A stretch of DNA of 64,000 bases from assembly GCF_018224015.1 (NCBI RefSeq), contig NZ_JAGPOT010000013.1, positions 1 through 64,000 on the forward strand, in the 5' to 3' direction. Made by a program: the position numbers and the translations under genes. The notes beneath the pieces were generated by a model, which searched no databases, was not told where the DNA came from, and was given only the letters and a program-made list of their open reading frames with translations. Below, piece after piece: positions 1 through 64,000 of the stretch; the first letter of the stretch is position 1; each line of letters starts with the position of its first letter. The DNA comes from Pseudarthrobacter albicanus. GTDB lineage: Bacteria; Actinomycetota; Actinomycetes; Actinomycetales; Micrococcaceae.

Positions 1-755
1 TTCGGGTGCCTCACTCGGCCCGGTAGTACCGCCGCTGAATAATGCGCCGCCATCTCCCGATACGCGTCGTTGAGCACGACCTCGCCCTCGCGCGGATGAG
101 AGATCACCCCGGTCTTGAGATTGTCGGGCACGAGCCGCGGGACCGTGCCGCCGAAGAACGCGAACATCTCCGCATGCGCGCGCAGCCACGAATCCTGCCG
201 CATATCCAGGCACGCCTCCACGAACGCATACCTGCTGAACGGCAGACACGCGACGAACAAATACACCTTCGAGACCTCTCCCGTTGCCGGATCGACCAGC
301 TGCATCGTCGGCCCGGACCAGTCGACCTCGATGCTGCGGCCGGCCTTGTGGCCGACCCGGGACGAGGCGCCAGTGACCATCGCGTGATCGCCATAAAGCC
401 TGCAGAACCGGTCATAACTCATCGCCGCTTGCCCCGCCCGACTGGATGCGTCGACATACTCCTGGTGCAGCAGCTTCAACGTCACCCCAACCCTGGCCAG
501 CTCCCGGTGCACCTGGCCCCAGTCCGGCTGCATAAACACGCTCTCGCGCACCCCGCGGCCGGGAAATAGCGCCAGATAAACCTCACCATCAGACAAATCA
601 GCAACGTCATCCCAGCCGAGCCCTGCCCGATCAGCAGCCTCGATCACCGCCTGAACGCTGTGCCGAGACATGCCCTGAGCAGACGAGATAGCCCTGCCCG
701 ATAGGCCTTGATTGCGAAACCGCAAAACCAGTTTCGCCTTGATCTTCCGTACCAT
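1..755 (-). CDS. istA: IS21-family transposase IstA (partial, runs off left edge)
   Basis: The reverse strand has an open frame starting at ATG 753-755 and still open at base 1, so about 250 N-terminal residues are visible. It begins with MVRKIKAKLVLRFRNQG, then a helix-turn-helix-like stretch (LSGRAISSAQGMSRHSV). A DDE integrase core follows, seen in the IEVDWSGPTMQLVDP and FVEACLDMRQDSW segments and in RLVPDNLKTGV. This order is that of IS21-type IstA, the transposase of a two-gene element whose helper ATPase IstB would lie beyond the edge. The short tandem boxes at 811-877 fit the IS21 terminal layout. Family assignment rests on recognised motifs. Confidence 0.85.
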   Translation of the reverse strand, partial: MVRKIKAKLVLRFRNQGLSGRAISSAQGMSRHSVQAVIEAADRAGLGWDDVADLSDGEVYLALFPGRGVRESVFMQPDWGQVHRELARVGVTLKLLHQEYVDASSRAGQAAMSYDRFCRLYGDHAMVTGASSRVGHKAGRSIEVDWSGPTMQLVDPATGEVSKVYLFVACLPFSRYAFVEACLDMRQDSWLRAHAEMFAFFGGTVPRLVPDNLKTGVISHPREGEVVLNDAYREMAAHYSAAVLPGRVRHP

Positions 756-810
756 TGCCGGTAATCCTTCCGCCACGTGGCCCTCACGTGGTGGAAGGAG
801 CCTTACAGAT

Positions 811-877
811 GGCGCTCACCCACACCGACACTGGCGCTCACCCACGCCAATCGGGATTCCGACCACGGCGCTCACCC
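811..877. repeat. IS21 terminal repeat boxes (three copies of an 11-mer)
   Basis: GGCGCTCACCC occurs three times, at 811-821, 833-843 and 867-877, all in one orientation, just upstream of the istA start on its own strand. IS21-family ends carry several short repeats that bind the transposase. The exact outer end and any target duplication could not be fixed; it probably lies within the next few tens of bases to the right. Bases 878-960 hold no gene I can support. Confidence 0.6.
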
Positions 878-960
878 GCACCACCTCTGGACCCCCTGAA
901 GGCCAATATTCAGAATACCTCAGCAACCCTTAACTGAACGGTATTGCGGCTAAGGCACGA

Positions 961-998
961 AGAAGCCCCGCGCACCTTGACCGGTGTGCGGGGCTTCT
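961..998. terminator. Bidirectional intrinsic terminator
   Basis: A 16-bp stem with one G-T wobble (961-976 with 983-998, six-base loop) has core AGAAGCCCCGC / GCGGGGCTTCT and a CTTTTC tail on the plus side. It sits just past the stop of the minus-strand glycosyltransferase gene ending at 1006, so it probably ended that transcript. Confidence 0.75.
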
Positions 999-1619
999 CT
1001 TTTCGTTAGTAGCCGAGGATTTTCCGCCACTCGTCAATGAGCCTTGCTTCCGAGATTCGATCCACAATCGTAGTGCTTGCCTGCGACATGCGCTCGCGGT
1101 GCTCCTCGTTCAGAAGCAGGAACGAGATCGAGTCGGCGAGGTCTTTGACGTTCCCTGGTTCCACGAGCATCGCGTCAATCCCGGGTCGGATGAGGTCCTG
1201 CGGCCCGTACTTGAAGCCATAGGAGACGGGCACGCAACCGGCGGCCATGCTCTCCCCCATGGAGAGGCAGAAGCCCTCGTAGGTGGATGCGACGATGGAC
1301 ACGGCGGCTTCAGAGAAAACTTGAGACGCGTCCGCAGTGAAGCCGGGAATATTCACCGAATCGCCCAGCCCCAGCCTGTCGATCTCGTCCCGGATCTTCC
1401 GCTCGTCGGCGCCACGCCCGTACAGCTCCAGCTGCGCATCAGGCACAATCTTCAGGACTTCCTTGAACGCCGACAGTACAGGAATTTGCCCCTTGACGTG
1501 ATCGAAGCGGCTGACCATGACAACCTTCTTTGGGTCGCGCGGGCCCACCCCTGTCGCGGGCGCCATGTGGTGCGGGATGACGTGGATGGATTCCTGGTAG
1601 CCGAATTGCTTCCAAAGGT

Positions 1620-3057
1620 GGCTCTCCTGACTCTTCCGTGGGCGTTTCCGGAGCGCCTTAACGACCACACGCCGCTTCCTGTCTAGGTTTCTGACTGTTC
1701 AAGGAACAGAAACTTTCAGACGGGAAAACGGCGTGCGAAATGCAAGACTATGGCGAACAATGCTCGGTGTCGAGAAAACGGTCGTCGAGGCCATCGAATT
1801 TGACGATGAATCCGGGGTTCTGGTCGCCTCGGTCAGGCCGACAGGCTCGATGCGCAACCGGTGCGGGATCTGCCTCCGCCGTTGCCCGAAATACGACCAG
1901 GGCCAGGGGCGACGGCGCTGGCGGGCACTGGACGCCGGGGCGATCCGGGTCGAGTTGGAAGCCTACGCCCCGAGGGTGTCCTGCCGGGTCCACGGCGTGA
2001 CCGTGGCCGCCGTGCCCTGGGCCCGGCATCAGGCCGGCCACACCCGCCATTTCGACGCGCAGGTCGCCTGGCTGGCCACGCAAACGTCCAAGACCGCCAT
2101 CACGGAGCTGATGCGTATCGCCTGGCGCACTGTCGGGGCGATCATCACCCGGGTCTGGGACGATACCAGCAAGGTCCACGACCAGTTCGCCGGCCTGAGG
2201 CGGATCGGTATTGACGAGATCTCCTACAAGCGCGGCCACAAGTATCTGACCGTCGTCGTCGACCACGACAGCGGCCGGCTGGTCTGGGCGGCGCCGGGCC
2301 AGGACAAGGCCACCCTGGGCACGTTCTTCGACGCCCTCGGGGCAGAACGCTGCGCCCGGATCTCCCATGTTTCCGCCGACGGGGCCGCGTGGATCGCCGT
2401 TGTCGTGGCCCGGCGGTGCCCGAATGCGGTCCGCTGCGCCGACCCGTTCCATGTCGTCAAATGGGCCACCGAAGCCCTCGACGAGGTGCGCCGGGGCGCG
2501 TGGAACGACGCCCGGAAGGCAGCCCGGACCACCGAGGCCAGGCGCGGCCGCGGCCGGCCCGCGAAAGACGCGCCGGCCCGCCCGGACAGTGCCCGCGCAG
2601 CCGGTCTGAAGAACTCCCGCTACGCGCTCTGGAAGAACCCGGAGAACCTGACCGAGAAGCAGCAGGTCAAGCTCGCCTGGATCGTGCAGACCGACCCCGC
2701 CCTCGGCCGGGCCTACTACCTCAAGGAAGGTCTCCGGGTCATTTTCAAACTACCCCACCACGAAGCCGCCGAAGCCCTCGATAAATGGGTTGCCTGGGCG
2801 CGCCGGTGCCGGATCCCCGCGTTCGTGAAGCTCCAACGCAGCATCGTCAACCACCGCGCCGCGATCCTCGCCGCCATCGAACACGGACTCTCCAACGGAC
2901 GCGTCGAATCGATGAACACCAAGATCAGACTCATCACCCGCATCGCCTTCGGCTTCAAATCACCCGAAGCACTCATCGCCCTCGCAATGCTCAGCCTCGG
3001 AGGTCACAAACCGGTGCTCCCCGGCCGAAACTAACCCACGGAAGAGTCAGGAGGGCC
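1620..3057 (+). mobile_element. ISL3-family insertion sequence, complete
   Basis: The element is 1438 bp. Its 23-bp terminal inverted repeats (1620-1642 and 3035-3057) differ at one base; the left end begins GGCTCTCCTGACTCTTCC and the right, reversed, GGCCCTCCTGACTCTTCC. It is flanked by the 8-bp direct repeat CCAAAGGT (1612-1619 and 3058-3065), the duplication size usual for ISL3. It has one transposase gene, which appears intact, and lies inside a glycosyltransferase gene of opposite orientation. The near-perfect ends and full-length transposase suggest a fairly recent insertion. Confidence 0.93.
1733..3034 (+). CDS. ISL3-family transposase
   Basis: This 433-residue protein carries out cut-and-paste transposition of the surrounding element. 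An N-terminal zinc-finger-like motif (C44, C47, C51 in CGICLRRC) is followed by a DDE catalytic domain. The first Asp is D161 in GIDEISYKRGHKY, another acidic site lies in SADGAAWIAV, and the final Glu is in SNGRVESMNTKIRL. The length is normal for ISL3. The GTG start at 1733 gives MRNARLWR, the usual ISL3 opening; ATG 1760 is an alternative. There is no internal stop or shift. Confidence 0.93.
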   Translation: MRNARLWRTMLGVEKTVVEAIEFDDESGVLVASVRPTGSMRNRCGICLRRCPKYDQGQGRRRWRALDAGAIRVELEAYAPRVSCRVHGVTVAAVPWARHQAGHTRHFDAQVAWLATQTSKTAITELMRIAWRTVGAIITRVWDDTSKVHDQFAGLRRIGIDEISYKRGHKYLTVVVDHDSGRLVWAAPGQDKATLGTFFDALGAERCARISHVSADGAAWIAVVVARRCPNAVRCADPFHVVKWATEALDEVRRGAWNDARKAARTTEARRGRGRPAKDAPARPDSARAAGLKNSRYALWKNPENLTEKQQVKLAWIVQTDPALGRAYYLKEGLRVIFKLPHHEAAEALDKWVAWARRCRIPAFVKLQRSIVNHRAAILAAIEHGLSNGRVESMNTKIRLITRIAFGFKSPEALIALAMLSLGGHKPVLPGRN

Positions 3058-4097
3058 CCAAAGGTCCTGCCGCTGCTCCTCAGTCAGGACAACGACAGCG
3101 TCGAACGTGGGGATGTGCTCGATGAGGTCCCGCATGTCCGGCCTGGTCCCGCTGCCGTACTTGTGAGGCTCAGCCAAGTGGTTGTTATGCACCGTGTAGA
3201 TCACCCGGGCACCGTTCTCCCGCTGCAACCGTTCAAGGGCCCTACGCCTCGTTCCGTACTCGGAGATGATGACAGGGATGGCGTCGCCCACTAGCACGAA
3301 CTCTTGCATCCAGTACGCGAAGAGATCTACGGAGTCTTGGAAGAACAGGCTCGCGTCGCCTTGGCGGTTGACCACGATACCCCCGGACCCGCCCGGAGCC
3401 GGGGTCCACGATCTCCTCCATATAACAGGTCCCATCGCGGCGGATGTAGCGGATGACCTCGGTCTTGTTGTCGGCATTCATCATCTCGACTTTGCACACC
3501 GCGCCCGCCTCGTCATGCCATTCCCGCCGGAGCCGTGTGCGACCCCGCATGTGGTCGATGAAGTTAACCTTCTGCCCGCGCCACCAGACGAAGTGTTTGT
3601 ATTCCCCGCCCTCGTAGCCGCGCTGGACCTCGGCGTTCTTGTTGTCCTGCACGTAATCCCACGCCTCGCCAGTCCCGAGGGGGGCGGTGTACTCGACGTC
3701 GGCGGGGTAGACGGATTGCCCGGCCAAGTCGTGGTGAAGGCTGCGGAACGTGATGAGGTCCTCAAGGCGGTCCATGAGCCGCGAAGTGTGCCGGTCATAG
3801 TCGCAGTAGAACTTGTCTATCAGAATCTCGGTGGAGACCGACGCCTTGGCTAGCGCTTCGGCCCGGCGGAGGACGGACATTCCCAGCCCTGTCGGATGCT
3901 CGGGCATACCACCGAACATGGCAACGTAAACGTGGGGATTCTGAGGTTCTGAAAGCATCCGCCAAGCATACAGCAGGCGATTGCGGGGGCGGATACGATG
4001 ACGGCGCGAGGTTTTGCTTGGACCGAGGCCGACGCCCGCGCGTTTCATCTCTGCCGCACCCCACGTCGCGACGCGGCCCCGGTCATAGCAGAAAAAT

Positions 4098-4123
4098 GCC
4101 CTCACCCCGCGTAGGGTAAGGGC
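4098..4123. terminator. Intrinsic terminator after the GT-D gene
   Basis: A 10-bp stem with one mismatch (GCCCTCACCC 4098-4107 with GGGTAAGGGC 4114-4123) has T-rich tails both ways (ATTTTTCT on the minus strand, CTTTT on the plus strand). It follows the stop at 4154 of the minus-strand gene and separates it from the broken glycosyltransferase downstream. Confidence 0.7.
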
Positions 4124-4153
4124 CTTTTGGTCATCTGCGCGTCGTCCCCCCGC

Positions 4154-5068
4154 TCAGCTTCGTGCGATAGGTGTGTGCTCTGGGAAAGCACCACCGTTAA
4201 TCACGTTGTTGTAGCTGCTGCTCAGGTGTCCAATGTCCAAGGCGCGTTTGCCGAGCTGCGCCAACCGGTGAGCCAAGACCGTACCTGCCGGTCCCAGGGA
4301 GATGAGAACCAGGTCGTCCTTACCATCCGCGAGGCGCCGGCTAAGGTCTTCTATGTCATTAAAGGCATCCCGCGGCATGGAATATTCGAAGCGCGTTGAA
4401 GCGACACTGTCGAACAAAGCCGGCTCCAAATCGAACCGGGATCCGTGCCCCGTCACGATGGCAACATTTTTGCCAGCCCACAAAGACTTCCAGCCCTCGA
4501 CGGCCTCCTGACCGAACGCCTGGAACATGAGGGGCCGGGACACGTGACTGTTGCCGAAACGCTCGGTGGCATCCAGCATTGGCTCAACCTGATCCCAGAC
4601 CTCGTGGTAAACCGTCGTCCAGTGAAGATCAACGAAGACGTTAGGCATACCGACCAAGAGCTTAGGAGCGCCTTCACCTTTAATGGCTTCCTTCAAACCC
4701 TGCTGAAGGCGAGCAGAGTTCTTCTGGAACGACACGTTGAAGTCGAGCCGGGTCATCATCCTGAACTCCCCGTCGCCGAAGCGCGCGAAGCTCAACTCCT
4801 CATCCCGGATCAGATCCAGCGTCTCCATGAACCCCAACTGCTTGGGGATGATCGCCGCACGGACTTGGCTGAGGAGCGGGGCTCCGAGAATGGTCTTCAA
4901 GCTCTCCACCGTGAGGCGCGTCTTGTTAGCTTCCCAATGTGTCTTGGTTGCCAGCTCTGTCTGAGTTTTCAGCTGGGACGCTACATCCGCGAGCAGCTTG
5001 TTCTGCTCCGCGAGGTGGTCAGAGATGGCCGCGAAGGGCGTTAACATGGTTTCAAGCTGGCTGGTCAA
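4154..5068 (-). CDS. GT-D fold glycosyltransferase (DUF1792 type)
   Basis: This 304-residue protein probably transfers a sugar onto a surface glycan or glycoprotein. Residues about 10-60 are polar and heptad-like (EQNKLLADVASQLKTQTEL), a likely coiled coil. The catalytic core starts near residue 75 with SFARFGDGEFRMM, the hallmark of the GT-D (former DUF1792) fold, and continues through IVTGHGSRFDLEPALF and LVLISLGPAGTVLAHRL. The start is TTG 5068, chosen for the strong GGGGAGAG ribosome site 4-5 bases upstream; the in-frame ATG 5047 would lose that site. It stands alone on the minus strand beside the broken TarM-like gene, so a joint role in decorating a polymer is plausible. Donor and acceptor cannot be read from the sequence. 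Confidence 0.78.
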   Translation of the reverse strand: MTSQLETMLTPFAAISDHLAEQNKLLADVASQLKTQTELATKTHWEANKTRLTVESLKTILGAPLLSQVRAAIIPKQLGFMETLDLIRDEELSFARFGDGEFRMMTRLDFNVSFQKNSARLQQGLKEAIKGEGAPKLLVGMPNVFVDLHWTTVYHEVWDQVEPMLDATERFGNSHVSRPLMFQAFGQEAVEGWKSLWAGKNVAIVTGHGSRFDLEPALFDSVASTRFEYSMPRDAFNDIEDLSRRLADGKDDLVLISLGPAGTVLAHRLAQLGKRALDIGHLSSSYNNVINGGAFPEHTPIARS

Positions 5069-5319
5069 GACTCTCCCCTGGTTGATGTGTGACTCGCAAT
5101 CTTACAACGCGCAGAGTCTCGCCTCGGCAATCGCTTCATGGAGGTCAGACGTGAAGACGCTACCGACCTTGTCCATTTTCGCTGCCAGCACCTCCTGGAC
5201 ATAAACGCTTTCAAGCGCGCTTACGGGGCGATTGCTTCCGAGGCGGTCTTGGGCTTTGTCTTAGTCTACTCATCCATAACAAACGATTCTAAGGCCCCAC
5301 CACCGCTACCATTTTCCGC
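5069..5319. other. Intergenic stretch with a short unassigned minus-strand frame
   Basis: No gene I can name. On the minus strand a stop-to-stop frame of about 45 codons ends at TAA 5102-5104. It reads protein-like (SALESVYVQEVLAAKMDKV, then SDLHEAIAEARLCAL) but lacks a convincing start and ribosome site; it could be a truncated gene tail or chance. No strong promoter was recognised. Confidence 0.3.
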
Positions 5320-5678
5320 ATGACATCCTTTACCCTCGGCGGCGCGACATACGACCTCGTGAAGCCTAACCCCGGGCACAACCCGGAGGACGCCAGGTCA
5401 TGGGAGCACGGGAGACGCCCGAAGGTGGTAGCCAGCCTACCGCTGGCGAGCGGAGAGGCTATCGATTTCTACGCGCACGCCGACCGGTGGAATCCGTCCC
5501 GCATTCTGGTGTCCTGGCTCGATGACGACAGGCACGTTCACTGGGCTTGGATCCCCGCCGGCAAACGTCCGCCGCGTCACGGATTCCGAATGGCATATCG
5601 AGGGGTACCGGCGCTGCCGGAGAATCTGCGGCACATCCAGTGGGGCAAGCGGCCCCCGGGCTTCCTTTCGGCTTTGAT
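5320..5678 (+). pseudogene. Hypothetical protein, phage-like, probably frameshifted
   Basis: The frame opens at ATG 5320 and reads smoothly through LVSWLDDDRHVHWAWIPAG (to about 5562). The original frame then turns basic and proline-rich, while the +1 frame reads NVRRVTDSEWHIEGYRR for about 17 codons. Near 5617 the first frame again looks like protein (PENLRHIQWGKRPPGFLSAL). Loss of one A at the AAA near 5563 and gain of one C near 5617 would give a single continuous protein. It may originally have run into the zinc-ribbon gene that follows. Function unknown; no ribosome site is evident. Confidence 0.4.
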
Positions 5679-6275
5679 GTTCGGCCGCGTCCGTATCCTT
5701 CTGCAAGACTCACTTAGTTGCAAACTGTCCGAAGCATGGCCCGTTCCTTGTGTCCGGGATCGTGAGCCTGGGACGGCGCTCCGCCATTACGTTCATCAAT
5801 AACCGTGTCGAGTGCCCGAAGTGCGGGGCTGACGCCGCGATGATCGCCGGCCACTACCGTTCGGATGCATCGGGCAAGGTCACGGCGATTCTATCGCCTA
5901 CGCCAGCCCAGATGCTTCGACTCCAGTCGGCATTGATGTGGGGGGTACCAGGCGATTCGGGCAGATGCCGATCCGGCGAATGTGGCGGCAAAGCTGCGGA
6001 AGACTGTTGAGAATCAGGCTCCCGCCCTAGTCTCCATGATCGACGCCGCTATCGGGCCCAAGGGAGCAGGGGTTGCGCAATGGATCGCCGTACTCCTGAC
6101 CGTCATCAATATGTTCATGTCCGGCCACCAGCAGCTGTCGCCGGAGGACGATTACAGGATCATTGAACAGGTCCAAAAGCAGGAGACTAAGGTTGATCAG
6201 CCGCCAACAACGGACACTCCGCCGCGCAAGAAGCTACCAGAACCGGGAACGGACCAGCCGACGCAATCGATGTAG
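5677..6275 (+). pseudogene. Zinc-ribbon hypothetical protein, frameshifted
   Basis: Two overlapping frames make one protein. The first holds two CPxxG knuckles (NCPKHGPFLVSG and VECPKCGADAAM), a zinc-ribbon pattern. The second continues AIRADADPANVAAKLRKTVE, then a hydrophobic stretch (QWIAVLLTVINMFMSG) and a polar, proline-rich tail. They join if the G6 run at 5940-5945 is read as G5 (LMWGYQAIRADAD). A further 1-base excess near 5697 would link the ribbon to ATG 5677 as MFGRVRIFCKTHLV; otherwise GTG 5750 is the first start. Membrane association via the hydrophobic segment is possible. Function unknown. Confidence 0.5.
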
Positions 6276-6334
6276 CTCCGGAACGACTCCGCTTTGTCCG
6301 GGGGAATCAGCTGTTGTCGGCCAGCACTTCGTTC

Positions 6335-6711
6335 TCAGGCCGCGGCTGGTAGCTGGCGGCTGCCCGATCTCTCGGGCAACGTGATGGCGGGCAGCTGGTC
6401 GAAGCCCTGCCGGATGCTCTCGGGCCGGAACTTCAGATAGATCGTAGTGGTGTCCATTTTCGAGTGCCGTATGCAGCGCTTCACTACGAAGTCGCTGACC
6501 CCGCTTCCTGCATCTCAATTGCAAGGGCCGTCCGCAGGTCATGGGGTCGGTGCTTGAGCCCGGCGCGCTTGATCGCGTCACGCAAAGACGGCGAGAGTGG
6601 AGGCGAAGAACACGGCCATTTAGCACCTGCCCGCATTATGCCCAGAGGCGCCCAAACATCGGTCTGATCATTCACCGGGCAGGGGATTTCATCAGGAACC
6701 ACGAACGTCAC
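6335..6711 (-). pseudogene. Tyrosine recombinase (phage integrase) C-terminal remnant
   Basis: On the minus strand the frame carries AIKRAGLKHRPHDLRTALAI (the H-x-x-R box) and, one base out of phase, VVKRCIRHSKMDTTTIYLKF, which holds the second conserved His/Arg and the catalytic Tyr. The two join if the C4 run at 6499-6502 had one more base. The TGA at 6335-6337 ends it. The N-terminal DNA-binding part and the first catalytic Arg region are missing, so this is a dead fragment. It suggests the neighbouring hypothetical genes arrived on an integrated element. No attachment site was found. Confidence 0.7.
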
Positions 6712-7959
6712 GTGAGAGATTCAAGCCCGCAACTACGCGAAGTCGAGGCCTTCAGAGGGGCCGTTGCGTCCACCATGATGCAGTTAAGGCAGGCCCACCT
6801 TCGCCACAACCATGTTGTGATCGGAAGGAAATACGCCAGCGTAGTTGCCCTTGGCGTCCAGGCTGGCGACAGTTTCCCACTCCCCAACCCGCATCTTGGA
6901 CGTAAAAATGTAATCGATGTAGGTTCCGTTGGCGGCCGGATTGGCGTTGGCCCTCGGGACGGTCCCCAGGCCGTTCCAGCTGTTCAGGTGGGTGTTGATC
7001 CGCTTCTCTGCCGTTGCGCCCATACTCGGGAATTCCTGCAGGTAGTCGTTACCGAGGGGATCCACGAGTCCTGCTGCCGTGAGGACGTCGTAGGGGGCGT
7101 TTGACGGTTTCAGCCATTTGCTGGAGTTCAAGTCGCCGGTGACAACAACGGGCAGGCCGGCCCTGTTTTGCGTCTTAATTACCGAGACGATGGCCTCCGC
7201 CTGCCTCTTTCGCAGCTCGTAGAAGCCGGCGGCCTTGCTGGAGGACAAGTGCGTGTCACCGAAGAAGAAGGTTTTGCCTGTGGATTTCTGCTTCACAACG
7301 GCCCAGGCGAAATAGCGCCGGTTTTCCGGGACGCTGCTCGCTGGCAGGGCGCTGGAACCCGACCGGATGACTTGTACAGCAGCGGGGTTGTAGAAGATCC
7401 GCGTTCCCTGCGAGGCCCCCCGATCCTGGAAAACGCAGCCATCCGGCGTCGTGGAGTTTACGCAGTTGTTCCGTTGCGTGTTGGTGAGTTCATATTGAGC
7501 GCCCGCAGATTTCAGCCTCTGCAGCAGGTCCTCGAACTGTGAGAGCCCTCCGGCATGCCCCGGCTCATCGAGCCAGCCCTGAGAGGCTTCCTGGACACCG
7601 AGAATATCGGGCATTCGCGACTTGATGGTGCTGACTACAGCTCCGCGCCGCCCGGCCCAGGAAAGCGCATTCGGATTCTCGTCATCCTCCGCGACGCAGT
7701 TGGCGCACATGACGTTGAAGCTCGCCACGGTGAGCGGGGATACCAGAGGCGCCGGAGCCGGCGGCAGCGGCTGGGTCTTGATGGCCAGGACCGGAGTGTA
7801 GGCGCTGAGTGACACCCCGGCGCCGTCGATGGCCCGAACCCGGAAGTAATACGTGGTTGAGGGGTTCAGCCCCCGCGTTTCGGCCGCCCTCATGCCGGCG
7901 TAGCGACGCAAGGTTGGCTTCGACATGTCCGGGCGGCTGGAAAACGCCACTCGATACCC

Positions 7960-10371
7960 CAGGACTCTAGACATAGGGTGATTCCGCTTGAACGGTTTCC
8001 GCACGATTCCGGTCTTTTGCTCCATGCGATGGCTGTTAATTTCGCCCCGAGTGCGATAAAATCTAAGTAATAGATTGGTCGGCTTGGGAGGGGTGGGATG
8101 ATGAGCGTGATGACTGCCCAACTGCCTCTTCCCAAAGCAATGGATGCCGGAGCGGTGCCGATAGGTCTCGCGGCGTCACTGCTGGAGGATGCCAAGGGCG
8201 GACGTGTGTTCGTTCACGGGGAACTCTCCTATGCCTGGGACGACGGGGATGTCGCGACCCGACGGTTCGCGGCGGCGAAACTGGCGGACATCAAAGCCGC
8301 TTCGGTGGCGGAGATCGCTGCCGCGTTCGGCGTTGAGGCGATCACTTTGTGGCGCTGGCGTCAGTTCCTGGCCGCGGAAGGGGTGCTGGGCCTGGCCCCG
8401 GAAAAGCCCGGCCCGAAGGGGCCCAGCCGGCTGACGGAACCGAAGAAGTCCGAAATCTGTGCCTTGCGGGCCACCGGACTGTCGCTGCGGGCGATCGGGG
8501 CAAAGGTGGGTGTCTCCGAATTCAGTGTGCGACGGACACTGGCCATGCCGGTGTCAACCGGTCCGGAACCGGTGAAGCAGGATGCGCGCGCCACATGTGC
8601 GGAAGCGGAACCAGCAGCCGGGTTGCCGGTGCTGCCTGAGCCTGTGGACCGTTCCGGGGAGCGGGCTGCTGCCCGGACCGGACTGATCGAGTGCGCGGCG
8701 CCGGTGTTCGCCCCGGCGGCCCGGGTGCCGCTGGCCGGACTGTTCCTGGCCCTGCCCGCCCTTCAGGCAACGGGATTACTGGAGTGTTCGAAGGACGTCT
8801 TCGGGGCGCTGCCGAACGGGTTTTACGGTCTGGACACGATCCTCACCGGCGCCGTGTTCCAAGCCCTGGCCGGGGAACCGCGGGCCGAGGGGACCACCCG
8901 GATCGACCCGGTATCGATGGGCAGGGTGCTGGGCCTGGACCGGGCGCCGGAAGTGAAAACGCTCCGCCGCAAAACCGCTGCCCTGGCCGCGACCGGCAAG
9001 GCCGGGGACCTGCTCACCGCGATGGCAACCTGGCACCTCCACGGCAGCGCTGACGAGGGTGGGGATCTGGCCGCGGTGCTCTACGTTGACGGGCACGTGC
9101 GCGCCTACCAGGGGACCAGGAAGATCGGCAAGGTCCACTCCACGAGGTTGAAGTTCCCGGTCCCGGCGACCGAGGAGACCTGGGTCGCCGACGCTGCCGG
9201 GGCCCCGGTGCTGGTGGTCATGGCCGAGCCCGGGGCGGCCCTGACCGGGGAACTGCGCCGGCTGCTTCCCACCCTGCGGGCCATCATCGGCGATGACCGG
9301 AGGGTGCTGGTCGGTTTTGACCGGGGAGGTTGGTCCCCGGCCCTGTTCCAACACATGGCCGGGAAGGGCTTTGACGTGCTGACCTGGCGCAAGGGCACCA
9401 CGGACGACATCGAAAATTCCCTGTTCACCGAGGTCGCCCACACGGACGGGCACGGTGAAACCCGGTCCTGGAATGCGGCCGACACCAACGTTGAGGTCCC
9501 CATCGGGACGACCGGGGAAGTGTTCGCGATGCGCCAGCTCAGCCGCCAGGTCAAGGTCCCCGGAGGCGGGTCACGGCAGATCCACATCCTCACCACCGAC
9601 ACCGGCATGCCGGCCGGGGAGGTCATCTACCGGATGGCGGCCAGATGGCGGCAGGAGAACTACTTCCGCTACGCCCGGATACGTTTCGCGCTGGATTCCC
9701 ACGACGCCTATGCCAGCACCGATGACGATCCGGAACGGTCGGTGCCGAACCCGGCCAAACGCAAGGCCTACCAGGAAGTCCTCGCCGCCAAAACCCACTA
9801 CGAGAAGGTCCTGGCCGACACCGATGCGGCGTTGCTGGCCGCCCGGACCCCGGCGCCGGGAATGGCCACGGTCCTGATCACCAACGCCGGGCACAACGCG
9901 ATCACCGCGGACCTGTTCGCCGCCGAAACAGCCCTCCAACAGGCCCAGGCCGCGCACCAGGGAATCCCGGCCCGGCTGCCGCTGGGCGACATTGCCCCGG
10001 GACAGCAGGTCCTGGACACCGAAACGAAACTGCTCACGCATGCGATCCGGATGGCCGCGTTCAACACCGCGTCAACACTGGCGAGGGAGGTCCGCATCAA
10101 CACCGGCTACGCCCGAGCCGACGATGAGGCCCACGCGCTGGTCCGCCAGGCCCTCACCGGCAGCGGGGACATCGACCCCAGCCAGGACGGCTACCTCACC
10201 ATCCGCCTCGACCCGCTCCCCACCCGCCGGGCCACCGCCGCGATCGCCGCACTCTGCGCCCACCTCACCACCACCGAAACCCGGTACCCCGGCACAGACC
10301 GGATCCTGCGATTCGAGGTCAAAAACCGCGAAACGTCAGCCAACAATTAAAACGCTATGTCCAGAGTCCTG
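7960..10371 (+). mobile_element. Insertion sequence with a large DDE transposase, complete
   Basis: The element is 2412 bp with inverted ends (left CAGGACTCTAGACATAG; right, reversed, CAGGACTCTGGACATAG) and a 5-bp duplication TACCC at 7955-7959 and 10372-10376. It lies in the third FN3 domain of the secreted EEP gene. A single 750-residue transposase fills most of it. I do not assign an IS family with confidence; the size and 5-bp duplication suggest an IS4-like or unclassified group. Confidence 0.88.
8098..10350 (+). CDS. Large DDE-type transposase (about 750 residues)
   Basis: Residues about 65-170 hold two helix-turn-helix-like segments (VAEIAAAFGVEAITLWRWRQ and LSLRAIGAKVGVSEFSVRR). The catalytic domain follows: LAAVLYVDGHVRAYQG (probable first Asp), VLVGFDRGGWSPALF (second Asp) and AARWRQENYFRYARIRFAL (probable final Glu). 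The C-terminal 150 residues are Ala-rich and helical. The frame is intact. ATG 8098 has a GGAGGGG ribosome site; ATG 8101 and 8110 are alternatives. No second gene is present in the element. Confidence 0.82.
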   Translation: MMSVMTAQLPLPKAMDAGAVPIGLAASLLEDAKGGRVFVHGELSYAWDDGDVATRRFAAAKLADIKAASVAEIAAAFGVEAITLWRWRQFLAAEGVLGLAPEKPGPKGPSRLTEPKKSEICALRATGLSLRAIGAKVGVSEFSVRRTLAMPVSTGPEPVKQDARATCAEAEPAAGLPVLPEPVDRSGERAAARTGLIECAAPVFAPAARVPLAGLFLALPALQATGLLECSKDVFGALPNGFYGLDTILTGAVFQALAGEPRAEGTTRIDPVSMGRVLGLDRAPEVKTLRRKTAALAATGKAGDLLTAMATWHLHGSADEGGDLAAVLYVDGHVRAYQGTRKIGKVHSTRLKFPVPATEETWVADAAGAPVLVVMAEPGAALTGELRRLLPTLRAIIGDDRRVLVGFDRGGWSPALFQHMAGKGFDVLTWRKGTTDDIENSLFTEVAHTDGHGETRSWNAADTNVEVPIGTTGEVFAMRQLSRQVKVPGGGSRQIHILTTDTGMPAGEVIYRMAARWRQENYFRYARIRFALDSHDAYASTDDDPERSVPNPAKRKAYQEVLAAKTHYEKVLADTDAALLAARTPAPGMATVLITNAGHNAITADLFAAETALQQAQAAHQGIPARLPLGDIAPGQQVLDTETKLLTHAIRMAAFNTASTLAREVRINTGYARADDEAHALVRQALTGSGDIDPSQDGYLTIRLDPLPTRRATAAIAALCAHLTTTETRYPGTDRILRFEVKNRETSANN

Positions 10372-11156
10372 TACCCCGGAGCGTTGGGCACCGCGTTCCA
10401 CTTCAGGTTCACTGTCCGGTGCGTGGCTGTTGCACTAAACCCCGCGGGAGTGGGATAGGGGTCAACCGGCGTAGTGAACGTCACCGTTGGCGAATACGCC
10501 GTCAGGTTCACGCCCGCAGCGTCGATTACGCGCACCCGGGCAAAATACGTTGTTTCGGGCTTGAGTCCGTTGATGGTGCCGGAAGAGGCGGTGAAACGGG
10601 TGAAGCCCGAATCGCTCATGTCCGCCTTGCTGAAAGTCTGTACCCGGTAGCCCACGGCGTTTGCGACAGGGTTCCAGGAGACGTTCGCGGAGCTGTGGCT
10701 TGTGGGGGTCGCCTTCAGACCGCTGGGCACCGCAAACGCGGGCGCTGCCGCCGTCGTCGCCGAAACCGGAGCCGAATAACCCGTCAATGTCGTCCCGTCA
10801 TCTGCAATCCCCCGGACCCGGAACTGATACGTCGTGCTCTTGACCAGGTTCCGGATCACCGCCACGGAATCAGTGAACCGGAAATACAGCGAGTCACTCA
10901 TATCCGCCTTGCTGTACGCCTGCACCCGGTACCGCGGCACATTCGCCGACTTCACCCATGACAAACTCACCGAGGTATCCGTCTGCCCCGTGGACTTCAC
11001 CCCCACAGGCACCGCAAACGCGGGCGTCGCCTCGGTGGCGAGGCCCGGTGACAGTGCGTGAGCCGAAGTCCCCGCCATCAACAGCACAAGGGTGGAGGCA
11101 ATCACCGCAATAAGGTATTTCCTGCCGGCGGCCGATCGTTGCCAGATGTTCGCCAT

Positions 11157-11493
11157 TTCGGGACCGTGCTTTCGATATGGAATCATCCGACGCATCGATT
11201 CCGTGGGTGCGAGTTCTATCCCTAACTATCGGCACGTAGAGCGAATCCGTTAGGCATGCAGGGCGCGGACTGCGGGCCCGGAGCAGGTCTGAATTAGTCA
11301 CTGGATGCGCAAAGACCGCCTGACTGCCGTAATCACGAGACCTAAATCACAGAATGTCCCTTGCGCGGTGTACATATTGATTCACTCGTGCGACACTATG
11401 GTGTCCGCCGGCAACTTCTGTCGCTAATCGCACCTTTTAGTCGCGCTCTATGCCGCCCTTCAGGTGCCCAAAGTCCCACTGATAAGGTCTCGC
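11157..11493. other. Intergenic region between the two FN3-EEP genes
   Basis: About 340 bases separate two divergently transcribed secreted-protein genes, so promoters for both should lie here. Several AT-richer patches occur (for example TACATATTGATT near 11370-11382), but no convincing -35/-10 pair or long inverted repeat stands out. No open frame here is supportable. Confidence 0.4.
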
Positions 11494-12843
11494 ATGCCAA
11501 AAAACAGTCGTGGCTCGACATTTCGTCTTCGCCCGCTTTCCGTTCTGATCACGGCAATACTTCTCCTTCTGTCCGGCGCCCCGGGAGCGTTTGCGGCGAC
11601 TCCCGCCCCGTCCGGTCTCAAATCACCCGCTCAAACAAGCACGTCGGTCTTCATTTCGTGGAACGCCGTTAGCGGCGCGCCGAGATATCGCGTCCAATAT
11701 TCCACCAAGTCTGACTTTTCGGACTCGACATACAACCGGTATACAACAACGTCCACCGAGATACGGGGACTGAAAAGCAACACCACCTATTACGTACGGG
11801 TCAGAGTCATCTCTGCAGATGGAACCACGAGCTTAAGCCCCTATTCAGCCGTCATAACAACCACGACGAAGACTGCACTGGTTATTGCCCCGGTAGTCAA
11901 TCCACTGACGGTTGCAAGCTACAACGTGAAGTGTGCCAACTGCTTCGCGGCGGCCGCGAACGAGCTGACGTGGTCCGGCCGCCGGTCAGCCGTGGTCAGT
12001 AACATTAAAGCCCAGATGCCGGATGTGATCGGAATGCAGGAAGCCTCCCAGGGCTGGCTTAAGGATGACTCCCGGCCCGGCGGCGTCTCCCAGTTTGAGG
12101 ACCTCCAAGAGCGGCTGCAGGCGGCCGGTGCAAATTACCAGCTGACCAATTCAAAACGAAACAACTGCGTGAAGGACACGACACCCACCGCTTGCGTCTA
12201 TGCCGACAAGGGCGCCTCGCAAGGCACCAAGCTTTTCTACAACGCCACCAACGTCTCCTTGGTCAGCCAAGGATCCCTGGCGCTGCCGGTAATCCAAGCA
12301 ACAGACAACCCCCGCTACCTGGCCTGGGGCATCTTCGTCCAAAAGTCGACAAACAAGCAATTCTTCGTCGGCGACGCACATTTGCAACTCGGCAGCGGAA
12401 CCGACTACCAGTCCTTGCGCACGAAACAGACGCAGGCCATCACTGCAGAAATCAAGAAACGAAATCCGCAGAATCTCCCCGTGCTCATGGTGGGAGACCT
12501 GAACTCGCATAAATGGACGGCGCCGACCAATGCACCCTATGACGTCCTGACTGCGGCCGGTTACGTTGATCCGCTCGGCAACACGTACGCCACCGATCAG
12601 CCCAGCGGGACGGCTACAGCCGAGAAGACGGTTGCGGCAAACTATGACAGCTTCAACGCTTTCCACCGTCTGGCCAACGCCCGCAACGCCTGGGGCAACG
12701 GGACCTACATGGACTACATCTTCACTTCGAAAATGCGCGTGGTTGAATGGCGCACGGTGGTAGATGTTGATTCCAGTGGGAACTTCATCGGTACCATTCC
12801 CTCTGATCACAACATGGTCAAGGCAACGGTCCAGCTCCCCTAG
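11494..12843 (+). CDS. Secreted FN3 / EEP-family hydrolase
   Basis: This protein of 449 residues from ATG 11494 has a signal peptide ending near GAPGAFA-AT, one FN3 domain (about residues 25-120; WNAVSGAPRYRVQ, SNTTYYVRVRV) and an EEP-fold catalytic domain (about 140-449). Conserved sites are the Asn in VASYNVKCANC, Glu in GMQEASQGW, Asp-Asn in VGDLNSHKW, Asp in YMDYIFTSKM and Asp-His in PSDHNMVKATV. Cysteine pairs (KCANC; NNC...TAC) suggest disulfides. EEP enzymes cut phosphodiester bonds, so a secreted nuclease or phospholipase role is inferred; the substrate is unknown. It is a close relative of the disrupted gene to its left. GTG 11464 is an alternative upstream start. A weak 9-bp inverted repeat (12869-12877 / 12932-12940) follows. 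Confidence 0.85.
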   Translation: MPKNSRGSTFRLRPLSVLITAILLLLSGAPGAFAATPAPSGLKSPAQTSTSVFISWNAVSGAPRYRVQYSTKSDFSDSTYNRYTTTSTEIRGLKSNTTYYVRVRVISADGTTSLSPYSAVITTTTKTALVIAPVVNPLTVASYNVKCANCFAAAANELTWSGRRSAVVSNIKAQMPDVIGMQEASQGWLKDDSRPGGVSQFEDLQERLQAAGANYQLTNSKRNNCVKDTTPTACVYADKGASQGTKLFYNATNVSLVSQGSLALPVIQATDNPRYLAWGIFVQKSTNKQFFVGDAHLQLGSGTDYQSLRTKQTQAITAEIKKRNPQNLPVLMVGDLNSHKWTAPTNAPYDVLTAAGYVDPLGNTYATDQPSGTATAEKTVAANYDSFNAFHRLANARNAWGNGTYMDYIFTSKMRVVEWRTVVDVDSSGNFIGTIPSDHNMVKATVQLP

Positions 12844-12961
12844 GAGTCGGTCACCTCGGACATGAATTGAGGACCCGCGGTTCTGTTAGCGGCCGGATTT
12901 CAGAAGAATCCATGCCAGCCCAACAGGACCACGGGTCCTCTGCGGTTCCTGGCTCGTGAGA

Positions 12962-14458
12962 CTATCGCGGGACTGAACCCGCCATCTGGTCGAGCTTGCG
13001 GTCCACGGCCATCGACATTACGGTGGCCCACTGGGATGTCACTGAGTGGTCGTCAAAGCGCTCGGCAGTTTCCCTGGCGGCCTGCCGCATGGACGCCAGC
13101 TCGTCAGTTGAAAGCGAGCCCTGCCGGGCGATCCGCCCGGCCAGGCCTTCGATGTCCCCGGCCTCGACCAAATAACCATTGACGCCGTCAACGATAATGT
13201 CGGCAGGTCCGTAAGGCATGTCATAAGCAATCGGAATACAACCGACGCTCATCGCCTCCAGGAGCACCAGCGGAAGACCCTCCATTCGACTCGTCAGGAG
13301 CACGAAGGAGGCCTCCGAGAGCCGCGCCCTCGGCTCGCTGTCGAAGCCGCCGAGGTGGACGCTGTCATTCAATCCCAGCTTGGAAATCAAGGCCGCCATT
13401 TGTTCCCGGACCGGACCTTGTCCATAAATGGTCAGGTCAAACGGCCCGCCTGCCAGGGTGTTTGCCTTGCCGATTCCCCTAATGGCGTGGTCCACCCGCT
13501 TGCGGCTTGTCAGACTTGCCAGCATCACCCCGTGGGTCTGGGAACGCCCGGCTGACGTTGGCAGGCTTTCCGGGAGCTCGGTGCTGTTGGGCACAACGAA
13601 CGTGTTGCCAGGGTTCCCGAAGGCCAAATCAACGTCGTCTTTCTGGCGCTTGGTCAGCAGCACGATCCCGTCGTACGTATTGAGCCGTTCGAAGACATAA
13701 CGGCGCACTGAACTCAGCTCCCCGTGCGGGGGAACTTGGCCGGATGCCATGTGCGAATTGTGAACCAGGTGCAGGGTCACTACATTGTCCCGGCGGAAAC
13801 GCGTAATAAAATTGGCGGTGGACTTACTGTCCACAATCATGAATGTTTCCCGGTTGCCCACAACTGTGTCCAGCCAGAAAAGATACAGCGGCCACATCCT
13901 GTTCCAGGCTGCTACGGGTTCCCCGTTGTGGTCGCACAGGGTGATAAGCCGCCCGCCCTCTGTGCCAGGTTCGTTGACGTCACGCTGATCCGAGACGAAC
14001 AGACTCCCGTCGGCACGGAAATAGTCCACCTGGAGTGTTTTATCCGCGGCCGCATCGACGCGTATTTTGCGCCCCAGGGACCCTTCCGAAAGTTCCTGGG
14101 TATGAGGTTCTTCGTCGGAGACTGGAGCAAAAGTTCCCGTAAGGTTCTTGTCTGCGCGGGCCACGGACAGCCCTTGGTCCGGCAGGGCGGCAAGTTCTTC
14201 CCAAAGGTTCCGCAGGCGCATACCCGGAACCAGTTCGCCGGCAACCTGCATCTCACAGCGCACATCATCGAGGGTGTTGTCATACTCGAAAGTGAGAATG
14301 TCCACGGGTACTCCGGCTTCGCGGACAAATGCCCGCGAACGCCGAAGAAGAGCGCTGGTCATCCCGCCGAAGTCTACGGGTATCCCCCACGTGACGGCGC
14401 AATGGTAACCCGCCGGCATCTCTATCGGCGACTGGGTTTCGTTATTTGCTGAAGGCAT
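12962..14458 (-). CDS. TarM-like GT4 glycosyltransferase
   Basis: This protein of about 498 residues is the last gene of the glycopolymer operon. The N-terminal half is a GT-B acceptor domain with an inserted beta-rich segment (TLQVDYFRADGSLFVSDQRD), as in poly(glycerol-phosphate) alpha-glucosyltransferase TarM. The C-terminal half is a GT4 donor domain: LASLTSRKRVDHAIRG, DLTIYGQGPVREQM, and the E-x7-E region MEGLPLVLLEAMSVGCIPIA. It probably adds a sugar to a phosphodiester glycopolymer on the cytoplasmic side; donor unknown. ATG 14458 (MPSANNET) is taken as start; TTG 14485 would add nine residues, and neither has a clear ribosome site. It is paralogous to the next gene and to the broken gene at 1006-3958. 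Confidence 0.8.
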   Translation of the reverse strand: MPSANNETQSPIEMPAGYHCAVTWGIPVDFGGMTSALLRRSRAFVREAGVPVDILTFEYDNTLDDVRCEMQVAGELVPGMRLRNLWEELAALPDQGLSVARADKNLTGTFAPVSDEEPHTQELSEGSLGRKIRVDAAADKTLQVDYFRADGSLFVSDQRDVNEPGTEGGRLITLCDHNGEPVAAWNRMWPLYLFWLDTVVGNRETFMIVDSKSTANFITRFRRDNVVTLHLVHNSHMASGQVPPHGELSSVRRYVFERLNTYDGIVLLTKRQKDDVDLAFGNPGNTFVVPNSTELPESLPTSAGRSQTHGVMLASLTSRKRVDHAIRGIGKANTLAGGPFDLTIYGQGPVREQMAALISKLGLNDSVHLGGFDSEPRARLSEASFVLLTSRMEGLPLVLLEAMSVGCIPIAYDMPYGPADIIVDGVNGYLVEAGDIEGLAGRIARQGSLSTDELASMRQAARETAERFDDHSVTSQWATVMSMAVDRKLDQMAGSVPR

Positions 14459-14493
14459 TTCTGGCTCGTATCTGTGGTTGTTCAAGTATCAGG

Positions 14494-16362
14494 TTAGGCG
14501 AAGCTGATGCTCATGTTGCCGTGCGCCGTGGCATACGGGCGCGGAGCAGCCTTGGCGTCCGCCAATGGCATCCGAGTCACGGCAGTTGCCCCACCTAGCC
14601 GGGTTTCAAGGTAAACGTCCACTGTGCGGCTTCCTATGGCGGCAAGGATATCCGGCTCGAATGCGAATCCGACGGAATACGTACCTGATGAATCCCGGGT
14701 AATGTTCCCGGCCGCAGCCCGGAAGAACGCTTCACCCGGCCTGATCCGCAGCCTGCCATAAAACCCCGGGATGTCCTCCTGCCATGTCGGCTGCTGCAGC
14801 CGCAGCTTCAACGTGGCCCGGACCTCCAGGTCTCCGCCGGACCCGTACAAACACGATGAGTCTTCAATCTCGACGGTGTGATCCGTTTTCCTGGCCCGTT
14901 TGCGCTCGGCCGCATGCTTCATGGCCTCAACCCACTGCTGCACAACCTTCTTATCGGAGAAGTCGTCAGCCCTCCGCCGCGCGGCGCTGCGCATCTGTTC
15001 CATTTGGAGCGGCGGCATGTCGACAAAAGCGGCGATGCAGCGGGCGAGCTCCTCGACGTTGCCGTACTCCACGAGGAATCCATCAACACCGTGAGTGATG
15101 ACGGACGCGGGGCCGTACGGCAGGTCGTAAGCGATAGGGATACAGCCCGCCGCCATGCTCTCCACAATGACCAGAGGCAAGGCCTCCGAGGTGCTGGTCA
15201 GCAACGAAAACGACGCTTCCTTGAAATGAGACTGAGCGTTCGTGACGTGACCCATTAGCTGAACGTTGTCGCGTTCCTGCAGGTCGACGATCAGCTTCTC
15301 CAACTGGGCGCGCTGGGATCCGTCACCGAAAACGCTTAGCCCGACAGGAGCCGGGAGGAGGGAATTCGCGAGGTGAATGGCCCGGACGGAGTGGTCAACG
15401 CGCTTTCGGTGACTGAGAGTCGCTGCCTGCATTCCTGCCCGCGCTTTTCGCGTGCCCATGGATTCTGGTGCAGATTCAAGGGACCTTCCGTTCGGGATGA
15501 CGTAAGTGCGTCCAACGTCAGATTGCCTTTTGCGCACGTCAGTCGCCTGCTGCTCAGTGAGGAAGACAACGCCGTCGAAGTTGTCCAGCCGCGGGAAAAC
15601 TTCCTGAGCAGACGCGGTCATTTCTGAAGCGAAACCCGCGGTGGCGTCTTCCAGATGGCTTTCATGGACCTGGTAAAACACAACGGCCGTGTCTCGCTGA
15701 TAACTCGCCATGAAGCGAGCAGTATTCTTATTGTCCACCACGAAGTACGCTTGTTCCCCTGCCACGACATAGTCCAGCCAGGAGCGATACAAGCCCCATG
15801 CGGATCCCCAATCCTGCAGGGGAAGACCCGCGGAATCACAAAGCGTCAGTGACCGGCCTCCGTGTACCCCCAGTTGCTTCGCGTCGTGCCGGTCAGACAA
15901 GAGGAGCGATCCGTCCGCGCGAAAATGATCGACCTGCAACAGCGTCTTCCCATCGTCCGCGTAGCGGGCCAGACGCTTGTGCGGGCCCTCCAGTTCGACG
16001 AGGTCCGGGGCATTCTGGGTGGACAAGGGAGAGTACGCAGCAAAGGCGTCAGCCTCGGTGGCAGCGGCCTGAGCTGACGGTGACCCGTCCAGTGCAGCCA
16101 TAGCCGGCAGGTCTTCCCAGAGATTCAGGATGCGGGTGCCCTCCGAGAGGAAGCCCCGTTCTTCCAGGACGCCGCGGAGAGCGGAGTAGTCCCGGAAGTC
16201 GTCGAAGGTCAGGATGTCAACGGGCGCTCCCCCTTCGGAGGCGAAGGAGCGTGAACGATGCAGCATTGCGTTCGTTCGTCCTGCGAATTCTGCCGGCAGG
16301 CTCCAGGTCACGGCAAAATGCCTGCCGGCCGGAAGCAGCCTGGCTGTTGGTTCAGAGTTCAA
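14494..16362 (-). CDS. TarM-like GT4 glycosyltransferase with C-terminal beta domain
   Basis: This 622-residue protein has the same layout as its neighbour: a beta-rich insertion (LLQVDHFRADGSLLLSDRHD) and a GT4 donor domain (ATLSHRKRVDHSVRAI, GLSVFGDGSQRAQLEKL, SEALPLVIVESMAAGCIPIA). It adds about 110 C-terminal residues (HTVEIEDSSCLYGSGG onward) that look like an extra beta sandwich, perhaps for polymer binding or trimerisation. The start is TTG 16362 with GGGGA five bases upstream. It ends 35 bases before the next gene's ATG. The likely role is glycosylation of a surface phosphopolymer, inferred from the TarM-like layout. Confidence 0.8.
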   Translation of the reverse strand: MNSEPTARLLPAGRHFAVTWSLPAEFAGRTNAMLHRSRSFASEGGAPVDILTFDDFRDYSALRGVLEERGFLSEGTRILNLWEDLPAMAALDGSPSAQAAATEADAFAAYSPLSTQNAPDLVELEGPHKRLARYADDGKTLLQVDHFRADGSLLLSDRHDAKQLGVHGGRSLTLCDSAGLPLQDWGSAWGLYRSWLDYVVAGEQAYFVVDNKNTARFMASYQRDTAVVFYQVHESHLEDATAGFASEMTASAQEVFPRLDNFDGVVFLTEQQATDVRKRQSDVGRTYVIPNGRSLESAPESMGTRKARAGMQAATLSHRKRVDHSVRAIHLANSLLPAPVGLSVFGDGSQRAQLEKLIVDLQERDNVQLMGHVTNAQSHFKEASFSLLTSTSEALPLVIVESMAAGCIPIAYDLPYGPASVITHGVDGFLVEYGNVEELARCIAAFVDMPPLQMEQMRSAARRRADDFSDKKVVQQWVEAMKHAAERKRARKTDHTVEIEDSSCLYGSGGDLEVRATLKLRLQQPTWQEDIPGFYGRLRIRPGEAFFRAAAGNITRDSSGTYSVGFAFEPDILAAIGSRTVDVYLETRLGGATAVTRMPLADAKAAPRPYATAHGNMSISFA

Positions 16363-16434
16363 CTAGTCCCCATTTTCCTTTCTGCACAGTGAACCTTTGA
16401 GGCCACCGTCGAGTGCGAGTTCCGATGTATTTTT

Positions 16435-17715
16435 TCAGCGCCAGAAGCCGCGGGTATCGACAATCTGTTTGCCCTGGAGGGCGTCCGGTTCAATCTCACG
16501 GAACTTGTCGTGATCGACCAACAACACCACCACGCCGGCAGCCTCAACCGCTTTATCCGTCTCGACGAGGCGGATGTTGGGTATCGCGGCCAGTTCCTGC
16601 GGCAGATGATCGTTATGCGGTGCCGCCACGAGAATCTCGGCATCCGGGTGCAGAGTGGCCACACGCCGGACGATCTCCACCGCCGGCGACTCGCGGACGT
16701 CGTCGATATTGGCCTTGAAGGCCAGGCCAAGGCAGGCAATAACCGGGCGGCTGACGTCGCCCACGGCCTTCCGGACCTGTTCCACGATGTAGCCGGGCTT
16801 GCGGTCGTTGACTTCCCGCGCGGTCCGGATCAGGGTGGAATTCTCGGGATCGGCCGCCACGATGAACCATGGGTCCACTGCGATGCAGTGGCCGCCGACT
16901 CCGGGACCGGGCTGGAGGATGTTGACGCGGGGGTGGTGGTTAGCCAGGCGGATGAGTTCCCAGACGTCGATGTCCAGCTTGTCGCTGATGAGGGAGAGCT
17001 CATTCGCAAACGCGATGTTAACATCGCGGTAGGCGTTCTCCACGAGCTTCGACATCTCCGCCGTGGCAGCGTCCGTCAGGTGGATCTCGCCCTGGCAGAA
17101 CACCGCGTAGAGCGCCGCGGCTGCCTCGGCAGCCTCGGACGTGAGGCCGCCCACCACGCGGTCGTTCGTTACCAGCTCAATCATGATCCGGCCAGGCAGC
17201 ACCCGCTCGGGGCAGTGTGCCACCAGGAGCACCGGCTTGCCGTCCTGGCCATCGAGGCTGAGATCGGGGCGCAGTCCCAGAAGCAGCTCGGCGAGCCTGC
17301 GCGTGCTGCCGGGGGGCGACGTTGATTCCAGGATCACCAGTTCGCCGCCACTCAACGTGGGGGCGATGGCGCGCGCCGCCGCGGCGATGTAGGACATATC
17401 CGCGGACTTGTCTGCCTTGAACGGCGTCGGCACCGCCACGATGTAGGCATCCGCGCTGGGGGTTTCGAGCTGAGCCCGCAGCCGGCCCTGGCTGACCGCG
17501 CCCGCGACGTGGATGCTCAAGTCCGGTTCCACAAACGGCACGTCGCCGTTGTTGATGGCGTCCACGGTGCTCGGATTGACGTCGACGCCAATCACCTCGA
17601 GTCCGTTGGTGGCCAGGATGGCCGCCGTGGGCAGTCCGATGTAGCCGAGTCCGACGACGGCGACCGTCCTGATCGGGGCCTCCGTCGCCAGAGTGCTAGA
17701 TGTCAACATGTTCAT
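16435..17715 (-). CDS. wecC: UDP-N-acetylmannosamine dehydrogenase-type nucleotide-sugar dehydrogenase
   Basis: This enzyme of about 426 residues oxidises a UDP-sugar to its uronic acid using two NAD+. The N-terminal Rossmann motif is VAVVGLGYIGLPTAAILA; the central helix carries EMSKLVENAYRDVNIAFANE. The catalytic cysteine sits in GPGVGGHCIAVDPWFIV, the form found in UDP-ManNAc dehydrogenases. The C-terminal domain has LGLAFKANIDDVRESPA. It overlaps the upstream gene's end: ATG 17715 or 17709 both precede the stop at 17696, and GGAAAG lies just upstream. It probably supplies ManNAcA for the polymer made here; the exact substrate is inferred. Confidence 0.88.
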   Translation of the reverse strand: MNMLTSSTLATEAPIRTVAVVGLGYIGLPTAAILATNGLEVIGVDVNPSTVDAINNGDVPFVEPDLSIHVAGAVSQGRLRAQLETPSADAYIVAVPTPFKADKSADMSYIAAAARAIAPTLSGGELVILESTSPPGSTRRLAELLLGLRPDLSLDGQDGKPVLLVAHCPERVLPGRIMIELVTNDRVVGGLTSEAAEAAAALYAVFCQGEIHLTDAATAEMSKLVENAYRDVNIAFANELSLISDKLDIDVWELIRLANHHPRVNILQPGPGVGGHCIAVDPWFIVAADPENSTLIRTAREVNDRKPGYIVEQVRKAVGDVSRPVIACLGLAFKANIDDVRESPAVEIVRRVATLHPDAEILVAAPHNDHLPQELAAIPNIRLVETDKAVEAAGVVVLLVDHDKFREIEPDALQGKQIVDTRGFWR

Positions 17716-19603
17716 ATAACTTTCCATAGAATTTGAGCTCGCCGGAGGCAAGCAGTTCCGCATCCTCGACCTGCCAGGTGTGCCCATCCACGGTGCGGAC
17801 CTGGAAGTAGTTGAAGCGGTCAGCCGAGTAGATGATCCGGCCCGCGGCATGGGCGGCCCGGAGAAATCCGGTGTCCTCACCGACCGCGACGTGCTGGAAC
17901 GGGTGGGCGGTGAAGACCTCCCTGCGGGCCATGATGGTCGGCCCCATCACGAAGTCGGTAAAGCGGTGCTCCCTGGCCGCGAACCGCAGGATCGCGGCAT
18001 TCGAGGTCTCCAGGTGCATATAGTGCGCCTGCTTCCCCACGACGTCGGCGCCTGAGTAGGACAGCGCATGAAGCTGGTCACTGAGGTAGTGCGGCCCGTA
18101 GTGGTCGTCGTCGTCCATCTTGGTCAGGACCTGCCCGCTGGCCGCGGCGGCGCATCTGTTCAGGCACTCCCCCAGCGAGACCTCCCGCGTTGCCTCCAGA
18201 AGCACCACGTTCCGGAGCCCGAACTCCTCGGAGAGTTCAGCCAACCGTTCGGTGGAGAGCCGGAAGCCGTGAGTGAGCAGCACCAATTCGGGATCAACGC
18301 CGCGCTGTCCGGCCAGTGTGCGGAAGACCCGTTCCAGGTTCTGCGGCCTGATGGTGGGCAGCAGCACCGAGACTGACGGCCGCGTGACGCCCCTGGCACT
18401 TCCCGGCACAGCGTGTTGCAGCACCGTCTCTGCCCGGTGGGCATAGGTGTGGGCAGCCCAGATGCTGCGTTGGGCCAGGTGCGCCGTGCGGTCGTTCAGC
18501 TCCGGGTTGGAAACCAGGGCCCGGGTCAGGTGCTCGGCTTCCTTGCGGGTGGCGGCCACGGGGACCGCTTCCGGGCTGAAGAACTGTTCCATGGCCTGGC
18601 TCGGGGCTGTCACCACAGGTGTTCCGGAGGCTGAGATTTCAAAGATGCGCCGGGCACACATGCTGGGCGAGTCCACGACGGAGTTGACGTTGAGGAAGAC
18701 CCTGTAGGCCTTGTAGGCGGAAAGCGCCTGCGGATAGCTCAGCGAGCCGACCACTCGTGCGTCCAGCGGCGCCGGGAACTGGTACTCGGCCTTGCCGCCC
18801 AACTGGCGCGAGAAGATCTCCAGCCCCGTGTTCATCCTGGCTGACGCATCCAGGGCGCCACCGAGCACGAGGTCCATCTGGGCGCGCCGCTCGGGATACT
18901 TGTGGGCAAAGTACATTCCGGCGAAGGCAATATCCCTGCTGTGCCGGCCGTGCCCCGGCCTCACCGGGTTATGGATCGCCGGCTGGGCCGCGAAGGGAAG
19001 CACAGCGACGCGCTGATGCCCGAGATCCACTTGGTACTGCGCAATACGGCCGGAATCGGAGGTGAAGACCTGATCGAACAGCTGTGCTGCGGGCAGGAAG
19101 TCATCATAGTGGGGCGGATCCTCTTTGTTCCAGAAGACCGTGGGGATGCCCTGCTGCCGGCACCATTGGACCAGCTCGCGGAATTCCGTACTTGGGCCGT
19201 GCGGTCCTGCGAGTTTTCCTCGCCACAGTCCGCCGTTTCCGGACCAGGCCGACTCGACAAACAAGAGATCAACGCCGTCGGATTCCAGGTCACTGCGCCA
19301 GGTGTGCGGGTGGACCGGGGTGGTGGACCATTCGTAGCCGAAGGCCAGCGCGGAAAAGTCATCAAGGATCACCCCGGCGCGGACGTCCGGCCTGAAAGGC
19401 TGCTGCTGCGGCAGGTTCGCCGGCACGAGCGAGAGCCGCCGCTTACGTCCGCGGCCTGCCCATGCCGCCTCCACTCCCTGGACGTTCCGGGGCGCGGCGA
19501 AGCCCTGTTCGATCCGCCGGCGTGAGCGCCACGTGTTGAACTGGGCCGGTCCGCCGGTCCGCAGATGCCAGAGCCCGGTACGGAGCTGCTGGAAACCCGC
19601 CAT
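17696..19603 (-). CDS. Two-domain glycosyltransferase (CgeB-like + GT2)
   Basis: This 635-residue protein joins two glycosyltransferases. Residues about 1-370 resemble the CgeB family of GT-B enzymes (VFWNKEDPPHYDDF, RRIFEISASGTPVVTA). Residues about 385-620 are a GT-A/GT2 domain: SVSVLLPTIRPQNLERVFRT, the metal-binding acidic cluster TKMDDDDHYGPHY, and FVMGPTIMARREVF. The start ATG 19603 shares its A with the stop TGA of the ABC ATPase gene, so translation is coupled. Two domains suggest successive or alternating sugar additions during polymer synthesis. Specificity unknown. Confidence 0.85.
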   Translation of the reverse strand: MAGFQQLRTGLWHLRTGGPAQFNTWRSRRRIEQGFAAPRNVQGVEAAWAGRGRKRRLSLVPANLPQQQPFRPDVRAGVILDDFSALAFGYEWSTTPVHPHTWRSDLESDGVDLLFVESAWSGNGGLWRGKLAGPHGPSTEFRELVQWCRQQGIPTVFWNKEDPPHYDDFLPAAQLFDQVFTSDSGRIAQYQVDLGHQRVAVLPFAAQPAIHNPVRPGHGRHSRDIAFAGMYFAHKYPERRAQMDLVLGGALDASARMNTGLEIFSRQLGGKAEYQFPAPLDARVVGSLSYPQALSAYKAYRVFLNVNSVVDSPSMCARRIFEISASGTPVVTAPSQAMEQFFSPEAVPVAATRKEAEHLTRALVSNPELNDRTAHLAQRSIWAAHTYAHRAETVLQHAVPGSARGVTRPSVSVLLPTIRPQNLERVFRTLAGQRGVDPELVLLTHGFRLSTERLAELSEEFGLRNVVLLEATREVSLGECLNRCAAAASGQVLTKMDDDDHYGPHYLSDQLHALSYSGADVVGKQAHYMHLETSNAAILRFAAREHRFTDFVMGPTIMARREVFTAHPFQHVAVGEDTGFLRAAHAAGRIIYSADRFNYFQVRTVDGHTWQVEDAELLASGELKFYGKLYEHVDI

Positions 19604-20490
19604 CAGCCTCGGCTCCGGCGTGAGGACCGTCCGCGGACCTCGGTGGCCACCAGCCCGGCTTTGGCATCGTCGAGAATCTTTGTGGCTGAAATATTGTTGC
19701 CCTTGGAAAGGTGACGGGTGAAGTCCTGATAGGCCCTGATGGCTCCATCCGGGTCCCCATCCATGATGAGGTCGCCCTTGTCCAGCCAGACCGCCCGCGT
19801 GCACATGTCCTTGATGGTGTCCAGACTGTGGCTGACGAGGAAGACACAGCCGGCCTGTTCGCGCAGTTCGGCCATGCGCAGCTTGCTGCGGTCCGCAAAC
19901 TGCGCATCACCGGTATTGAGGGCCTCATCCACCAACAGGATCTCGGGGTCAACGCTGGCCGCGATCGCAAAACGCAGGCGCGATGACATGCCCGAGGAGT
20001 AGGACTTCATGGGCAGATGGATGGACTTCTCAAGTCCCGAAAGTTCCACGATGCTGCTGAACTTCGCGTCCACTTCTGCCCTGCTCATCCCCATGGCAAG
20101 GCACCCGAGGATCACGTTCTGATCGCCGGAAAGGTCCTGGACCAGGGCTGCATTAACGCCGAGCATGATGGGCGTACTGGAGGCGTACACGGCCCCCGCC
20201 GTTGGCTTGGATTGGCCGCAGATGATCTTCATGAGGGTGCTCTTGCCGGATCCGTTCCGGCCGATGATCCCCACTGACTCGCCGCGTTCAACCACCAGGG
20301 AGAGCTCGTTCAGGGCGTGGACGGTCACCATGTTGGGCTTCCTGACGGCACGGCGCAGAAAGCGGGGCCCGGCCTGTTCACCATCCACCTCATCTGCCGC
20401 AGTGGACGGAACGCGGTAGCGCATCTGGACGCTGTCCACAACCACGCAGGGATGCCCCTCGATGAAGATTTCCTGCTCAGCCGCGTCCAT
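19603..20490 (-). CDS. ABC exporter ATPase for surface polysaccharide / teichoic acid (Wzt/TagH type)
   Basis: This 295-residue protein energises export of a lipid-linked polymer. Walker A is IGRNGSGKSTLM; the signature is the Wzt/TagH-like SYSSGMSSRLRFA; Walker B is ILLVDEALNTGD; the switch His is in LVSHSLDTI. The long N-terminal lead (VVVDSVQMRYRVPST) is typical of this group. There is no large C-terminal carbohydrate-binding domain, so it is closer to TagH/RfbE short forms than to O9a-type Wzt. ATG 20490 has GGGGAGGAG four bases upstream and overlaps the permease end by 14 bases. Confidence 0.9.
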   Translation of the reverse strand: MDAAEQEIFIEGHPCVVVDSVQMRYRVPSTAADEVDGEQAGPRFLRRAVRKPNMVTVHALNELSLVVERGESVGIIGRNGSGKSTLMKIICGQSKPTAGAVYASSTPIMLGVNAALVQDLSGDQNVILGCLAMGMSRAEVDAKFSSIVELSGLEKSIHLPMKSYSSGMSSRLRFAIAASVDPEILLVDEALNTGDAQFADRSKLRMAELREQAGCVFLVSHSLDTIKDMCTRAVWLDKGDLIMDGDPDGAIRAYQDFTRHLSKGNNISATKILDDAKAGLVATEVRGRSSRRSRG

Positions 20491-21364
20491 AGGACTCCTC
20501 CCCTTTCCAGAAATAGACCAGGCCCACGGCCAGCGCCCCCAGCGCCCAGGCAGCCAGAATGGCCCAGGACTGCCACTGGGGAACCCTGGCATAAAGGACA
20601 CAGTCCCGGATGATGTCGATCACGTTGAACAAGGGGTTGAGCTTGATGGCGGTGAGCATCTCGGGATTGTTGATGAAGCGGTCATAGGTGTAGAAGATGG
20701 CGGAGCAGTACATCCAGGCCCTGGTCGCAAAGGGAAGCAGATGCGTGACGTCGTGGACCCGGGAGATAATGCGGGCAAGAATGAGACCCACTCCAAGGTT
20801 GAAAAGTGACTGCAGAAGTATGGCCGGAACGATCAATAGCCACAGCCAGGTGATCTTTTCCGCCGGCGGCAACACGACGACGATCAGCAGCATCGCCAGG
20901 AGCAGCGGCACAGCAGACAGCAATTCACGCAGGTTCGCGCCGATCGGGAGCGCCGCGCGCGGGAAGTTGAATGCCTGCACCACGGACTTGTTGCTGCGGA
21001 TGGAGCGCGCGCCGGAGGTGATGGCACCGGAGCTGAACTGGAAGACGAAGATCCCCACCACAAGGTATCCCACGAAGTTCTCGATGCCGCGGCTCGTCTT
21101 CAGCAGCAGCCCGAAAATCAAGTAATAGGTCAAGCCATTGAAGATAGGGTTCAGGATCAGCCAGGCGCTGCCGAGGCGGTCCCGGCGCGTACCGCTTTGA
21201 ACGCGGGCACGGGCATCGTAAAAAATAAACTGCCGGAAGTCCCAGAGCTGGACAAGATAGTCCAGGAAACTTGGCCGCGAACCGACACGGGTCAGCCGCC
21301 GCATATCCACGGAGAGGGGTCGTACGGCCACCGGCTCCGGGTCAATTGCACTATCTGCGGACAC
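20477..21364 (-). CDS. ABC-2 type exporter permease (Wzm/TagG type)
   Basis: This 295-residue inner-membrane protein partners the ATPase just downstream. Six hydrophobic segments are visible, including GLTYYLIFGLLL, FVGYLVVGIFVFQF, LLSAVPLLLAMLLIVVVLP, LWLLIVPAILLQSLFNLGVGL and ILAAWALGALAVGLVYFW. The N-terminal DYLVQLWDFRQFIFYDARAR and the central LNPLFNVIDIIRDCV are family features of Wzm/TagG permeases. The GTG start at 21364 overlaps the upstream TAG by one base; GAGGAG lies eight bases before. Confidence 0.9.
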   Translation of the reverse strand: MSADSAIDPEPVAVRPLSVDMRRLTRVGSRPSFLDYLVQLWDFRQFIFYDARARVQSGTRRDRLGSAWLILNPIFNGLTYYLIFGLLLKTSRGIENFVGYLVVGIFVFQFSSGAITSGARSIRSNKSVVQAFNFPRAALPIGANLRELLSAVPLLLAMLLIVVVLPPAEKITWLWLLIVPAILLQSLFNLGVGLILARIISRVHDVTHLLPFATRAWMYCSAIFYTYDRFINNPEMLTAIKLNPLFNVIDIIRDCVLYARVPQWQSWAILAAWALGALAVGLVYFWKGEESYGRG

Positions 21365-23112
21365 TACTGGTTCTCCTCATGTTCATGGTGCAGCCCGGCG
21401 TATCGGGTGGCCAGGGCGTTGGCGTTGGCCGCCCAGGTCCTCTCGGCGAGAACTGCAGCCCGCCCAGTTTGCCCCATCGATGCCCTGCGGCTCCCATTGG
21501 AGAGCAGCGCCGAGATCGTGCGTGCCAGTTCGTCTGGGGACGCGGCACGGGCCAGAAGCCCGTTGCCGCCGTCGTCTATTATCTCCCGAAGTGCGGGCAG
21601 GTCACTTCCAACCACTGGCCGCGCGCTCGCCAGTGCCTCGACCGGCTTGAGGGGCGTCACGGCACGGGTGACCTCCAGGTCCTTGCGCGGGACCACAAAC
21701 ACGTCCAGCGCCTGGTGGTAGAGGGGCGTCTGCTCCCGCGGGACACGCCCGGTGAACACCGCCCTGTCCGCAAGTCCCAGAATCCGGACCTGCTCCTGCA
21801 AGGCGGGTCCGGACACACCGTCACCGACGATCAGCAGGCGCAGCTGCGGAAATTCCGGCGCCAGGAGGGCGAAGGCCTTCACCAGGTCATCCAGGCCTTC
21901 ATACGCCACGAGGCTGCTGACCGTGCCGATGTACTGGCCCGCCTCGGGCAGCCCCAGTTCGCGGCGGGCGCTGGCGGCATCGCCCGGCTCCTCGAGGAAG
22001 GCGCCGCCCACCGCGTTCGGCACGATGACGACTTTCTCCTCGGGGATGCCCGCGGCGACAATATTGGCTTTCATGGCCTGCCCCAGCGTCACCACCACGT
22101 CGGCGTCCCGCATGACGTCGGCTTCGCGGTCCTGGAACAGCCGGTACTTTTCGCTGTCCCGGGCCCCCGGCCCCCGGGTCGCTGCCCAGGTGTCCGCCAA
22201 CTGTCCGCGGACCTCATAGACCCAGGGGATCCCCAAGGCCTCGGCCACCGCGCGGACAACCAGTCCGTTGACGAAGTGTGTCGTGGTGTGCAGGACGCTT
22301 GGCTTGAACTCCAGCGCCACGCTGAGCAGCTCTTCGGCCTGTTGCTGCAGGCGCGCATCCATCGCCGGGGCCAGCCTGACCGGGAGGAGCCGGCGGTAGC
22401 GGACACCATCCACGACGTCGCTTGCCCGCGCCAGGAACTTGCCCACCTGCACCGGGTAGGCCAGCCGGGTGACGGCAAGGACATCCCACCCCGCTTCCTG
22501 CTGCGCCACCATGATGGAGTGGGACCGCTGGGCGTAGCCGCTGGCGGTGTGGGGAAGGGAATTGGTCAGCAAATACAGGACCCGGCCGGGAACCGGGGTG
22601 AACGGCTGCCGGTCCAGCGAAGGGGCAAAACCTGCGTAGACCGCCGCCTCACCGGCAAGGCGTGCCTGCTGCCGCCGTCCTGCCGGGCCGGAGCCGTCGA
22701 GGACGGCGACGGCTCCGGTGAGGTCCCCCTCATGCCAGAGCCTGCGCGCCTGCGCGGCCTTCAGACCGGAAGCACCGCCTGCCGCGGCCAACAAGGTGTC
22801 CGAAAGCTCCGGCAGGCCGGCGGCCAGGGCGATATCAGCCAGCCGGCGGGCTTGCTCCCCCTTGGCGCCCCCGCGGACGGCAAGCTCAAGCCGGCGCTTC
22901 ACATCGGCGTCGTCGCCGTTTCCCAGCGCTGCAAGCAGCACCGGAACCGCCACGGACTTTTTAGGGAATACAGCGCACGCAAGGCGGCCAAGTGGACGGA
23001 CGACGGCGGGCAGGCGCCGCGTGGTCTGGAGGTACAGCAGGACCGGGTCGTCGGTGAGGTGCTGGCTGATGACGCCCGCGGCGAGCCGGACGTTCTTGAG
23101 GAGCTGGATCAT
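21364..23112 (-). CDS. GT4 glycosyltransferase with long N-terminal extension
   Basis: Of 582 residues, the first 170 are Ala/Leu-rich helical repeats (GEQARRLADIALAAGLPELS), perhaps a protein-interaction region. The rest is a GT-B enzyme: acceptor domain with SLPHTASGYAQRSHS and donor domain with VIVPNAVGG, YIGTVSSLVAYEGLDDLVKA and KPVEALASARPVVGSDL. It probably extends the surface polymer. It begins at ATG 23112, three bases after the preceding gene, and ends overlapping the permease start. Sugar specificity cannot be read. Confidence 0.85.
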   Translation of the reverse strand: MIQLLKNVRLAAGVISQHLTDDPVLLYLQTTRRLPAVVRPLGRLACAVFPKKSVAVPVLLAALGNGDDADVKRRLELAVRGGAKGEQARRLADIALAAGLPELSDTLLAAAGGASGLKAAQARRLWHEGDLTGAVAVLDGSGPAGRRQQARLAGEAAVYAGFAPSLDRQPFTPVPGRVLYLLTNSLPHTASGYAQRSHSIMVAQQEAGWDVLAVTRLAYPVQVGKFLARASDVVDGVRYRRLLPVRLAPAMDARLQQQAEELLSVALEFKPSVLHTTTHFVNGLVVRAVAEALGIPWVYEVRGQLADTWAATRGPGARDSEKYRLFQDREADVMRDADVVVTLGQAMKANIVAAGIPEEKVVIVPNAVGGAFLEEPGDAASARRELGLPEAGQYIGTVSSLVAYEGLDDLVKAFALLAPEFPQLRLLIVGDGVSGPALQEQVRILGLADRAVFTGRVPREQTPLYHQALDVFVVPRKDLEVTRAVTPLKPVEALASARPVVGSDLPALREIIDDGGNGLLARAASPDELARTISALLSNGSRRASMGQTGRAAVLAERTWAANANALATRYAGLHHEHEENQ

Positions 23113-23115
23113 CTG

Positions 23116-24369
23116 CTAGGAACGGGCTTCGGCGAGGAGGTCGGAAATAAGTTCCATGTAGCGGCCGGCCAGGTGTTCATATTCGGCATGCGTCTTGACC
23201 CACTGGCGGCCGTCGCCGCTCCGGACAAGGCGGCCCCGGTCTGCGGCAAGTTCACGCCACAGCGCTGCCACCGCCTCGGGGTCGCATGCCACGATGTTTC
23301 CGGCGCCGGCGTCGGCGATAATCCGGGCCGCCTCGCCCCGCACGATGGCGGTAACGTGCCGCCCAAGGGCCAACACTTCATAGGTCTTGGACGGAACGGT
23401 GGTCTCAAAGGATTTCCAGTCATCGCGCAGGGACACCAGGCAGGTGTCCGCCGACGCGTAGCGTTCCATCATTGCCGCGCCGTGAAGAGGCGCGTGGAAG
23501 GTCACCGGCGCCTTTAATTCGCGGGCGAGCTTCTCCAGCGCCGGCCGCTGGGTCCCGTGACCCACCATGTGCAGGTGCATCGAATCGCCCATCAGCGCGC
23601 TCGCCCGGATGGCCACGTCCAGCCGCTGGCTCTCGCCGTGGTTGCCCAGGTAGAGAGCTTCAAAAATGGGCTTGTCCAGATCCGGCGCGTCCATGACCGG
23701 GATGGCGTCCAGATGGACTCCGTTGCTGATGGTTGCAACATTTCGGACTCCGCGTGCCCGCAGCGTTTCAGCGAATCCTTCAGTCACCGTGACCACAAGA
23801 TCGGCCCTCTGCTGTACGAAGTCCACCACGAGTTCCACCACGCTCTTGACGCTTCCCTGGATAATCCGGGCGTCGCGGGCGAGGTCAGGCCAGGCGTCCC
23901 GCATTTCCACGATCAGCGGCACCCGCCGCAGCCTGGCCAGCAGGTAACCGGCGGCAAGGGACGGAAGGCTGGGGGCGGTGACGATGACGACGTCGGGACG
24001 GGGCCCGGCCAGTCCCACCGGGACGGACAGCAGGGCCGAAAAGCATTGGTCGATGAGGCGCCCAGCCCGTGAGTTGCCGTGCCGCAGGTACGGGACCCGG
24101 CGGACGAGCTCCGTGAACTGCCCTTTTTGCGTCTGGAAGGGGCGCCCAGCCTTCGACCGCGGCAGGACCCGCCGGCCGAACGGGTAATGCGCCACCGGCG
24201 CGATGACGTCCACGTGCCAGCCCGAGCGGGAGAATTCCTTGATCATGGCGGTCCAGCGCCGCTGGGGCGGACTCTGCTCCGGCCAGTAGGAGTGGGTCAA
24301 AAGCGAGATCCGCACGGCATCCGGACCGGACCCACCCGTGGCAGGTCCGGCAATGACTTTATCTAGCAT
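23116..24369 (-). CDS. GT4 glycosyltransferase (WbuB/WcaI-like)
   Basis: This 417-residue GT-B enzyme has an N-terminal domain opening with ISLLTHSYWPEQSPPQRRW, the pattern of WbuB-like transferases, and a donor domain with ATISNGVHLDAIP, EALYLGNHGESQRLDVAI and TTVPSKTYEVLALGRHVTA. It is the second gene of the operon, five bases after the proline-rich protein's stop. The likely role is an early sugar transfer onto the lipid carrier or growing chain. Confidence 0.85.
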   Translation of the reverse strand: MLDKVIAGPATGGSGPDAVRISLLTHSYWPEQSPPQRRWTAMIKEFSRSGWHVDVIAPVAHYPFGRRVLPRSKAGRPFQTQKGQFTELVRRVPYLRHGNSRAGRLIDQCFSALLSVPVGLAGPRPDVVIVTAPSLPSLAAGYLLARLRRVPLIVEMRDAWPDLARDARIIQGSVKSVVELVVDFVQQRADLVVTVTEGFAETLRARGVRNVATISNGVHLDAIPVMDAPDLDKPIFEALYLGNHGESQRLDVAIRASALMGDSMHLHMVGHGTQRPALEKLARELKAPVTFHAPLHGAAMMERYASADTCLVSLRDDWKSFETTVPSKTYEVLALGRHVTAIVRGEAARIIADAGAGNIVACDPEAVAALWRELAADRGRLVRSGDGRQWVKTHAEYEHLAGRYMELISDLLAEARS

Positions 24370-24374
24370 ATTTG

Positions 24375-25100
24375 TTACGACTTGCCTGACCGCGCGGCGC
24401 TGACTTTTTTCGAACCCAGGAAACGGAAATAGGCGAGGCCGATTCCCAGGAGGATGAGCACCGTCATCACCTGAACGATCAGCGGACTGCCGCTGGCAAC
24501 GGCTACCGCGGCCTGGACCTGGGACTGCACGATTGCGGGAAGTGCGACAGGCTTCAGGGCAGCCGGTTGGGGCGCCGGTGGCGAGGGCTCAGGGTTGGCC
24601 GTTGGCGCGGCCGGCTCCGTTGCCTCGGCGCTGGTCTCTTCAACGCTGGCAGGCTCAGCCGCGGGCGGCTGGACCACCGGCGCTACGGCGGGCGGGGTGA
24701 CGACGGCCGGAGCCGGGGCCTCCGGGGCCTGCGGCGGGGAGGCGTCGGCGGAGGGCAGCGGATCAACAGCGGGCGCAGGTTCCGGGGTGGGCGCCGCGGT
24801 GCCCGGCCCGGCCGGGGTCACCGGCGCGGGATCAGGGCTGACCACCGGAGTGGGATCAGGGCTGACCACCGGAGTGGGATCAGGGCTGACAACCGGGGCC
24901 GGGTCTGTCGGGGTCACGGGCACGGGCACGGGCACGGGCACGGGCACGGGCACGGGCACGGGCACAATACTGGCTGTTGCGGGACCGGGAACAACCGGAT
25001 CCTCGGCATAAGCGGCACCTGTACCGGTGAAGCCCAAAATGAGCAGCAACGCCGCCACTACGGCAGGTGCTGACCTTGATTTACGGCTGCGCGATGTCAT
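24375..25100 (-). CDS. Proline-rich, C-terminally membrane-anchored surface protein
   Basis: This 241-residue protein has a signal peptide (VVAALLLILGFTGTGAAYA) followed by about 170 residues of low-complexity Pro/Ala/Val/Glu. That region includes a run of eight Pro-Val dipeptides and three VSPDPTPV-type octapeptide repeats. A C-terminal transmembrane helix (VMTVLILLGIGLAYFRFLG) with a basic tail follows; there is no LPXTG. ATG 25100 has a GGAGGG ribosome site nine bases upstream. It heads the operon and may span the wall or tether the polymer machinery; that is inference from position and composition. Confidence 0.75.
   Translation of the reverse strand: MTSRSRKSRSAPAVVAALLLILGFTGTGAAYAEDPVVPGPATASIVPVPVPVPVPVPVPVPVTPTDPAPVVSPDPTPVVSPDPTPVVSPDPAPVTPAGPGTAAPTPEPAPAVDPLPSADASPPQAPEAPAPAVVTPPAVAPVVQPPAAEPASVEETSAEATEPAAPTANPEPSPPAPQPAALKPVALPAIVQSQVQAAVAVASGSPLIVQVMTVLILLGIGLAYFRFLGSKKVSAARSGKS
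24828..24899. repeat. Three tandem 24-bp repeats in the proline-rich gene
   Basis: The unit core GATCAGGGCTGACCACCGG recurs at 24-bp spacing three times, the third diverging at its end. It encodes the SPDPTPVV-type octapeptides, so copy number changes would keep the reading frame. Confidence 0.85.
24915..24965. repeat. (GGGCAC)n hexanucleotide microsatellite, about 8 copies
   Basis: A perfect run of the hexamer GGGCAC encodes the Pro-Val dipeptide tract on the minus strand. Slippage would lengthen or shorten the tract by whole dipeptides without a frameshift. Confidence 0.9.
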
Positions 25101-25302
25101 CGACAGTCCCTCCCCCAGGTGCAAGATAAATTCGGCTGGCGTGGTCTTGAGGCCCACGCAGACGGCGACGTCGGCAAAGCCCTAGAAATTTATGATCTTC
25201 ACAGTGTACTCGATGGTTCTGTCCAGCCCATGAATTTATACTCGTTTCCCGTCCGCACCTCCCCGGGCGGCCACCCTCCGCCGGCCGGGATAGGCTTGGA
25301 GG

Positions 25303-25809
25303 ATGCACCAGCTCCGCGCCCAGGGTTCCGTCCGTCCGCACCTCCGTATGCTGGCGGCCGCAGCCGCCGCAGGGCTTGTGCTGAGCGGCTGTTCGCCGGT
25401 GGTGGACGTCGCGCCCGCGAAGGATGCCGCCAGTGCGGCCTGCGCGCCGATGATGCTGGCCCTGCCCGACGCCATCGGCGAGGCCAGGCTGCGGAAGACG
25501 AACAGCCAGGCGACGGCGGCGTGGGGTGATCCCTCCCTCGTGGTCCTGCGCTGCGGCGTCAACGTCCCCGGACCCACCACGGACCGCTGCGTCACCGTGA
25601 ACGGCGTCGACTGGGTCATCAAGGAGGGCAGCCCGGTGTGGACGCTGACCACGTTCGGGCGCGAGCCGGCCACGGAGATCCTGATGGATCCGGACAAGAT
25701 CAGTTCGGCCACGGTGCTGGCCGATCTGGCCGTCCCCGCCGCGAAGATCGCCGCGACGCGGAACTGCGTGGGCCAGGAAGACCTGCAGAACCTGCCGACC
25801 AGCAAGTAG
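25303..25809 (+). CDS. DUF3515 family lipoprotein
   Basis: This 168-residue protein has a lipoprotein signal (MLAAAAAAGLVLSGCS, Cys acylated) and a DUF3515 body: APMMLALPDAIGEARLRKT, AAWGDPSLVVLRCGV and GVDWVIKEGSPVWTLTTFGR. The family is actinobacterial, small, extracytoplasmic and of unknown function, often found beside ddl or thiL as here (convergent with ddl). The start ATG 25303 gives a long basic N-region before the hydrophobic core; ATG 25348 (MLAAAAAAG) would be tighter. Confidence 0.88.
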   Translation: MHQLRAQGSVRPHLRMLAAAAAAGLVLSGCSPVVDVAPAKDAASAACAPMMLALPDAIGEARLRKTNSQATAAWGDPSLVVLRCGVNVPGPTTDRCVTVNGVDWVIKEGSPVWTLTTFGREPATEILMDPDKISSATVLADLAVPAAKIAATRNCVGQEDLQNLPTSK

Positions 25810-25810
25810 G

Positions 25811-25851
25811 GTCTCGACAGGCTCGACCACCGGCACCCGCTCGACCACCGG
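25811..25851. repeat. Intergenic repeat with two copies of a 13-mer
   Basis: GCTCGACCACCGG occurs at 25821-25833 and 25839-25851, preceded by GTCTCGACAG, between the convergent DUF3515 and ddl genes. Similar CTCGACnACCGG strings are, to my knowledge, common intergenic repeats in actinobacteria. Confidence 0.6.
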
Positions 25852-25861
25852 AGAAAACGCC

Positions 25862-27010
25862 CTACCGCAGGCCGGTCCTGCGGTGCAGCGCCAGGTGGAT
25901 GAGCTCGTCGATCAGCTCCGCGTAGCCCATCCCCGAGGCCTTCCACATCTGCGGGTACATGCTCTTCGGCGTGAACCCTGGCATGGTGTTGATCTCGTTG
26001 ATGATCAGCTCGCCCTCGGGCGTGTAGAAGAAGTCGACCCGGCTCAGCCCCTCGGCGCCGACGGCGTCGAACGCGACGGCGGCCAGTTCGCGGACCCGGG
26101 CGATCGCTTCCTCGGGGAGGTCGGCCGGGCAGCTCAGCGCGGCGGCGTCGTCCTCCACGTATTTGGCGTTGAAGTCATAGAACTCGTGCCCGCGGCCGGC
26201 CACGGAGATCTCGCCGGGCATGGACGTCCGGGGAGCATCGGTTCCCCGGCCCTCCAGCACGGCGCATTCGATCTCGCGGCCCGTGATGCCGGCCTCGATG
26301 ACCAGCTTCGGATCGTGCCCGCGGGCCACCTCGATCGCGGCGTCCAGGCCCTCCATGGAGTCGACCTTGGAGATGCCCATGGAGGATCCCGCCCGGGCCG
26401 GCTTCACGAACACCGGGAAGCCGAGCCGGTCCACGCGCTTGCGGACCGTCTCGGGATCCTTGCGCCACTGCCGGTCCGTCACCGCGACGTACGGCCCCAC
26501 ACGGAGCCCGGCGGATTCAAAGACCACCTTCATGAAGTGCTTGTCCATGCCGACGGCGGAGGCCAGCACGCCGGCGCCGACGTAGCGGGTGTCGGAGAGC
26601 TCCAGGAAGCCCTGGATGGTCCCGTCCTCGCCGAACGGCCCGTGCAGCAGCGGGAAGACGACGTCAACGGACCCCAGTTCCAGCGGGACCTCGTTCGGGG
26701 AGGCCACGATCAGCTGGTGTTCGCCGCCGATCTCGGCCAGGGTCACGGTCTGCGCCGAGGATTCCACCTCAGGCAGCGAGGACGCCGCCAGCGACCAGTC
26801 CTGGACGTCGCCGGAGGCGAGCACCCACTGGCCGGTCTTGGCGATGCCGATGGGGATCACCTCGTACTTGTCCCTGTCGATCGCCCCGAGCACCCCGGCC
26901 GCGGTCACGCAGCTGACGGCGTGTTCGCTCGAGCGGCCGCCGAAGAGCACCGCCACCCGGGGCCTGGACTGGCCTGCGCGGCCCTCTGTGGTCACGTTAT
27001 TTTCCGACAC
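25862..27010 (-). CDS. ddl: D-alanine--D-alanine ligase
   Basis: This 382-residue ATP-grasp enzyme makes D-Ala-D-Ala for peptidoglycan precursors. The N-terminal domain has VLFGGRSSEHAVSCVTA; the glycine-rich ATP loop is KPARAGSSMGISKVDS; the metal and substrate end is INEINTMPGFTPKSMYP. The length is typical of actinobacterial Ddl. The start is GTG 27010 (MSENNV), two bases after the gpsA stop. It forms an operon with murA, plsC and gpsA. Confidence 0.96.
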   Translation of the reverse strand: MSENNVTTEGRAGQSRPRVAVLFGGRSSEHAVSCVTAAGVLGAIDRDKYEVIPIGIAKTGQWVLASGDVQDWSLAASSLPEVESSAQTVTLAEIGGEHQLIVASPNEVPLELGSVDVVFPLLHGPFGEDGTIQGFLELSDTRYVGAGVLASAVGMDKHFMKVVFESAGLRVGPYVAVTDRQWRKDPETVRKRVDRLGFPVFVKPARAGSSMGISKVDSMEGLDAAIEVARGHDPKLVIEAGITGREIECAVLEGRGTDAPRTSMPGEISVAGRGHEFYDFNAKYVEDDAAALSCPADLPEEAIARVRELAAVAFDAVGAEGLSRVDFFYTPEGELIINEINTMPGFTPKSMYPQMWKASGMGYAELIDELIHLALHRRTGLR

Positions 27011-27012
27011 TC

Positions 27013-28065
27013 TCAGTAATCGCCTTCAGCTTTCAGGTCCCGGGACAGCAGCAGCGGTCCCAGTTCGTCTACGGACAGTTTTCCGGCCAGCACGGCGACG
27101 ACGGCGGCGGTGATGGGCATCTCGACGTCGAGTTTTCCGGCGAGTTCGTGCACGGCCTGGGCCGATTTGATCCCTTCGGCGGTCTGCGTCATTTCCGCGG
27201 TGACCTGTTCCAGGGTCAGTCCCGTGCCCAGCAGCCGGCCGGCGGTGTGGTTGCGGGACAGCGGCGAGGAGCAGGTCGCCACGAGGTCGCCCAGGCCTGC
27301 AAGTCCTGCCATCGTCCGCGCCTCGCCGCCCAGGGCGAGCGTCAGCCGGGAGGTCTCGGCCAGTCCTCGCGTGATGACGGAGGCCTTGGTGTTGTCGCCC
27401 ATCTTCTTTCCCTCGCAGATGCCGACGGCCAGCGCAATGATGTTCTTGACGATGCCGCCGATTTCGACGCCGACCACGTCGGTGGTGGTGTACGGGCGGA
27501 AGTAGGGTGCGGTGCAGCTCCGGGCGACCCGGGCTGCGACCGCAGAATCTGTGCAGGCCACCACGGAGGCGGTGGGTTCTTCCCGGGCGATCTCCATGGC
27601 CAGGTTGGGTCCGGAAACCACGGCCACCCGGGTGGCCATGATGCCGAGCTCCTCGCAGATGACTTCGCTCATGCGTGAGTCGGAATGCAGCTCCAGGCCC
27701 TTCATGAGGGACACCACGAGGGCGCCGGGCGCCACCAGGTGTTTCCATTCGCGCAGCTGCGGGCGCAGGGTCTGCGCGGGGACGGCCAGGACCACCAGCT
27801 CCGCCCCCGCGAGGACCTCTGCGACGTCGGTCGAGGCGGTGATGGCGGGCGGGAGGGCAATGTCCTTGAGGTACTGCTCGTTCCGGTGCAGCGTGTTGAT
27901 CTGGTCCACGACTTCCCGGCGCCGGCCCCAGAGGCGGATGTTGCCGTCGGCTCCGGAAGCGGCGGCCGCGTCGGCGAGGATCTTCGCAAAAGTGGTCCCC
28001 CAGGAGCCTGCCCCGAGGACGGCTACGGTGGTTGCAGAGGGTCCACGGGTTAGGTTGATGGTCAT
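27013..28065 (-). CDS. gpsA: NAD(P)H-dependent glycerol-3-phosphate dehydrogenase
   Basis: This 350-residue cytoplasmic enzyme reduces dihydroxyacetone phosphate to sn-glycerol-3-phosphate for phospholipid and glycerophosphate polymer synthesis. The Rossmann motif is VAVLGAGSWGTTFAKIL; the catalytic segment is EIGGIVKNIIALAVGICEGK; and GDNTKASVITRGLAE follows. ATG 28065 overlaps the plsC stop as ATGA, so the two are coupled. This puts glycerol-phosphate supply beside the acyltransferase that uses it. Confidence 0.96.
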   Translation of the reverse strand: MTINLTRGPSATTVAVLGAGSWGTTFAKILADAAAASGADGNIRLWGRRREVVDQINTLHRNEQYLKDIALPPAITASTDVAEVLAGAELVVLAVPAQTLRPQLREWKHLVAPGALVVSLMKGLELHSDSRMSEVICEELGIMATRVAVVSGPNLAMEIAREEPTASVVACTDSAVAARVARSCTAPYFRPYTTTDVVGVEIGGIVKNIIALAVGICEGKKMGDNTKASVITRGLAETSRLTLALGGEARTMAGLAGLGDLVATCSSPLSRNHTAGRLLGTGLTLEQVTAEMTQTAEGIKSAQAVHELAGKLDVEMPITAAVVAVLAGKLSVDELGPLLLSRDLKAEGDY

Positions 28066-28856
28066 TCGCTAAAGTCCCCAGTATTTTCTCGTGTAGTGCC
28101 GGTACGGCCGTCAGTTTCCCCGCGCGCGACGAACCGGCCATGCTTTGCCTGCTTGTGCGCCGAGGGGTCCCAGCGCAGCGCCGGCGGCTCTTCGCCGCGC
28201 AGGGTGGCGAGCAGCCCGGTGATGGCGTCCATGATGACGTTGGTGGCCTCGGTGAGGGTCGCCTTGTCCAGCGGACGGCCGGAAAAGGCGCTGAGGTCCA
28301 CGGGGGGACCCACAAGAACGCGGGAGGTCTTGCGCGGGAGGATGTGTAGCCGCTTGGCGTAGCGGGGAAAGACCTCATGGGCTCCCCAGTGGGCCATGGG
28401 AACGAGGGGGATGCCGCCCTCCAGCGCCATCCGGGCGGCACCGGTGTGGCCCTTCATCGGCCACAGCTCCGGGTCCCGCGTGAGCGTCCCCTCGGGGTAG
28501 ATGACGATGGCGCCGCCCTCGTCCACCACTTCCCGGGCGAGCTGCAGCGAGCGGTGGGCCCCCGCCGTCGAGCGTTCCACCGGGATCTGTTTGACCGCGC
28601 GCAGCACCGCCCCGACCAGCGGCACCTTGAACAGGCCGGCCTTGGCCAGGAAGTGCGGCATCCGCTTCTGGTTGTAGAGCAGGTGCCCCACCACCAGCGG
28701 GTCGATCTCGGTGCAGTGGTTGGGAACGGCGATGAAGCCGCCGGCCGGGAGGTTTTCGAGGCCTTCCCACTTCTTGTTCATCAGCAGGTTCATGACGGGC
28801 CGGACGATCCCGGCGACAACGACAAAGGTGATGTGGCTCTTCGCCGATTCCTTCAC
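28062..28856 (-). CDS. plsC: 1-acyl-sn-glycerol-3-phosphate acyltransferase
   Basis: This 264-residue membrane-associated enzyme acylates lysophosphatidic acid. It has the HX4D box (PNHCTEIDPLVV), the IYPEGTLTRD glycerophosphate-binding box and the IPLVPMAHWG segment. The C-terminal 30 residues are polar and variable. The GTG 28856 start (MKESAKSH), 11 bases after the murA stop, is chosen because upstream codons in this frame overlap murA. It sits between murA and gpsA in one operon. Confidence 0.92.
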   Translation of the reverse strand: MKESAKSHITFVVVAGIVRPVMNLLMNKKWEGLENLPAGGFIAVPNHCTEIDPLVVGHLLYNQKRMPHFLAKAGLFKVPLVGAVLRAVKQIPVERSTAGAHRSLQLAREVVDEGGAIVIYPEGTLTRDPELWPMKGHTGAARMALEGGIPLVPMAHWGAHEVFPRYAKRLHILPRKTSRVLVGPPVDLSAFSGRPLDKATLTEATNVIMDAITGLLATLRGEEPPALRWDPSAHKQAKHGRFVARGETDGRTGTTRENTGDFSE

Positions 28857-28867
28857 TTCAGTCCCAG

Positions 28868-30193
28868 CTACTTGGCCGACGTGATGTCGAAATCGGCGCC
28901 CAGGCCCGCGAGTTTCTCCGTGAAGCGCTCGTAGCCGCGGTTGATGATGTCGATTCCGGTGACCCGTGACGTGCCGGTGGCGGCGAGGGCCGCGATCAGG
29001 TGGCTGAAGCCGCCGCGGAGGTCGGGCACGTCGATATCGGTGCCCTTGAGCTGGGACGGCCCGGAAATCACGGCGGAGTGCAGGAAGTTGCGCTGGCCGA
29101 AGCGGCACGGCACGCTGCCGAGGCATTCGCGGTGGACCTGGATGTTGGCGCCCATCCGGATCAGGGCCTCGGTGAAGCCGAAGCGGTTCTCGTAGACGGT
29201 TTCGTGGACGATGGAGACGCCCTCGGCCTGGGTCAGGGCGACGATCAGGGGCTGCTGCCAGTCCGTCATGAAGCCGGGGTGGACGTCCGTTTCGAGGACC
29301 AGCGGGTTGAGCTTGCCGCCGCGGTGGTAGAAGCGGATGCCGTCGTCGCCGATGTCCATTCCGCCGCCGACCTTGCGGTAGGTGTTCAGGAACGTCATCA
29401 TGTCGCGCTGGGTGGCGCCCTCCACGAAGATGTCGCCCCGCGTGACGAGCGCGGCGGAGGCCCAGGATGCCGATTCGTTGCGGTCGGAGAGGGCTCGGTG
29501 GTTGTAGCCGCCGAGGTCCCGGACGCCTTCGATCCTGATGGTGCGGTCCGTCTGGACGCTGATGATCGCGCCCATTTTCTGCAGCACGGCAATGAGGTCG
29601 ACGATTTCGGGCTCGGTCGCCGCGCCGGAGAGCTCGGTGATGCCTTCGGCCCGCGTGGCGCTGAGCAGCACCTGCTCCGTGGCGCCGACGGACGGATACG
29701 GCAGGGCGATCTTGGCGCCGTGGAGTCCGTTGGGCGCCGAAATGTGGATGCCGCCGGGGCGCTTTTCCACCACGGCACCGAACTGGCGCAGGACGTTGAG
29801 GTGGTAGTCGATGGGGCGGTCGCCGATCTTGCAGCCGCCCAGGTCCGGGATGAAGGCCTCGCCGAGGGCATGGATCAACGGTCCGCACAGCAGGATCGGG
29901 ATGCGTGAATCGCCGGCGTGGGCGTCGATGGCCGTGCTGGAGGCCGTTCTGGCGCCCTTCGGGTCCAGCGTGAGGTCCCCGGTGACGGGGTCCTTCTCGA
30001 CGGTGACACCGTGGATCTGGAGCAGGCTGGTGACAACCTCGACGTCCTTGATTTCGGGGACGTTGCGCAGCACGGAGGGCTCGTTGCCCAGCAGGGCGGC
30101 AACCATCGCCTTGGGGACGAGATTCTTGGCCCCGCGGACGGTGACGCGGCCAGTCAGCGGGACGCCTCCGCGGATTGTCAGAACACTACTCAT
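28868..30193 (-). CDS. murA: UDP-N-acetylglucosamine 1-carboxyvinyltransferase
   Basis: This 441-residue enzyme performs the first committed step of peptidoglycan synthesis, adding enolpyruvate from PEP to UDP-GlcNAc. The N-terminal GAKNLVPKAMVAALL substrate loop and the active-site cysteine C121 in LGGCKIGDRPIDYHL are visible. Cys here is the fosfomycin-sensitive form, unlike the Asp of mycobacteria. RGGFSHLIAALAATG occurs near the end. ATG 30193 begins the murA-plsC-gpsA-ddl operon. Confidence 0.95.
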   Translation of the reverse strand: MSSVLTIRGGVPLTGRVTVRGAKNLVPKAMVAALLGNEPSVLRNVPEIKDVEVVTSLLQIHGVTVEKDPVTGDLTLDPKGARTASSTAIDAHAGDSRIPILLCGPLIHALGEAFIPDLGGCKIGDRPIDYHLNVLRQFGAVVEKRPGGIHISAPNGLHGAKIALPYPSVGATEQVLLSATRAEGITELSGAATEPEIVDLIAVLQKMGAIISVQTDRTIRIEGVRDLGGYNHRALSDRNESASWASAALVTRGDIFVEGATQRDMMTFLNTYRKVGGGMDIGDDGIRFYHRGGKLNPLVLETDVHPGFMTDWQQPLIVALTQAEGVSIVHETVYENRFGFTEALIRMGANIQVHRECLGSVPCRFGQRNFLHSAVISGPSQLKGTDIDVPDLRGGFSHLIAALAATGTSRVTGIDIINRGYERFTEKLAGLGADFDITSAK

Positions 30194-30351
30194 TTACCGG
30201 TTTCCTCACGACTACTCGCCCCCAAATCCCTACAAAGGCTCCAGCTAAGCATAGGAGCTTGCGTTACCGATCTGAAATACGGGCCGCTCCGGCAGAGATC
30301 GAGGGGCGCCGGGAAAGGAGCTGGACGGGGGTGGGCCAGGACATGGTTGGG

Positions 30352-30954
30352 TCAGGACAGCTTGGCCGGCAGCGTCAACGGCTTGAATACGGGCCGGGTG
30401 GCCTCGAAGGCGGTGATGTCTTCCTCGTGCTTGAGCGTCAGCCCGATGTCGTCGAGGCCTTCCAGCAGGCGCCAGCGGGTGTAGTCGTCGATCTCGAACG
30501 GCGCCACGAGGTTGCCGCACTGGACCGTCTTGGAGACGAGGTCCACCGTGACCGGGGTGCCCGGGGCGTTTTCCAGCTCCTTCCAGATGAGTTCGATGTC
30601 ATCCTGGGCCAGCTCGGCGGCCAGCAGCCCCTGCTTGCCGGAGTTGCCGCGGAAGATGTCCGCGAAGCGCGAGGACAGCACTGTCTTGAAGCCGTAGTCC
30701 TTCAGCGCCCAGACGGCGTGCTCCCGGGACGAGCCGGTGCCGAAGTCCGGGCCAGCCACGAGCACGGAGCCGGCGCTGAACGGCTCCTGGTTCAGGATGA
30801 ACGCCGGATCCTTGCGCCAGGCCGCGAACAGGGCATCCTCGAAGCCCGTGCGGGTGATGCGCTTGAGGTAGACGGCGGGGATGATCTGGTCGGTGTCGAC
30901 GTTGCTCTGGCGCAGCGGCACGCCGATTCCGGTGTGGGTGGTGAACTTTTCCAT
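30352..30954 (-). CDS. leuD: 3-isopropylmalate dehydratase small subunit
   Basis: This 200-residue partner of LeuC isomerises 2-isopropylmalate to 3-isopropylmalate in leucine synthesis. Diagnostic motifs are [18 protein letters not shown] and [20 protein letters not shown] 30954 (MEKFTTHTG), 26 bases after the leuC stop with GGATCC upstream, fits the family's usual length; longer upstream reading only overlaps leuC. Confidence 0.96.
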
Positions 30955-30980
30955 GGCGGATCCTTCTAGGCTGTGTGGAG

Positions 30981-32435
30981 TTACGCTGCGTCGATGCGGA
31001 AGGCGGCGGAGTCCTGAGCGGGCTCCAGGTCGGACGGCGAGCTCAGGGTGCCGCGCACCGCCGTCGCCGCTGCCACGACAGGGGAGACCAGGTGGGTGCG
31101 GCCGCCCTTGCCCTGGCGTCCCTCGAAGTTGCGGTTGGAGGTGGAGGCGCAGCGCTCCCCCGGTTCCAGCTGGTCCGGGTTCATGCCCAGGCACATGGAG
31201 CAGCCGGCGAAGCGCCATTCGGCGCCGAAGTCCGTGAAGACCTTGTCCAGCCCTTCGGCCTCGGCCTCGAGGCGGACCCGGGCCGAGCCGGGGACGACGA
31301 GCATCCGGACGTTCGGGTCCTTCTGGCGCCCCCGGATGATGTCCGCGGCGGCCCGGAGGTCCTCCATCCGGGAGTTGGTGCAGGAGCCCAGGAACACCGT
31401 ATCCACGCGGATTTCCTTCATCGGCGTCCCGGCCGCCAGGCCCATGTAGGAGAGTGCCCGCTCAGCGGCGGCCTTGGCGTTCTCGTCGCCGAAGTCTTCG
31501 GGCGAGGGGACCTTGGAGGACAGCGATACGCCCTGGCCGGGGTTGGTGCCCCAGGTCACGAAGGGTTCCAGCGTGTCGGCGTCGAGGTCCACCTCGACGT
31601 CGAACGTGGCGTCCTCGTCGGTGAGCAGGGTGTTCCAGTATTCGACGGCGGCGTCCCACTCGGCGCCCTGGGGCGCATGCGGGCGGCCGTACATGTAGTC
31701 GTAGGTCGTCTGGTCCGGGGCGACCATGCCGGCGCGGGCGCCGGCCTCGATGGACATGTTGCAGATGGTCATCCGGGCTTCCATGGACAGTGCCCGGATG
31801 GCGGAGCCGCGGTATTCCAGGACGTAGCCCTGGCCTCCGCCGGTGCCGATCTTGGCGATGACGGCCAGGATGATGTCCTTGGCGGAAACGCCGGGGCGCA
31901 GCGTGCCCTCGACGTTGATGGCCATGGTCTTGAACGGTTTCAGGGACAGCGTCTGGGTGGCCATGACGTGCTCCACCTCGGAGGTGCCGATGCCCATGGC
32001 CAGGGCTCCGAAGGCGCCGTGCGTGGAGGTGTGCGAATCGCCGCAGACCACGGTCATGCCGGGCTGCGTGAGGCCCAACTGCGGACCGACCACGTGGACG
32101 ATCCCCTGTTCGGCGTCGCCGAGGGAGTGCAGCCGGACGCCGAACTCCTGGCAGTTGTTGCGCAGGGTCTGGATCTGGGTCCGGCTGGTGAGATCGGCGA
32201 TGGGCTTGTCGATGTCCAGCGTGGGGGTGTTGTGGTCCTCGGTGGCGATGGTGAGGTCCGGGCGGCGCAGCTGCCGGCCGGCGAGGCGCAGGCCCTCGAA
32301 GGCCTGCGGGGAGGTCACCTCGTGCACCAGGTGCAGGTCGATGTAGAGAAGGTCCGGCTGGGCGTTGGCTCCCTCGCCGTCGCCCTTGCGCACCACGTGC
32401 GCGTCCCAGACTTTCTCGGCCAATGTCTTTGCCAT
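30981..32435 (-). CDS. leuC: 3-isopropylmalate dehydratase large subunit
   Basis: This 484-residue aconitase-type enzyme holds a 4Fe-4S cluster. Cluster cysteines are in FLGSCTNSR and [32 protein letters not shown] is the family signature. Two ATGs stand in frame: 32441 directly abuts the AAGGGAG ribosome site, so 32435, at normal spacing from it, is the likely start. It is divergent from the IclR regulator at 32560, which probably controls it through the palindrome at 32530-32544. Confidence 0.95.
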
Positions 32436-32529
32436 GGCCATCTCCCTTCACTGCTGTTTTTGTTCATGCGGGCTTGTTGTTTCCACTGAATCAGCACTCG
32501 CATTGAATGCGCCAGCGAAATGATTTGCA

Positions 32530-32544
32530 TCTCAGATATTGAGA
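32530..32544. promoter_or_regulatory. Palindromic operator between leuC and the IclR regulator
   Basis: TCTCAGATATTGAGA is a perfect 5-5-5 inverted repeat in the 124-bp divergent gap, 15 bases from the regulator's ATG. NdgR/LtbR-type regulators bind palindromes in this position in other actinobacteria. Binding here is inferred. Confidence 0.65.
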
Positions 32545-32559
32545 CGGCAATATCATTAC

Positions 32560-33279
32560 ATGGACAATTCTAGTGGAGTCGGCGTCATCGATAAAGCGGC
32601 CCATGTGCTTGACGCACTTGAGGCCGGCCCCACCACCCTGGCGCAGCTTGTTGCCGCCACGGGGCTGGCGCGGCCCACCGTGCACCGGCTTGCCCTGGCG
32701 CTGGTCCACCACCGGCTGGTCAGCCGGGACATCCAGGGCCGGTTCGTGCTCGGCAGCCGCCTTGTGGAGCTGGCCTCCGCCGCCGGCGAGGACCGGCTGA
32801 TCGCCTCCGCGGGCCCCGTGCTGATGCAGTTGCGTGACGCCACCGGCGAGAGCGCCCAGATCTTCCGCCGCCAGGGCGACTGGCGGGTCTGCGTCGCCTC
32901 CGCCGAACGTCCCATCGGCCTGCGCGACACCATTCCCGTCGGCACCCAGCTGTCCATGAAGGCCGGCTCCGCAGCCCAGGTGCTGCTCGCCTGGGAGGAC
33001 CACGACCGCCTCCTGGAGGGGCTGCAGTCCGCCCGCTTCACGCCCACCGTCCTGGCCGGAGTCCGACGCCGGGGCTGGGGCCAGAGCCTGGGCGAACGCG
33101 AGCCGGGCGTCGCCTCCGTTTCGGCCCCCGTCCGCGGCCCGTCCGGCCGGGTGATCGCCGCCGTGTCGATTTCCGGTCCGATCGAGCGGCTGACCCGCCA
33201 GCCCGGGCGGCTGCACGCCGAGGTGGTCTGCAACGCCGCCCGCGTCCTGACCGAAGCGCTGCGCAAGACCAGCGACTGA
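32560..33279 (+). CDS. ndgR: IclR-family regulator of leucine genes (NdgR/LtbR type)
   Basis: This 239-residue protein has an N-terminal winged helix (TTLAQLVAATGLARPTVHRLALAL) and a C-terminal IclR effector domain (SMKAGSAAQVLLAWED, SVSAPVRGPSGRVIAAVSISG). ATG 32560 (MDNSSGVGV) is chosen over GTG 32539 because it matches the family start; no ribosome site precedes it, so the mRNA may be leaderless. Divergence from leuC is the conserved actinobacterial arrangement. Confidence 0.88.
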   Translation: MDNSSGVGVIDKAAHVLDALEAGPTTLAQLVAATGLARPTVHRLALALVHHRLVSRDIQGRFVLGSRLVELASAAGEDRLIASAGPVLMQLRDATGESAQIFRRQGDWRVCVASAERPIGLRDTIPVGTQLSMKAGSAAQVLLAWEDHDRLLEGLQSARFTPTVLAGVRRRGWGQSLGEREPGVASVSAPVRGPSGRVIAAVSISGPIERLTRQPGRLHAEVVCNAARVLTEALRKTSD

Positions 33280-33297
33280 TACAGCTAGGCTGTGCCC

Positions 33298-33834
33298 ATG
33301 AACAGCTATGCGGTGTTCCTGCGCGGCATCAACGTGGGCGGCATCAACATCAAGATGGCCGATCTCAGGGAAGCCTTGAAGTCCCGGCCGTTTTCCGGCG
33401 TGAAGACCCTGCTGGCCAGCGGCAACGTCGTGCTCGCCAGCGGACTTGATCCGGCCGGCGTGAAGGCCGAATTCGAGGCCTGCCTCCGGGAGGCCTTCGG
33501 CTACGACGCCTGGGTGGTGGTGCTGGCCGCAGCCCGCGTGGCCGAACTCGTGGCAGCCTGCCCCTACCCCGCGGACGACGCCACCACCCACACGTATCTC
33601 ACCCTCGCCTCTGACCCGGACGTGCTCGCCGAACTCTACGAAGCCGGACGTGCCCTGGACGGAACGGAGCTGGCCCGCCTGGGCCCGGAGGCCATGGCCT
33701 GGCTCGCGCCCGCCGGCGGAACCCTCGACAGCCCGTTCAGCAAACTCTCCTCGAAGCCGAAGTACAAGGCGGCCACCACCACGCGGAACCTGCGCACCAT
33801 GATCAAGGTCCGCGACGCCGCAGCGTTGCTGTAA
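33298..33834 (+). CDS. DUF1697 family protein
   Basis: This protein of about 178 residues begins MNSYAVFLRGINVGGINIKM, the strongly conserved opening of DUF1697, followed by TLLASGNVVLASG and an end rich in SKPKYKAATTTRNLRTM. The function is unknown; it is a soluble, single-domain protein. It lies 18 bases after the regulator and may be co-transcribed. ATG 33298 is preferred to GTG 33292. Confidence 0.9.
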   Translation: MNSYAVFLRGINVGGINIKMADLREALKSRPFSGVKTLLASGNVVLASGLDPAGVKAEFEACLREAFGYDAWVVVLAAARVAELVAACPYPADDATTHTYLTLASDPDVLAELYEAGRALDGTELARLGPEAMAWLAPAGGTLDSPFSKLSSKPKYKAATTTRNLRTMIKVRDAAALL

Positions 33835-33879
33835 GCCGGCCTCGTTGTAGGCAGGCGTCGTTGTAGGCAGGCCTGGCCC

Positions 33880-35493
33880 CTACCGCGCCGCCGCCACGGC
33901 CTTGTTGAAGGACGCGAGCCGCCCGACCTCCCGTTCCACCGGCTCCACGACGAACTTCTCGGCCACGGCGCCGACGGCGGACTTCAGCCGTTTCCGGGCC
34001 GCCGCACCACGCGCCCGGGCGGAGGCGCCCGCGATGGCTTTCGCCGCGACGGCAAGGATGACGCCCAGCAGCACTCCCCCGCCGATCATCACCGTCGGTA
34101 CCGGCCAGCCCTGCACCCGCGGCACCTCGGGGACGGGCAGCTGCAGGTAGCCCAGCCCGGCCAGCACGCCGAGCCATCCGAATCCGCCCAGGACGGCCAG
34201 GAGCGCCAGCCACTGGATGACGTTGAACACTGTCCACCACCAGGACGGTCTGCCGGCTTTCAGCTCAGCGGAGGCAACAGCCTGGTCCAGCGCGTCGGGG
34301 AGCCCGTCCCGGCCTTCCCGGGCAGCGCCGCGGATGACGGCGCGCCAGGGGCCGGGGGCGCCGTCGGACGCGGCGTCCGCAAACTCGCGGACCGCGGCAT
34401 CCGTCCGCGCGCGTTCGGGCGCCCCTGCCGGCGGCAGCGAGGTCCGGTTCAGCTCCGGACAGGTGCCTTCCCGGCGCAGGTGCAGCCGGCGCAGCGGATC
34501 CGGGCGGAACCGGACCAGCCAGCGGGTCACCGGCCAGCCGGTGCGGCGCGTGGCTTCCTGCCGGTAGGAGCGGACCACGGCGTCGACGACGAGCGGGACG
34601 TTGGCGGCCACGGCCAGCTGCTCCGCCAGCCTGGATTTGCTCGCAGCCCTGGCGCCTGCCGCCTCCCCTGTTCCGGAGGCGGCGGCGAGGTTGGCGGCGG
34701 CCCGGGCGACGTCCGCGGCGAGCCGCTGGGAGATGGCCTGCCGTTGCATCGCCGTCTGGCGGATGGCGTCACGGACCTTCGCCACCCCGGTTCCCGCCAC
34801 GGCGGAGGCGCCGAGGACCTGCACCGTGCCCAGGCCGTCCCGCGCCAGGATGCCCTTGAGCGATTCCAGCACCGGACGGACATCATTGGCGGGCAGCCTG
34901 TCGAGCTGGTTCAGCACCACCAGCGTGACGGCCCCGTGGGAGGCCAGGGGCGTCAGGAAATCATTGTGCACCGCCGCGTCGGCGTACTTCTGCGGATCCA
35001 GCACCCAGACGAGCACGTCCACGAGCCCCACCAACCGCTGCACAATCTCCCGGTGGGCTGCCTGCGTGGAGTCGAAGTCCGGCAGGTCCAGCAGGATCAG
35101 GCCGGTGCCCTCGTCGGCGAACCCGGGGACCGGGGCGGCGTGGTGGCGGTTCGGGACCTCAAGCCAGTCCAGCAGCTCCCCGCTGCCGTCGGCACCCCAG
35201 ACACCGGCAAGGGGTTCGGAGGTCGTCGGGCGCCGGACGGCCGCCGTCGCGATTTCCGCCCCGCTGACGGCGTTGAACAGCGATGAATTGCCGCTGCCCG
35301 TGGCGCCAAAGAAGCCCACCACGGTGTGGCCTGCCGAGAGGGAGCGCCGGGAGCTGGCACGGTCCAGCACCTGGAGCGCCTCGTCCAGGGTCTCCTGGGG
35401 CAGGACGCCGGCGGCCAGGTTCCGCGCCTCGTCGAGGGCCTCGAGCCGGCGCTGCAGGGCTGGGGCTTCCCGGACCGCTCCGTGGCGGCTCAC
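33880..35493 (-). CDS. Membrane-associated GTPase-like protein with degenerate P-loop
   Basis: This 537-residue protein has an N-terminal dynamin/Era-like G domain, DLPDFDSTQAAHRE as G3 and VLNQLDRLP (NxxD-like G4). Two hydrophobic segments near residues 425-475 (VFNVIQWLALLAVLGGFGWLGVL and TVMIGGGVLLGVILAVAA) and a basic C-terminus follow. Walker A reads GATGSGNSS: the near-invariant Lys is Asn (codon AAT), so nucleotide binding may be lost. Its GTG start overlaps the stop of the paralogous GTPase by four bases (GTGA); the two probably work as a pair, like dynamin-like heteromers. Confidence 0.82.
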   Translation of the reverse strand: MSRHGAVREAPALQRRLEALDEARNLAAGVLPQETLDEALQVLDRASSRRSLSAGHTVVGFFGATGSGNSSLFNAVSGAEIATAAVRRPTTSEPLAGVWGADGSGELLDWLEVPNRHHAAPVPGFADEGTGLILLDLPDFDSTQAAHREIVQRLVGLVDVLVWVLDPQKYADAAVHNDFLTPLASHGAVTLVVLNQLDRLPANDVRPVLESLKGILARDGLGTVQVLGASAVAGTGVAKVRDAIRQTAMQRQAISQRLAADVARAAANLAAASGTGEAAGARAASKSRLAEQLAVAANVPLVVDAVVRSYRQEATRRTGWPVTRWLVRFRPDPLRRLHLRREGTCPELNRTSLPPAGAPERARTDAAVREFADAASDGAPGPWRAVIRGAAREGRDGLPDALDQAVASAELKAGRPSWWWTVFNVIQWLALLAVLGGFGWLGVLAGLGYLQLPVPEVPRVQGWPVPTVMIGGGVLLGVILAVAAKAIAGASARARGAAARKRLKSAVGAVAEKFVVEPVEREVGRLASFNKAVAAAR

Positions 35494-37262
35494 GCGGACA
35501 CCGCCAGCCGGCGCAGCGCCGCGGCGTGCGCCGCCAGCACGGCGGGCGGTACGCCCCCGGAGAGGTCGAGCCGGGCCAGGAAACGCTGCTGCTCGGCCGC
35601 CAGCAGGCCCTGGCAGCGGGCGTGCAGGTCATCCCGGGCGGTCCTGGCCAGGCGGCGCACGGCGTCGTCGCCGAACACCGCTTCCAGGAGCCGCTGGCCC
35701 ACGACGGCGGTCCCGCCGGCGACGCCGATCTCCAGCCCGGTCAGTCCGGCGGTCATCGAGAACACCACGATCATGAGGGCGGCGCCCAGGCCGTTGATGC
35801 CGAAGGACAGCCAGCGGGCCTGGGTGCGCCTGTCCTGGCCATCGGTCCGGATCAGTTCCATCAGGCTCCCCTGCCAGGCCCGGATTTCCTCGGCCACCTT
35901 GTCGCCGAAGCCCGCGCCGGTCCCGGAAAGGTCGTCGCCGCCCAGCAGCTGGCGGCCGGCCGGATCGGAACGCCACCGCTGGTCGGTTCGTTCCGCGGCG
36001 TTGGCGGCTTCATCGATGATCACGGCCTGCAGCCCGGTTTCGATCGCGGTTTCCACCCGGACCGCGGGCGTCGGCTCGCCCCGGAAGAACGCGCCCACAC
36101 GGTCCCGGAGGCGTCCGATGTTCTGTTCCATCGCCCGGAAGAACTCGCCGGTGCCGACGAAGTCCTGCCAGCGGGCCAGGACCTCGCCACGCAGGAGCGC
36201 CCCGTCCCGGGTGGCCTCCAGGATCCTGGCCACGGCGTCCTGGTAGGCGTCGCGGGCCTCCTGGGCGAGGACCCCGGCCTCGCGTTCCTGGGCCTCGGCG
36301 GCCTGCGCCACCGTCTCGACCCGGCTGACCAGCGCCCTGACAGTGCCGTTCAGGGTACGGCGGGCAATGTCCGCCCGGCCGGCGGCATCCGCGGCGAGGT
36401 CAGCGAGCCAGGACCGCAGCGGCTCCACGGCGGCTGGCGGCAGCATCCCCATCGCGTCCAGCGCGGTTTCCGGCACCACGAACAGGCGCGCTCCGCCCAG
36501 CCCCTCACGGCCCAGCATGGCCTGCAGGTCCGCGCTGACTTCTTCTTCGGCCGCCGGGGGGACACGGTCCAGCACCACGGCCACGGTGATGTCGCGGGAC
36601 GCGGCGTCCAGCAGCAGGCGCCACGGCACGGCGTCGGCGTAGCGGTTGGCGGTGGTGACAAAGATCCACAGGTCCGCGGCCGCCAGCAGCTGGCCGGCCA
36701 GCCTGCGGTTGTCCTCGGCGACGGAGTCGACGTCGGGGGCGTCCAGCACCGCGATCCCGGCGGGCACCGCGGCGTCGGCGAGCAGCACGAGCGAGGAGAC
36801 GGCCCCGGCCCCGGGGGCCGGTCCGGCCTGGTTGGCGGGCAGCGGATCACGGGCCGCGGTGCCGCGGATCCGGCTCAGGCCCGGCAGCACCCGCCGGTCC
36901 TCGAACCAGGCCGCGTCGTCGGGGTGGTGCAGCATGAGGGGCTGGCGGGTGGTGGGACGGATGGCCCCGGCGCGGGTGACGGCGTGCCCCGCCAGGGCGT
37001 TGACGAGCGTGGATTTTCCGGCGCCGGTGGAGCCGCCCACCACGGCGAGCAGGGGCGCGTCGAGGCTGCGGAAGCGGGGCAGGATGTAGTCATCGAGCTG
37101 GGCGAGGGCGTTGCGGATGTCCCGCCGGGCGGCGTCCGCGCCGGGGAGGGCGAGCGGGAGGGAGCTTGCCGCGAGGTCGCGGTGGACTTCTTCGAGCAGT
37201 TCGACGGCGGCGCTGGACCGCGCTGCCGTCGGCTGCTTCCCGGGGGTTTCGTTGGCGCTCAC
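35490..37262 (-). CDS. Dynamin-like membrane GTPase
   Basis: This 590-residue protein has an intact G domain: Walker A VGGSTGAGKSTLVNAL, G3 VLDAPDVDSVAEDNRR and VVLDRVPP as the G4 area. A long helical middle and a hydrophobic hairpin (INGLGAALMIVVFSMTAGLTG) near residue 500 follow, with a C-terminal helical tail. GTG 37262 (MSANETPGK) is taken as start since upstream codons run toward the tRNA genes. It is paired with the degenerate partner downstream. A membrane-remodelling or envelope-stress role is inferred from the architecture only. Confidence 0.82.
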   Translation of the reverse strand: MSANETPGKQPTAARSSAAVELLEEVHRDLAASSLPLALPGADAARRDIRNALAQLDDYILPRFRSLDAPLLAVVGGSTGAGKSTLVNALAGHAVTRAGAIRPTTRQPLMLHHPDDAAWFEDRRVLPGLSRIRGTAARDPLPANQAGPAPGAGAVSSLVLLADAAVPAGIAVLDAPDVDSVAEDNRRLAGQLLAAADLWIFVTTANRYADAVPWRLLLDAASRDITVAVVLDRVPPAAEEEVSADLQAMLGREGLGGARLFVVPETALDAMGMLPPAAVEPLRSWLADLAADAAGRADIARRTLNGTVRALVSRVETVAQAAEAQEREAGVLAQEARDAYQDAVARILEATRDGALLRGEVLARWQDFVGTGEFFRAMEQNIGRLRDRVGAFFRGEPTPAVRVETAIETGLQAVIIDEAANAAERTDQRWRSDPAGRQLLGGDDLSGTGAGFGDKVAEEIRAWQGSLMELIRTDGQDRRTQARWLSFGINGLGAALMIVVFSMTAGLTGLEIGVAGGTAVVGQRLLEAVFGDDAVRRLARTARDDLHARCQGLLAAEQQRFLARLDLSGGVPPAVLAAHAAALRRLAVSA

Positions 37263-37404
37263 AGCATCATCATGCCAGTTGGGGGCTACCAGGGGGCCGG
37301 CCGGGGCTCTCCGCGGCAAGGAGCCGGTTCCGGTGGACTCTCCGGGGAACTTTCCGGGGTGCGAAAAACGGCCCCGGGCTGATGCCCGGGACCGTTTCAG
37401 CTGT

Positions 37405-37477
37405 GACCCCAGCGGGATTCGAACCCGCGTTACCGCCGTGAGAGGGCAGCGTACTAGGCCGCTATACGATGGGGCCG
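37405..37477 (-). tRNA. tRNA-Glu (CUC)
   Basis: A 73-nt cloverleaf on the minus strand: acceptor GGCCCCA pairs with TGGGGTC at the 3' end, the anticodon loop reads CCCTCTCAC with anticodon CTC, and the T arm is CGGGTTCGAATCCCG. CCA is not encoded. Confidence 0.95.
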
Positions 37478-37604
37478 TGTACTTTCCAGGACGGCATCTC
37501 TGCCGTCCAGCCAAGTGATTGTTTCATACACTCAGCAAGCGTTTCAAATCGGACCAGCCGATTCAAAACCCCTGATCAGCCGCGGAGTTCCGCGGATTTC
37601 AGAG

Positions 37605-37676
37605 CTGGGATACCAGGACTCGAACCTAGAATGACGGTACCAGAAACCGTAGTGTTGCCAATTACACCATATCCCA
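37605..37676 (-). tRNA. tRNA-Gln (CUG)
   Basis: A 72-nt cloverleaf on the minus strand: acceptor TGGGATA with TATCCCA plus G; anticodon stem ACGGT/ACCGT around loop TTCTGGT (anticodon CTG); T arm TAGGTTCGAGTCCTG. It lies about 130 bases upstream of tRNA-Glu in the same direction and is probably co-transcribed. No CCA is encoded. Confidence 0.95.
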
Positions 37677-37811
37677 ATGGAACTTTCGGGCCGGATTCCC
37701 GGGTCAAAACCCGCGCTCCCGGCGCCTCAGCACGAGTAATTACTTTACCCGACAGTTCTGCCGCGCACAAATCGAGCGCCGTTAGCTCCATCACAGCAGG
37801 TGCGGCTGCCG

Positions 37812-38549
37812 TCAGGCCAGCAGCTCCAGCAGGGAGCCGACCTCTCGTCCGAGGAAGCCCGGGGCCGGCTCCCCGCCGCGGTTCAGCCAGACGCCCAGCA
37901 GGCCGGCCGCCGTCGAGCCTTCAGCGTCCAGCAGGCGGTTGTCCCCGATGTACAGCGTTTCGCCGGCGCCGGTACCCAGGCGCCGGACGCCCTCCAGGTA
38001 AATGGCCGGATCCGGCTTCGGGACGCCGACGGTGTCGGTGCCCACCAGGACGCTGATGCGTGCCAGCCCGGCGGCGTCCAGTTTCACGCGCTGGTAGTCG
38101 TGGACATTGTTGCTCACGGCCCCGTACGGGATGCCGGCGGCATCCAGGGCATCGAGCAGCGGCGTGACGTCGTCGAAGGCCCGGATGTAGCTGTGCTGGA
38201 GGCTCGCGTAGGAGCTGACCCAGTGCTGCGCCGGCTCGCCCGGCTCCAGCTCCACGCCGAAGTGCCTCAGCGCGGCCCCGCCGCGGAGCAGGCGTTGCTC
38301 GTTGAAGCTCAGCTCGCCGGCCAGGTACCGGTCGTAGAAGTGGGTGGTCTCGTGGGTGAAGATCCGTCCGAACTTCTCCCACCCGGCCTGGTCCAGGCCG
38401 GGCAGGAGGTGCTCGCTGACGTCGCGCAGCGCCGTCGTCATGGCGAACTCGAGGTCCACCAGGGTGTCATCGATGTCGAAGAGGACACCGCGGACGGCGC
38501 CGAGGCCGGTGGCCAGGACGCCGTCCGCGGCCTCGGGTGCGGTCATCAT
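37812..38549 (-). CDS. HAD-superfamily phosphatase
   Basis: This 245-residue soluble protein has the HAD motif I VLFDIDDTLVDLEF (nucleophile Asp), motif II GAVSNN, and motif III/IV VGVPKPDPAIYLEG with YIGDNRLLDAEGS. A helical cap lies between motifs I and II. The substrate is not evident; the YjjG/phosphoglycolate-type layout is nearest. Its start ATG overlaps the gltX stop (TGATG), and ATG 38546 is equally possible. Confidence 0.85.
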   Translation of the reverse strand: MMTAPEAADGVLATGLGAVRGVLFDIDDTLVDLEFAMTTALRDVSEHLLPGLDQAGWEKFGRIFTHETTHFYDRYLAGELSFNEQRLLRGGAALRHFGVELEPGEPAQHWVSSYASLQHSYIRAFDDVTPLLDALDAAGIPYGAVSNNVHDYQRVKLDAAGLARISVLVGTDTVGVPKPDPAIYLEGVRRLGTGAGETLYIGDNRLLDAEGSTAAGLLGVWLNRGGEPAPGFLGREVGSLLELLA

Positions 38550-40084
38550 CAGCCGCGGAACGCCCGCAGCCGGGCCAGGGACGAGTCCATGCCCAGGATG
38601 ACCATTGATTCGAACAGCGGCGGGGAGATCCGGCGGCCGGACACGGCCGTGCGGACCGGGCCGAAGGCCAGCCGCGGCTTGACCCCGAGCCCCTCCACGA
38701 GGGCTTCCTTCAGGGCGGCCTGGATGTTTTCGGCGCTCCAGTCTTCCAGGGGCTCAAGCGCCGCCAGGGCCGCGTCGAGGACCTCGGCCAGGTTCTCCGG
38801 GAGACCCTTGCGGGCGTCATCGGCGACGTCGATCGCGCCGTCGTCCTTGAACAGGAAGGCGAGCAGTTCGGGGGCCTCGCCCAGCAGCGCGATGCGCTCC
38901 TGGATCAGCGGTGCCGCCTCCCCGAGGATCTCCTGCTGGCGGGCGGTGAGGGTGTCCCCCACGAGGCCCGCGGCCTGCAGGTATGGCACCAGCCGGGCGC
39001 GGAAGTCGTCCGGCTGGAGCATCCGGATGTGCGTGCCGTTGATGGCCTCGGCCTTCTTGATGTCGAAGCGGGCCGGGTTTGCCAGCACATCCTTGACGTC
39101 GAAGTGCTCGATCAGCTGCTCCACGGTGAAGATGTCCTCGTCCGCGGACAGGCTCCAGCCGAGCAGGGAGAGGTAGTTGAGCAGGCCCTCGGGGATGAAG
39201 CCGCGGTCCCGGAGCAGGAACAGGTTGGACTGCGGGTCCCGCTTGGAGAGCTTCTTGTTGCCCTCGCCCATGACGTAGGGCAGGTGCCCGAAGACCGGCA
39301 TGTAGCTGGCGACGCCGATCTCGATGAGCGCGCGGATCAGCACGACCTGCCGGGGGGTGGAGGAGAGCAGGTCCTCGCCGCGGAGCACGTGGGTGATGCC
39401 CATCAGGGCGTCGTCGACGGGGTTGACCAGGGTGTACAGCGGGGATCCGTCCGCCCGGACAATGACGTAGTCCGGGATGCTGCCGGGCTTGAAGGTGATC
39501 TCGCCGCGGACCAGGTCGGTGAAGGTGACATCCTCATCCGGCATCCGCACGCGGAGCACGGGCCGGCGGCCCTCGGCCTTGAACGCCGCCAGCTGCTCCT
39601 CGGAGAGTTCGCGGTCGAAGTTGTCATAGCCGAGCTTGGGGTCGCGGCCGGCCGCGCGGTGGCGTGCCTCGACCTCCTCCGGCGAGGAGTAGCACTCGTA
39701 GGCGTAACCGGCGTCGATCAGCTTGGCGACGACGTCCTTATAGAGGTCCAGGCGCTGCGACTGGCGGTACGGCTCGTGCGGGCCGCCGACTTCCACGCCT
39801 TCCTCCCAGCTGATGCCGAGCCATTTGAGGGCCTCGAGCAGCTGCTGGTAGCTCTCCTCTGAATCGCGCGCCGCGTCCGTGTCCTCGATCCGGAACACGA
39901 AGGTGCCCTTGGTGTGCCGGGCGTGCGCCCAGTTGAAAAGGGCGGTGCGGATCAGGCCGACGTGCGGGGTGCCGGTGGGCGACGGGCAGAACCGGACACG
40001 GACAGGGGTCTCGGCGGTGACCGCGGACAGCGCGGAGCCGGGGGCTTCGCTGGGGGCGGTGTGGGGCGCGGAAGGAGTAGTCAT
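38549..40084 (-). CDS. gltX: Glutamyl-tRNA synthetase
   Basis: This 511-residue class I synthetase has [19 protein letters not shown] (HIGH-like) and [13 protein letters not shown] (KMSKS-like). ATG 40084 has GGAG seven bases upstream. The first 25 residues are a Ser/Pro/Ala-rich extension before the catalytic core. tRNA-Glu and tRNA-Gln lie just downstream. Genomes of this type usually charge tRNA-Gln through GluRS and GatCAB. Confidence 0.95.
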
Positions 40085-40168
40085 AGTGACTCCAACTTTA
40101 CCGCCTGCCCGGACGCGAACTCCGAACACCGTTCCGCCGGGGAGCCCGGCAGCCGGCGGCTCATGAAT

Positions 40169-40780
40169 CTAGTCGGCGAGGATGTGGTACAGCGCGCGGC
40201 GCGTTTCGTCGATTTTTTCCATGGCGGCCTTGCGTTGTTCATCGGTTGCCGAGAAACGGAACTGGTGGATGACTCCCATCAGCTTTCCCACGCTCTGGTG
40301 GAACGCGGGCCCGGAGCCCTGGGGATCGGTGTTCCACGCGTTGTCCAGTTCCTCGGCGTGGTCGGTGACGTACGCCCTTCCGGCATCGGTGAGTGTGAAC
40401 TCGGTGCGCCGGCCATCGCCGACCGGTGTGATGAGTTCTTCATCGACGAGCTGCTGCAGCGTCGGGTAAACGGAGCCCGGGCTTGGCCGCCAGGCTCCGG
40501 ACGTTTTCTCCGCGATCGTCTTGATCAGCCCGTAGCCGTTGGATGGCGATTCGGCCAGGAGGGAGAGAATTGCCGAGCGGACATCGCCCTTGCTGGCCCG
40601 GCGTGATCCGCCGGGCCCAAAGCCCGGCCCAAAACCCGGGCCGAATCCGCGGCCCGGTCCGAACCCGCCGCCCGGCCCGAACCCGCCGTGTCCATGGGGT
40701 CCGCGGCGGCTCCGGCCGCGTTCGAAGCGTTCCCTTTCCGGTCCGAGTCCGGTGAATTTGTTGTCGTGAATGCCTTTCAT
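40169..40780 (-). CDS. PadR-family transcriptional regulator with glycine-rich N-terminal tail
   Basis: Of 203 residues, about the first 60 are a Gly/Phe/Pro/Arg-rich low-complexity tail (repeated GFGPG). The winged helix follows (DVRSAILSLLAESPSNGYGL, SPGSVYPTLQQLVDEELIT) and then a C-terminal dimerisation helix. PadR proteins repress their own and nearby genes. The two facing 16-bp boxes at 40817-40865 upstream are the likely operator. No obvious efflux partner is adjacent. Confidence 0.88.
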   Translation of the reverse strand: MKGIHDNKFTGLGPERERFERGRSRRGPHGHGGFGPGGGFGPGRGFGPGFGPGFGPGGSRRASKGDVRSAILSLLAESPSNGYGLIKTIAEKTSGAWRPSPGSVYPTLQQLVDEELITPVGDGRRTEFTLTDAGRAYVTDHAEELDNAWNTDPQGSGPAFHQSVGKLMGVIHQFRFSATDEQRKAAMEKIDETRRALYHILAD

Positions 40781-40816
40781 AGGGGCATCGTCCTTCCACT
40801 ACAGTTGAGATTTTCT

Positions 40817-40865
40817 GATACTCACCGATCATTCGGCGATACCTAAAGATATATCGGTAAGTATC
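40817..40865. promoter_or_regulatory. Inverted 16-bp boxes upstream of padR
   Basis: GATACTCACCGATCAT on the plus strand (40817-40832) and GATACTTACCGATATA on the minus strand (40850-40865) face each other with 17 bases between, 37 bases upstream of the padR ATG. The two share the core GATACTyACCGAT. This fits autoregulation by a PadR dimer pair. Confidence 0.65.
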
Positions 40866-41049
40866 GCCGGTCAAGAGTGGATTTGATGACGATTAGACGC
40901 GGAGTGCAATCGGATACGGGGGACGACTGGGTGGGGCGCAGGGGCCGGACCATCCCGGCTTGTATGCCGGTGACGGTGCAGCCGCATGGCCGGGCAACGG
41001 CGGTCCCCTGCGGCGTCCGCGGACCCCGCCGACCCCCGCGGATAATCCG

Positions 41050-41172
41050 CGGCAAGTCCGGCCCGTCATGGATCGTCTCGCAGGAAGTGGCCCTCAAGGA
41101 CGTGCCGGACGCCTACGACAAGTTCGACAATCGCGTGGACGGCTACTCCAAGGTGCTGCTGAAACCCTGGCG
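41050..41172 (+). pseudogene. C-terminal remnant of a zinc-dependent formaldehyde/alcohol dehydrogenase
   Basis: A plus-strand frame reads GKSGPSWIVSQEVALKDVP then DAYDKFDNRVDGYSKVLLKP, the closing segment of glutathione-independent formaldehyde dehydrogenase-type enzymes. Nothing upstream in the same frame continues the protein, and a non-homologous tail follows. It is the stub of a deleted gene in the 680-bp gap between padR and the FAH-family gene. Confidence 0.65.
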
Positions 41173-41258
41173 CCGCATCTCCAACGAAGGCATCGCCTGC
41201 CCCAGACGGGACATCCGTTCACGCGACCATGCATTAAATCCGCACAGGCGGGGCGCTG

Positions 41259-41458
41259 GCGGGCATTTTCATTAGTTAGCCGGGAGTTCAGATCCGGGCG
41301 GCGGGGTGGCCGGGCTCAAGGACATGCCCCATGCCGGGGCCGGCGGATGGGCATATTCCGGTTATGTCCGGTCGCGGGCGCGACGAATGGGCATGTCCTC
41401 CCGGCGCGACGAGATCTTGGCCCCGCTAGTCCCCCGACGAACCAACGAAAATGCCCGC
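41259..41458. repeat. Nested inverted repeats built on GGGCAT
   Basis: The outer pair is GCGGGCATTTTC (41259-41270) with GAAAATGCCCGC (41447-41458); the inner pair is GGACATGCCC (41320-41329) with GGGCATGTCC (41389-41398). A single GGGCATATTCC lies at 41349. The right outer arm touches the stop of the FAH-family gene. This 200-bp block could be a long terminator, a small non-autonomous element or a multi-site operator. No open frame is supported between 41172 and 41458. Confidence 0.6.
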
Positions 41459-42234
41459 TACCGGCGCACCACCGGGTTGGAGAGCCGGCCGATGCCCTCG
41501 ATCTCCACCTCGTAGCGGTCCCCCGCCTGGACGAGGCCGACGCCCGCAGGGGTGCCGGTCATGATGACGTCGCCGGGCAGCAGGGTGAAAGCCTGCGAGA
41601 CGAGGGACACGAGTTCGCGGACGCCGCGGATCATCTGGCTGGTGCTGCCGTCCTGGCGCAGTTCGCCGTTGAGCCGGCCCTGGATCCGCAGGTCCTCGGT
41701 GTCGAGTTCGGTCTCGATCCACGGCCCCAGCGGCGCCGAGGTGTCAAAGCCCTTGGCCCGGGCCCACTGCAGGTCCGTCTTCTGGACGTCGCGGGCCGTG
41801 AGGTCGTTGCCGCAGGTGTAGCCGAAGACGACGTCGTCGACCCGCTCCTCGGGCACGTCCTTGCAGATCCGGCCGATGACCACGCACAGTTCGGCCTCGA
41901 AGGACACTTCCTCGGAGAACTCCGGCAGGATGATCGGATCGTTGGGGCCGATCACGGACGTGTTCGGCTTCAGGAAGAGCAGCGGCTGCTGCGGGACCTC
42001 GTTGCCGAGTTCCTCGGCGTGCTCCACGAAGTTGCGGCCGACGCCGATGACCTTGCTGCGGGGAATGATCGGTGCCAGGAGGCGGACGTCCTCCAGCTTG
42101 TGCGTCTCGGCCGTCCGCTCCACGCCGTGGAAGAAGGGGTCGCCCTTGATGACGGTGACTTCCTCGCTGCCGGGGTCACCGTCAACAATGCCGTAGAGGG
42201 GATCAGAATCGACTACAAACCGGGCGATGCGCAT
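41458..42234 (-). CDS. Fumarylacetoacetate hydrolase family protein
   Basis: This 258-residue enzyme has VIGVGRNFVEHAEELGN, the acidic metal site VSFEAELCVVIGR, YTCGNDLTARDVQKTDL and the closing VIMTGTPAGVGLV. The size fits single-domain FAH enzymes (acylpyruvases, oxaloacetate decarboxylases or 5-oxopent-3-ene-type isomerases); the substrate is not decided. ATG 42234 follows the metallo-beta-lactamase gene by 10 bases, so the two are probably one unit. Confidence 0.9.
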   Translation of the reverse strand: MRIARFVVDSDPLYGIVDGDPGSEEVTVIKGDPFFHGVERTAETHKLEDVRLLAPIIPRSKVIGVGRNFVEHAEELGNEVPQQPLLFLKPNTSVIGPNDPIILPEFSEEVSFEAELCVVIGRICKDVPEERVDDVVFGYTCGNDLTARDVQKTDLQWARAKGFDTSAPLGPWIETELDTEDLRIQGRLNGELRQDGSTSQMIRGVRELVSLVSQAFTLLPGDVIMTGTPAGVGLVQAGDRYEVEIEGIGRLSNPVVRR

Positions 42235-42244
42235 GGCCCCAAGC

Positions 42245-43033
42245 CTACCTGCTGCGGGACCGCAGATAGTCGAGCTGGGCGGCCACGGAGAGTTCCGCCG
42301 CCCGGCGCACCGCCGGGCCGACGTCGGCGTAGACGACGTCGGCCACCGCTTCGGGCGCGGCGTCCCGGCCGAGGATTTCCAGGGCGGCCCGGATCTGCGC
42401 GAGGCGTTCCTGCCGGTGGTCACGGTAGGCGCGGGCCACGGTGTCCAGTGCCGGCAGCACGGGACCGTGCGCGGGCAGGACCATGGCCGGCCCGAGGCGC
42501 TCCAGCCGGTCCAGGGAGTCCAGGTAGTCGCCGAGGGTGCCGTCGGGGTAATCCAGGACCGTGGTCCCCTGCCCCAGGATGGTGTCCCCGGTCAGCACCG
42601 AGCCGGCAGGGCCGTCGTCGGGCAGGTGGAAGGAGACGGAATCGGAGGTGTGGCCCGGAGTCGCCAGCACCCTGATTTCCACCCCGGCCCCCTGCAGGAC
42701 CTCGCCGTCCCGCAGCGGGCTGCCCGCGTGGCAGTGGGCCGGGTCCGCGGCGCGCACGGGGGCGCCGGTGATTTCGGCGAAACGGGCGGCGGCGGCGGTG
42801 TGGTCTGCGTGCCGGTGCGTGATGAGGATGAGCTCCACGGCTCCGGCCTGCGCCAGCTCCTGCAGGTGCTCCTCGTCGAGGGGCCCCGGATCCACCACGA
42901 CGGTCCCTGCCGCGCCGGGGGCCGCGATCAGGTAGGAGTTGGTGCCGGCCAGGCTCATCGGTCCCGGATTGGGCGCCAGCCGGAAGCGCGTCAGTTCGCT
43001 GCTGCGGAGGATTCTAGGGTTGTCCGTGGTCAC
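42245..43033 (-). CDS. Metallo-beta-lactamase fold hydrolase (LACTB2-like)
   Basis: This 262-residue protein has the zinc motif LITHRHADHTAAAA (HxHxDH), then LATPGHTSDSVSF and SVLTGDTILGQG, and a C-terminal helical extension ending RAAELSVAAQLDYL as in LACTB2-like enzymes. It is probably a hydrolase or RNA-processing relative. GTG 43033 (MTTDNPRIL) is the only start that gives a normal N-terminus. Confidence 0.88.
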   Translation of the reverse strand: MTTDNPRILRSSELTRFRLAPNPGPMSLAGTNSYLIAAPGAAGTVVVDPGPLDEEHLQELAQAGAVELILITHRHADHTAAAARFAEITGAPVRAADPAHCHAGSPLRDGEVLQGAGVEIRVLATPGHTSDSVSFHLPDDGPAGSVLTGDTILGQGTTVLDYPDGTLGDYLDSLDRLERLGPAMVLPAHGPVLPALDTVARAYRDHRQERLAQIRAALEILGRDAAPEAVADVVYADVGPAVRRAAELSVAAQLDYLRSRSR

Positions 43034-43149
43034 GGTTCCATTTTTGCACCCGGCGGGCCGCAGGGCACGGGGCCGGCCGTGCGGGCCGGCCAGGTTACGC
43101 CAGCAGCTGGACGGTGATGTCACGGTGCGTTCACCGGGGCCTTAAACGG

Positions 43150-43201
43150 CGACGGCGGCCTCCGCTTCCGGTGGTACACCGGATGGCGGGAGCCGCCGTC
43201 G
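43150..43201 (-). terminator. Long hairpin downstream of ilvE
   Basis: CGACGGCGGC (43150-43159) pairs with GCCGCCGTCG (43192-43201), with an inner CCGGTG...CACCGG hairpin. It lies just past the ilvE stop (43228) and is followed on the minus strand by CCGTTTAAG, a weak U tract. Confidence 0.65.
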
Positions 43202-43227
43202 GACGCTTAAAAACCCTGGAAGACTGC

Positions 43228-44340
43228 CTAGGCGAGGCGGGTAAGCCAGCCGTGGGTGTCTTCCACGGTGCCGGTCTGGATGCCGAGGAGGGTCGCGCGG
43301 ATGGCCATGGTGGTCTCCCCCGCCTTGGCGTCCTCGGAACCGATGAACTCCGTATTGTCCTTCAGGACGCCGATCGGGGTGATGACGGCGGCGGTGCCGC
43401 AGGCGAAGACTTCGGCGATGTCGCCGGAGACCACGCCGTCGCGCCACTCGTCCAGGGTGATCTTCCGCTCGGCGACGGCCCGGCCCATGTCCCTGGCCAC
43501 CTGCATCACGGAGGACCGGGTGACGCCCTCAAGAATGGTCCCGGTCAGCGCCGGGGTGGCGAGCGAACCGTCCTTCATGACGAAGAAGACGTTCATGCCG
43601 CCGAGCTCCTCGACGGCGTTGTCGTTGAAGTGGTCGAGGAAGAGGACTTGCTTGCAGCCGTGGGCCTCGGCCTCCTGCTGGGCGATGAGCGAGGCGGCGT
43701 AGTTGCCGCCGCACTTGGCGGCACCGGTGCCGCCGCGGCCGGCGCGGGCGTACTCGCGCGAGATCCAGATCGACACCGGCTTCAGCTCGCCGCCGAAGTA
43801 GTTGCCCGCCGGCGAGGCGATGACGCGGAAGGACACCTCACGGGCCGCGCGGACGCCGAGGAAGGCCTCGGTGGCGATCATGAACGGCCGCAGGTACAGG
43901 GCCTCGCCGTCGCCGGAGGGTACCCATTCCTTGTCCACGGAGACCAGCTGGCGGATGGCCCCGAGGAAGTAGTCTTCCGGGATTTCGGGGAGGGCCAGGC
44001 GGCGCGCGGACTGGTTCATCCGGGCGGCGTTGGCCTCGGGGCGGAACGTCCAGATGGAGCCGTCGGCGTGGCGGTAGGCCTTGAGCCCTTCGAAGATCTC
44101 CTGCCCGTAGTGCAGCACCGCGGCGGAGGGGTCCAGGGAGATGGGACCGTAGGCTTCGACGCGCGCATCGTGCCATCCGCCCTTCCCCTCGAGGTCGACG
44201 CTGTAGTCGACGATCGCGGTGTGGTCGGTGAAGTAGTTGCCGAAACCAGGGGCCGCCAGGATGGCGGCACGCTCTTCAGCGGGCGTCGGGGTCGCCGAAA
44301 GCTGCTGGGTGAATTCGACGCCATGGGCAGTCTGGGTCAT
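43228..44340 (-). CDS. ilvE: Branched-chain amino acid aminotransferase
   Basis: This 370-residue fold-type IV PLP enzyme performs the last step of Ile, Val and Leu synthesis. Motifs: VLHYGQEIFEGLKAYRHADG, the PLP lysine in GGTGAAKCGGNYAASLIAQ, LDHFNDNAVEELGGMN, and FACGTAAVITPIG. The length is that of actinobacterial IlvE. It lies downstream of leuB on the same strand with a 114-bp gap. Confidence 0.95.
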   Translation of the reverse strand: MTQTAHGVEFTQQLSATPTPAEERAAILAAPGFGNYFTDHTAIVDYSVDLEGKGGWHDARVEAYGPISLDPSAAVLHYGQEIFEGLKAYRHADGSIWTFRPEANAARMNQSARRLALPEIPEDYFLGAIRQLVSVDKEWVPSGDGEALYLRPFMIATEAFLGVRAAREVSFRVIASPAGNYFGGELKPVSIWISREYARAGRGGTGAAKCGGNYAASLIAQQEAEAHGCKQVLFLDHFNDNAVEELGGMNVFFVMKDGSLATPALTGTILEGVTRSSVMQVARDMGRAVAERKITLDEWRDGVVSGDIAEVFACGTAAVITPIGVLKDNTEFIGSEDAKAGETTMAIRATLLGIQTGTVEDTHGWLTRLA

Positions 44341-44454
44341 GGTTCCTCCACGGTCGGCTGCCGGGTGTACATAGGTGGTTCATCGTCGGGCCGCGGCAGC
44401 ATTTTGGTGATTCGAAACAAGCTTACGCCGGTTGCGAGACGCCGCAGGCGCTGC

Positions 44455-45507
44455 CTACACGGCGGCCGCGATGGCGTCACCGATGGTGCTCGTGCTGCGG
44501 AAGCCGCCGTCGCGGTTTTCGATGTCGGCGACGACCGCCGCCTCGATCTTCCTGGCCGCGCGGGCATGGCCGAGGTGGTCCAGCAGGAGCGCCGCGGAAA
44601 GGATGGCGGCGGTGGGGTCGGCCTTCTGCTGGCCGGCGATATCCGGGGCGGACCCGTGGACCGGTTCGAACATGGACGGCGCGGTGCGTTCCATGTTGAT
44701 GTTCCCGGATGCGGCGAGGCCGATGCCGCCGGTGACCGCGGCCGCGAGGTCGGTGATGATGTCGCCGAAGAGGTTGTCCGTGACGATCACGTCGAAGCGG
44801 GCCGGGTCGGTGACCAGGAAGATCGTGGCGGCGTCGACGTGGAGGTAGTCGTGGGTGACGTCCGGGAATTCCTGGGCCACGGCCTCAACGGTGCGCTTCC
44901 AGAGGTGGCCCGCGAAAACCAGGACGTTGTGCTTGTGCACGAGGGTCAGCTTCTTGCGCGGCCGGTCATTGGCGCGGCGGAAGGCGTCCCGGACCACCCG
45001 TTCCACGCCATAGGCGGTGTTCAGGGACACCTCGGTGGCGACCTCGTGCGGCGTGCCGGCGCGCAGGGTCCCGCCGTTGCCCACGTAGGGCCCTTCGGTG
45101 CCTTCGCGGACGACGATGAAATCGATCTCGCCAGGGGTGGCGAGCGGGCTGCCGACGCCGGCGTAGAGCCGGGAGGGGCGCAGGTTGACGAAGTGGTCCA
45201 GGCTGAAGCGCAGCTTGAGCAGCATCTCGCGTTCGATGATGCCGGAGGGTATCCGGGTGTCGCCGGGGGCCGCGCCGACCGCTCCGAAGAGGATGGCGTC
45301 CCGGGTGCGAAGGTCCGCGAGGGTCTCCTCGGGCAGCGTCTCGCCGGTCTCGAGCCAGTGCTCCGCGCCGAGCTTGTAGTGCGTCTGCGCCAGCACGATC
45401 CCCTCGGCGGCGGCAGCCTTTTCGAGGACCTTCAGGGCTTCGGCTATGACCTCCGGGCCGATGCCGTCGCCGGGGATAACTGCCAGGTCAATCGTGGATG
45501 CGCTCAT
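44455..45507 (-). CDS. leuB: 3-isopropylmalate dehydrogenase
   Basis: This 350-residue NAD+-dependent enzyme has [18 protein letters not shown], the metal-binding [17 protein letters not shown], and [19 protein letters not shown] near the end. It decarboxylates 3-isopropylmalate in leucine synthesis; leuC and leuD are about 13 kb away. ATG 45507; it precedes ilvE. Confidence 0.95.
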
Positions 45508-45571
45508 CTTTTCAGGGTAGCCAAGGGATCCACATTCTGGTCAAGTTGTCTCACCATCCGAACATCCCGGG

Positions 45572-45667
45572 CCCCGACGCTCCCTCAGCTTTCGCAGGTC
45601 AATCCCCGACGCTCCCTCAGGTTTCGCAGGTCAATCCCCGGAGCGGCGAGACGTGAGGGAGCGTCGG
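45572..45667. repeat. Two tandem 32-bp repeats plus an inverted copy of their core
   Basis: Units at 45572-45603 and 45604-45635 differ at one base and contain CCGACGCTCCCTCAG. TGAGGGAGCGTCGG at 45654-45667 is the inverse of that core, so a long hairpin forms. The second unit and the inverted arm cover the last 13 codons and stop of the DUF2304 gene (45631). It is a REP-like element that also probably serves as its terminator. Confidence 0.75.
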
Positions 45668-45894
45668 TGGGCGGTTTCGGCCTGGCGGAAGCGCTGGTAC
45701 GTGATTGCCATAAAAACGAACAATGAGACGACCGCACCGTAGAGGACGAGGTCGATTCCGCGTCCGATGCCAAGGAACGTCGCCACCCGGGTGAGTGCCT
45801 CGGGGAAGAACACGGAGAGGGCGGCCGCGACCGCGAACATCATCAGCAAAATGCGCCGCACAGCCAGGTGCCTTGCGTTGGATCCGCCGCGCAT
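45631..45894 (-). CDS. DUF2304 family small membrane protein
   Basis: This 87-residue protein has two or three hydrophobic segments (ILLMMFAVAAALSVFF and LVLYGAVVSLFVFMAIT) and the family pattern FLGIGRGIDLVLYGAV. DUF2304 proteins are often encoded with polysaccharide glycosyltransferases. It begins 9 bases after the rmlCD stop and belongs to that operon. Its last codons lie in a repeat element, so the C-terminus may be acquired. Confidence 0.85.
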   Translation of the reverse strand: MRGGSNARHLAVRRILLMMFAVAAALSVFFPEALTRVATFLGIGRGIDLVLYGAVVSLFVFMAITYQRFRQAETAHRRSLTSRRSGD

Positions 45895-45903
45895 CGGCGC
45901 CTG

Positions 45904-47310
45904 CTAGTCCAGGTAGGCGGCCAAACGGCTGGAGGCGCTGGGCGGACGAAATCCCGTGGCCTGGATTTTCCCGAGCTCAAGCACGCTGTTCAGCGGCCTG
46001 GCGGCGGCGTCTTTGCCGCCGAAGTACTCTGCCGTACTGACGCCCGAGACATCCGTGCGGGCGGCGCCGGACAGCTCATAGACGTCCGCGGCAACATCCG
46101 CCCATGACTGGGGCTCGCCGTCGTTGGACAGGTTATAGGTGCCGAACTCCGCGCCCGTCTCGAGCAGGTGACGGATCCCGGCTGCGATGTCCCGGGTGAA
46201 GCTGAGTCTGCCGGTCTGGTCGTTGACGACGGACGGTTCAATGCCGCGGTCGGCCAGGGACGCCATGGTGCGGACGAAGTTGTTGCCTTCGCCGATGACC
46301 CAGCTGGTGCGCACGATGTAGTGCCGGGGCACGACGCTGACGACGGCGTCGCCCGCGGCCTTGGTCTGGCCGTACACGCCCAGCGGCGAGAGTGCTTCGT
46401 CTTCCGCGTGGCTCCCGGTCGCGCCGTCGAACACATAGTCGGATGAGACATGGACGAGGGTCAGGTCATGTTCGACGGCGGTCCTGGCCAGCCTGGCGAC
46501 GGCGGTGACGTTGATGGCCCACGCAGCGGTTCTCCCCTCCGGCGATTCGGCGGCGTCGACGGCGGTGTAGGCGGCCGCGTTGATGATCGTGGAGTAGTTT
46601 TTCCAGTTCCTGGTGGTGAACGACGCCTCAGCCCCGAGGTCGAACTCACTGCGGCCGGCGAACTCGACGGACGCGTCGCCGTCGTACAGGTCCCGGAGGG
46701 CCTTGCCGAGCTGGCCGTCGGCGCCGAGCACGAGGATCTTCTTCGCCGGCATCGGGACCACCTCCGCGAGGCGGGGGTGGGCCTTGTCCTTATCCGAGAG
46801 CTCGGCCTGCTCCAGCGGCACGGGCCAGGCGATGTCCGCGGACTCGTCCGCGAGGTTCAGGAAGGTGTACTGGCCCTGCGCGTCCGCGGACCAGTGGTCG
46901 TTGACCAGATAGGTATAGGCGGTGTTGTCCGCCAGGGTCTGGAACCCGTTGCCCACACCCCGGGGGATGAAGATGGCCTGGCTGGGGTCGAGGTCCGCGG
47001 TGAAGACGGCGCCGAAGGACGGGCCCTCGCGCAGGTCCACCCAGGCGCCGAAGATCCGGCCGGTGGCCACGGAAATGAACTTGTCCCACGGTTCGGCGTG
47101 GATCCCGCGGGTGGTCCCGGCCTTTTCGTTGAAGGAGATGTTGTTCTGCACCGGGCGGAAGTCCGGCAGGCCGAGGGCCACCATTTTTTCCCGCTGCCAG
47201 TTCTCCTTGAACCAGCCGCGGTTGTCGCCGTGGACCGGAAGGTCGTAGAGGACGACGCCGGGGATTGACGTTTCGTGCGCGGTGAGCTGTTTGGAGAACT
47301 CGATCGGCAT
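45904..47310 (-). CDS. rmlCD: Fused dTDP-4-dehydrorhamnose 3,5-epimerase / reductase
   Basis: Residues about 1-185 of this 468-residue protein are a cupin epimerase (RmlC: GDNRGWFKENWQREKMV, FNEKAGTTRGIHAEPWDKFI, IPRGVGNGFQTLAD). Residues about 190-468 are an SDR reductase (RmlD: KILVLGADGQLGKAL, VHVSSDYVFDGA, with Tyr-x3-Lys in VYGQTKAAG). It catalyses the last two steps to dTDP-L-rhamnose. The fusion is known in some actinobacteria. It starts 3 bases after the rmlB stop. Confidence 0.93.
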   Translation of the reverse strand: MPIEFSKQLTAHETSIPGVVLYDLPVHGDNRGWFKENWQREKMVALGLPDFRPVQNNISFNEKAGTTRGIHAEPWDKFISVATGRIFGAWVDLREGPSFGAVFTADLDPSQAIFIPRGVGNGFQTLADNTAYTYLVNDHWSADAQGQYTFLNLADESADIAWPVPLEQAELSDKDKAHPRLAEVVPMPAKKILVLGADGQLGKALRDLYDGDASVEFAGRSEFDLGAEASFTTRNWKNYSTIINAAAYTAVDAAESPEGRTAAWAINVTAVARLARTAVEHDLTLVHVSSDYVFDGATGSHAEDEALSPLGVYGQTKAAGDAVVSVVPRHYIVRTSWVIGEGNNFVRTMASLADRGIEPSVVNDQTGRLSFTRDIAAGIRHLLETGAEFGTYNLSNDGEPQSWADVAADVYELSGAARTDVSGVSTAEYFGGKDAAARPLNSVLELGKIQATGFRPPSASSRLAAYLD

Positions 47311-47313
47311 GCT

Positions 47314-48318
<1,005 letters not shown>

Positions 48319-48367
48319 TTACGGTACCCGATTTGCTGCGGCCGTTAGTGACGGCAATGATTGGGGC

Positions 48368-49240
48368 ATGCGCGGAATAATACTTGCCGGCGGTACCGGC
48401 TCCCGACTCCATCCCATCACCATGGGAGTGAGCAAGCAGCTGGTCCCCGTTTACGACAAGCCGATGATCTACTATCCGCTGTCCACCCTTATCCTCGCCG
48501 GCATCCGGGACATCCTGATCATCACCACCCCGCAGGACGCCGAGCAGTTCCAGCGGCTGCTGGGCGACGGCTCCCGGTTCGGCGTCAACCTCAGCTATGT
48601 GCAGCAGCCTTCGCCCGACGGACTGGCGCAGGCCTTCATCCTGGGCGCCGGGCACATCGGCAACGAACCTGTTGCCCTGATTCTGGGCGACAACATCTTC
48701 TATGGCCCCGGCATGGGCGCGCAGCTGCGACGTTTCGGGGACATCGACGGCGGCGCTGTCTTCGGGTACTGGGTTTCGGATCCGACGGCGTACGGGGTGG
48801 TCGAATTCGACGGCTCCGGAAAGGCCATCTCCCTGGAAGAGAAGCCGGAGAATCCCAAGAGCCACTACGCGGTACCGGGGCTGTACTTTTACGACAACGA
48901 GGTCGTTGACATTGCAAAGAACCTGAGCCCCTCACCCCGGGGTGAACTCGAAATCACCGACGTGAACCGCACCTACCTGGAACGCGGCAAGCTCCATGTC
49001 GAAATCCTGCCCCGCGGGACCGCATGGCTGGACACCGGTACGTTCAGTGACCTGAACGATGCGTCCAACTTTGTCCGCACCACCGAGAACCGTCAGGGAC
49101 TCAAGATCGGCGCCCCCGAGGAAATCGCGTGGCGCCTGGGATACCTGAGCGATGACGAACTGCGCGTGCGCGCCGAAGGCCTGGTCAAGAGCGGCTACGG
49201 AACCTACCTGCTGGAACTCCTCCGCAGCGCCGCCTCCTAG
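48368..49240 (+). CDS. rmlA: Glucose-1-phosphate thymidylyltransferase
   Basis: This 290-residue enzyme has [18 protein letters not shown] (nucleotide loop), [17 protein letters not shown] and [15 protein letters not shown], and makes dTDP-glucose for rhamnose synthesis. ATG 48368 is the family start. It is divergent from rmlB, so the 55-bp gap should hold promoters for both directions. Confidence 0.96.
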
Positions 49241-49250
49241 CGGTTCCTGC

Positions 49251-49268
49251 ACCGGTTCATGAACCGGT
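49251..49268. repeat. Perfect 18-bp palindrome after rmlA
   Basis: ACCGGTTCATGAACCGGT, 10 bases past the rmlA stop. Without a loop it is more like a protein site than a terminator, though it may stop transcription. No U tract follows. Confidence 0.6.
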
Positions 49269-49320
49269 ATTCCCCAGTGTGAGCCCCCGGTGACCGGCCA
49301 TGGCTTGTAGTCTGGGACAT

Positions 49321-49414
49321 GGCTGGAACCTCCAAAAATTCAAATGTGGCTCTACCAGCGAAACCATGATTCACACGGCAACCCACGACTCTCTTTGAAC
49401 CGGAGGTTCCAGCC
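49321..49414. repeat. 13-bp inverted repeat between convergent rmlA and metG
   Basis: GGCTGGAACCTCC (49321-49333) and GGAGGTTCCAGCC (49402-49414) are perfect inverse copies 68 bases apart. A shorter AGCCCC/GGGGCT hairpin (49411-49428) adjoins. It could be a terminator pair or a tiny mobile remnant; no target duplication was seen. Confidence 0.6.
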
Positions 49415-49440
49415 CCAAACCGGGGGCTACCTTCATATCT

Positions 49441-51000
49441 CTAGGCCTCGGCGGGCTCCTCGTACTTCGGGAAGACCGGGGCCGGGGCGGGCAGGGCCGT
49501 GCCCGCGGCGATGGGCGTTTCAAGAGCCGCGAACTGGCGCGCCTCACCCTCGGGCTGGCCCAGCGTGTCCAGGATGGCAGCGGCCGCCGTCGGCATCACC
49601 GGCTGCGCCAGAATCGACACGATCCGCAGCACCTCCAGGGTGGCATACAGGACCGTGTTCATGCGCTCGACGTCGGTCTTGCGCAGCACCCAGGGGGCCT
49701 GCTCGGCGAAGTAGGCGTTGGTGTCACCGAGGACGCCCCAGATTGCCTCCAGGGCGCGGCTGAATTCCTGCTTCTCAAAGGCGGCGCGCGAGATTTCCAG
49801 CAGGCCCTTCGCCTGGCCCAGCAGCGCGGCGTCCTCGGCGGAGAACGCGCCGGGGACGGGAACGCGGCCTTCGCAGTTCTTCGCCACCATGGACAGCGAA
49901 CGCTGGGCCAGGTTGCCGAAGTTGTTGGCGAGGTCGGAGTTCATCCGGCCCACGATTGCCTCGTGGTTGTAGTTGCCGTCCGCGCCGAACGGGACCTCGC
50001 GGAGGAAGAAGAACCGCACCTGGTCCAGTCCGTACTGGGACACGAAGTCCGCGGGTGCCACCACGTTGCCCAGTGACTTGGACATCTTGACGCCGTTGTT
50101 CTGCAGGAAGCCGTGGATCATGACCCGCTTGGGCAGTTCCAGCCCGGCGGACATCAGGAAGGCGGGCCAGTAGATGGCATGGAACCGGGAAATGTCCTTG
50201 CCGATCACATGGACATCGGCCGGCCAGAACTTCTTGAAGGATTCCGACTCAACGTCCGGGTAGCCGACGCCGGTGAGATAGTTGGTGAGCGCATCGACCC
50301 ACACATACATGACGTGGTTGTCGTTGCCCGGCACCGGAACGCCCCAGTCGAACGTGGTCCGGCTGATGGACAGGTCCTCCAGGCCGCGCTTGACGAAGCT
50401 GATGACCTCGTTGAACCGCGACTGGGGTGCACCGAATTCCGGGTGCGCCTCATACAGCGCCAGCAGCTTGTCCTGGTAGGCGGAGAGCCGGAAGAAGTAG
50501 CTCTCCTCGGCCGTCCACGTGACCTCGGTGTCCGATTCGCGCGAGTAGCGCAGGCCGTCGTCCTTGACCACGGTCTCGTCTTCGCCGTAATACGCCTCGT
50601 CGCGGACCGAGTACCAGCCTTCGTACTTGGACAGGTAGATGTCCCCGTTGGCCTCCATCTTCTTCCAGATGGCCTGCGATGCCGCATAGTGGTCGGCGTC
50701 GGTGGTGCGGATGAATCGGTCGTAGGAGATCCCCAGGGCCGCGTGCGCCGCCTTGTAGATCCCGGCGTTCCGGTCCACCAGCTCCTTGGGCGTGACGCCT
50801 TCCTTCTCGGCGGCCTGGGCGATCTTCATGCCGTGCTCGTCCGTTCCGGTCAGGAAGAAGACGTCGTGCCCGTCCAGGCGCTTGAAGCGTGCCATCGCAT
50901 CGGTAGCGATGTACTCGTAGGCGTGGCCGATATGCGGCACCCCGTTGGGGTACGTGATGGCCGTGGTGATGTAGAACGGGGTCTTGTCAGTTGAAGTCAC
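49441..51000 (-). CDS. metG: Methionyl-tRNA synthetase
   Basis: This 519-residue class I synthetase has [19 protein letters not shown] (HIGH) and [13 protein letters not shown] (KMSKS). It lacks the CxxC zinc knuckles and the C-terminal tRNA-binding extension, as in the short actinobacterial/mycobacterial form. GTG 51000 (MTSTDKTPF). It is followed on the minus strand by the hairpins at 49402-49428. Confidence 0.95.
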
Positions 51001-51009
51001 TGGTTAAAC

Positions 51010-51777
51010 CTAGATCAGTTCGGTCAGGGTATCGGTCTGCCGGACGAGTTCGTGGTCATGTGAAGCGACCAGGACGGCGATTCCGTCCGACGTCGTGTCC
51101 TTGAGGATGCTGATGATGCGGTTGGCCGAGGCCCGGTCCAGGCTGGCGGTGGGCTCGTCCACGATCAGCACGCGGGTGCCGAGGATCAGCGCCCGGGCGA
51201 TCGCCACGCGCTGGCGTTCACCGCCGGAGAGCTGGGCGGGACGGTGGCGCATCCGCCGGCCGAGGCCCACGAGGTCCAGGAGGTCCTTGGCCATGGCGCG
51301 GCGCTGGTCCACCTCGCCGTCCGGCACGGCCGGCAGCAGGACGTTTTCCAGCGCGCTCATGCCGTCGATCAGGGCCCCGCCCTGGTCGACGTAGCCGATC
51401 AGCGCCCGGCGGCGGTCGGCGATCTCGTCGTCGCCCATGGTTTCGAGCGAATCGCCTTCCCAGAAGACCCGGCCCGACGTCGGCAGGGTCAGGCCCGCGC
51501 TGACGGTCAGGATGCTGGTCTTGCCGGAGCCGCTGCGGCCGGCGATGCAGTGCATCTCGCCGGCGTGCAGCGTCAGGTTGAAGTCGTCCACGACGTCGAC
51601 GGTCTCGGCACCGCCCTTGCCGCCGCCGTAGTGGATGGTGATGTTGCTCAGCTCGAGCGGCGTGGCGTGGTCCGCGGCCTTCACGATGGTGTTGGCACGG
51701 GTCTTGTGTGCACTCTTCCGGGTGCTGGCGGTCATCCGGTCGTGGGCCGCCCGGTCAGGGTTCAGCTCGTTAGTCAT
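51010..51777 (-). CDS. ABC transporter ATPase (LolD/MacB type)
   Basis: This 255-residue protein has Walker A IAGRSGSGKTSIL, signature QLSGGERQRVAIARAL, Walker B VLIVDEPTASLD and the H-loop VLVASHDHELV. About 40 unstructured residues lead. ATG 51777 overlaps the permease stop as ATGA. It works with the FtsX-type permease just upstream; such pairs often act mechanically on envelope proteins rather than as classical transporters. The next gene on this strand is metG, 9 bases past the stop. Confidence 0.92.
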   Translation of the reverse strand: MTNELNPDRAAHDRMTASTRKSAHKTRANTIVKAADHATPLELSNITIHYGGGKGGAETVDVVDDFNLTLHAGEMHCIAGRSGSGKTSILTVSAGLTLPTSGRVFWEGDSLETMGDDEIADRRRALIGYVDQGGALIDGMSALENVLLPAVPDGEVDQRRAMAKDLLDLVGLGRRMRHRPAQLSGGERQRVAIARALILGTRVLIVDEPTASLDRASANRIISILKDTTSDGIAVLVASHDHELVRQTDTLTELI

Positions 51778-54563
51778 TTGACTACTTTCGTTGCAATGGG
51801 AATCCAGCAGAGTACGGCCACGAGTCCGGCGAGACCGGCCCAGAGTGCGGCGTAGGGGGCGAGGAGCAGGCCGATGCCGAGGGCGCCCAGGACACCCAGC
51901 GGCAGCGCGATGGTCCCCACCATGGCGTTTTCGAAGAAGCGGACCTGGCCCAGCATGTCCGGATTCCAGCCCATCGCCTGCAGCGTGCCGAGGTACTGGC
52001 GCTTGGCCTGCAGCTCGAAGCGGCCGGTGACCATGGTCAGCACGAGCCCTACGGCCACCCCGGCCAGGGCCAGGATGATGCTTGGCAGCACGATGCTGGC
52101 CGCGGCAAGCCCGGACAGCGCACTGGCCCCGGCCGCCCGGGGGATGTCGATCAGCAGCGCGGCCAGGCCGCCCGCCGCGGCGCCGAAGACGCCGACGGCG
52201 ACAGCCAGGGCTCCGGTGTTGAACTTGTTGGTGCTCAGCTGCCGGTTGGCGAAGGTGAGCGCGGAATCGACCGGGATCAGGCGTTCGTCGTGCTGCGGTT
52301 CCTGGTCCACTTCCTCGCGGTGGCGCAGCTGCTGCGCGGCGAAGTACGCGGCGCCGACGTACAGTGCCAGGACGGAGGCCGAGACGATGGCGGTGGCCGG
52401 GTTCCAGCTGACGAGGCTGAGGACCGTTCCGGCCACGGCCAGGAAGGCTGCGCCGACGCCGAATTCGGCCAGCACCCAGGAGCGGATCCGGCGCTGGGTC
52501 CAGCCCATGGCACGCAGCGTTCCTGCCTCGCTGCGCCGCTTGCGGACGTAGCTGACGGTCGAGGCCCCGGTCAGCAGGGCCGCGCCGCACAGGGTCAGGA
52601 ACAGCAGGGTCAGGTTGGTCCCGGTGAGCGAGGCGGAGACGGCGTCCGCGGCGTCCTGCCGGACCCACGACTGCTGGACGGTGCCCAGCGCGGACTCCTT
52701 GCCGGCGTCGTCCTTGGAGTACCCCGGGACGAAAATGCTCGCGTCCTCACGGGCGGAGCCGGCAACAACGGTCGCCTGCAGCCCCATGTCCCTGATCTCG
52801 TTGGCGAGCTGCTCGACGTCGGGCTGCGCCTGCTTCCAGCTGCCCGGGACCTTGGCCCGGACGCGGATGGCGTCGATCACCGAGGCGTTCTGGTCGAAGC
52901 CGCGGGCTGCGGCGAGGCCGTAGAAGTCGGTGATGGCGCCGGCGGACTGGCTGGCCAGGCCCGTGGCGCTGAGTGAGGGCTTGAGGCCGGTGGGTGCGAC
53001 GTCCTTGCCGGCGGCGTCCTTGGTGAGGGTGAAGGGGGTGGGGTCGTAGCCGCCCAGGGGGAGCCGGTTCACGTCGCCGGCAGCTTCCCGGACCTTGGCC
53101 GGGTCGAAGGTGCCGTAGACCATTGCGAGCGGTGTGGCCAGCTTCTTGCCGGTGTCCAGGTTGTCCCGGTAGGACCGCTCGTCCACGGGGTTGCGCTGGG
53201 TCTGGTCGACGGGTGCGCCGTTGGCGGCCTTCTCCGGCAGCCGGTTCACGGTCACCCATTCCCCGGGCGTGGCCGACTTGCCGACGGCGCCGTTCGCGGC
53301 GGTGGACCCGTCGGTGTACTTGGGGGCGGCGGCGAAGTCGGTGCTCCACGTGGCGGGGTTGTACAGTCCCTGGCTGAAGCTGCCGGTGTCCCCCAGCAGC
53401 TGGGACAGGTCCTTGGAGCCGGGCCAGGCCAGGGCGAACGGGGATTTGGAGACGAACGGCAGGTAGTCCTTGTCCAGCGAACGGGACACGGTGCCGACGT
53501 CCTTGGTGACGTTGCCGGAACCGTCGATTTCCTCGATCTTGACCGAGTACTTCAGGTCCAGCGAGGTGCCGGAGCGGACAATCAGCGGGATCGCCTGGGA
53601 GTCGGCGGTGAGCTGGCCGCTGCGCTTGGCCTGCTGGTACTGGCTCATCAGCGGGGCCCAGTACTTGAGCTTGACGCCGAGGAAGTCGGGGCCCTCCTTC
53701 AGCTGGTCCATGCCGATGCCGCTGCTGAAGAGGCTCTCGAAGTGCCGGCCAACCGCCCCGGCGTTGCGGGCGTCCGCCGCGGGGGCCTTCTCCAGCGGGG
53801 CCAGGAAGTCGCCCGCGGAGCCGAGCAGGGCGCGTTCGGAGACGGGGTCGACGGCGACGACGGACTCGGTCACCTGCGGGGCCATCGGCAGCGAGACGGA
53901 GAGGTTGAAGAGGGTGTGTTCGGAGCCGCCGGCCGGGGCCGGGAACTTGATGCCGGTCTCCCCGGCCGGGCCGGCGATTCGGACGTTCTTCCCGCCGGCG
54001 ACCTGTTCCTGGATGAGCTTGGCCTTGCCGAGGGAGCCTTCCGCCGTGGTCTTGAACAGGGTCTGGTCCGAGACGCCATCGGAGCTGACGGCACTGGCGG
54101 TGAGCCGGTACTTTTTGGGCGCATCGCTCAGGACCGACTCGGCGGCCGGCCATTTGCTCGGGTCGGTGGCGGTGGGGTCCCCCGAGGTGCCTGCGAGGCC
54201 GGCGTTGTAGCCGAGGTAGTCCGTGGCGTCCAGGCGCGGGGATTCCAGGTTCTGGGTGACGCGTGAGACGAGGCTGATCGGCGCTGCCACCGATGTGCCG
54301 GACAGCTTCCGGATGGCATCCAGCTGGTCGAAGCCGATGCCGCCCTGGCCGTTGGCGATGTCCGGCTGCATGAGCCCTGCGTTGTCGCTGGCCTTGACCT
54401 GGACGAGGATGTCGTAGAGTCCCCGGGAGTTCTGGTCAACGGTCCGGTTGAGTGCCGCCTGCGACTGGCCCTGGACCAGGACCGACAGGCACATGGCCGC
54501 GATCAAGATGGACGCGGTCAGCAGAAGCACTCTGCTTCTGATGAACCTCTGGACGGCGTTCAT
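51774..54563 (-). CDS. FtsX-family ABC permease, large
   Basis: This 929-residue protein has one N-terminal membrane helix (VLLLTASILIAAMCLSVLV), about 600 extracytoplasmic residues, then a membrane region with about five or six helices (LTLLFLTLCGAALLTGA, FGVGAAFLAVAGTVLSLVSW, PLGVLGALGIGLLLAPYAAL). The cytoplasmic FtsX loop RSEAGTLRAMGWTQRRIR recurs as QYLGTLQAMGWNPDM, so the FtsX half is partly duplicated. The substrate is unknown; lipoprotein, peptide or polymer handling is possible. It is expressed from the promoter region at 54564-54711. Confidence 0.88.
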   Translation of the reverse strand: MNAVQRFIRSRVLLLTASILIAAMCLSVLVQGQSQAALNRTVDQNSRGLYDILVQVKASDNAGLMQPDIANGQGGIGFDQLDAIRKLSGTSVAAPISLVSRVTQNLESPRLDATDYLGYNAGLAGTSGDPTATDPSKWPAAESVLSDAPKKYRLTASAVSSDGVSDQTLFKTTAEGSLGKAKLIQEQVAGGKNVRIAGPAGETGIKFPAPAGGSEHTLFNLSVSLPMAPQVTESVVAVDPVSERALLGSAGDFLAPLEKAPAADARNAGAVGRHFESLFSSGIGMDQLKEGPDFLGVKLKYWAPLMSQYQQAKRSGQLTADSQAIPLIVRSGTSLDLKYSVKIEEIDGSGNVTKDVGTVSRSLDKDYLPFVSKSPFALAWPGSKDLSQLLGDTGSFSQGLYNPATWSTDFAAAPKYTDGSTAANGAVGKSATPGEWVTVNRLPEKAANGAPVDQTQRNPVDERSYRDNLDTGKKLATPLAMVYGTFDPAKVREAAGDVNRLPLGGYDPTPFTLTKDAAGKDVAPTGLKPSLSATGLASQSAGAITDFYGLAAARGFDQNASVIDAIRVRAKVPGSWKQAQPDVEQLANEIRDMGLQATVVAGSAREDASIFVPGYSKDDAGKESALGTVQQSWVRQDAADAVSASLTGTNLTLLFLTLCGAALLTGASTVSYVRKRRSEAGTLRAMGWTQRRIRSWVLAEFGVGAAFLAVAGTVLSLVSWNPATAIVSASVLALYVGAAYFAAQQLRHREEVDQEPQHDERLIPVDSALTFANRQLSTNKFNTGALAVAVGVFGAAAGGLAALLIDIPRAAGASALSGLAAASIVLPSIILALAGVAVGLVLTMVTGRFELQAKRQYLGTLQAMGWNPDMLGQVRFFENAMVGTIALPLGVLGALGIGLLLAPYAALWAGLAGLVAVLCWIPIATKVVK

Positions 54564-54652
54564 TGGGCTCCTGAAAGCTGGATTGCGTGCGCACGCCGCA
54601 GTTCATCCCGAGCGGAAATGAAGGCGTCCCCTGCCGGGCGTGCAAAAGTAAA

Positions 54653-54711
54653 GGCCGGTCTGCCGGCCAGGTTCCGAAAATTCGGACCTAGCCATTGTAC
54701 GCAGACCGGCC
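54653..54711 (-). promoter_or_regulatory. Promoter/operator region of the FtsX-LolD operon
   Basis: An outer inverted repeat GGCCGGTCTGC (54653-54663) / GCAGACCGGCC (54701-54711) encloses a TCCGAAAATTCGGA palindrome (54673-54686). On the minus strand TACAAT (54694-54699) sits between the outer arm and the palindrome and could be a -10 box, placing the palindrome near the transcript start. No clear -35 was seen. A repressor site is inferred. Confidence 0.5.
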
Positions 54712-54718
54712 GCCCATC

Positions 54719-54773
54719 CGCGGACGCGCGACGGCGGCAGCCGCTTCCGGCAGTGCAGCGCCGCGCGTCCGCG
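54719..54773 (-). terminator. serA terminator hairpin
   Basis: CGCGGACGCGCG (54719-54730) pairs perfectly with CGCGCGTCCGCG (54762-54773), just past the serA stop at 54782. It is very GC-rich and no U tract follows. Confidence 0.7.
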
Positions 54774-54781
54774 CGGAAGGG

Positions 54782-56371
54782 CTAGTCCTCCAGATCAACC
54801 TCGCGGACCATCTCGGCGCCGATGCCGGCCTTGATCGCTTCAAGGACCTGCTGCGGCACGGAACTGTCGACGGTCAGGAGGGCCAGCACCTGGCCGCCCT
54901 CCGTCTGCCGCGCAACCTGCATGCCGGCGATGTTGATGTTGTTCATGCCGAGGATGTGCCCGATCGTGCCGACCACACCGGGGCGGTCCGCGTAGGCAAC
55001 CACCACGAGGTGCTCGCTGATCGGGATCTCCACCTCGAAGCCGTTGAGGCCCACGAGCTTCTGCACCTGCTTGGGCCCGGTCAGGGTTCCGGATACCGAG
55101 ATCTGGCTGCCGTCGCTCAGCGCGCCGCGCAGGGTCAGGAGGTTCCGGTAGGACTCCGTCTCGGACGTGGTGATGAGGCGGACATTGATCCCGCGCTGCT
55201 CGGCGATGACCGGGGCGTTGACGTAGGAAACCGTCTCGGTCACGACGTCGGCGAAGATGCCCTTGAGGGCAGCCAGTTCCAGCACTTTGACATCGAGCGC
55301 GGCGATTTCGCCGGCAATCTCGACGTCGACCTGCGTCAGCGAGGCGTGGGTCATGGCCGTGAAGATGCGGCCGAGCTTCTCGATCAGCGGGATGCCCGGG
55401 CGGACGTCCTCGGCGATGACGCCCCCGGCGACGTTCACGGCGTCGGGCACCAGTTCACCGGCCAGCGCCAGGCGGACGGACTTCGCGACCGAGACGCCGG
55501 CCTTCTCCTGCGCTTCGTCGGTGGAGGCGCCCAGGTGCGGGGTGACCACGACGTTGTCGAGTTTGAAGAACGGCAGGTCGGTGCTGGGCTCCTTGACGAA
55601 GACGTCGACGGCGGCACCGGCGATCTCGCCGTCCTGGAGGGCGGTGTAGAGGGCCTCCTCGTCCACGAGTCCGCCGCGGGCGACGTTGACGACGTAGGCC
55701 GTCTTCTTCATCTTCGCGAAGGCCTCGGCGCCGAGCATGCCGACGGTCTCGGGGGTCTTGGGCATGTGGATGGTGATGAAGTCCGACTGCGCCAGGAGCT
55801 CGTCCAGGCTCACCGGCTGCACGCCGAGCTGGGCGGCGCGGGCGGAGGTGATGTAGGGGTCGTAGGCGAGGATCTTGGTATCGAAGCCCTGCAGGCGGGC
55901 CGCGACGAGGGCGCCGATCCGGCCCAGGCCGATGATGCCGATCTTCTTCTCGAACAGTTCGATGCCGGTGTACTTGGACCGCTTCCACTCGCCGTCCTTG
56001 AGGGCGGCGCTGGCCTGCGGGATGTGCCGGGCGAGGCTCAGGATGTGGCCGACGGTGAGTTCGGCGGCGGAGACGATGTTCGAGGTGGGCGCGTTGACCA
56101 CCATGACACCTGCCTGCGTGGCGGCCTTGATGTCCACGTTGTCCAGGCCGACGCCGGCGCGGGCGATGACCTTCAGGTTCTTCGCGGCGGCAATGGCTTC
56201 GGCATCCACCTGGGTGGCGGAGCGGACCAGGATGGCGTCGACGTCTGCGATCGCAGAGAGCAGCTGGGAGCGGTCGGCGCCGTCGATCTGGCGGATTTCA
56301 AAGTCCGGGCCGAGGGCCTCGACTGTGGCGGGCGAAAGTTCTTCGGCGAGCAGTACTACGGGTTTTGACAC
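54782..56371 (-). CDS. serA: D-3-phosphoglycerate dehydrogenase
   Basis: This 529-residue first enzyme of serine synthesis has IARAGVGLDNVDIKAAT, the NAD loop IGIIGLGRIGALVAARL, NVARGGLVDEEAL, and PHLGASTDEAQ with the catalytic His. An intervening ASB domain follows, then a C-terminal ACT domain (LVVVAYADRPGVVGTIGHIL) for serine feedback. GTG 56371 has GAGG eight bases upstream; the length equals the long actinobacterial form. Confidence 0.95.
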   Translation of the reverse strand: MSKPVVLLAEELSPATVEALGPDFEIRQIDGADRSQLLSAIADVDAILVRSATQVDAEAIAAAKNLKVIARAGVGLDNVDIKAATQAGVMVVNAPTSNIVSAAELTVGHILSLARHIPQASAALKDGEWKRSKYTGIELFEKKIGIIGLGRIGALVAARLQGFDTKILAYDPYITSARAAQLGVQPVSLDELLAQSDFITIHMPKTPETVGMLGAEAFAKMKKTAYVVNVARGGLVDEEALYTALQDGEIAGAAVDVFVKEPSTDLPFFKLDNVVVTPHLGASTDEAQEKAGVSVAKSVRLALAGELVPDAVNVAGGVIAEDVRPGIPLIEKLGRIFTAMTHASLTQVDVEIAGEIAALDVKVLELAALKGIFADVVTETVSYVNAPVIAEQRGINVRLITTSETESYRNLLTLRGALSDGSQISVSGTLTGPKQVQKLVGLNGFEVEIPISEHLVVVAYADRPGVVGTIGHILGMNNINIAGMQVARQTEGGQVLALLTVDSSVPQQVLEAIKAGIGAEMVREVDLED

Positions 56372-56497
56372 GGCTGATCCTCTGCGTTGCAGTCCGGGGG
56401 ATAAATCAAGTCTAGGCTGACGGAAAGGGCGGGCCCACATTGTTAAGCGTGGACCCGGCCTCACTGTTGCCTCGTGAATGGCGCCTGAACGGCAGCC

Positions 56498-58127
<1,630 letters not shown>

Positions 58128-58129
58128 GT

Positions 58130-60028
58130 TCAGTCCTCCTCTTCCCATTCCGGGGTCATGTTGCGGGCAACCTGGATCTGGTCGTTGCTGACTCCGGAGG
58201 GGACCATCGGCCACACCATGGAGTTGGGGCTCACGACGAAATCGATGACCACGGGGCGGTCGTTGATCTCCAGGGCCTTCTGGATGGTGGCGTCGATGTC
58301 CTCGTCGCGTTCGCAGCGGAAGGAGGCGCAGCCGTAGGCGTCCGCCAGCTTGACGAAGTCCGGGATCCGGACGGTGTCGTGGCCGGTGTTCAGGTCGGTG
58401 TTGGAGTAGCGGCCCTCGTAGAACAGGGTCTGCCACTGGCGCACCATGCCCAGGGAGGAGTTGTTGATGATGGCGACCTTGATCGGGATCTTGTTGATCG
58501 CGCAGGTGGCCAGCTCCTGGTTGGTCATCTGGAAGCAGCCGTCGCCGTCGATCGCCCAGACCACGCGGTCCGGCTCGCCGACCTTGGCGCCCATGGCGGC
58601 CGGCACGGCGTAGCCCATGGTGCCGGCCCCGCCGGAGTTCAGCCAGGCGTGCGGACGCTCGTACTTGATGAACTGCGCGGCCCACATCTGGTGCTGGCCG
58701 ACGCCCGCCACATAGATCCCCTCGGGACCGGTGAGGGCCCCGATGCGTTCGATCACGCGCTGCGGGGCGGACAGGCCGTCCTCGGGTTCGGTCCAGCCCA
58801 GCGGGTAGGTGTCCTTGAGGTTGTTCAGGAACGCCCACCAGGCGGTCAGGTCCGGGGTGCCGGAGGCCTCGAACGCCAGGCGCAGGGCCTCGCTCAGCTC
58901 GGGGATGATCTCCTTGACCGAGCCCACGATCGGGACGTCGGCGGTGCGGTTCTTGGAGATTTCCGCCGGATCGATGTCCGCGTGGATGATCTTGGCGTTC
59001 GGGGCGAAGGTCTTCAGGACGCCGGTCACCCGGTCATCGAACCGTGCACCGAGGGTGATCAGCAGGTCGGACTGCTGCAGCGCGGTCACGGCGGACACGG
59101 TGCCGTGCATGCCCGGCATGCCCACATGCTGCGGGTGCGAGTCCGGGAAGGCGCCGCGGGCCATCAGGGTGGTCACCACGGGGGCACCGGAGAGCTCGGC
59201 CAGCTCGCGCAGTTCCGCCGAGGCATGGGCCTTGACGACGCCGCCGCCGACGTAGAGCACGGGCTTGGTGGCGGCCGCGATGAGCCTGGCGGCCTCGCGG
59301 ACCTGCTTGCTGTGGCCGCGGAGCACCGGGTGGTAGCCGGGGAGGTCGATCTTGGGCGGCCAGGAGAAGGTCATCTGACCCTGCTGGGCGTCCTTGGCGA
59401 CGTCCACGAGCACGGGGCCGGGACGGCCGGTGGAGGCCAGATGGAAGGCCTCCGCCATGACGTGCGGGATGTCGTTGGGGTCCGTGACCAAGAAGGAGTG
59501 CTTCGTGATCGGCATGGTGATCCCGACGATATCCGCTTCCTGGAACGCGTCGGTGCCGATCACGGCACTGGCGACCTGGCCGGTGATGGCCACCATCGGC
59601 ACGGAGTCCATGTGGGCATCCATGATGGCGGTGACGAGGTTGGTGGCACCCGGGCCCGAGGTGGCGATGCAGACGCCAACCCGTCCGGTGACCATGGCGT
59701 AGCCTTGCGCGGCGTGGCCGGCTCCCTGTTCGTGACGGACCAGAATGTGGTTCATTCGTGAAGCCATCAAGGGGTCATAGGTGGGCAGGATCGCGCCACC
59801 GGGCAAACCAAAAATGTCCTCGACGCCGAGTTCTTCGAGCGCGCGGACGATTGCTTGTGAGCCGGTCATCACCGTCGGGGGTACGACGTTGTTCGGCCCA
59901 AGGACAGGAGAGACGGCAGCAGTGTCGACGGCGGCGTCAGCCGGACGTTCGACGCGTTCCGAAGCCTTGTGGGCTCCAGCGGACTTCGTGGCCATCAGCG
60001 AGGGGCTGATCGGCGATCCTTTGCTCAT
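58130..60028 (-). CDS. ilvB: Acetolactate synthase large subunit
   Basis: This 632-residue ThDP enzyme condenses pyruvate or 2-ketobutyrate. [13 protein letters not shown], the catalytic Glu in [18 protein letters not shown], and the ThDP/Mg site [15 protein letters not shown] with [17 protein letters not shown] variable N-terminal tail of about 50 residues precedes the core. It is preceded by a leader peptide and attenuator and starts the ilvBNC operon. Confidence 0.96.
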
Positions 60029-60100
60029 CGGACTCTTCCTTTGGGATCTTCTGTGATCGTGGAACTGCGGGGGTGGAGCGTGGTGCTGGTGGTGCGGGAA

Positions 60101-60140
60101 ATAAAAAAACCCCTCAGCCTGTGCGGCTCTTCGAGGGGTT
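60101..60140 (-). terminator. ilvB attenuator terminator
   Basis: On the minus strand ACCCCTC pairs with GAGGGGT, with inner AGCC/GGCT pairing, and the transcript then runs into seven U residues. Lying between the leader peptide stop (60171) and the ilvB start (60028), it is a canonical intrinsic terminator placed for attenuation. Confidence 0.88.
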
Positions 60141-60170
60141 TGCGCGTGACGGTCCGTTAACCAGTTGCGG

Positions 60171-60224
60171 CTATTGGGCCACGCGCTTGGTAACGACGAC
60201 GCCGACGGTAACGGATGAGATCAT
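60171..60224 (-). CDS. ilvB operon leader peptide (valine-rich)
   Basis: The 17-codon frame [17 protein letters not shown] on the minus strand has six Val and one Ile codons, with GTC GTC GTT adjacent. An AGAGGG ribosome site lies about 11 bases upstream. The terminator at 60101-60140 begins about 30 bases after the stop. Ribosome stalling at the Val codons when valyl-tRNA is scarce would favour antitermination into ilvBNC. The mechanism is known for ilv operons; here it is inferred from layout. Confidence 0.85.
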
Positions 60225-60253
60225 GCGTTCAGTTTTCCCTCTGGGCAGACACG

Positions 60254-60259
60254 TGTCAA
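60254..60259 (-). promoter_or_regulatory. -35 box of the ilvB promoter
   Basis: A perfect TTGACA on the minus strand lies 30 bases upstream of the leader peptide ATG. A -10 at normal spacing would fall near AAAACT, which is weak and would leave a very short 5' end. Confidence 0.5.
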
Positions 60260-60316
60260 CGAGCCTACTCCATGTCTCATCATGCGGACATCCTTGTCCG
60301 GGTATCGGCCCCCTCC

Positions 60317-60382
60317 CCCAACTGACTCGCAATTGTTGTCGTTTTGGCGGCGCATAACGACATTAACTGCGAGTCAGTTGGG
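60317..60382 (-). terminator. ilvD terminator / intergenic inverted repeat
   Basis: CCCAACTGACTCGCA (60317-60331) pairs perfectly with TGCGAGTCAGTTGGG (60368-60382), and an inner TGTCGTT/AACGACA hairpin lies between. It follows the ilvD stop at 60393 closely. Confidence 0.7.
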
Positions 60383-60392
60383 TTCAGCCGAA

Positions 60393-62114
60393 TCAGCCGC
60401 AGTAGGCGCCGGTGGAGGCGCTGTGGACGAGCTTGGCGTACTTGGCCAGGACTCCCTTGGTGAACTTCGCCGGGAGAGGCTCCCAGCCCACCTTGCGGGA
60501 TTCCAGCTCGGCGTCGTCCACGAGCAGGTCGAAGCTGCGGGCGGCCATGTCCACGCGGATGCGGTCGCCGTCCTTGACGAAGGCGATGGGTCCGCCGTCG
60601 ACCGCTTCGGGTGCGACGTGGCCGATGCACAAGCCGGTGGTGCCGCCGGAGAAGCGGCCGTCCGTCAGGAGCAGCACGTCCTTGCCAAGGCCCGCGCCCT
60701 TGATGGCGCCGGTGATGGCCAGCATTTCGCGCATGCCCGGCCCGCCCTTGGGACCCTCATAGCGGATGACGACGACGTCGCCGGCCTTGATTTCACCCTT
60801 GTCCAGCGCGTCCAGGGCGCCCTGTTCGCGTTCGAACACGCGGGCGGAGCCCTCAAAGACGTCGGCGTCGAAACCTGCGCTCTTCACGACGGCACCCTCC
60901 GGGGCCATCGAACCGTGCAGGATCGTGATGCCGCCGGTCTTGTGGATGGGGTTGTCCATGGCGCGGAGCACCTTGCCGTCGGGGTCCGGCGGGTTGATCG
61001 AGGCGAGGTTCTCGGCAACGGTCTTGCCGGTCACTGTCAGGCAGTCGCCGTGGATCAGGCCGGCGTCGAGCAGGGCCTTCATGATCACGGGCACGCCGCC
61101 GATCTTGTCGACGTCGGTCATGACGTAGCGGCCGAACGGCTTCAGGTCGCCCAGGTGCGGGACCTTGTCCCCGATGCGGTTGAAGTCCTCCAGGGTCAGG
61201 TCGACTTCCGCCTCGCGGGCGATGGCCAGCAGGTGCAGCACGGCGTTGGTGGAACCGCCGAAGGCCATGGTGACGGCGATCGCGTTCTCGAAGGCCTTCT
61301 TGGTCATGATGTCGCGGGCAGTGATGCCCAGGCGCAGCAGGTTGACGACGGCCTCGCCGGACTTGTGGGCAAAAGCGTCGCGACGGCGGTCCGCGGAGGG
61401 CGGGGCGGCCGATCCGGGCAGGGACATGCCCAGGGCCTCGCCGATGCACGCCATGGTGTTGGCGGTATACATGCCGCCGCAGGCGCCTTCGCCCGGGCAG
61501 ATGGCCTTTTCGATGCGGGTCAGGTCTTCGAGGCTCATCTTGCCGGCGGCGCAGGCGCCGACGGCTTCGAAGGCGTCAATCAGGGTGACTTCCTTTTCGG
61601 AGCCGTCCTCGAGCTTGACCCAGCCGGGCATGATCGAGCCGGCATAGAGGAAGACGGCCGCGAGGTCCAGGCGGGCGGCCGCCATCAGCATGCCGGGCAG
61701 GGACTTGTCGCAGCCGGCGAGGAGCACCGAGCCGTCGATCCGCTCGGCCTGCATGACGGTCTCGACCGAGTCGGCGATCACTTCCCGGGAGACCAGGGAG
61801 AAGTGCATGCCCTCGTGGCCCATGGAAATGCCGTCGGAGACGGAGATGGTGCCGAACTGCATCGGGAAGCCGCCCCCGGCGTGCACGCCTTCCTTGGCGC
61901 CCTGCGCGAGCCGGTTCAGGGAAAGGTTGCAGGGGGTGATCTCGTTCCAGGAGCTCGCCACGCCGATCTGGGGCTTGGCGAAGTCGTCGTCGCCCATGCC
62001 GACCGCCCGGAACATGCCGCGCGCGGGGGCGGCGTGGATCCCGTCGGTAACGACCCGGCTGCGGGGCTTGATGTCCGGCTTGGTTTCTGTCGCTGTTTGG
62101 GTGTCCTCACTCAT
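60393..62114 (-). CDS. ilvD: Dihydroxy-acid dehydratase
   Basis: This 573-residue Fe-S enzyme performs the third step of Val/Ile synthesis. Cluster cysteines are in [15 protein letters not shown] and [17 protein letters not shown]; the Mg and active-site end has [21 protein letters not shown]. It starts at ATG 62114 and is transcribed toward ilvBNC but separated from it by its own terminator and the ilvB promoter. Confidence 0.96.
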
Positions 62115-62377
62115 GGGTCAAAGTCTAGGGCTCCGCCGCGGCGGCCAACGACCGGGACAGGCGCGTTAAGTGGAAAACCGGGAATATTTCGCTCATATGG
62201 TGGACGTCCGTCTCGCATAATGGAATGGGGGCCTCCTTTTAGCCGGGCCGGTGAGCTGCCTCACGCGGGACGGTTGCGCCGGTGCCTGGGGCGGCCCCGG
62301 AAGGCTGGACAGCCTGCTTGACAGGGACGTAACGTCAGGCAACGGCAACCTTGCCTCCTGGACAGAAGGGCTCTGCT

Positions 62378-63397
62378 ATGGATTGGATCATCTGGCTCAT
62401 TGTCATCGTGGTGATCGTCGCCGTCATCTGGTGGCTGCTCAACCGCAACTCCCGCGGCGGTGCGGGCTCGAGCGCCGCAGACAGCAGCAAGGCCGCGGCC
62501 CCGCTGGCCTCCACGACTGAGCAGGGCACGCCCGCTCCGTCCGGAACCGGCCCTTCCGCGGCTCCCGTCCAGGCGGAGGCGGCACCTGCCCCCGCAGCCG
62601 ATGCCCCCACCGCTCCTGCCGCGCCGGTCCAGGCAGAGGCGGCTGCCGCGCCGGTCCAGGCGGGCGCTGGCGCTGCGCCCGCAGCAGGGCCCCGCGCCGC
62701 TGAAGGCACCGAGTGGGAGACCCAATGGTCGGAGACCCCGCCGCAGGAACCACAGGCTGCCGGACACCATGAACCGGCACGCGCCGAACCTGCGGCCGCC
62801 CACGGGGCACACGTTGCCCCGCCGGCACCGGCCGAGGGGACGCAGGCCGCGGGGGCGAAGGCGGCCGCGGCGTCCGCGGGGGGCCTGCCCGTGCATCACC
62901 CGGAATACACGGAACCCCACGCCCCGACCCTCCCCGGGGCGGAATCGGCAGCGGCGGAAAGCAGCGACACGGCGGACGTCGAGGGTGCAACGATGGCCCC
63001 GGCACCCGCATCCGCCCATCCCGATGCGGCCGTCCCGGTGGCGGCCGTCCCGGTGGCGGCCGTCCCGGTGGCGGCCGAGGTCCAGGGCTTGCCGCCGGCG
63101 GAGGCCGAAACGGTGCAGACGGCCACGTCGGCAGCCGCGTCCGAAACGCCCGCGGGCCACACCGCCGAACCGTCCGGCCATCTCGCCCTGGATCAGCCGT
63201 ACGGCGAGGGCTCGGCGGCCCCGGCGGCCGATGGCAGCGGACCGGAGGGGTTCACCGTCAAGGGCGACGCGTCCTCGATGATCTACCACGACGAGACCAG
63301 CCCCTCCTACGAGGAAACCCGCGCGGAGGTCTGGTTCCTTTCCCCGGCGCACGCCGAAGCAGCGGGCTTCCGGCCGCCACGCCGGACACGGCAGTAG
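62378..63397 (+). CDS. Membrane-anchored Ala/Pro-rich protein with C-terminal sunset domain
   Basis: Of 339 residues, one N-terminal membrane helix (WIIWLIVIVVIVAVIWWLL) is followed by about 250 low-complexity Ala/Pro/Glu residues with PVQAEAA and AAVPVAAVPVA repeats. The final 45 residues carry FTVKGDASSMIYHDE and ETRAEVWFLSPAHAEAAGF, the pattern of the small 'sunset' domain. ATG 62378 has AGAAGGG seven bases upstream. The topology is probably N-in with a long external or periplasmic-side tail; the role is unknown. The 263-bp gap before it holds an ATAATG -10-like box near 62216 but no gene. Confidence 0.78.
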   Translation: MDWIIWLIVIVVIVAVIWWLLNRNSRGGAGSSAADSSKAAAPLASTTEQGTPAPSGTGPSAAPVQAEAAPAPAADAPTAPAAPVQAEAAAAPVQAGAGAAPAAGPRAAEGTEWETQWSETPPQEPQAAGHHEPARAEPAAAHGAHVAPPAPAEGTQAAGAKAAAASAGGLPVHHPEYTEPHAPTLPGAESAAAESSDTADVEGATMAPAPASAHPDAAVPVAAVPVAAVPVAAEVQGLPPAEAETVQTATSAAASETPAGHTAEPSGHLALDQPYGEGSAAPAADGSGPEGFTVKGDASSMIYHDETSPSYEETRAEVWFLSPAHAEAAGFRPPRRTRQ

Positions 63398-63451
63398 GTC
63401 GCGGGTACCGGCTGACCGGCAGCAGACCGCAGCACAAAAGACCGCGGCACG

Positions 63452-64000
63452 ATGGGCACACGGATGAGGGCCACGAGGGCGGGGCACAGGGGGACACCTG
63501 TGCCCCGCCCTCCGGCGTCCTGGGTTGCGGTGGTGGCTGCCGCGTCGGTGCTGCTCACGGCCTGCACGCCGGGCGGCGGCGGCACCCCCTCCGGGAGTAC
63601 GAGCGGGAGCATACCCAGCAGCATGAGCAGCAGCACGGCGGGTGGCGCGGCGGCGCCCGTGGTCTCCGCCCGAATCGACGCCGGCCTGCAGCTGCCCTGG
63701 TCCACGGTCTTCCTGCCGGACGGCAGCGCCGTCATTTCCGAGCGCGACAGCGCCCTGCTCAAGTGGGTCGACGGCGGCCCGGCGGGCGGCGGCGCGGCGG
63801 GCGGCGGCGCGGCAGGCGGCGGGCAGGCCGGCACCATCGGCCAACTGCCCGACGTCGTACCCGGCGGCGAAGGCGGGCTGCTGGGACTGGCCCTGTCACC
63901 GGACTTCGAGACGGACCGGTACCTCTACGCCTACTTCACCGCCGCGTCTGACAACAGGATCGCCCGCGTCCGGCTCGAGGGAAGCGGCGGGCAGTGGAAG
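63452..64000 (+). CDS. PQQ-dependent sugar dehydrogenase-family lipoprotein (partial, runs off right edge)
   Basis: 183 residues are visible. A lipoprotein signal (VAVVAAASVLLTAC, acylated Cys) and a Gly/Ser-rich linker are followed by the start of a beta-propeller: LQLPWSTVFLPDGSAVISER, GGEGGLLGLALSPDFETDR and YLYAYFTAASDNRIARVRL. These match soluble glucose dehydrogenase / GSDH-type enzymes, which oxidise aldoses with PQQ. A Gly-Ala repeat insertion (GGGAAGGG) interrupts the first blade. ATG 63452 gives a long N-region; GTG 63500 is in frame and gives a tighter signal, beginning inside the hairpin at 63478-63509. Confidence 0.82.
   Translation, partial: MGTRMRATRAGHRGTPVPRPPASWVAVVAAASVLLTACTPGGGGTPSGSTSGSIPSSMSSSTAGGAAAPVVSARIDAGLQLPWSTVFLPDGSAVISERDSALLKWVDGGPAGGGAAGGGAAGGGQAGTIGQLPDVVPGGEGGLLGLALSPDFETDRYLYAYFTAASDNRIARVRLEGSGGQWK
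63478..63509. terminator. Perfect 13-bp GC hairpin over the sugar-dehydrogenase start
   Basis: GGCGGGGCACAGG (63478-63490) pairs with CCTGTGCCCCGCC (63497-63509), loop GGGACA. It is 81 bases past the sunset-gene stop, so it may end that transcript. It also sits within the predicted start region of the next gene and would hide GTG 63500. Confidence 0.6.

Follow-up and report, generated by a model that had tools for sequence, protein, structure and literature searches.

Micrococcus luteus has a teichuronic acid composed of ManNAcA and glucose, [-4-bManNAcA-(1-6)-aGlc-1-]n, made by the synthetase TUAS, and this ManNAcA polymer is linked to the cell wall (accessible part of PMC3005890). The teichuronic acid enzyme complex has been purified from this species, and the same part of that source was still calling for a gene study in 2010. 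Our literature search, which reached few subscription journals, found no paper assigning M. luteus teichuronic acid genes. A teichuronic/teichoic locus containing both TarM-like and TarS-like enzymes is already known from an actinobacterium, Streptomyces (published 2025; PMC13274773, in the portion of the text available). In S. griseus, the utr locus specifies a teichuronic chain on wall teichoic acid and includes TarS-like UtrC and TarM-like UtrF, the latter with a proposed role in adding alpha-GalNAc inside the teichuronic chain; gene content is variable between species (same portion of PMC13274773). S. aureus TarM and TarS are cytoplasmic and act before export by TarGH (PMC5836110, available section).

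The window analysed here is a stretch of 64,000 nucleotides from the soil bacterium Pseudarthrobacter albicanus. A set of nine genes running in one direction had been predicted in it; all nine are present on the minus strand from 25157 to 12962, and the predicted coordinates agree with the open reading frames, position 25100 being the first ATG of the Pro-rich gene. Spacing is -20 to +72 bases with the starts chosen here. The operon has no terminator or promoter signals above chance. Its genes, followed by a broken TarM-like gene and the neighbor of that gene, are:

24375..25157, minus strand: Pro/Ala-rich protein heading the operon; translation probably starts at the ATG at 25100; N-terminus signal-like, C-terminal part with a hydrophobic stretch
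23116..24369, minus strand: GT4a, GT4 glycosyltransferase, WcaI-like below cut-off; order kept across loci
21364..23112, minus strand: GT4b, GT4 glycosyltransferase with an N-terminal extension of ~170 residues, TIGR04063-like below cut-off
20477..21364, minus strand: Wzm, ABC-2 permease (PF01061)
19603..20490, minus strand: Wzt, ABC ATPase, 295 aa (PF00005)
17696..19603, minus strand: CgeB-type GT-B and GT2 GT-A fusion, 635 aa, candidate two-site copolymerase (PF13524, PF00535)
16435..17715, minus strand: UDP-N-acetyl-D-mannosamine dehydrogenase (NF008286, 577 bits, cut-off 459)
14494..16362, minus strand: TarM2, TarM-like glycosyltransferase, 622 aa, with a predicted C-terminal beta domain (~490-622)
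12962..14485, minus strand: TarM1, TarM-like glycosyltransferase, 507 aa, without the C-terminal domain
1006..4105, minus strand: third TarM-like gene, a pseudogene with an ISL3-type transposase inside
4154..5068, minus strand: GT-D fold glycosyltransferase adjoining the broken TarM-like gene (PF08759, 122 bits)

Export and uronate genes compared with known systems

Pfam matches confirmed the two GT4 enzymes, the Wzm/Wzt pair and the CgeB-GT2 fusion named in the original prediction. The ABC-2 permease and ATPase form an exporter pair of the TagGH/Wzm-Wzt type; Wzt is TagH-like below cut-off (NF010065, 177 bits of 538), and Pfam found no carbohydrate-binding C-domain on it. Both ManNAcA supply enzymes are present above curated cut-offs: the UDP-ManNAc dehydrogenase, as had been predicted, and the UDP-GlcNAc 2-epimerase WecB, encoded elsewhere in the same genome, on contig C8 (TIGR00236, 464 bits, cut-off 210). 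The operon differs from the Bacillus subtilis tua operon, the UDP-glucose dehydrogenase TuaD of which is not matched (NF047673, 145 bits, cut-off 700).

Genome G268, which we take to be M. luteus (NCTC 2665), has LCP, GT4a, dehydrogenase (585.9 bits), GT4b, Wzt, Wzm and WecB genes within ~24 kb. Identity to the operon is 44% for GT4a, 50% for GT4b and, in two comparisons, 63% and 61% for the dehydrogenase; tblastn was used for the very GC-rich Micrococcus loci because ORF calls there are unreliable. No TarM-like match was found in the three stretches of this genome that were compared. A relative of a 732-aa two-domain glycosyltransferase replaces the CgeB/GT2 fusion, and the fusion was not found in any of the three genomes of the genus that we assume to be Micrococcus; a fourth (L132) has a partial CgeB-type match (37%). 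Because the large glycosyltransferase differs, the M. luteus polymer need not equal that of the operon. Nevertheless, since the candidate genome shares the dehydrogenase, both GT4 enzymes, Wzm, Wzt and WecB, and the M. luteus polymer contains ManNAcA, the core of the nine-gene operon most likely specifies a wall polymer of the teichuronic acid type. The original description of an undescribed surface glycopolymer stands for the wall or surface polymer, the capacity for UDP-ManNAcA and the Wzm/Wzt-type exporter. The word "undescribed" is only partly right, because the chemistry of one ManNAcA polymer, that of M. luteus, is already known and the candidate genome has most of the core genes.

Like the S. 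griseus utr locus, the operon combines a UDP-sugar dehydrogenase with a TarM-like enzyme. As far as the available portion of PMC13274773 describes it, the utr locus differs in having a TarS-like gene, which is absent from the nine genes here, and in using ManNAc3NAcA, whereas ManNAcA is predicted for the operon, which has no aminotransferase/oxidase pair among its nine genes. The Wzm/Wzt and CgeB/GT2 core is a further feature of the operon that differs from utr.

The predicted model of the CgeB/GT2 fusion (pLDDT 89, pTM 0.88) folds as GT-B at residues 71-403 (Z ~22) and GT-A at 408-630 (Z ~19) by structure comparison. Two catalytic folds would fit a chain of alternating alpha and beta linkages. 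Bifunctional copolymerases (exostosins, chondroitin/heparosan synthases) likewise have two catalytic folds per chain, but domain order and families differ, and whole-chain superposition on exostosin is poor (TM 0.24-0.30, rmsd 14-16).

Conserved core and exchangeable genes

Synteny was compared across 80 related loci, two of them from one contig. The order GT4a-GT4b-Wzm-Wzt-CgeB/GT2-UDP-ManNAc dehydrogenase is kept in 41 of the 80, so the gene set is more than a chance arrangement. The TarM-like pair is present in only seven of the 80 loci, and TarM-like genes are missing from 35 of the 41 with the full core, which rules out the nine genes as one fixed unit. What had been predicted as a single nine-gene unit is a conserved six-gene core, and the TarM-like pair is a variable, exchangeable cassette. 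A single stretch of the genome of A. humicola, a species from soil, holds the core, the TarM-like pair, TagF, WecB and thiL.

Proline makes up 21% of the Pro-rich product, whose signal-like N-terminus and hydrophobic C-terminal stretch were both judged by eye; it matched nothing in Pfam or NCBIfam. A sequence scan found neither an LPXTG motif nor a Ser-Asp dipeptide in it. The anchoring named in the original prediction would therefore be by a membrane helix. A reading frame of this kind precedes GT4a in 35 of the 41 full-core loci; the six without it are five Kocuria loci and L038.

The TarM-like glycosyltransferases

As anticipated, the predicted model of TarM2 has a TarM-type fold, beta domain included: 430 of its residues align with those of TarM 7qd7 (Z 27.1, rmsd 5.0). 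The general GT4 enzyme 2jjm reached Z 25.8, but with 345 residues aligned. Rows 1-23 of the fold search were TarM, SdgB and GtfA, and SdgB is structurally nearly as close to TarM2 as TarM. The EX7E glutamates E393 and E401 of TarM2, aligned to TarM E403 and E411, are invariant in 17 of 17 aligned sequences, as are H233 and K320, aligned to TarM H249 and K331; TarM2 has no arginine aligned to TarM R326. By predicted fold and EX7E motif, TarM2 is a member of the TarM/SdgB/GtfA family (GT4 with a DUF1975-type domain). It resembles S. aureus TarM (4x7r, 7qd7) in its GT-B fold with an extra beta domain, in EX7E and in the counterparts of H249 and K331, but identity is 16-20%, R326 has no equivalent and the longer copy in the operon has an additional C-terminal domain. 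TarM proper is an alpha-GlcNAc transferase of wall teichoic acid. By sequence, TarM2 is about equally near to it (90 bits) and to SdgB, which glycosylates proteins (87 bits); TarM1 scores 112 bits to TarM vs. 81 on the SdgB/GtfA side.

The additional domain of TarM2 had been called unusual. Residues ~495-597 are indeed predicted to be mostly beta strands, but the domain is conserved in TarM2 orthologues, and sequence comparison found relatives in other Micrococcales TarM-like proteins and in the TarS-like cassette protein L027, which rules out a unique domain. A Pfam search extended to E 10 yielded no useful match, and the domain profile against PDB sequences reached no TarS chain and gave one unrelated match (E 0.14). 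An hhalign score for the domain was circular, its alignment containing the compared protein, and was left out of the evidence. S. aureus TarS (5tz8) also has a C-terminal beta domain behind its catalytic part, and the domain of L027 is related to that of TarM2; the TarS catalytic domain, however, is GT2. By analogy with TarS C-domains, the TarM2 domain probably binds the acceptor or holds subunits together.

The predicted broken third paralogue (~1006-4000) is real. An ISL3-family transposase (1733-3034) lies inside it, and the downstream piece scores as a GT4 C-terminal half (Glycos_transf_1) and is 33% identical to TarM2. The upstream piece also seems, by eye, to leave frame, and it has no Pfam match. 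The original prediction had treated TarM-like enzymes in an actinobacterium as remarkable. This is not supported: in a sample of 396 genomes of the order, 55 carry such a gene at E 1e-60 or better, and Streptomyces UtrF was published in 2025 (PMC13274773, available portion).

Acceptor of the TarM-like pair and assembly of the polymer

Our preferred explanation, with a probability of about 0.55, is that these genes are the Arthrobacter version of a teichuronic-acid-type wall-polymer locus of the Micrococcaceae, with a TarM-like cassette decorating a polyol phosphate made by TagF. In the predicted order of steps, WecB and the dehydrogenase would make UDP-ManNAcA, GT4a and GT4b would put the first sugars onto a lipid carrier, and the CgeB/GT2 fusion would use its GT-B and GT-A sites, one of each, to extend the chain, presumably alternating hexose and ManNAcA. 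Wzm/Wzt would then export the chain, and an LCP-type ligase would join the polymer to the wall, with the Pro-rich membrane protein possibly assisting the core. The TarM-like pair, as putative retaining GT4-type enzymes of the cytoplasm, would place alpha-sugars on poly(polyol phosphate) from TagF-type polymerases encoded nearby. These sugars may be simple decoration, or they may provide a foot for assembly of the ManNAcA chain.

In a genus sample, TagF (PF04464) is present in nine of nine TarM-like-positive genomes and in none of 51 negative genomes, counts that carry no correction for shared ancestry. Across the order, it occurs in 22 of 33 positive and 16 of 47 negative genomes, the negatives (no match at E 1e-60) being picked by handle number and unmatched by family. 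The contrast in the order is mostly between families and largely vanishes within them. TagF in TarM-positive vs. negative genomes was 7/8 vs. 1/1 in family f6, 4/4 vs. 2/2 in f8, 2/2 vs. 3/3 in f17, 2/4 vs. 0/2 in f11, 3/6 vs. 0/1 in f15 and 0/1 vs. 0/5 in f20. Family f19, which has some of the best-scoring outside relatives, is reversed (1/5 vs. 3/4). TarM-like and TagF genes are ≤15 kb apart in 13 of the 22 order genomes with both, in five families (a hand count, without a chance expectation). The TagF genes of P. albicanus are on a separate contig (C24), so their adjacency to the locus is inferred from A. humicola. A teichoic-acid acceptor for the pair is favored rather than proven.

The pair may instead act on the ManNAcA polymer itself, without a part for teichoic acid, and add either side sugars or alternate repeat units to it; we consider this rather unlikely. 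The pair lies in the same operon directly behind the dehydrogenase, 11 of the 33 TarM-positive order genomes lack TagF in addition to the weak contrast within families, and a comparable role in the teichuronic chain is the one proposed for S. griseus UtrF. Within the genus, however, TarM-like genes occur only with TagF, at least four of the 51 TarM-negative genomes (G005, G088, G091, G109) carry the CgeB/GT2 gene, and in G010 TarM2 is ~1 Mb away from the core.

Glycosylation of a surface protein such as the Pro-rich product, in the manner of SdgA/SdgB and GtfA, is improbable. In its favor, the pair has its best NCBIfam matches, far below cut-off, in SdgA and SdgB, SdgB is nearly as close as TarM in structure, a Pro-rich and probably exported protein heads the operon, and a GT-D gene adjoins the broken third copy. 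Against this, 29 of the 35 full-core loci with the Pro-rich gene have no TarM-like genes, making a private substrate of the pair unlikely, the product lacks the Ser-Asp dipeptide, and in the genus TarM-like genes accompany TagF. A loosely bound capsule or exopolysaccharide instead of a wall-linked polymer would agree with the lack of an LCP gene among the nine and with the use of Wzm/Wzt exporters for capsules too, but it is equally improbable, as LCP homologues adjoin the core in G010, five Kocuria loci, part of the Arthrobacter loci and the Micrococcus candidates, and the M. luteus ManNAcA polymer is wall-linked.

Extending the preferred explanation of a teichuronic-acid-type locus with a TarM-like cassette, we tentatively suggest that Micrococcaceae carry a serotype-like wall-polymer locus, located between ddl and thiL in several Arthrobacter, with a constant uronate/export core and exchangeable cassettes (TagF, TarM-like, TarS-like and other glycosyltransferases). 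The TarM cassette might link both polymers, the ManNAcA chain being assembled next to glycosylated wall teichoic acid or directly on it. Actinobacterial TarM proteins that carry an acceptor domain of their own at the C-terminus might form a separate wall-glycosyltransferase lineage, and the same core might mark the M. luteus teichuronic acid genes. The core points by homology to those genes and so opens the question to gene deletion. The existence of an exchangeable cassette suggests capsule-like variation of wall polymers in common actinobacteria, which would have consequences for recognition by phages and toxins.

The operon and its conservation in relatives

The source genome comprises 4.57 Mb in 241 contigs, and the window covers the initial 64 kb of contig C35. 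Nine minus-strand genes lie between 25157 and 12962, with short gaps or overlaps between neighbours. Upstream are a DUF3515 gene (plus strand) and then ddl, gpsA, and murA, the last three named by eye; tblastn comparison placed ddl and gpsA homologues at the same position in many of the compared loci.

Features of the window
25157-12962 (-): operon; in transcription direction, Pro-rich protein, GT4a, GT4b, Wzm, Wzt, CgeB/GT2 fusion, UDP-ManNAc dehydrogenase, TarM2 (622 aa), TarM1 (507 aa)
14494-16362 (-): TarM2
12962-14485 (-): TarM1
about 1006-4105 (-): third TarM-like gene, a pseudogene
1733-3034: ISL3-family transposase interrupting the third TarM-like gene
1-900: contig end, more transposase-like sequence (by eye)
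4154-5068: GT-D fold glycosyltransferase (PF08759) adjoining the broken TarM-like gene
6784-12843: proteins with Fibronectin-III and endonuclease/exonuclease/phosphatase domains; intact copy 11464-12843 (+); second copy apparently split by a Transposase_29 gene (8098-10350)
45904-49240: dTDP-rhamnose genes; RmlC and RmlD form a single fused protein; rmlB and rmlA named by eye

Streptococcal GT-D fold enzymes act on adhesins.

Relatives were profiled by searching genome contigs with the CgeB/GT2 protein. They occur in at least 591 stretches, and the best 80 loci were searched by tblastn with the nine operon proteins. The nine genes do not behave as one fixed unit: the six core genes, from GT4a to the dehydrogenase, kept their order in 41 of these best 80 loci, whereas TarM-like genes were present in only 7, always behind the dehydrogenase. 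In other loci the same position holds TagF-type (teichoic-acid polymerase), TarS-like, GT4 or CgeB-type genes. GC3 in the window is 0.70-0.71 for the TarM pair versus 0.79-0.84 for the core genes, and it is clearly lower than in the core in five of the seven TarM-bearing loci; L018 and L021 differ little.

The 41 full-core loci are labelled Arthrobacter, Pseudarthrobacter, Paenarthrobacter, Micrococcaceae, and Kocuria, plus one Sporosarcina. Among the matches listed, the CgeB/GT2-dehydrogenase pair extends to Cellulomonas, Promicromonospora, Oerskovia, and others. Within the family, 97 of 295 genomes, from 16 of 32 genera, match the fusion with an E-value of 1e-100 or below. A Pro-rich-type ORF with a C-terminal hydrophobic stretch precedes GT4a in 35 of the 41 loci, as counted by a heuristic of our own and corrected by reading tails. 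The six loci without it are L038 and five from Kocuria, the latter with an LCP homologue nearby.

The fusion enzyme and Micrococcus luteus teichuronic acid

Wall teichuronic acid of M. luteus consists of ManNAcA and glucose, made from UDP-ManNAcA and UDP-glucose (PMC3005890). The dehydrogenase had a match of 63-66% identity in all nine tested genomes of the genus taken for Micrococcus. The genome taken for M. luteus has rnc, LCP, and GT4a, followed by a relative of the 732-aa glycosyltransferase, the dehydrogenase (585.9 bits against a cut-off of 459), GT4b, and a second dehydrogenase, with Wzt, Wzm, and WecB about 11 kb beyond. Precursor supply, GT4 enzymes, and exporter thus correspond to the operon, but the large glycosyltransferase does not. 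The fusion was not found in three of three genomes of this genus searched for it; a fourth (L132) has a partial CgeB-type match (37%). A large two-domain glycosyltransferase of 715-732 aa (locus L147, 758-2905; locus L131, 7113-9311) replaces the fusion in the Micrococcus candidates and is found alongside it in Arthrobacter.

An AlphaFold2 model of the fusion from 30 sequences (pLDDT 89, pTM 0.88) predicts a GT-B domain at residues 71-403, matching PimA and BshA (Z about 22, about 290-308 residues aligned), and a GT-A domain at 408-630 (Z about 19, 191-207 residues). Exostosins and chondroitin polymerase were among its Foldseek matches, with poor whole-chain superposition. Judging from the model, a GT4-like retaining site and an inverting GT2 site would yield alternating alpha and beta bonds. 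Such bonds would match the M. luteus repeat, but M. luteus appears to have no such fusion.

The TarM-like pair and the C-terminal domain

Against PDB sequences, TarM ranked first for both TarM1 and TarM2, followed by SdgB and other TarM. The TarM-like fold proposed for TarM2 was borne out by its model (17 sequences; pLDDT 79.9, pTM 0.81), for which Foldseek rows 1-23 were all TarM, SdgB, and GtfA. VIA-align, where rows less than 1 apart in Z count as ties, placed TarM on top (Z 27.1) with general GT4 enzymes interspersed (2jjm, Z 25.8, rank 3); TarM, SdgB, and GtfA aligned over 421-443 residues versus about 345 for general GT4, and rmsd was 3.4-5.1 over the rows. All 17 sequences compared keep the EX7E glutamates and the counterparts of TarM H249 and K331; no TarM2 arginine aligned to TarM R326 in the sequence alignment.

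The C-terminal domain of TarM2 had been considered an unusual addition, a view contradicted by its relatives. An HMM built from nine TarM2 orthologues and run on 19,021 frames matched the TarM2 copies in the loci searched and, at E 0.1 or better, one outside protein: the TarS-like cassette protein of locus L027 (i-E 5.9e-6; PF00535, PF22181; TarS 5tze, E 2.5e-44). Shuffled frames gave no match up to E 10. Another 19 TarM-like loci of the order were examined (L157-L175), and in 10 of them at least 100 residues follow the catalytic part; the HMM found two of these extensions (8.6e-18 and a marginal 0.0012), and by eye a motif resembling Y-x-T-x-x-G-N-x-S, or a close variant, lies in the last 40 residues of eight. 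TarS C-domains are Ig-like, form the trimer, and increase both processivity and affinity for the acceptor (PMC5156392). By analogy, the TarM2 domain may act in the same way.

TagF, the A. humicola stretch, and the nearest precedent

TagF (PF04464) was sought in nine TarM-like-positive genomes of the genus and 51 of 141 negatives. It was present in 9/9 versus 0/51 (G124 only weakly, E 1e-20); the Fisher value of 7e-11 overstates the evidence because the positives carry related loci. Across the order, 55 of 396 genomes have a TarM-like gene at E 1e-60. TagF was found in 22 of 33 of these positives versus 16 of 47 negatives (Fisher p 0.006), a contrast mostly between families (f6, 7/8 versus 1/1; f8, 4/4 versus 2/2; f17, 2/2 versus 3/3; f11, 2/4 versus 0/2; f15, 3/6 versus 0/1; f20, 0/1 versus 0/5) and reversed in f19 (1/5 versus 3/4). 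The two genes lie within 15 kb of each other in 13 of the 22 genomes with both (families f1, f6, f8, f11, and f17), a raw hand count from match positions without chance expectation; the distance is about 110 bases in genome G172 and about 60 in G693. Gene proximity is better evidence for the link than order-level co-occurrence.

A. humicola (NZ_JAFKON010000001.1) carries the core and the TarM pair in a single stretch that runs from ddl to thiL over about 42 kb. It also encodes two TagF proteins, a TPR-TagF-GT4 and a GT2-TagF, along with a metallophosphatase, a nucleotidyltransferase, WecB, a second copy of both fusion and dehydrogenase, and a 715-aa glycosyltransferase. A 989-aa protein without a Pfam match (locus L146, 13438-16407) sits between WecB and the second fusion, and fragments of it are on contig C24 of P. 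albicanus. Counterparts of the stretch in P. albicanus are on contigs C24, C56, and C8. Its second CgeB/GT2 gene is in pieces (L152 on C24, 599-2012; L153 on C56, 1-363) and contains a stop; a transposase-like ORF lies at the contig end. This second set for a uronate polymer has therefore probably lost its function.

No paper on this locus was found in the open-licence literature searched for such genes. The nearest precedent is the S. griseus system of UtrF (TarM-like) and UtrC (TarS-like), in which ribitol teichoic acid carries a teichuronic chain (PMC13274773). The locus varies an already known type of system and is not without precedent.
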